This document shows positions 1 through 22,885 of a stretch of DNA of 22,885 nucleotides, piece after piece; within the stretch, counting starts at the first letter, position 1, and every line of letters begins with the position of its first letter. The notes under the pieces are model-generated. The model searched no databases and was not told the DNA's origin. It worked only from the letters and a program-made list of their open reading frames with translations. The DNA is taken from positions 1 to 22,885 of IMG/VR virus record IMGVR_UViG_3300020408_000041; one strand, given 5' to 3'. The position numbers and the translations under genes are program-made. The stretch comes from a virus.

Positions 1-1439
1 TCATCAACATAAAATTTTGTTGCCGCATCTGTATTTGTAGTTGGTTCAGCAAGTCCTGTAATTTTCTGGTTGTTTGTAATAGTAATAGCACCATTACTTG
101 AAAACTGCACAGGTCCTGTACTGTTTGTAATTGTACCAGCATTAATATTAATGTCATCAACGTTAAGATATTGTAATGTACCTATTCTGTTCAATCCTAG
201 TGCATCTGTTACAGTTGAACCTACTTCTGTTTTGTTTAATACTTCTACACCGTCTGCATAAAAACCTTTGGTTGCAACAACACCTAAGTTTTCACTTGAA
301 GTCCAAGCCTGTGTTGCGTTTCTCCATAATAATTCCTTGTCACCATCTGCTGACTTTAATATAATACCACCTAGGTCTACTTGAGCATTTGAAAGAACAG
401 TACTGTCTTCAGTGATACCTAATTCAATATTAATATCTTGTACACGTAAATTCTGTGTTTCAATATTAACACTTGGTGAAGTTAAGAACAATGTTCCATC
501 AACTCTCATATCACCACCAACGTGTAATGTATGGTTAGGTGTATCTTTAAATATACCTACGTGTGATTCACTAGTGTCAATAGTAATTGCATCTACAAAA
601 CCTGTAGTTTTTCTAACTCTAACTTTGTAATCTTGATTTGATAATTGGTTTTCTGTAACAAAAGAATTACCAACAACTTTAAGTTGATTGTTCTGTGATA
701 AACCTATTGTAACACCTGACGAGTTTGCAACTGTTAATGCACCAACTGTTGTACCATCTGCGTCTGTAGGTAAAAACTGTGAAGCACCTTTGGCTTGTCC
801 TTGTGAGTTAATTAAAGCCTCAGAAGCAGTTGCTCTACCTCTGTAATGATAATCATCAGCGATTACGTTGAAACCTTTTTTGATTGTAGTCAACCCTGTG
901 ATTGAGTATGCCGGTGCTGGTGTAAACTCTGAGTTACTCCATACACCTACTAGCACTCCTGCCATAAATTGTTTTAAAAGTGTTTTTGAATTATTCTGTG
1001 TATCTAAAACACTTTCACTTTCAAAACCTGTTTTACCTTGGCCTGTTGTCCAAATAGGACCTGCAAGTGTTAGGTCTTGTCCGTTCCTTGTAAAATACAA
1101 TTGATTAGTGTCATTGTTTATCCATAAGTCGCCTGCAACTATATTTGATGGTTGCTGGTTTGCAACAATTGGACCACCTGATGTTCTAAAGTTTTCACCG
1201 TCATAAACTTTTAATCTTTTTTCTGATGTGTCAAACCAAATTTGTCCTGTTAATGGTCTACTTGGTGCAGATGATCTTGAAAAGTTTTCAAGCAACTTAA
1301 TCATGTTCTCATTAAGTGCTTCACCAAATCCGCTGTAATTTTTTCCTATTAATGAAATATCTGTTGTTGATGTATCTAGTGTACCGTCAACTAAATCTAC
1401 AAGTAAAGTTCCATCTGTCTTATTAAGTTTATAACTCAT
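1..1439 (-). CDS. Tail-fibre-like structural protein, C-terminus beyond the window
   Basis: An open frame reads from an ATG at 1439-1437 to the left edge without a stop (479 codons visible). It begins MSYKLNKTDGTLL. The ATG lies one base after the TAA of the upstream fibre gene, and AGGGG (1449-1453) sits 9 bases before it, so translation is probably coupled. Residues about 1-260 are clearly related to the N-terminal part of the preceding 684-aa protein: both carry a LLENF segment, a G-Q-[IL]-W-[FY]-D-T segment, a V-[AV]-G-D-L-W-[IV] segment and a TTIK-G-[FY]-N segment. A VGI...P..TLHVGGD motif follows at about residues 285-305, typical of phage fibre repeats. The visible end reads LAEPTTNTDAATKFYVDD, which matches the phage tail fibre repeat pattern (Phage_fiber_2 type, tDAatKxYVD). 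Role inferred: trimeric fibre or adhesin attached to the baseplate through the shared N-terminal domain. The receptor-binding end lies outside the window. Confidence 0.85.
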   Translation of the reverse strand, partial: MSYKLNKTDGTLLVDLVDGTLDTSTTDISLIGKNYSGFGEALNENMIKLLENFSRSSAPSRPLTGQIWFDTSEKRLKVYDGENFRTSGGPIVANQQPSNIVAGDLWINNDTNQLYFTRNGQDLTLAGPIWTTGQGKTGFESESVLDTQNNSKTLLKQFMAGVLVGVWSNSEFTPAPAYSITGLTTIKKGFNVIADDYHYRGRATASEALINSQGQAKGASQFLPTDADGTTVGALTVANSSGVTIGLSQNNQLKVVGNSFVTENQLSNQDYKVRVRKTTGFVDAITIDTSESHVGIFKDTPNHTLHVGGDMRVDGTLFLTSPSVNIETQNLRVQDINIELGITEDSTVLSNAQVDLGGIILKSADGDKELLWRNATQAWTSSENLGVVATKGFYADGVEVLNKTEVGSTVTDALGLNRIGTLQYLNVDDININAGTITNSTGPVQFSSNGAITITNNQKITGLAEPTTNTDAATKFYVD

Positions 1440-1440
1440 A

Positions 1441-2012
1441 TTATGCTACCCCTGTCCCAGTATTATCACCTGCATAAATGATATAGTTGATTGCCATATA
1501 TGGATTCATAACATTCATTGGTTGGCCTACTGCTTGATTAGTTAGGATACCACCTGAAGTTGGATAAGCCTGGCCTGCCTGTGTACCTGTTGGTGCATCA
1601 TAAACAAGTCCTTGTGGATCATTTGGTGTACCTGTAATATCTCTTAATGTATAGTATTGATCTCCGCTTGGTCCTCTTAAATCGTGTTCGTGTTCAGGCA
1701 AGTTTGTAAGACTAATGTTTACATCTTGTGAACCATTAACGTTTCCTAATGTGTCTGCCGCTGAACTTGTTACACGGTTAGCACTTTCGCCACCCATGTT
1801 ATCTAGACCCATTGTCATTCTTCCTCTTAAATCAGGTAATGCAAATCTACCTGCTTGTACAAGTGTTTGGTCTTTGAAGTTATACTTGATAACATTAAAC
1901 AAGTTTTGATATTCAGCAATAAGCACTTCACTACCATCACAAAGTAACCAATCTTGTGGTGTTTCACTAATTAAACCACCAAATGGTGTAATCATTCCAA
2001 TTGGCAATGTAG
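1441..2012 (-). other. Phage tail collar domain region of the 684-aa fibre protein
   Basis: Codons about 495-684. Visible hallmarks in order: GMITPFGG, DWLLCDGSEV, a Y..L...I segment, GRFALPDLRGRMTMG, Gly/Asn-rich linker, LPEHEHDL, and a C-terminal NPYMAINYIIYAG. The order and spacing match the collar fold used at the tip of T4-type short fibres and many other fibres. The final hydrophobic strand is the usual C-terminal end of this domain. Confidence 0.9.
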
Positions 2013-3495
2013 GAATTGCTTTAAATAAATTTGTTCTGCTAATTTTAAATACGCCTGTGTCGTTATCTACATCAGGTGTAACTCTATTAAAAATAAATTC
2101 GTCTGTTGTTTGCGAATTACCTTTTTCAGTTTTATCTGCTAGGAAAGTATTACTAATTGTAGTTACAAAAGTTTTTACTGCTTCGTCTTGTCCATTAAAT
2201 GTAAATTCAGGAGCACTAACATCACCAGTCATTCTAAATGTTGTAGAACTTGCTAATTTATCTGTTGAACCCGATCTACCACTAATTGAACCTGTTACAT
2301 TACCTGTTAAGTTACCTATAAAATTTTGTGAAAATACATTTAACCATTGTTCATTTTGCGTACCTAAGTTTCTAGTAACAGTTACATTTGGTACAATGTT
2401 TCCTGTTGTAGTAAGTCCTGCAAGATTGGCATCACTACCAACCCATAATTTTTTAGCAATACCTACACCACCTCGTGCAATAATACTTCCTGTGCTGATT
2501 GATACTGCATCAGTTGTACCATTAACAAGTACTGCACCACTAGTTTGAATATTACCAGTAACGTCTAAAGGTTGTGCTGGTGATAAGTTGTTAATACCAA
2601 CTCTTTCATTTGAATCAACTCTTATAACTGTTTTAGTAGAACCTTCATTGTTTACTCTTATGTCAATGTTTGATCCTGCTGTTTGGTGTGTTATAATACC
2701 TGCTTGGCCTTCAATACCAAAATTCATTTTACTGTCTTGTCCAACAGTAACACCACCGTTAGCATTAATTTTCAAAGGAACTGTTGAAGGTGTATCTTTA
2801 TCACTTCTTACAAAGTTTGCCGCAGGAACACTCTCTGCTCCTACTACTAATGCTTCAGCCTTCTCCGCTGTACCATAATATTTTCCTACACCTGCACCTG
2901 TAATATCTGATGTGCTTAAATTGTATCCTGCTTTAATTGTTGTAAAGCCTTCTAATGTAGTTTTAGGTGTAAATGCTCTAGTGGAAATTATTCCAACTGT
3001 TTTTGCTTGTACTTCAATTATCAAAACTGTATATGTAACATTGTCTGTTCCAATAATAGTTGCCGGTTTTGCTCCAGTAGATAAACCATCTGAGAATGTT
3101 GGTCCTACTAAAATCCATCCTGAACCTGTATACAAATATAATTGTTGGTTATCTGTATCTACCCAAAGGTCACCTACTACACTTTGATTAGCATCTGGTT
3201 GTGTAGTTGCTTTCTTTAAACCTGATGCACTAACCCAGTTAGTTCCATCATAAATTTTTAATTGATCAACACCAGGTGTTGTATCATACCAAAGTTGTCC
3301 TTCTACAGGATTACTTGGTGCTGTGTTAAAAGCAAAATTTTCTAATAAGTGTAAAAAGTTTTCAGCGATAGCAGTACCATAAGCAGTTGTATTTCTGCCC
3401 GGTAATTGCAAAGAAGTTTGTGTATTAATAGTATTATCTTCAACAATAATACTTCCTTTGTTTGCAACGTCTGTATGGTTTACTGTATATGCCAT
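1441..3495 (-). CDS. Tail-fibre protein with C-terminal tail collar domain
   Basis: This 684-aa protein begins MAYTVNHTDVANKG. Its ATG is 4 bases after the stop of the upstream 205-aa gene, with a GAGG 9 bases before it. Residues about 1-260 form a domain shared with the next gene and probably serve as the virion anchor. The middle is fibre-like: a VGINNLSPAQPLDVTGN motif near 295-320, an IARGGVGIAKKLWVG segment, an RNLGTQNEQWLNVFSQNF segment near 365-390, then a TGDVSAP...FNGQ segment of the kind seen in T4-type fibres. The C-terminus (about 495-684) is a phage tail collar domain (Phage_Tail_Collar): GMITPFGG, WLLCDGSEV, FALPDLRGRMTMG, a LPEHEHDL stretch with paired His, and the terminal NPYMAINYIIYAG. 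In T4 this domain type occurs in short tail fibre gp12, where it assists trimer folding and carries the tip. A role as short-fibre-like host-contact protein is inferred; the N-terminus is not recognisably gp12. Confidence 0.93.
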   Translation of the reverse strand: MAYTVNHTDVANKGSIIVEDNTINTQTSLQLPGRNTTAYGTAIAENFLHLLENFAFNTAPSNPVEGQLWYDTTPGVDQLKIYDGTNWVSASGLKKATTQPDANQSVVGDLWVDTDNQQLYLYTGSGWILVGPTFSDGLSTGAKPATIIGTDNVTYTVLIIEVQAKTVGIISTRAFTPKTTLEGFTTIKAGYNLSTSDITGAGVGKYYGTAEKAEALVVGAESVPAANFVRSDKDTPSTVPLKINANGGVTVGQDSKMNFGIEGQAGIITHQTAGSNIDIRVNNEGSTKTVIRVDSNERVGINNLSPAQPLDVTGNIQTSGAVLVNGTTDAVSISTGSIIARGGVGIAKKLWVGSDANLAGLTTTGNIVPNVTVTRNLGTQNEQWLNVFSQNFIGNLTGNVTGSISGRSGSTDKLASSTTFRMTGDVSAPEFTFNGQDEAVKTFVTTISNTFLADKTEKGNSQTTDEFIFNRVTPDVDNDTGVFKISRTNLFKAIPTLPIGMITPFGGLISETPQDWLLCDGSEVLIAEYQNLFNVIKYNFKDQTLVQAGRFALPDLRGRMTMGLDNMGGESANRVTSSAADTLGNVNGSQDVNISLTNLPEHEHDLRGPSGDQYYTLRDITGTPNDPQGLVYDAPTGTQAGQAYPTSGGILTNQAVGQPMNVMNPYMAINYIIYAGDNTGTGVA

Positions 3496-3499
3496 CTAA

Positions 3500-4117
3500 T
3501 TACGCCTCGTTGTAACCAGTTAATGACTGTACTCTAACAGTATAGTCAATCTGGATTAGTCTGTTTAAACTTTTTTGTACAGGGTGGAATATTACGTGTG
3601 TTAATAATCTGCCTGTACCAGATGTGCTATAACCAATAAGGCCAAGTTCATCGAATACATATAAACTTTCGTTTTCTGTAGCATTATCTAATGCGTCTTG
3701 TCCTTCAGGTTCACCATAGTCAAGTAAACAAGTTGCAACGATATCTGTATAATTAGTACCACTTACGTGTCTAGTTTCTAGTTTATTTCTTGTAGGATCT
3801 GTGTTATTAACACTATTATCATCAATAACTTTTTGGTATGTTTGGTTATATAAACTAGCATTTGTACCAGTAGAGTTTGGTGACAGATATGTAATAATTC
3901 CTGTAGGATCAACTGTTGTTCCACCGTTACCAAATGCCATTTGATATATCATACCTTGTCCTTGGTTTGATAAACTATCTGCTAGTGAAATACTCATGTT
4001 CTCATAGTGTATAGCATTTCGCTTATCTACAAGCACTTCACCAGTGGTTGGGTCTGTAATTTTGATGTATCCTTGTAAAAGAATACCTTGTTTTTCGTTA
4101 AATTTGTCTGTCATCAT
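3500..4117 (-). CDS. Probable baseplate or virion structural protein, 205 aa, function unknown
   Basis: A complete frame between the giant protein gene and the collar fibre gene. There are two adjacent ATG codons (4117-4115 and 4114-4112). The AGGA at 4122-4125 is 4 bases from the first and 7 from the second, so the second (MTDKFNEKQG) is the better spaced start. The N-terminal third has a strand-rich segment (GYIKITDPTTGEVLVDKRNA), then IYQMAFGNGG with an invariant-looking Gly/Asn turn. The C-terminal third has FDELGLIGY, RLLTHVIFHPV and a final LIQIDYTVRV. That pattern of an E-x-G-L turn, a basic strand and an alternating hydrophobic last strand recalls small jelly-roll or collar-type baseplate and fibre adaptors. 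No signal peptide, membrane segment or catalytic motif is visible. It occupies roughly the place of T4 gp8 but is shorter (T4 gp8 is about 330 aa) and I do not see convincing gp8 motifs. A structural role is inferred from position. Confidence 0.85.
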   Translation of the reverse strand: MMTDKFNEKQGILLQGYIKITDPTTGEVLVDKRNAIHYENMSISLADSLSNQGQGMIYQMAFGNGGTTVDPTGIITYLSPNSTGTNASLYNQTYQKVIDDNSVNNTDPTRNKLETRHVSGTNYTDIVATCLLDYGEPEGQDALDNATENESLYVFDELGLIGYSTSGTGRLLTHVIFHPVQKSLNRLIQIDYTVRVQSLTGYNEA

Positions 4118-4132
4118 AATATCCTACAAGTG

Positions 4133-4141
4133 TATTTATTT
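4133..4141 (-). promoter_or_regulatory. T4-type late promoter-like motif (AAATAAATA)
   Basis: Reading the minus strand, AAATAAATA overlaps the TAA stop of the giant gene and lies about 16-18 bases before the 205-aa gene. It contains ATAAATA, the core of the T4-family late promoter (TATAAATA in T4). An identical 9-mer lies upstream of the gp6-like gene, the other place in the window with a non-overlapping gap. The region is AT-rich, so a chance match is possible, and the mRNA leader would be only about 10 bases. Confidence 0.4.
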
Positions 4142-7100
4142 AGGTAACGCCACCTCTCCGTTTCGTATGAACCTAGCAATATCATTTTCCTGTAAATGTA
4201 GGGCAGTTCCCACGTCTGTCCAACGTTGACCAATGCGTCTAATCACAGTTATTTTAGTATTTATTGCCGGTGTATCAGTTAATGTAAGTGTAGATGTTAC
4301 TCCATCAACACTGAATTCAGCAGGTGATGTTGTATCACCCTCTGGACTATCAAGGTCTGTAAGCGGGTTGAATACAGATATTGCATTTTTGCGTAATCTT
4401 TTACCTGCTACGTATACCTCAAATTCGTTAACATTTTTTGGTATAAAGTCTAGTGTTACAGCATTTGTTGAGCCATCTGCTGTAAAGTTTTGTACCAATT
4501 GCTTGTCTTTGTAAGGCACAGTTTGTTTATTGCTTTGATCAAGCACTGGAGTACCTGATTTGTGTAATGTAGCAATACCTGTACCTAGTGTACCTCTTCT
4601 TAATTGTCTTAGCAAACCATCTTCTTTTAGATAATATTCAATACGTTCACCATTTATAAAGATAATACCTGGAATACTTCTTTCTTTGTTTGGCTCTGGT
4701 AAAGTATCTGAATTTGTTACACTAATATTAGTATCAAAATAATTTAAGTCTTTTGCTAGTTGATATGTTGTAACATCACCTAAACGTTTGAAATGATATC
4801 TGTTTAGCATATCTTTAAACTGACTGTAACCAAACTTAGGTATAGCAACAGGATTACTAAAGTGTATAACTTCTAATTCATCATCTGCGGCAATATCTAT
4901 TTCAACTCTTAAAGTTCTTCTATCTTCAAGCACACTATATTCTACACTTGGTGTTAACAATGTGCCATTTCTTGTTAACCAAACGTAATCTGTGTCAAGT
5001 GCTTTATCACGCAACTTGATAAATCCGTTGGTTAATTGATGGTATTCTACATAATCATCTGTGCCAACTGTTACAGTTGTAAATGTTTTAACTTTGTAAT
5101 TTTGTCTTTCAATTTGCAATGGATCATGGTTAGCAAAAGTATATACTCTAACTTTTTCACCACTTGTTGGTGCAGTATCTAAATGTATCTGTGTTGGTGT
5201 TTCAACATAAACATTATTACTGTCAAAGTAACCAAAGTCAAATTCGCCATGGTCAATAATGAAAACATCTAATGTATCACCAATCTGTCCTGTATCAACA
5301 AATAGTTCAACTGTATTATTAAATCTATTCCAACGATATGTTTGGTTAATAGTTTGTTCAACATTATTAATAAACACTTTTACAGTTTCTGCTGGAATAC
5401 TTGCTTGAGCAAACTGCCATTTAGTTACTTCGTATTCTCTAGTTGCACTAATTGTAAACTGTTCGTTGAAACCTGCTTTTAATATTTTATTACCAACTTG
5501 AACAATAGTATTATGTTGTAAAGGTTTTTTGTTGAACGGTGCCGCACCTAATGTAAATGCAGTTGTACAACCGTCACCTGTAAATTCATCTGTTGTTACT
5601 GAAGCAAAACTTTTTACTTCACTGTCGTAAATTACATACTGTATAATTGTACCTGGTTCTGGTGCTACTGATAATCTCAATAATGTTAAACCTTTGCTTT
5701 CATAACTAGCATCTGTTTCTGCCAATACAGCATCAATTGTTTCACCATCTTTAGTAATGTAGAAACTTAAATTATCTTTCCATTTTACAGATGTAACAAA
5801 TACTGAAGTACTTCCATCTCCTTCAAATGTATCACTATCTAAAATGTTTTCACCATTTGTACTCATTGTAATAATGTTAACAGGTTGTCCTGCTGTTAGT
5901 GTTACATCTTTTAATGTTAATTCTTTTGTTTGATAGTTAACACTCCATTTACTTGCGTCTAAAATATTTCCATTTGCTTTTACAAAAATATCTCGCTGAC
6001 TTGCAGGATAACTGTTTAACTTGAATGTGTAACTGCCTTCATATGTGTAGTTGTAATTTTGTATTACACTACCACCATCAACTGTTCTGTCATAAACTTT
6101 AATGTTTACACTATCAAGTAATTGTCCTGGAACTAATTCTTCTGGACCATGTGATGTAGTTGGCGATACAAAGTCATCACCATCTATTACAATTTCTTCT
6201 GCATTGATACCACGTGCATTTTGATATGCCATATCACCACCTGATAACAATGTATCATAAGCATCTGGATCAGGAATAAATGATCCATCACTTGAAGATT
6301 TTCTAATTATAATTACATCATTTGCTTTAGTTGGAATCTTATCATTGTCAACTAAGAAAGTAGTTTGTACTCCATCACCTGTAATAGGATTCATTACAGC
6401 ATTTGGATTTTCTGCAACACCTGTTGTACTACCATCGTAGTTTGGATCATCAAGTCTTACAAAACCTTTGGCTGGATTTGCACTATCTTTATAGTAAACA
6501 TTATATTGTACTCCGCTTTCTAGTGCTTTAGAAAGTGTCAATGATAGTGTACTTCCATCTAATTGGAATACTTCATCGTCATAGGTATTATCATATGAAT
6601 CATATGAAGTTGTGTAGTAAGGCTCATTACCCCAACCTGTTCCTGTACCAAAGTTGAAACTCTTAACTTCTACTCCACCATAATCTATACCATCTAATAA
6701 TTGTGCAACATCTTTTCCTAATTGTCCAGTTACTGGATTATAGAACAAATTAATTCTATCTTGTGCTTGTAACATATCGATTGCTTTTTTGTATGTTACT
6801 ACAATGCTAGAATTATTTGCAGGTGGATTATTAAATTCTATTCTACCTTTGTATCTAGTGTATGACTTGTCATTGTATGCAATATTACTAACTGCATAGT
6901 CACTTTTTAAAACTTCAATATTATCAACACTAATGCTAAATTCTGTGCTTCTTAAATCCATAGGATAAGTCAAATCGAAGATTGTTTTACTATTGTTACC
7001 TGTAAATGTTTCATTATTATTAAGTGTAGTAACAAAATATGTGCCTGTAACTCTATCAAATTTAACTCTTACGTGTACACTTCTTGCTTTACTATTACCT

Positions 7101-10100
7101 AGTACTGCTGAAGCCTTAGCCGCTATACCGTCAGTAGTAGATAAAGAACCATCTATTTCTACAAGCGGAGCACTTAAATAACCTTTACCTGTGTTTGTAA
7201 TTTCTATACTTACTACACTACCACCAACACCAAGTTTAGCAATACCTTTGGCACCTGTGCCGCCACCGCCAACAAATCTAACAACTGGTATATCTTGATA
7301 ACCTTTACCGCTGTTTGTTATGTTGACATTTGTAATTTCAAATCCTACATTATCTGCCCAATACTTGTTTGGATAGTTACTTGTTACACCACCTGTACTA
7401 ATAATAACATTATCTCTGACCTTCATAGCACCTGGCTCTATTCTTTGTGAAACATCATCATAAGCAGGCGGTACATCAAAGTCAGTTACAGTTGAATTTG
7501 TATCATCTTTTTTAGTATAGTTACTTAGGTATTCTCTAATTTTTGTTTTGTAAGGTTTAGTTTCTTTTACAAATTCTTCATAACTAGGTAAGTTATCATT
7601 TTGGAATGTAACTTTTTGTTCTAAATCTCCTGCATTGTGTTTTGCTTTAATGAAAGAAGTTTTAAACGCCCAATCAATATTTGCTTGTTCACTAAACGCA
7701 TATCTAACACTTGCAACAAATAATTTGTTGTATTCAACTTCTAATCCTTCAACAAATATATCATCTCTAATTGCTTCTAAGATTTTTCTTAATTCTATTG
7801 TTGGCTGATTGTCATAGAAACTAGTATCATAACTTAATCCATCAAAACCAACATTACTTGTTTTAGGATCGTATAGTGCAACTTTAAATTGTATAGTACC
7901 ATTTTGTCTACCAATGGTTGTGTAATTAGTAGTGTAATCAACAGCAACGTTGTCACTAGTTTTTTCTAATAACAACCAACCACCAGTTCCAACATTATTA
8001 ATTTTAATAATATCACCAATGCTGTCATTTAAACTTGTAAGTTGATATGATTCGTTTACAACTTCGTCTACTGTTGTAAATTGATTATATCCTTTTGCAT
8101 ACCAATCAGCATATTCCCACCATTCAGAAACATCATATGACTGTGTGCTAAATCTATTATATGCCCCAGTGGCTTTATTATATTCATACACTGACCATTT
8201 ATTAGAAACAGTACTATCGCTTTTTACTAAGGCGCTAAATGTTCTAACAGTAATTTGCGTTGTTGACGCATATTCTTTACCTGGATTTCTAATAGTTACT
8301 GTTGCTATTCCACCATTAGCATTTAATGTCATTTCAATCTGTGCATTTACACCGTCACCTATTTGTATAAATTCAATAGTAGGAACAGTTTTGTATCCGC
8401 TACCTGGATCAGTAATAGTAACGTCTGTAAGTCTACCATCAGTAAATGTTGGTGTAAGTATTGCTTGTTTTACTTTAGCAACACCAATGAATCCTAATTC
8501 TTCTATTGTATCAACAGCAATATCAAAACGTCTACTTAAAAGTGTAGGCTGTGGATCTTTATCTAATAATTTTGTAAAGTCTAATTCATCAACAATTAAG
8601 TTTTCTTTTAGAACTCTGTTTATTCTTTCAATAGTTTGTTTAAGTGCTTCAGGTCTATTTTTAAACATAGACTGCCTAGGTCGATTCAATACACCCCATT
8701 TTTGTTTTTCACTTAATTCAGGATCAGGTACAGGTCTATTCATACTGTCTGAGCCTATTAAACTATCATACCATTTACGTTCAATATCTTGATTTGGTTT
8801 ACTTGTTTTTAGTCCTTCACTAATCAACTGATATTCGTTGTGCAAGTCTACACTTTGATTATCTATTGTCCAGTAACGGAAATTAATTGCCTTCTTAGTT
8901 CCTTCTACAAGAGATTTACAATTATAAAGTCCAAATCTATCGTTACCATAAATTGCAACGAACTTATAGTTTTGTCCTGCAGGATCTTGAATTAATTGTG
9001 CAACATCAAATGCAGTTGTTTTTCTAAATGTAACTTGCGGTAAAACTTTTTTGTTTTTTACCCAATAATAATATTTGTTATAAAAGTTACCTGATACATT
9101 ATCGTATAATCTTTTAGTTACAAACGCGGCTGAACCATAAGCAGAAGTACCACTTATACCTTTTACTAATCCTTCTTCTGTATCAGCAGTTGCGTCCCAA
9201 CGTTCTGGAGTTAAGTCTGTTTCTACCCATTCATATACATCTACACTACTTCCTGTAAACATTTTATTGAAGTTTGCAGTATTGTAAATTATGTTACCTT
9301 GATAGTTATCGATCCATTTTACTTTACTAATATCCCACCATAATCTACCAACGTGTTCAGTGCCCCAATAATTTTCTGAGTCAACATTTAATCCGTTTGT
9401 TGCTGTTGTGTAAATTGCAGGATCATATGGTACTTTAAATCTTATTTCTTCATCGGCCGGTCCAGCAATTTTTCCTTGTACAGGGTCAATATAATCTAGT
9501 TGATTATTAAATCCAGTGCCATCTTTATTGTAAATGAATACGCCTTTAAATTTAGTTAGGTCAACTTGACTAATAGGTTCTCTTAAAGTTTCCCAAGGTA
9601 ATTTTAATCTATCACGTTTGAAATCAATTACTGTACCAATAAAGTTTTGTTCTGCGTTTACATTTAACTCAGGCATTGAAACATACACGTGATTATCTCT
9701 TGCAAGAATAAACTCACCAAATCTTTCTACATTTGGATTATTGTATGCAAATTTTTCTGCATATAACATTGAACCACCAACTAACTGATAAACAAAAACC
9801 TGTCCACTATCTTTATTAGTGTATTTGAATTGTGTTAAGTTATTATCAAAAGTTGTTGTAATACTATCAAACGTTGTAAAACTACTTAGGTCTCCACCTT
9901 GTGCAGAAACCATCAATGTACCTTTAGCAAAGTCTAATGCTTGACCAAATCTTTCTGCTACTGTATTATCTGGACTATACAGTAATTGATGTAATGTAAA
10001 CACATTATCTGTATTTTTATACAAATATACTTTACCGTTATCATTTGATTTTTCATCATCTAAAGGTGCACCTACTGCCAACCAGTCGCCGTCATCACTA

Positions 10101-13100
10101 ACACTTATTGCACTAGCAAATTTTGTATCTGGTGCTTGTACTCTAAAATCTGTATTATTGTTATCAAACTGAGTTGTATCTTGATCAAAGAAAGTGTTTA
10201 TTACAGCATCTGGTGTTGCAATAGTTTGATAAAATTCAAAATGTCCATCATTGTATCTGTATATACCTATCTGTGGATACTGATCTGTGTAGTCTGCTAC
10301 TGTAACTATTACGTCACCGTCTCTGCTTGTTGTAAACGGATGTGCAAAGTTTACCATAGTTGAACTACTATCAAATTCATTAAAGATTTGATCACCTGTT
10401 ACAGTTATGTTCAGATCATTTGGAATATATCCTATGTAATCTACACCTGTATTAAGCACTGACCAATTTGAATTAGCAAACGCACCTGCGGCCTGATTGG
10501 TTAAACTTCTAAATAATGATCCGTTATAAATTACTATTTCGTCTGTGTAATAAGGTTCATTGCTGTCAAATGCACCTCTAAAGTTTCTGTCTTGACCATT
10601 ATCCCATTCATATTCAGTTGTACCTTCAAAACCTTTTTTAACAAAATGTATTCTACCTGCATTAGTAGGTGTTGCATCTCCTGGAGAAGATACAAACAAT
10701 CTATACAATGTATCTTTTTTACAAAGTTCAATTTGATTGCCTAAGAATGCGTTATTGTGTCTTTGTAAGTTTACATAACCTTTATTAAATTTGTATTCAC
10801 CTGATCCTGTTTTATTATAAACAAAATACATACCTTCGTTTGTAAACGTACTTGCTGTACCTTCAGAGTCTGCAGGTAAATTATATAATTGCGTCCAGTC
10901 TTTGTTTAATGGATTAGGAATATTTGCAGATCTTGGTACACCTGTAACAGTTCTGTTTTTGTAAAACTGCATTTCAACTTCATTTCTAAAACTTGGAGAT
11001 GCAATTTGTAACAACGTACTATCGTTGTTTCTTACAACTATCATTTTACCTAAATAATTAGTTGTTAAATCTGTTGCTTCAATCCTACCACTTAATCTAT
11101 TAAATCCTAAACCTGTTACAATACTTAAATTACCAGTTGCATTAAAATTATTTCCATAACTAAATGTTCCTGTCATATTTTTAATGTATACTCTAGCACC
11201 TAATAAATTATCTTGTACAAATGCTACTTCACCAGTTGCCCCAGTAAAATCTTCAATTACAGTTTCACCAACCTGTGGAATAAATGGTTGTGAAGCCGGA
11301 GGAGCACTAAAGTTTGTGTAAGTAATATCAATAAATCCGTCCCATAAATCATAAACTGTATGTGGTTGATCTAAATAATCAAAACTTAAACCTATTGCAC
11401 TTGGATCCCATACTGTTGCAGGATCTCCGCCTAGTAATCTATTAATTTTAAATGTAAAATTATCTGCTACACTTAAATTATCTGTAACTACCTTTGGTGC
11501 TCTAACAAACCAATATGGTTGTAATTGTGGCATACCAAATGTGTCATAGTAACTTAGGTTACCTATTCTACCGCCTCTAGTTGGATTGTTAATATCTTGA
11601 TTAGCAGTATAAACATCATCCATTGTATTGCCATATACTTCTGCTGTTTTACTTTCAGCACTTGTTATATAATCTGCAATAACTAAATTAGGAATTGTAA
11701 TTTCTTTTGTTGCAGTAGTAAATGATTGTAAACCATCTATTACCCACCAACCACCAAATGTATCACTTGGGTTAGCAAAACTTACTTCCTCGTAAGTACC
11801 CATGCTTTCACTATTATATATTAAAGTGCCTGTAGGATCGAATTGGCCATTTACATCTTTAACATAAATTAATCCCTGACTTACATTATCAACTATGACT
11901 CTTTCAACTGTACCTATAGCAGTAGTTGTAGAAATAATATCCCCAGGTTGCGGTGTTCTTAACAAGTTATCTACAAAAAGAATATTGTCAATTTTTCCTG
12001 TGATAGTTTTAGTGCCTTCAAAATCATTTAGAGCAGGACCTGTTTGACCAAAAGGTAAAGTTCCGTTAGGATAATTTTGTGAATACTGATTCCATTGAAT
12101 ATCTATTTTATCACTTACTGCTGATCCAATGTATTGTACCCTTGGTGCTCTAATTAAGACATGAGTAGTAGCACCATCAAATTTATAATTACCTCTAATA
12201 GCATATACAGTAGTAGGATATCCTGTTGCATTATCATATGCGGCGTGTTCTACATCATGTGAAGTATAAAAACTGTTAAATGTGTATGTTCCAAGTGCCG
12301 CTTCAATATCATAATTTGCCTGCCAAATCTGCTCCTTGTATGACACAATATCTTTAGGTGCGTATGTGCTTGCCTGTGAATATGTTTCTACAAATTTAGT
12401 TTTTACATTACTTGCCGTAGGTGCACCTATTACAATAAACTCTGCATCTGCACTGATAGAAAGTGCCTTACCAAAACTACCATCACCTGTGTATAAATTT
12501 TGTGGCGGCTCTATAGTTTGAATATGAACATAACCAACTGTATCTGTATATCTTTTAAAAATGTAAACTTTGTTACCTTCAAAAGCACCTACACAAAGTA
12601 CGGTATTTCTTTCATCAGCGGCAATAACTTTACCAAACTCTTGTGCATTATCTCCTGCTTCTACATTAGAAATAATCTGTTGGCTTGTAAACTGTGGAGT
12701 ATTTTTAAGCACTAACCAATTTGAATTAGCATCTTTATCAACCCATAAAGTTTCTCCAACTTTTAAGTTTTGATTTGACAAAATAATATTTGCATTATCA
12801 AAGTCTGGTGCTTTAGCAGTTCTAAACTCTGTTATAAATCCGTTAGCAGTTTCTACTTCTTCTGTTTCGCCATTAGCATGACAGATAATATCTTTTAATT
12901 CTACACTTTTAACTTTGTAAAATTTTTCTGCGCCTGTTACGTCTACTAAACCTATAATTTCATCTACATCAAATCTTGCTTGTTCATTTAGTGTAATTAC
13001 AACATCTGTATCACGTTTTGCAACTGCTAAAACTCTGCTATCTGTTCTTACATACTTTAATACGTCCCAAGATAATCCTTTTTGTCCTACCCATATATAA

Positions 13101-16100
13101 TCACCAACATTTATGCTTGTAAGATCTAATGTTAAAATATCATTATATACAGCAACTTTAGTTTTTACATCTTGTTCATTTACATAACCAGCAGTAGTAT
13201 GAACATATTTTAACGTGCTACGTGTTGGAAATGGTTTATGATCATAATCTTTAGACTTTAAGTAAACTTCAAAAGGTCTTTGTCTATATACAAGATCTGT
13301 TTCTTGTCCTGTAGTTGTAGCAACAAGTTCAATAGGTTGTGGACTTAATCTAAACTTACTTTCGTCTAGTGTAAATTCTACTTCGTCAAAGGATTCGCTT
13401 GAACCATACTGTCCTAAACGTATTGCCCATTCTTCAAAAAATTCTAAACTATCTGTTTCACTGTTTGATAATGCATCAAACAATTTAGTTAAACTATTTT
13501 TTGTTCCTTTGTCTTGAATAAAGCCTTGATAAAATTTGTACTGTGATACATCATCAGTAATAATATTTTCTAAATACTTACGTTTTTGATAACCAATTAA
13601 ATGTTGTGCAATTTTTTGTTGTTGTGTATCAAAGTTGTCTGTATCTAAATCATAAAAATCACCAAATTGATTTGCTTTATAATCAAGGTTTGCAATTAAA
13701 CCACTCTGTGGACGTCTTTCTAATTTTTCCCATTCTTCGTTATTGAAAACATTAGTACCAGGTATCTTAACTTTTGCAACATAGAAAAATTCTTTATACT
13801 TAACTGTATCTCCAATAGCATAATCTTTATATGCTTCCCAAGTATTTGTATTTGCTTCATCATAGATAAATCCTGGAATATTAAATCCACCGTTCCAAGC
13901 ATCGGATCTATAACCTAAAACTTTTACTCTTTCTTGACGATAACCAGGCCCTGTATCATATACAACATCTTTGAATACAGTTGTGTTATCAATAATACAT
14001 ACGTGTTCCTTTTGTACTAAAGGAACTTTAATTGCAAATATACCATCTGCTGTATTTTTCGTTGTAAGTACAATTTTATTTTCATTACTTCTAAATACTT
14101 TCGCAAACTCTGGAAGTAATTTTTTACCGTCTGCTTTGAACAATGAATAATCATAATAACCATTAAATAGATCATCTGCAACATTATATTCTTTTTCTAA
14201 TACTAATTTATTTGCACCAGGACTTACAGTTATAACACTATCTGCTTTCCAGCCTTGTGTTGTCCAAAACATAAACTCTTTTGCACTAGTTGACCAATTT
14301 TCTACTAAATTAATATCTGGGTTAAAGTTTTCAAATACAAATCCTTGTGTTTTTAAGTATTCTCCATACCCTAATAAAAAGTCTACAACTTCTTGAATAG
14401 TTCTTAATGTTGTGCCATACAATAATTCTTCTGGTTCTTGATTAATACCTATGTTAAAGTTTTTACTAAAGACTGCGTTTCTTCCGCCAACAGTTGGAAG
14501 TTCTGGAAGTTTTTGAAAATTATCAACAACAAAGTCTGCTGTGCTTTCATGTGCAATCTTTGTAGTATAATAATCTTTACCAAATGATACTATTTGTCCA
14601 ACAGCATAAAATTTATTTGCTGACCAATCTACAAACGATTCACTTACGCCACCTATGTTTATTACAGGATCGTTAGCAAATCTAGTTGGTGTATAGTAAT
14701 TAAAGTACGGATTAGAATTATCATATCCTCTTAGAACAAATCCTTCTGCTTTTTTCTCAATAATAACTCCACTGTAACTTAACAATTGAGTAGTGGAACT
14801 AGTGTTTAAAAATATATCATAGTTTTCTTCTGGAACAAATACGTTACCTTCATTGAATGGTGTTCTAGAATCTAATATAAGTTTAAATTTATTTTTTGCA
14901 GTAAAGCCGCCAATTTTAAAACCAAGTTGATTAATTACACCTTTAAAATCTGTTTTGTATTTTTCGTAAACACCTAAGTTTTTAGACGCCATATACTCGT
15001 GAATATAATTTACTAAACCTGCTGTATAAATTCTTGTTTCATTTAAGATAGTGTTAGGATATACAATATCTGCAGGACGCATAGACTTACTTGTATCTTT
15101 GTAAACAACAAGTCCTGCCGCATTTCTAATTACTCTACTTCTATCCCAACCAAGTCCCATAATCTTACTAGGCTGTGTTAGTAACCAACCAACAATTAAA
15201 GAGAACGGATATTCTGAACTTCTACGCCAAGCAGTTTCAGTTGGAGATTGATCACCAAATCTAAAAGACGCATTAGTGTTTATACTTGTAAATTGTTTTG
15301 CATAATTACTGTCTAAAGGACTTAATAAATTTCCACCATCGTCTACAGGAATATGTGTAGTAAGTCCTGGACGTTTGTAATTTGCAACATACTGCACAGG
15401 TTTACCTGGCTCTGCAATTTTTCCTTGCTCTAAATCTTTCCAAAGAATTTTGTTTTCGCTAGTATAAGGTGCTGAGCCATATACAGTTTCCCACCACGTT
15501 GGTTTTATACTGAAACCAAGCATTTCCCAAGGATGTGTATGAGGACGATCAGTATCATAAGCATCTTTGTATACTGCTCTCCAATATCCTCTTGACTTGT
15601 TACCATTTGGAGTAAGTGTTGAAGCATAGTTAAATGTAAAACTATTACTTCTGTCATAGAAGTCATGATCTGTGTAATCTGGATTTCCTATAACTCTTAA
15701 CCAATCAACAAAGTCAGATATCATTGCTTTATCTAATGCCCAACCCATTATACCTGTTGATCTAAATTCACCTGACAGTAATTCATGTATGTTGACTAAA
15801 TTTTTATCGTACTGTACTTTAATATTATTGTATATTCTTTTTTCTAATTCTAATATTAAATCATCTCTGTAATCACCATATGCTTTAAATATACTTCCGT
15901 CGTGTCCTTGGATAACATCAACAGGTGTAACGTATGAATTATCTGTAAACTTTGTTGGAACAAATTTAGGATATAAACCTAGTTTTGTAGGAGTAGGTGG
16001 AATATAAGATCCTTCAGTACTATTGTACTCATATATTTTAATTTTGTCTCCAGCAACTAATTTCTTTGTAATCTTAACAAAACTTTCAAATCCAGTTTCG

Positions 16101-18928
16101 TAAATATAATCTTGCCCTTCGATTAAACATTGATCATTTACATAAACACCTACTGCTTCATTACCTAGTTCTCTTAAATTAAAGTTTTTACTCATACTCC
16201 AGTAACCTTGGTCTGGATCTACAACTGTGTGTTCTACAAGGTTATAAGTTCCGTGGCCTATCATATCTGAAAAATAGTAAGCCATGTCATTTGTTTTGTT
16301 TTTGTTTAATTCCTTTATGACTTTTTCAAAATGAACATTTAGTTGTCCATCAAAACCTAAAGTTTCAATAGTTTGAATAAACATTCTTTTAAACTTTGCA
16401 TATTCTCTACGAGAATATTTTAATGCTTTTATAATATTTGCTTTATCGTCTGTAATATGATATAAACTTAAATTTATTAAACCTGTATGCTGTACAAACT
16501 TATTACCATAAGGTGTTATGTTTCCTAAATCTCTTAGATTACTTGTACCAGGAAATTTTCCAATCCATTCATCGTGATTTGTAGTAATACTCTGCACGTG
16601 ATCATTAACTTCACCTAATGTAAATGAACTTATGTTTTCATTAGTTGGATTTCTTTCTAAGTTAATAGGAAATTCATAGTGCCCATTAGCATTTTTCCTT
16701 GTAGCACTTCTTGTTTTAATTACAAGTATATCTCCTTTTTTCAAAGGATTAATAAAATTAACAAAAGCAATACCATTTAATCTTAAAATTGTAAAGTCAA
16801 CTAGATCTTTTTGATGTACATCATTAACATATACTCTATACCAAAGGTCATTTAAGTCTCCGCTTCTATCATATACATCGATAGCAAAATCATTTGTTTG
16901 GGTATCAACAATATACTGCCTTGCAACTAATTGCTCACTAGGAACATAACCTTTTTCCCAAGGACCTACATAATCAAATGTAGTTCTATCTTTGTACTTT
17001 CTTAAAAGTCCTACGTCTGTACTTGCTGTCATAACATCGGTACCGCTTTGATACTGATATGTTTCGCTAGATATGTTGAAATCAAATACAATATCACCTG
17101 TATTTTCTAATGCTCTATAGGTTAAAGGAAATCCTAATTCAACATCATTTGCACCAGTACCTTTTCTATAACTGAAAAGTTTACTACCTTCAAATGTAGT
17201 GCTTGGATAATATGTTGTATTTGAAAAACTATAACCGCTTGAATCATATAGATCAAACATTGGTGTTTGGTTAATTGCCGTCTTAGGTTGACAAGATTTC
17301 CATGTAGTGCCGTTATACCACCATAAGTTACCTTGTTCTGTAAGACCTTTTCTAACCATTACAACTTCATTTTCTAATGGAGTAGTATCTGCTTCTTCAA
17401 CTAAACTAATTTGTCTTACGTTGTTATGTGTAATAAAGTTTACTTTATAAATTTTACCAGCAACCATGCTGTCTGTGTCTGCGGCAAAAAGAACTCTCAT
17501 ACCATGTACAACTTCAATGCCATCAATGTTATAGCCTATGGATCCTTCAACAGTTGACATAGCGTCTTTTGTAAATGTATCAATTAAATCAATATCTGCT
17601 TTTGCAACTGTACCGTAGTTGTAAAGTTTAATGTCAGCATCAAATTCTATAATAGGACGTTTGGCTCTACTTGCTTGATCAATCTCAGCAGTAATACCAT
17701 TAATAGATGCAGTAGTCTCAATTACATCTTTATGGAACCATCTGTTATATCTTGACCAACTGTTTAAGTTTTTACTTGCCTTGTTAATACAAATATAATC
17801 TTTTGCTTCTGCATAACTGTTTGCATTACTAAAAGGAAATCTATCAAAGTTTTCGCTATCAAACAAAACAGGTTTGTCAGTAGCATAAGATCCAGGTATT
17901 TGTAACTGGTTAGTATCTATAAGTGTAATCTCTTCTCCTACACCTTCTACATACCATTCACCTTTGCTATACTTTTCAGGTGTTACAGTTCCTTGAAAAT
18001 ATACTTTCATACCGTTGGACAATTTTTGCCCGTTGGACATAGTATAATTTTGTTTACCTATAATTTCTGCTTCTACATCTATTTCACTATTTTCTACAAC
18101 GTCATATATTTTTATAAGTCCACTTGCATTAATATCATTTCCGTTGACATAATATAATGTATCAGGTGCATTTAAATCAACCTCAAATGTAATTTTTCCT
18201 ACATCAGTTGTACCTGTACTATCATCTAATCCTGTTGTGTATAAAACTTCTGCATCTAAACTACGTGAAGTTCTAAATGTTAAAGGCATACCAGGAGCAT
18301 TTATATCGAATGTATAAGTTTGTCCTCTGTATAATTTTAATGTAGGATTCGATGTTAATCCGTCTGGAGTAAAAAGATAACTTTTGTTATCTATATTATC
18401 TTTAGACGTTACAGTGAATTCGCTTTCAATATCTTTTGCTTGGCCGGCAATACCTATACCAATAGGTCCATTTGGTAACCAATAATATTCTCTAAAGTTT
18501 GTAAACTTATCCCAATTAATTTTAGGTGACCAACTATAATATTCTTGTCTATTAAGAACATCAGCATTTTCAGTAAATCCGCCAAACGCATTTATTTGAT
18601 TTTTGTAATCATTATAGTCTTTGTAAAAATTAACGTTTGCTAATTCATCTTTTACAATTACTGCTGGCTCTAATTGATAATTTGTTCTATCCTCAGAAAC
18701 ATCATCTACGTAGGTATCGCTTTGGCTTCTTGCCTTAGCAATTCTTCTGCCATAGTAGGCACTGATCTTTTCTGCTACACCTGGATTTAATAATTGATCT
18801 AGTGTTGCACTTAAAAACTTTTTATTAGAATCTGTACGAAAGTATCTAGGTAGGTGGTCAGCACTTGATCTTTGTGCATTGTCACCTACTGGTAATGCTG
18901 ATTCGTTTTGGTTTTCATTATAAGCCAT
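4136..18928 (-). CDS. Giant baseplate-associated structural protein (4930 aa, multi-domain), at the gp7 position
   Basis: One uninterrupted frame of 4930 codons (roughly 540 kDa) begins MAYNENQNESALPVGD. Its ATG overlaps the stop of the gp6-like gene by one base (TAATG); the nearest purine-rich stretch, GGGAG, is 12 bases upstream, so coupling with gp6 is likely. Visible parts by residue: 1-190, an aromatic-rich opening with YYWLPNGP; 193-277, cupredoxin-like domain without ligands; 300-1430, unrecognised, with conserved-looking Trp/Tyr-rich stretches; CBM5/12-like segments near 1433-1475, 1693-1738, 2181-2213 and 2781-2826; FG-GAP-like blades near 2088-2178 and 2852-3106; a duplicated module near 2257-2376 and 2472-2605; G-x-G-Y repeat pairs near 3497-3564 and 3862-3927; F-x-G-D-G beta repeats about 3970-4900; an RGTLGTG module near 4722-4805; and the end ARFIRNGEVALPK. 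There is no signal peptide or transmembrane segment. T4 gp7 (about 1030 aa) is the wedge initiator between gp6 and gp8, so a gp7 role for part of this protein is inferred from synteny only. It is probably a fusion of wedge and adhesive parts. Confidence 0.93.
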   Translation of the reverse strand: MAYNENQNESALPVGDNAQRSSADHLPRYFRTDSNKKFLSATLDQLLNPGVAEKISAYYGRRIAKARSQSDTYVDDVSEDRTNYQLEPAVIVKDELANVNFYKDYNDYKNQINAFGGFTENADVLNRQEYYSWSPKINWDKFTNFREYYWLPNGPIGIGIAGQAKDIESEFTVTSKDNIDNKSYLFTPDGLTSNPTLKLYRGQTYTFDINAPGMPLTFRTSRSLDAEVLYTTGLDDSTGTTDVGKITFEVDLNAPDTLYYVNGNDINASGLIKIYDVVENSEIDVEAEIIGKQNYTMSNGQKLSNGMKVYFQGTVTPEKYSKGEWYVEGVGEEITLIDTNQLQIPGSYATDKPVLFDSENFDRFPFSNANSYAEAKDYICINKASKNLNSWSRYNRWFHKDVIETTASINGITAEIDQASRAKRPIIEFDADIKLYNYGTVAKADIDLIDTFTKDAMSTVEGSIGYNIDGIEVVHGMRVLFAADTDSMVAGKIYKVNFITHNNVRQISLVEEADTTPLENEVVMVRKGLTEQGNLWWYNGTTWKSCQPKTAINQTPMFDLYDSSGYSFSNTTYYPSTTFEGSKLFSYRKGTGANDVELGFPLTYRALENTGDIVFDFNISSETYQYQSGTDVMTASTDVGLLRKYKDRTTFDYVGPWEKGYVPSEQLVARQYIVDTQTNDFAIDVYDRSGDLNDLWYRVYVNDVHQKDLVDFTILRLNGIAFVNFINPLKKGDILVIKTRSATRKNANGHYEFPINLERNPTNENISSFTLGEVNDHVQSITTNHDEWIGKFPGTSNLRDLGNITPYGNKFVQHTGLINLSLYHITDDKANIIKALKYSRREYAKFKRMFIQTIETLGFDGQLNVHFEKVIKELNKNKTNDMAYYFSDMIGHGTYNLVEHTVVDPDQGYWSMSKNFNLRELGNEAVGVYVNDQCLIEGQDYIYETGFESFVKITKKLVAGDKIKIYEYNSTEGSYIPPTPTKLGLYPKFVPTKFTDNSYVTPVDVIQGHDGSIFKAYGDYRDDLILELEKRIYNNIKVQYDKNLVNIHELLSGEFRSTGIMGWALDKAMISDFVDWLRVIGNPDYTDHDFYDRSNSFTFNYASTLTPNGNKSRGYWRAVYKDAYDTDRPHTHPWEMLGFSIKPTWWETVYGSAPYTSENKILWKDLEQGKIAEPGKPVQYVANYKRPGLTTHIPVDDGGNLLSPLDSNYAKQFTSINTNASFRFGDQSPTETAWRRSSEYPFSLIVGWLLTQPSKIMGLGWDRSRVIRNAAGLVVYKDTSKSMRPADIVYPNTILNETRIYTAGLVNYIHEYMASKNLGVYEKYKTDFKGVINQLGFKIGGFTAKNKFKLILDSRTPFNEGNVFVPEENYDIFLNTSSTTQLLSYSGVIIEKKAEGFVLRGYDNSNPYFNYYTPTRFANDPVINIGGVSESFVDWSANKFYAVGQIVSFGKDYYTTKIAHESTADFVVDNFQKLPELPTVGGRNAVFSKNFNIGINQEPEELLYGTTLRTIQEVVDFLLGYGEYLKTQGFVFENFNPDINLVENWSTSAKEFMFWTTQGWKADSVITVSPGANKLVLEKEYNVADDLFNGYYDYSLFKADGKKLLPEFAKVFRSNENKIVLTTKNTADGIFAIKVPLVQKEHVCIIDNTTVFKDVVYDTGPGYRQERVKVLGYRSDAWNGGFNIPGFIYDEANTNTWEAYKDYAIGDTVKYKEFFYVAKVKIPGTNVFNNEEWEKLERRPQSGLIANLDYKANQFGDFYDLDTDNFDTQQQKIAQHLIGYQKRKYLENIITDDVSQYKFYQGFIQDKGTKNSLTKLFDALSNSETDSLEFFEEWAIRLGQYGSSESFDEVEFTLDESKFRLSPQPIELVATTTGQETDLVYRQRPFEVYLKSKDYDHKPFPTRSTLKYVHTTAGYVNEQDVKTKVAVYNDILTLDLTSINVGDYIWVGQKGLSWDVLKYVRTDSRVLAVAKRDTDVVITLNEQARFDVDEIIGLVDVTGAEKFYKVKSVELKDIICHANGETEEVETANGFITEFRTAKAPDFDNANIILSNQNLKVGETLWVDKDANSNWLVLKNTPQFTSQQIISNVEAGDNAQEFGKVIAADERNTVLCVGAFEGNKVYIFKRYTDTVGYVHIQTIEPPQNLYTGDGSFGKALSISADAEFIVIGAPTASNVKTKFVETYSQASTYAPKDIVSYKEQIWQANYDIEAALGTYTFNSFYTSHDVEHAAYDNATGYPTTVYAIRGNYKFDGATTHVLIRAPRVQYIGSAVSDKIDIQWNQYSQNYPNGTLPFGQTGPALNDFEGTKTITGKIDNILFVDNLLRTPQPGDIISTTTAIGTVERVIVDNVSQGLIYVKDVNGQFDPTGTLIYNSESMGTYEEVSFANPSDTFGGWWVIDGLQSFTTATKEITIPNLVIADYITSAESKTAEVYGNTMDDVYTANQDINNPTRGGRIGNLSYYDTFGMPQLQPYWFVRAPKVVTDNLSVADNFTFKINRLLGGDPATVWDPSAIGLSFDYLDQPHTVYDLWDGFIDITYTNFSAPPASQPFIPQVGETVIEDFTGATGEVAFVQDNLLGARVYIKNMTGTFSYGNNFNATGNLSIVTGLGFNRLSGRIEATDLTTNYLGKMIVVRNNDSTLLQIASPSFRNEVEMQFYKNRTVTGVPRSANIPNPLNKDWTQLYNLPADSEGTASTFTNEGMYFVYNKTGSGEYKFNKGYVNLQRHNNAFLGNQIELCKKDTLYRLFVSSPGDATPTNAGRIHFVKKGFEGTTEYEWDNGQDRNFRGAFDSNEPYYTDEIVIYNGSLFRSLTNQAAGAFANSNWSVLNTGVDYIGYIPNDLNITVTGDQIFNEFDSSSTMVNFAHPFTTSRDGDVIVTVADYTDQYPQIGIYRYNDGHFEFYQTIATPDAVINTFFDQDTTQFDNNNTDFRVQAPDTKFASAISVSDDGDWLAVGAPLDDEKSNDNGKVYLYKNTDNVFTLHQLLYSPDNTVAERFGQALDFAKGTLMVSAQGGDLSSFTTFDSITTTFDNNLTQFKYTNKDSGQVFVYQLVGGSMLYAEKFAYNNPNVERFGEFILARDNHVYVSMPELNVNAEQNFIGTVIDFKRDRLKLPWETLREPISQVDLTKFKGVFIYNKDGTGFNNQLDYIDPVQGKIAGPADEEIRFKVPYDPAIYTTATNGLNVDSENYWGTEHVGRLWWDISKVKWIDNYQGNIIYNTANFNKMFTGSSVDVYEWVETDLTPERWDATADTEEGLVKGISGTSAYGSAAFVTKRLYDNVSGNFYNKYYYWVKNKKVLPQVTFRKTTAFDVAQLIQDPAGQNYKFVAIYGNDRFGLYNCKSLVEGTKKAINFRYWTIDNQSVDLHNEYQLISEGLKTSKPNQDIERKWYDSLIGSDSMNRPVPDPELSEKQKWGVLNRPRQSMFKNRPEALKQTIERINRVLKENLIVDELDFTKLLDKDPQPTLLSRRFDIAVDTIEELGFIGVAKVKQAILTPTFTDGRLTDVTITDPGSGYKTVPTIEFIQIGDGVNAQIEMTLNANGGIATVTIRNPGKEYASTTQITVRTFSALVKSDSTVSNKWSVYEYNKATGAYNRFSTQSYDVSEWWEYADWYAKGYNQFTTVDEVVNESYQLTSLNDSIGDIIKINNVGTGGWLLLEKTSDNVAVDYTTNYTTIGRQNGTIQFKVALYDPKTSNVGFDGLSYDTSFYDNQPTIELRKILEAIRDDIFVEGLEVEYNKLFVASVRYAFSEQANIDWAFKTSFIKAKHNAGDLEQKVTFQNDNLPSYEEFVKETKPYKTKIREYLSNYTKKDDTNSTVTDFDVPPAYDDVSQRIEPGAMKVRDNVIISTGGVTSNYPNKYWADNVGFEITNVNITNSGKGYQDIPVVRFVGGGGTGAKGIAKLGVGGSVVSIEITNTGKGYLSAPLVEIDGSLSTTDGIAAKASAVLGNSKARSVHVRVKFDRVTGTYFVTTLNNNETFTGNNSKTIFDLTYPMDLRSTEFSISVDNIEVLKSDYAVSNIAYNDKSYTRYKGRIEFNNPPANNSSIVVTYKKAIDMLQAQDRINLFYNPVTGQLGKDVAQLLDGIDYGGVEVKSFNFGTGTGWGNEPYYTTSYDSYDNTYDDEVFQLDGSTLSLTLSKALESGVQYNVYYKDSANPAKGFVRLDDPNYDGSTTGVAENPNAVMNPITGDGVQTTFLVDNDKIPTKANDVIIIRKSSSDGSFIPDPDAYDTLLSGGDMAYQNARGINAEEIVIDGDDFVSPTTSHGPEELVPGQLLDSVNIKVYDRTVDGGSVIQNYNYTYEGSYTFKLNSYPASQRDIFVKANGNILDASKWSVNYQTKELTLKDVTLTAGQPVNIITMSTNGENILDSDTFEGDGSTSVFVTSVKWKDNLSFYITKDGETIDAVLAETDASYESKGLTLLRLSVAPEPGTIIQYVIYDSEVKSFASVTTDEFTGDGCTTAFTLGAAPFNKKPLQHNTIVQVGNKILKAGFNEQFTISATREYEVTKWQFAQASIPAETVKVFINNVEQTINQTYRWNRFNNTVELFVDTGQIGDTLDVFIIDHGEFDFGYFDSNNVYVETPTQIHLDTAPTSGEKVRVYTFANHDPLQIERQNYKVKTFTTVTVGTDDYVEYHQLTNGFIKLRDKALDTDYVWLTRNGTLLTPSVEYSVLEDRRTLRVEIDIAADDELEVIHFSNPVAIPKFGYSQFKDMLNRYHFKRLGDVTTYQLAKDLNYFDTNISVTNSDTLPEPNKERSIPGIIFINGERIEYYLKEDGLLRQLRRGTLGTGIATLHKSGTPVLDQSNKQTVPYKDKQLVQNFTADGSTNAVTLDFIPKNVNEFEVYVAGKRLRKNAISVFNPLTDLDSPEGDTTSPAEFSVDGVTSTLTLTDTPAINTKITVIRRIGQRWTDVGTALHLQENDIARFIRNGEVALPK
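4230..7020 (-). repeat. C-terminal series of F-x-G-D-G beta-sandwich-like repeats (giant protein, residues about 3970-4900)
   Basis: At least five related starts are visible: FTGNNSKTIFDLTYP (near 3971), ITGDGVQTTFLVDND (4178), FEGDGSTSVFVTSVK (4366), FTGDGCTTAFTLGAAP (4446) and FTADGSTNAVTLDFIP (4813). Several are followed by a strand such as EFEVYVAGKRL and a closing strand such as NTKITVIRRIG. Related modules occur in fibre and baseplate proteins of T4-like and T7-like phages. They were detected by eye, and further diverged copies near 4120 and 4290 are likely. Confidence 0.6.
4515..4765 (-). other. RGTLGTG module (giant protein, residues about 4722-4805)
   Basis: The order is LAKDLNYFDTNISV, IPGIIFINGERIEYYLKE, LLRQLRRGTLGTGIATLHKS, then GTPVLDQSN. 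This compact unit (I-x-G-E-R-I-x-Y, L-x-R-G-T-x-G-T, H-x-x-G-x-x-V-x-D) looks like a conserved module of marine T4-like virion proteins; this is from memory. Its biochemical role is unknown to me. It lies between two of the F-x-G-D-G repeats. Confidence 0.5.
7148..7343 (-). repeat. G-x-G-Y repeat pair 2 (giant protein, residues about 3862-3927)
   Basis: ITNVNITNSGKGYQDIPVVR, a GGGGTGAKG glycine loop, then VVSIEITNTGKGYLSAPLVE. The two halves are nearly identical in pattern and resemble pair 1, about 300 residues upstream. The Gly-rich loop between the halves is typical of this repeat. Confidence 0.65.
8238..8440 (-). repeat. G-x-G-Y repeat pair 1 (giant protein, residues about 3497-3564)
   Basis: LTDVTITDPGSGYKTVPTIE is followed by ATVTIRNPGKEYASTTQITV. 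Each half is a v-x-v-x-I-x-[dn]-x-G-x-x-Y unit with a following strand; the second half has E in place of the second Gly. The function is unknown; it is probably a beta-rich spacer. Confidence 0.6.
9612..10375 (-). other. FG-GAP-like beta-propeller blades, second part (giant protein, residues about 2852-3106)
   Basis: About four blades: FTTSRDGDVIVTVAD with IGIYRY; FASAISVSDDGDWLAVGAPL with GKVYLYKN; FGQALDFAKGTLMVSAQGG with GQVFVYQL; and FGEFILARDNHVYVSMPE with IGTVIDFKR. The SDDGDWLAVGAP blade is the textbook form. Added to the two blades near residue 2100 this gives about six, close to the seven usual in such propellers. Confidence 0.7.
10453..10587 (-). other. CBM5/12-like segment 4 (giant protein, residues about 2781-2826)
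   Basis: FRGAFDSNEPYYTDEIVIYN is followed by GSLFRSLTNQ and NSNWSVLNTG. It has the G.[FY]D...Y...[DE].V.Y.G...[YF]...N...W..L pattern shared by CBM5/12-like modules in phage fibres. It lies just before the second set of propeller blades. Confidence 0.55.
11113..11513 (-). repeat. Internal duplication copy B (giant protein, residues about 2472-2605)
   Basis: Begins WFVRAPKVVTDNLSVADNFT and ends QVGETVIEDFTGATGEVAFV, ARVYIKNMTGTFSYG, ATGN. The same elements as copy A occur in the same order at similar spacing. The copies have diverged too far to be repeats at the DNA level. Confidence 0.55.
11800..12160 (-). repeat. Internal duplication copy A (giant protein, residues about 2257-2376)
   Basis: Begins VLIRAPRVQYIGSAVSDKID and ends QPGDIISTTTAIGTVERVIV, GLIYVKDVNGQFDPTG, LIYN. 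It aligns by eye with copy B at 11113-11513 over both ends: RAP[RK]V near the start, an x-V-[SA]-D segment, then a Q-[PV]-G-[DE] segment and a [LA]-x-[YV]-[IY]-[VI]-K-[DN] segment near the end. Confidence 0.55.
12290..12388 (-). other. CBM5/12-like segment 3 (giant protein, residues about 2181-2213)
   Basis: ETYSQASTYAPKDIVSYKEQ is followed by IWQANYDIEA. It keeps the Y-x-x-x-D-x-V-x-Y core and an aromatic plus A but lacks a clear final W..L. It falls directly after the second FG-GAP-like blade, where the outer strand of that blade would be expected. Confidence 0.45.
12395..12665 (-). other. FG-GAP-like beta-propeller blades, first part (giant protein, residues about 2088-2178)
   Basis: Two blades are visible: FGKVIAADERNTVLCVGAFE with GNKVYIFKRY, and FGKALSISADAEFIVIGAPT. 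The F-G-x-x-[IL]-x-x-[DS]-x-[DE]-x-x-x-[IL]-x-[VI]-G-A signature followed by a G-x-V-Y-[IV]-[FY] strand is that of FG-GAP repeats. Two blades cannot close a propeller, which points to the second set downstream. Confidence 0.65.
13716..13850 (-). other. CBM5/12-like segment 2 (giant protein, residues about 1693-1738)
   Basis: NTWEAYKDYAIGDTVKYKEF is followed by FYVAKVKIPG and EEWEKLERR. It is the best of the four copies, with W, Y..GD.V.Y, Y.A and a final W..L all present. This pattern is that of CBM5/12 modules, which bind chitin or cellulose through surface aromatics. Confidence 0.6.
14505..14632 (-). other. CBM5/12-like segment 1 (giant protein, residues about 1433-1475)
   Basis: VDWSANKFYAVGQIVSFGKD is followed by YYTTKIAHES and FQKLPEL. 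The W-x4-Y-x-x-G-x-x-V-x-[FY]-x4-Y spacing matches the small carbohydrate-binding modules CBM5/12. The C-terminal Trp usual in the family is replaced by Phe. Confidence 0.5.
18099..18352 (-). other. Cupredoxin-like domain lacking metal ligands (giant protein, residues about 193-277)
   Basis: The segment starts TLKLYRGQTYTFDI, continues with PLTFRTS, a YTTGLDD...TTDVGKITFEV stretch, and ends APDTLYYVNGNDINASGLI. This order (rG-x-tY-x-F-d, then G-x-i-x-F-x-v, then P-x-x-L-Y-Y) is that of a cupredoxin-type beta-sandwich common in marine phage and bacterial proteins. In metal-binding members the last part reads Y-Y-C-x-x-H-x-x-M-x-G; here the Cys, His and Met places hold V, N/D and N, so copper binding is not expected. 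A structural or adhesive role is inferred. Confidence 0.55.
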
Positions 18929-21900
18929 TAGTAACCGCTACTCCCACTACCGCCAGAACCGCTTGATCCTGAACTACTACTGCTTGAACTTGTTGAACTG
19001 CTTGAACTTGTTGAACTGCTTGAACTTGTTGAACTGCTAGTTGAACTGCTTGTAGTTGTTGTAGTGGTTGTAGAGTTATATGATGTGCCACTTACAACAC
19101 CTTGTACAGTTGTTGAACTTGCAGTAACAACATCTCCAGTTGCTTTAATTCTGCTGGCTGTGATTGCGTCAATAACTTCAACGTCATCAACTGTTGCACC
19201 GCTGATGAAAATTTCATCACTTTCTGATTTAATTTCAAACAAACTTCCGAATGCCTGTGCTTCTTGTTTAGGCACAATAACCAAGTTTACAATATCAGGT
19301 GCAACTTGATTCATAATGTAAGTACTCAATTCTGCAAAATGGAATACATCACCAAAGTCCCAATTTTCAAGTGCAAAGAATTCATTGACTGCACTAACAA
19401 CCTGTGCTTTAATATCGTTGTCGTTTACAACTTCATTAGGATTTTTTACAATTTTAAATGTAGCCTGCATATCAGTTTCTGCTTTTGCTCCAAATAGTAT
19501 CTTATACTTAACTGGATGATAAATTACGTCATCACTGATTGATTTTATTTTGCTTATATCTGAACCGTAACTATTAAACAGTTGATCACTGCTTGGTGGT
19601 AAAGGTTTTGCAGATATAACATTGTCTAAATATAATCTAAAGTTTGTATCATAAGTTTTTGTTAATAGGTATACGTCATTAATGTTACTGCTACTTGGAT
19701 CTATTCTTGAATCATCATCAGCAGTATGTACATAATGGAATTTTAATTTGTCTCTACCAACATAAGCACGATAGTCTGTAGTTAATTCTAATAAACCAGC
19801 AGTCTTATTATACTTTTTAAATACTTCTGTTTGTACAATGTACCATATCTTACCATCAGCAAATCCACTCAAAGAGCCAATTGCACTTTCATTTGCAACA
19901 ACACTAATTGTGCCTGCACTATTATCAAAATATTTGTAGTCCTCAATATTATCTGTTGTAATGTATTTTTTAGTAAACACCCATTTTGATGTTGAATTTA
20001 CAGTAGGTGCTACAATTTGATCAAATGTTTGTGGATCATCTACAACCCCGTCATCATCTGTATCATAAAAACCAACTTCTACTTTTTTACTATCAATATA
20101 TCCTTCTGGATCTCTATATTCTTTTGTAACTTGTAAATTATGATCTATATTAAAAGGACTAGTACTGTCTGGTTTCTTATTAATAGATAGTACACTAATT
20201 TTGTCTTTTACAATTTGTCCTGTTCTGTTGTCATAAATTTTGTTTATGCTGTCATAAAAGAATCTAATTTCTTGACCGCTTTCAAACACATAACGTAAAC
20301 CTCTATATTCAATAGTATACTTTTCACCGTCTGTCTCAAATAACAATAACCAAGAACTATCTAACTGTTGATTTGTCACATCACCAGTTTTACCTGTTGA
20401 AAAGTCACCAATTACATCTAGGTTATTTTCTGTAACTAAACGCCATTGCCTGTTTTGGAAGTCATAACGTAAACCAAAAGTTTTGTAACTAAAAATTTGT
20501 TCAATAATTTGTGACTTCACATCATTTACAAGAGATTTTGCAAACTTAGGTCTAATTTCACTTAATATTGCTCCTGTTGGTATTTCATCATTTAACACAA
20601 TAGGTCCTGAACCATCTGTATTATTAGTTCTACCATCGCCATATACACTTATTACTTTACACCATTTGTAATCAACTGCATTGGCGTGATCAGTACTTCC
20701 TGTCATTAGTGTATGACTATTATCTGCCATAAAGTGTTGTCCTGACGGTGCAGTAAATTTAATCAAACTTCCTGTTTCAATAAATCTTAAACCACTGCCT
20801 GTAAATGTTCCAACTTGGTAAGCAGTTTTGTTACTATCTGTAATTGAACCTGTACTCATGTTTGTTGCGTTACTTACTTGATGAAACTCTGAAAGTAAAT
20901 CTGCAACAATAATTTTAGGAAACTTGTCATTGTAAAAATTAATTGTTTCTGTATTAGAAAGTATAGGTGTAATTACATTTTCAATAACACCTTCTACATC
21001 TGTTCTTGTATTAAATGTAAAACTAGTTTTGCGTACTACATCTTCTTTATATACAACACCGTCTGTACCAATTAAACTTGTATTAGAATATTTTCCTGTT
21101 GCATCTAATAAATCATAGTATCGTGAAATACCACTTGATGTTCTGTTAACACTTTTAACTTTAATAATTTCTTGACTTACAGCCAAAGGAGCAACTTGGT
21201 AATCTTCTCCTGTAACCATTCTGTTCTGAGTATAATAAGTTGAAGGTGCATTGTTTCTAATACTTTCGTTAGATTCACTTAAACTTGCATTGTCAATAGT
21301 ATATTTTAAACTAAATGTAATATTTAAATTTTCTTGATTGCCTGCTTTTGTTGTGTAAGGAATTGATGCTGTAATGTTTTGCATATCTGCAGGCACAACA
21401 TTATAACTGTCGTTTGCACTTGTTCTGTAATAAGTTCTAAATGATCCTTGCGGTAAATTTCCAAATGTTCCATCTGAGAAAATTAAATCAACTGCATCAC
21501 CTGTTCGTGTTAAAGCCGCATAAATGTTTCTTTGATCTTTTCTAGTTGAATTGTATACAATATTATTTCCTTCAACTGCATCAACTTTAGTCCATAGTTC
21601 ATCTTCAGCACCAACACTATTAAGTTTGTATAACCAAACATCAGCATTGTTAATATTAGATGCTTCAATTTCAATCTTTTGATTTGTGCTTGGTCTTGTT
21701 ACATTGAATTCGCCTTGATCTAAAATACCTTGTCTAAAGTGTACAAAAAATCCACTGTTACTAGAACCTGCACCTCTACCATCATCTCTATATAAGAATG
21801 CTAAACTATTTCCAGGTAATGGTGCTTCTTCACTAATAATACCATCTGAAACATCAGTTGATACTATTTGAAACTGTAAGTTTCTTCCATCAACATTTTT

Positions 21901-22506
21901 ACTAAATGTGTAAACTGGCACATCAGAATTACTTGCATTTAATCTGTATTGATCGGTAGGAATATCTTCTACTAAATCTTTTTTAATTGGTCTACCATAT
22001 GGACTGTTAATTGGTAATGATGCATTAAGCACTCTTTCAAACTGTTCACGCCAGTTAGGGTTACTTGGATCATTCCAAATTATTGTTTGTCCGTTAAGGT
22101 TAGTTCCGTTACTATCTATTACATCTTCACTTGTAGTAATACTTTCCATTTTTAACAAACCGTTAGCAGGTATGTTACGTTTAGGATTGTATGATAATAA
22201 TCTTGCTAAACGTAAAATACTTTCTCTACGTGAAGCAAGTTCTAAAAAGTTTTCTCTAGCATTAAGGTCAATACGGAAAGCAATATTTTGACCTAGGAAA
22301 GCAATTAGATCAATTAATGCTAGATACTCACTAGATTCAATGTAGTCATTGAAATCTTCTGGATAATTTTGTCTAAGATAGTTTATCATTGTACGACGTA
22401 AATTGTCAAAGTCGTACGATTTAAAATCAGCATTACGGAAAGATTGGTATACTTTGGACCAATCCTCTGCTACTAATAGTCTGTTTTGTCTATTTGTTGA
22501 TGACAT
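18928..22506 (-). CDS. 6: Baseplate wedge protein gp6-like, enlarged (1192 aa)
   Basis: In T4, gp6 dimers join neighbouring wedges into the continuous inner ring of the baseplate. The start ATG (22506-22504) has AAGGAAA ending 4 bases upstream. Residues about 46-118 carry the family's most typical stretch: a Y..DF.DYIESSEYL segment, LIDLIAFLGQNIAFRIDLNA, REN, SILRLARLLSYNPKRN. The baseplate-J-type core is visible in FSDGTFGNLPQGSFRTYYR (about 339-358) and STYYTQNRMVTGEDYQ (about 418-433). The C-terminal wedge part has NWDFGDVFHFAELSTYIMNQ and IVNLVIVPK (about 1045-1080). It is nearly twice the length of T4 gp6 (660 aa): the extra lies mainly between about 560 and 1010, with a DTDDDGVVDDP calcium-loop-like motif at 815-825, and in a Ser/Thr/Gly tail after about 1132. 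It follows the gp25 gene as in T4 and overlaps the giant gene by one base. The identification is firm; the function of the additions is unknown. Confidence 0.93.
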   Translation of the reverse strand: MSSTNRQNRLLVAEDWSKVYQSFRNADFKSYDFDNLRRTMINYLRQNYPEDFNDYIESSEYLALIDLIAFLGQNIAFRIDLNARENFLELASRRESILRLARLLSYNPKRNIPANGLLKMESITTSEDVIDSNGTNLNGQTIIWNDPSNPNWREQFERVLNASLPINSPYGRPIKKDLVEDIPTDQYRLNASNSDVPVYTFSKNVDGRNLQFQIVSTDVSDGIISEEAPLPGNSLAFLYRDDGRGAGSSNSGFFVHFRQGILDQGEFNVTRPSTNQKIEIEASNINNADVWLYKLNSVGAEDELWTKVDAVEGNNIVYNSTRKDQRNIYAALTRTGDAVDLIFSDGTFGNLPQGSFRTYYRTSANDSYNVVPADMQNITASIPYTTKAGNQENLNITFSLKYTIDNASLSESNESIRNNAPSTYYTQNRMVTGEDYQVAPLAVSQEIIKVKSVNRTSSGISRYYDLLDATGKYSNTSLIGTDGVVYKEDVVRKTSFTFNTRTDVEGVIENVITPILSNTETINFYNDKFPKIIVADLLSEFHQVSNATNMSTGSITDSNKTAYQVGTFTGSGLRFIETGSLIKFTAPSGQHFMADNSHTLMTGSTDHANAVDYKWCKVISVYGDGRTNNTDGSGPIVLNDEIPTGAILSEIRPKFAKSLVNDVKSQIIEQIFSYKTFGLRYDFQNRQWRLVTENNLDVIGDFSTGKTGDVTNQQLDSSWLLLFETDGEKYTIEYRGLRYVFESGQEIRFFYDSINKIYDNRTGQIVKDKISVLSINKKPDSTSPFNIDHNLQVTKEYRDPEGYIDSKKVEVGFYDTDDDGVVDDPQTFDQIVAPTVNSTSKWVFTKKYITTDNIEDYKYFDNSAGTISVVANESAIGSLSGFADGKIWYIVQTEVFKKYNKTAGLLELTTDYRAYVGRDKLKFHYVHTADDDSRIDPSSSNINDVYLLTKTYDTNFRLYLDNVISAKPLPPSSDQLFNSYGSDISKIKSISDDVIYHPVKYKILFGAKAETDMQATFKIVKNPNEVVNDNDIKAQVVSAVNEFFALENWDFGDVFHFAELSTYIMNQVAPDIVNLVIVPKQEAQAFGSLFEIKSESDEIFISGATVDDVEVIDAITASRIKATGDVVTASSTTVQGVVSGTSYNSTTTTTTTSSSTSSSTSSSSSTSSSSSTSSSSSSSGSSGSGGSGSSGY
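18931..19110 (-). other. Ser/Thr/Gly low-complexity C-terminal tail of the gp6-like protein
   Basis: Codons about 1132-1192 give a Thr run, then Ser/Thr blocks, then a Ser/Gly end (GSSGSGGSGSSGY). Such a composition is expected to be flexible and exposed. Nothing comparable ends T4 gp6. The part around 18980-19033 is built from perfect 18-bp repeats. Confidence 0.8.
18980..19033 (-). repeat. Three perfect 18-bp tandem repeats inside the gp6-like gene
   Basis: The plus-strand unit CTGCTTGAACTTGTTGAA occurs three times without interruption (18980-18997, 18998-19015, 19016-19033) with decayed copies on both sides. On the coding strand each unit reads Ser/Thr codons (TCA, ACA, AGT, TCA, AGC, AGT). 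The period is a multiple of three, so gain or loss of units keeps the frame and the downstream TAATG junction. Confidence 0.9.
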
Positions 22507-22510
22507 TTGC

Positions 22511-22517
22511 TTTCCTT
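22511..22517 (-). promoter_or_regulatory. Ribosome binding site of the gp6-like gene
   Basis: AAGGAAA on the minus strand is followed by GCAA and the ATG at 22506. It is the clearest Shine-Dalgarno sequence in the window and fixes the gp6-like start. Confidence 0.7.
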
Positions 22518-22525
22518 AATATTAC

Positions 22526-22534
22526 TATTTATTT
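22526..22534 (-). promoter_or_regulatory. T4-type late promoter-like motif (AAATAAATA) upstream of the gp6-like gene
   Basis: On the minus strand the gap reads GATATAAAATAAATAGTAA before the ribosome binding site. It contains ATAAATA, the core of T4-family late promoters, and shares the 9-mer AAATAAATA with the gap before the 205-aa gene. It lies in one of the two true gaps of the window. Base composition makes a chance match possible. Confidence 0.45.
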
Positions 22535-22553
22535 TATATCATTAACTACGTAC

Positions 22554-22885
22554 TTAAATTATCCCGTTATCTTCGTCAAATGTTAAACGCATTTTCTCGC
22601 TGATATTGTAGGGCAAATAAGTTAAATCGCAGTCAATAATTAGTCCACTTTCATACTGGTCAAGTACTACTGAGTTTACTGTTACTCTTGGGTCACTGTT
22701 TACAATTTCTGTAACATTTTGTACTATTGCTTCTTTCATACTTTCTGTTAGTGGTTCGTATAAAGCGTCCCAAATAATTGTTCCAAACTCAGGGTTTTCT
22801 AATTTTTCTCCTTGTCTTATATGAAAATGATTTATTATATCTTGTTTGATAAGGCCAATGTCAAAGAGTGTTGCACTATTGCTGT
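22554..22885 (-). CDS. 25: Baseplate wedge protein gp25-like, N-terminus beyond the window
   Basis: The frame runs from the right edge without a stop to TAA at 22556-22554, so the internal ATG at 22739 is not the start. About 110 codons are visible. The hallmarks are KQDIINHFHIRQGEKLENP, EFGTIIWDALYEPLTESMKE and VNSDPRV, followed by two strands (SVVLDQYESGLIIDCDLTYL). This matches the gp25/GPW family, a small lysozyme-like fold that sits in the wedge and starts sheath polymerisation. T4 gp25 is 132 aa, so only a short N-terminal part should be missing. The conserved Glu-Pro in LYEP followed by the acidic/amide helix and the DPRV turn are present. It precedes the gp6-like gene with a 47-bp gap, the same order as in T4. 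Confidence 0.9.
   Translation of the reverse strand, partial: SNSATLFDIGLIKQDIINHFHIRQGEKLENPEFGTIIWDALYEPLTESMKEAIVQNVTEIVNSDPRVTVNSVVLDQYESGLIIDCDLTYLPYNISEKMRLTFDEDNGII

Follow-up and report, generated by a model that had tools for sequence, protein, structure and literature searches.

A 4930-codon gene behind gp6 in a relative of the jumbo phages belongs to a widespread family of giant virion proteins

Genes of the window and the giant reading frame

The DNA analyzed here (the window) covers all 22,885 bases of the virus record IMGVR_UViG_3300020408_000041. Genes are cut off at both of its ends, so the record covers part of a larger genome, and because no capsid gene was noticed in it, placement of the source phage rests on the baseplate genes. 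The following genes were recognized:

22554..22883, minus strand: gp25-like wedge protein, truncated by the record end (PF04965, phrog_261/43)
18928..22506, minus strand: gp6-like baseplate wedge protein, 1192 aa (phrog_10646/219)
4136..18928, minus strand: giant gene for a predicted virion protein of the phrog_10938 family, 4930 codons (ORF, profile match, uninterrupted relatives)
3500..4117, minus strand: 205-aa protein, phrog_11259, directly after the giant gene (ORF and profile)
1441..3495, minus strand: 684-aa fiber-type protein with a Collar domain and weak, below-cutoff similarity to the T4 gp10 C terminus (profiles)

The baseplate-module setting proposed in a first-pass annotation of this DNA is borne out by the gp25 and gp6 profile matches just upstream of the giant gene, and the gp6 stop and the giant gene start share one base (TAATG). 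A perfect 18-bp tandem repeat of 3.3 copies (18979-19038) encodes part of the Ser/Thr/Gly-rich extreme C terminus of the gp6-like protein, shortly ahead of the giant gene.

The giant gene begins with ATG and its ORF translation contains zero internal stops, yielding a protein of 4930 aa with a computed mass of 555.1 kDa and pI of 4.85, or 4.8 times the length of T4 gp7 (1032 aa), in line with the roughly fivefold difference first reported. The base composition of the gene predicts one stop per ~12 codons, which puts the probability of 4930 open codons at ~10^-189; the other five frames across 4136..18928 carry 230-719 stops each. The order of GC content at the three codon positions (0.41-0.50, 0.30-0.42, and 0.13-0.24) is constant in 17 of 17 blocks of 300 codons. 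The single uninterrupted frame is thus confirmed. It had also been read as proof of one polypeptide under selection: the intact frame and the purifying selection along its length (see below) uphold the selection, but an open frame alone shows translation, not an uncleaved mature chain.

Intactness, selection, and gene order among relatives

Relatives were collected from viral contigs in two scans (at least 600 and at least 585 confirmed coding stretches, at least 80 loci each) and a third of 19 loci, and 172 viral loci, several sharing a contig, were compared. Close relatives do not divide the gene into several, the outcome that the first-pass annotation had set against its own reading: 169 of the 172 are uninterrupted across the matched stretch, the remainder being L044, where a stop falls at the contig end, L069, whose frame changes once, and L085, interrupted by a single in-frame TAG. 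The L085 stop, codon 378 of the matched frame, lies near position 11131, in the early part of a relative that is otherwise open. Complete frames were represented by 54 distinct DNA sequences, or 51 without these three loci, spanning 4,433-5,343 aa if translation is taken to begin at the first ATG downstream of the preceding stop, so that some lengths may be too high; therefore, the 4930-aa copy in the window is of ordinary size for its clade. Two other contigs are 99.9-100% identical to it over the 3884-3956 residues present. In six pairs of relatives from two lineages, the sole pairs within the chosen range of divergence, dN/dS was 0.039-0.112, and when one pair was cut into ten windows, nonsynonymous change was lower than synonymous change in all ten.

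That the frame is an assembly artefact, a chimera, or an unexpressed frame is already contradicted by these data, with 169 of 172 loci open, two nearly identical contigs, and dN/dS of 0.04-0.11 in relatives. Nothing in the window itself favors such an origin, for which only the three interrupted relatives and the broken record of phage SD-6_S16 (below) speak, and its probability is negligible.

Viral contigs are rich in homologs of the giant gene, whose products in jumbo phages are very large virion proteins. Of eight contigs of relatives tested, seven carry a major capsid gene of T4 type; one such gene was searched and is 65-70% identical to its best 25 listed records, all related jumbo phages.

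Gene order is strongly conserved. Of 144 viral loci that could be tested, 143 have a gp6 match ending at most 1.5 kb upstream of the giant gene; in the other, L054, the gp6 match extends ~28 nt into the giant gene's match. Likewise, of 49 viral loci that could be tested, 45 have a homolog of the 205-aa protein no more than 200 nt downstream; in L165, L171, and L182 it was not found within that distance at E 1e-5. Among seven isolates examined, the giant gene is directly behind gp6 in six. The exception, SCTP-2 (L006, 8606-29397), has its gp6 homolog ~92 kb from the giant gene, and there the giant gene follows a different giant frame, ~3096 codons long. The first-pass annotation had described the position as that of gp7 in T4, after genes 25 and 6; the gene does follow gp6, but T4 gene 25 is no neighbor of gp6 or gp7, and the order 25-6-7 is found in cyanophages, P-SSM2 among them. 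In the 595-kb uncultured phage LR756511 (L187, 19500-21353), the first long frame after a weak gp6 match has only 617 codons, a hint that giants in this slot are not universal among phages with the largest genomes.

Homologs in isolated jumbo phages and evidence from virions

A tblastn search with residues 1-933 returned 57 records at E 1e-5, and one with residues 970-1943 returned 60 at E 1, nearly all of them 284-490 kb long, with two short ones of 86 and 110 kb. Single-frame homologs are present in the isolates Phosso (4555 aa), Atu_ph07 (4449 aa), PA5oct (3857 aa), SCTP-2 (3807 aa), Vibrio 2.275.O (3771 aa), CBB (3340 aa), and RaK2 (3326 aa). These proteins of 3326-4555 aa are shorter than the window copy and 23-38% identical to it in matching stretches; its 1900-3100 lobe and C-terminal fifth match them poorly. 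The window protein matches the phrog_10938 profile with E 0 and 1041.7 bits, slices doing so within residues 1-1970 and 3070-3970. Its members RaK2 ORF070w, CBB_236, PA5oct gp355, and Atu_ph07 gp180 are, like the window gene, single giant frames behind gp6. The family is already present in PHROGs as "virion structural protein"; PHROGs classes it as head and packaging, although the gene sits in a baseplate module. No account of its function was found in a literature search that covered few subscription papers and no bioRxiv preprints. The window gene is thus an intact member of a widespread, little-studied family of giant virion proteins.

Two isolate records depart from a simple single-gene annotation. 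In K64-1 (NC_027399; L109, 6727-16692), a split gene was considered and rejected: a 3321-aa frame is open in the DNA, so the small RefSeq genes on both strands are an annotation artefact. In Salmonella phage SD-6_S16 (L110, 6718-16581), the homologous gene lies in at least three frames, through sequencing error or decay.

The earlier designation as a virion gene agrees with data from isolated relatives. CBB_236 (gp236, 3340 aa) was detected in virions by mass spectrometry with 21 unique peptides and 7.72% coverage (Table 4, PMC5259590), and the PA5oct gp355 record bears the note ESI-MS/MS. For phAPEC6, a published table lists gp245 (381.88 kDa, 17 peptides, 7.6%) beside a 131-kDa wedge protein (Table 1, PMC7247149); from its size and order, gp245 appears to be a homolog of the giant. 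By kinship with the CBB protein, whose virion presence was shown by others, the window's giant is a predicted virion protein.

These data also bear on whether the giant is a polyprotein, made as one chain from which a protease of the phage or its host releases several structural proteins. Its large size and modular build would suit such processing, as would the published coverage of 7.6-7.7%, which, in the tables available, does not place both ends on one band. The same tables, however, give one protein, and collinearity is tight over 48 relatives outside residues 1900-3100, so that proteolytic division is quite improbable.

Anatomy of the giant protein

An alignment and tree of 49 rows (the window protein and 48 complete relatives, with L044, L069, and L085 excluded) showed the window protein to be collinear with its relatives nearly throughout. 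The best-conserved 100-residue blocks are 1701-1800 (0.69 identity), 3701-3800 (0.66), and 1801-1900 (0.64); weak blocks are 1901-3100 (0.32-0.46) and, within the C-terminal fifth, 4301-4700 (0.34-0.42). The features delineated, all on the minus strand, are as follows:

18449..18871, minus strand: conserved N-terminal block, residues 20-160, with short helical segments in the model (alignment and model)
18092..18433, minus strand: cupredoxin-fold domain without Cys or His, residues 166-279 (model, fold search)
16022..16249, minus strand: adaptor-type beta domain, residues 894-969 (model fold search)
14495..14629, minus strand: CBM5/12 chitin-binding-type module, residues 1434-1478 (Pfam CBM_5_12 1.1e-07, fold search)
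13388..13678, minus strand: helical stretch, residues 1751-1847, with motif FYQGFIQDKGT (1799), inside a best-conserved block (model, low confidence)
9629..13231, minus strand: poorly conserved lobe, residues 1900-3100 (alignment, FG-GAP_2 match)
11129..12331, minus strand: cassette, residues 2200-2600 (alignment, tree)
7439..9631, minus strand: second conserved core, residues 3100-3450 and 3600-3830, with motif NIDWAFK at 3750 (alignment)
7151..8431, minus strand: two GSGY-type repeats, residues 3500-3562 and 3865-3926 (iterated profile)

Iterated module profiles, applied to 17 proteins without filtering and therefore liable to overreach, extended several of these assignments: four adaptor-type copies were found in all (also at residues 688-739, 4507-4556, and 4640-4690), as were four CBM5/12-type copies (also at 1696-1740, 2184-2219, and 2788-2827), the second of which is weak in Pfam (E 0.03). 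The GSGY-type repeats match many PHROGs of wedge, fiber, and virion proteins. Within the variable lobe, Pfam places FG-GAP_2 at residues 2941-2970 (1.6e-07), and the iterated profiles add copies at 2904-2936 and 2985-3045. Motifs at 2097, 2152, and 3070 that resemble FG-GAP were picked by eye, and a complete beta-propeller was not shown. The cassette at residues 2200-2600 is missing from 19 of 48 relatives, a pattern that a FastTree phylogeny of the cores explains with two changes; swapping of the cassette among phages was rejected on that ground. Near the N terminus, the C-terminal portion of the gp9-type connector profile phrog_677 aligns with residues 171-277 (5.1e-12). Against the sequences of solved structures, the whole protein gave no match at E<=1, and a profile of residues 900-1960 gave four at E<=10, all chitinases or chitin deacetylase (best 0.0052).

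Two structure models were built from alignments in which near-copies of >88% identity were excluded (104 rows kept each, 91 and 92 used). Model 1, residues 760-1900, has pLDDT 83.5 and pTM 0.75, and model 2, residues 1-890, has pLDDT 85.0 and pTM 0.79. The adaptor-type domain (residues 135-210 of model 1) aligns with CBA120 TSP4 (Z 8.8, rmsd 1.8, 64 aligned), the T7 gp17 N terminus (Z 6.0, rmsd 3.4, 70 aligned), and 5iv5_AC, a 602-residue T4 baseplate chain that we take, from its length, to be gp10 (Z 6.3, rmsd 4.2, 79 aligned). Residues ~673-717 of model 1 align with chitin-binding modules in ten rows (Z 6.4-7.2, rmsd 1.2-2.0, 43-46 aligned); Z values under 8 may reflect a common arrangement, and the CBM assignment is also backed by the sequence match. 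A chitin-binding-type fold is likewise listed for the Milano baseplate. Foldseek found nothing for model 1 in the PDB at 1e-3 and, in BFVD, the Atu_ph07 homolog at 7.6e-62. In model 2, residues 166-279 adopt a cupredoxin fold (e.g., 6yzy, Z 10.4, rmsd 2.3, 99 aligned; Foldseek best 6.4e-5), in which a copper site is unlikely because the domain has zero Cys or His. The helical stretch at 1751-1847 is mostly below pLDDT 50 in model 1, as we would expect where folding depends on contact with a partner.

Tests of descent from gp7

T4 gp7 is a wedge protein with a 119.2-kDa monomer present in six copies, according to PMC3004832, and criteria for recognizing gp7 by its core bundle and trifurcation with two gp6 chains are given in PMC10457771. 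The profile comparison with gp7 that the first-pass annotation had recommended gave no homology, whether by pairwise search, slices, phrog_964, or Pfam Gp7 domains; Gp7_helical, Gp7_5th, and Gp7_6th had no match in the window protein. The T4 gp7 profile phrog_964 detects T4 gp7 and P-SSM2 gp7 (8e-5), and in eight related records (seven isolates and one 185-kb contig) it matched nothing at E<=1, a loose cutoff because 1 of 14 unrelated control genomes also matched. By the same profile, those eight records hold no other gp7 candidate, though a diverged one would escape it. PF09684 (P2 gpI type) was unmatched in 10 records, which is uninformative because T4 itself also misses. Trifurcation and N-terminal slices of the window protein and its relatives, searched against PHROGs and Pfam, matched significantly only phrog_10938, other matches being weak (best 0.0038). 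In the Foldseek and VIA lists for the two models no gp7 chain was recognized; single domains fill these lists, so this result excludes nothing.

One local resemblance was found. The FYQGFIQDKGT motif (1799) weakly resembles the gp7 KGT/trifurcation motif, FYSTKG in T4 and FYMSKG in cyanophages. Profile comparison by hhalign aligned this same place, but with probabilities of 1.3-5.9% against cyanophage gp7; deepening the alignment brought no improvement (1.7%), T4 gp7 gave 0.3%, and a domain near the C terminus scored 20% against the same cyanophage target, above the KGT stretch. Since there is no profile link, the KGT match is weak, and the C-terminal domain scores higher, the giant was not filed as gp7. 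Its descent from gp7 could not be shown; its role is probably like that of gp7.

Comparison with other baseplates

The gene had been presented as though it stood alone, but giants in the gp7 slot occur in both jumbo phages and cyanophages. The cyanophage giant gp7, annotated as "baseplate wedge initiator" (phrog_2885), has 5195 aa in P-SSM2, and a 4878-aa protein in Sf-CH8 is labeled wedge subunit. These proteins share with the window giant the slot (25-6-7), a similar size, and GSGY-type repeats, but no full-length or core similarity was found: significant matches of the window protein to phrog_2885 are confined to the repeat region 3485-3663, and none was found along the N-terminal core. In addition, the T4-like KGT motif of cyanophage gp7 lies near residue 192 (hhalign probability 92.7%), whereas the window protein has a weak counterpart at 1799. 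Gene structure varies among cyanophages: S-SSM7 (L191, 62-19153) has two gp7-labeled genes, of 3007 and 3001 aa, separated by one of 340 aa, and P-SSM2 (L189, 106-15693) has the one 5195-aa gp7, pointing to a split or a fusion.

T4 gp7 and the window giant both follow gp6, and the giant is probably also a multidomain wedge scaffold, although the two have no detectable sequence similarity and T4 gp7 is much shorter. Going by published descriptions, the gp7 equivalents of simple baseplates, XM1 gp17 and A-1(L) gp32, presumably dock on a gp6-type pair, as the window giant may; XM1 gp17 has 242 residues, in contrast to 4930.

Proposed role and significance

The gene, its conservation, its place, and its module content are established here. 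Taken together, they are probably best explained by a modular scaffold of the outer wedge with a gp7-like function, in a phage related to Rak2-like/Atu_ph07-type jumbo phages. The gp7-like role is suggested by the slot behind gp6, the cyanophage giants in the same slot, and the lack of a T4-type gp7 match in the eight related records. It is also favored by the mass spectrometry of virions of relatives, by the resemblance of the adaptor domain to a T4 baseplate chain and to phage fiber adaptors, by the CBM5/12 module, and by the peak of conservation at residues 1701-1900 and 3701-3800. The giant would dock on the gp6 ring via its conserved helical cores (~1751-1847 and 3690-3800) and take the place of gp7 as a large scaffold of the outer wedge; adaptor domains around the core may seat fibers, and the chitin-binding-type modules and FG-GAP lobe may face the cell surface and bind glycans. 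Counting against a gp7-like wedge protein are the missing profile link, the weak KGT match in a low-confidence part of the model, the higher score of the C-terminal domain, the distance of ~92 kb to gp6 in SCTP-2, and the PHROGs head-and-packaging class.

The giant might instead be a host-contact or fiber-holding protein of gp9/gp10 type that stands behind gp6 by chance, the gp7 core being unrecognized elsewhere or lost. Its recognized modules, of connector, adaptor, and carbohydrate-binding types, fit that description, as does the failure to find a gp7 fold or profile. However, slices of the conserved cores (970-1970) significantly match phrog_10938 alone and no fiber family, the slot behind gp6 is fixed, and no other gp7 candidate was matched, though a diverged one would escape, making chance placement of such a protein rather unlikely.

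Gigantism in the gp7 slot could have at least two origins, a tentative proposal: enlargement of gp7 in cyanophages, and a jumbo-phage protein whose descent from gp7 is erased or absent. The slot would then be a platform that accumulates sugar-binding, propeller, and adaptor modules, with the ~400-residue cassette in the FG-GAP lobe gained or lost only twice. If this double origin is true, tasks divided among separate proteins in other myoviruses fall to a wedge protein. Should six copies be assumed, as for wedge proteins, 6 x 555 kDa amounts to 3.3 MDa as a matter of arithmetic only. Were the giant the outer wedge, the dimensions and form of the tail tip would be set by it, and one chain may hold much of the host-contact surface.
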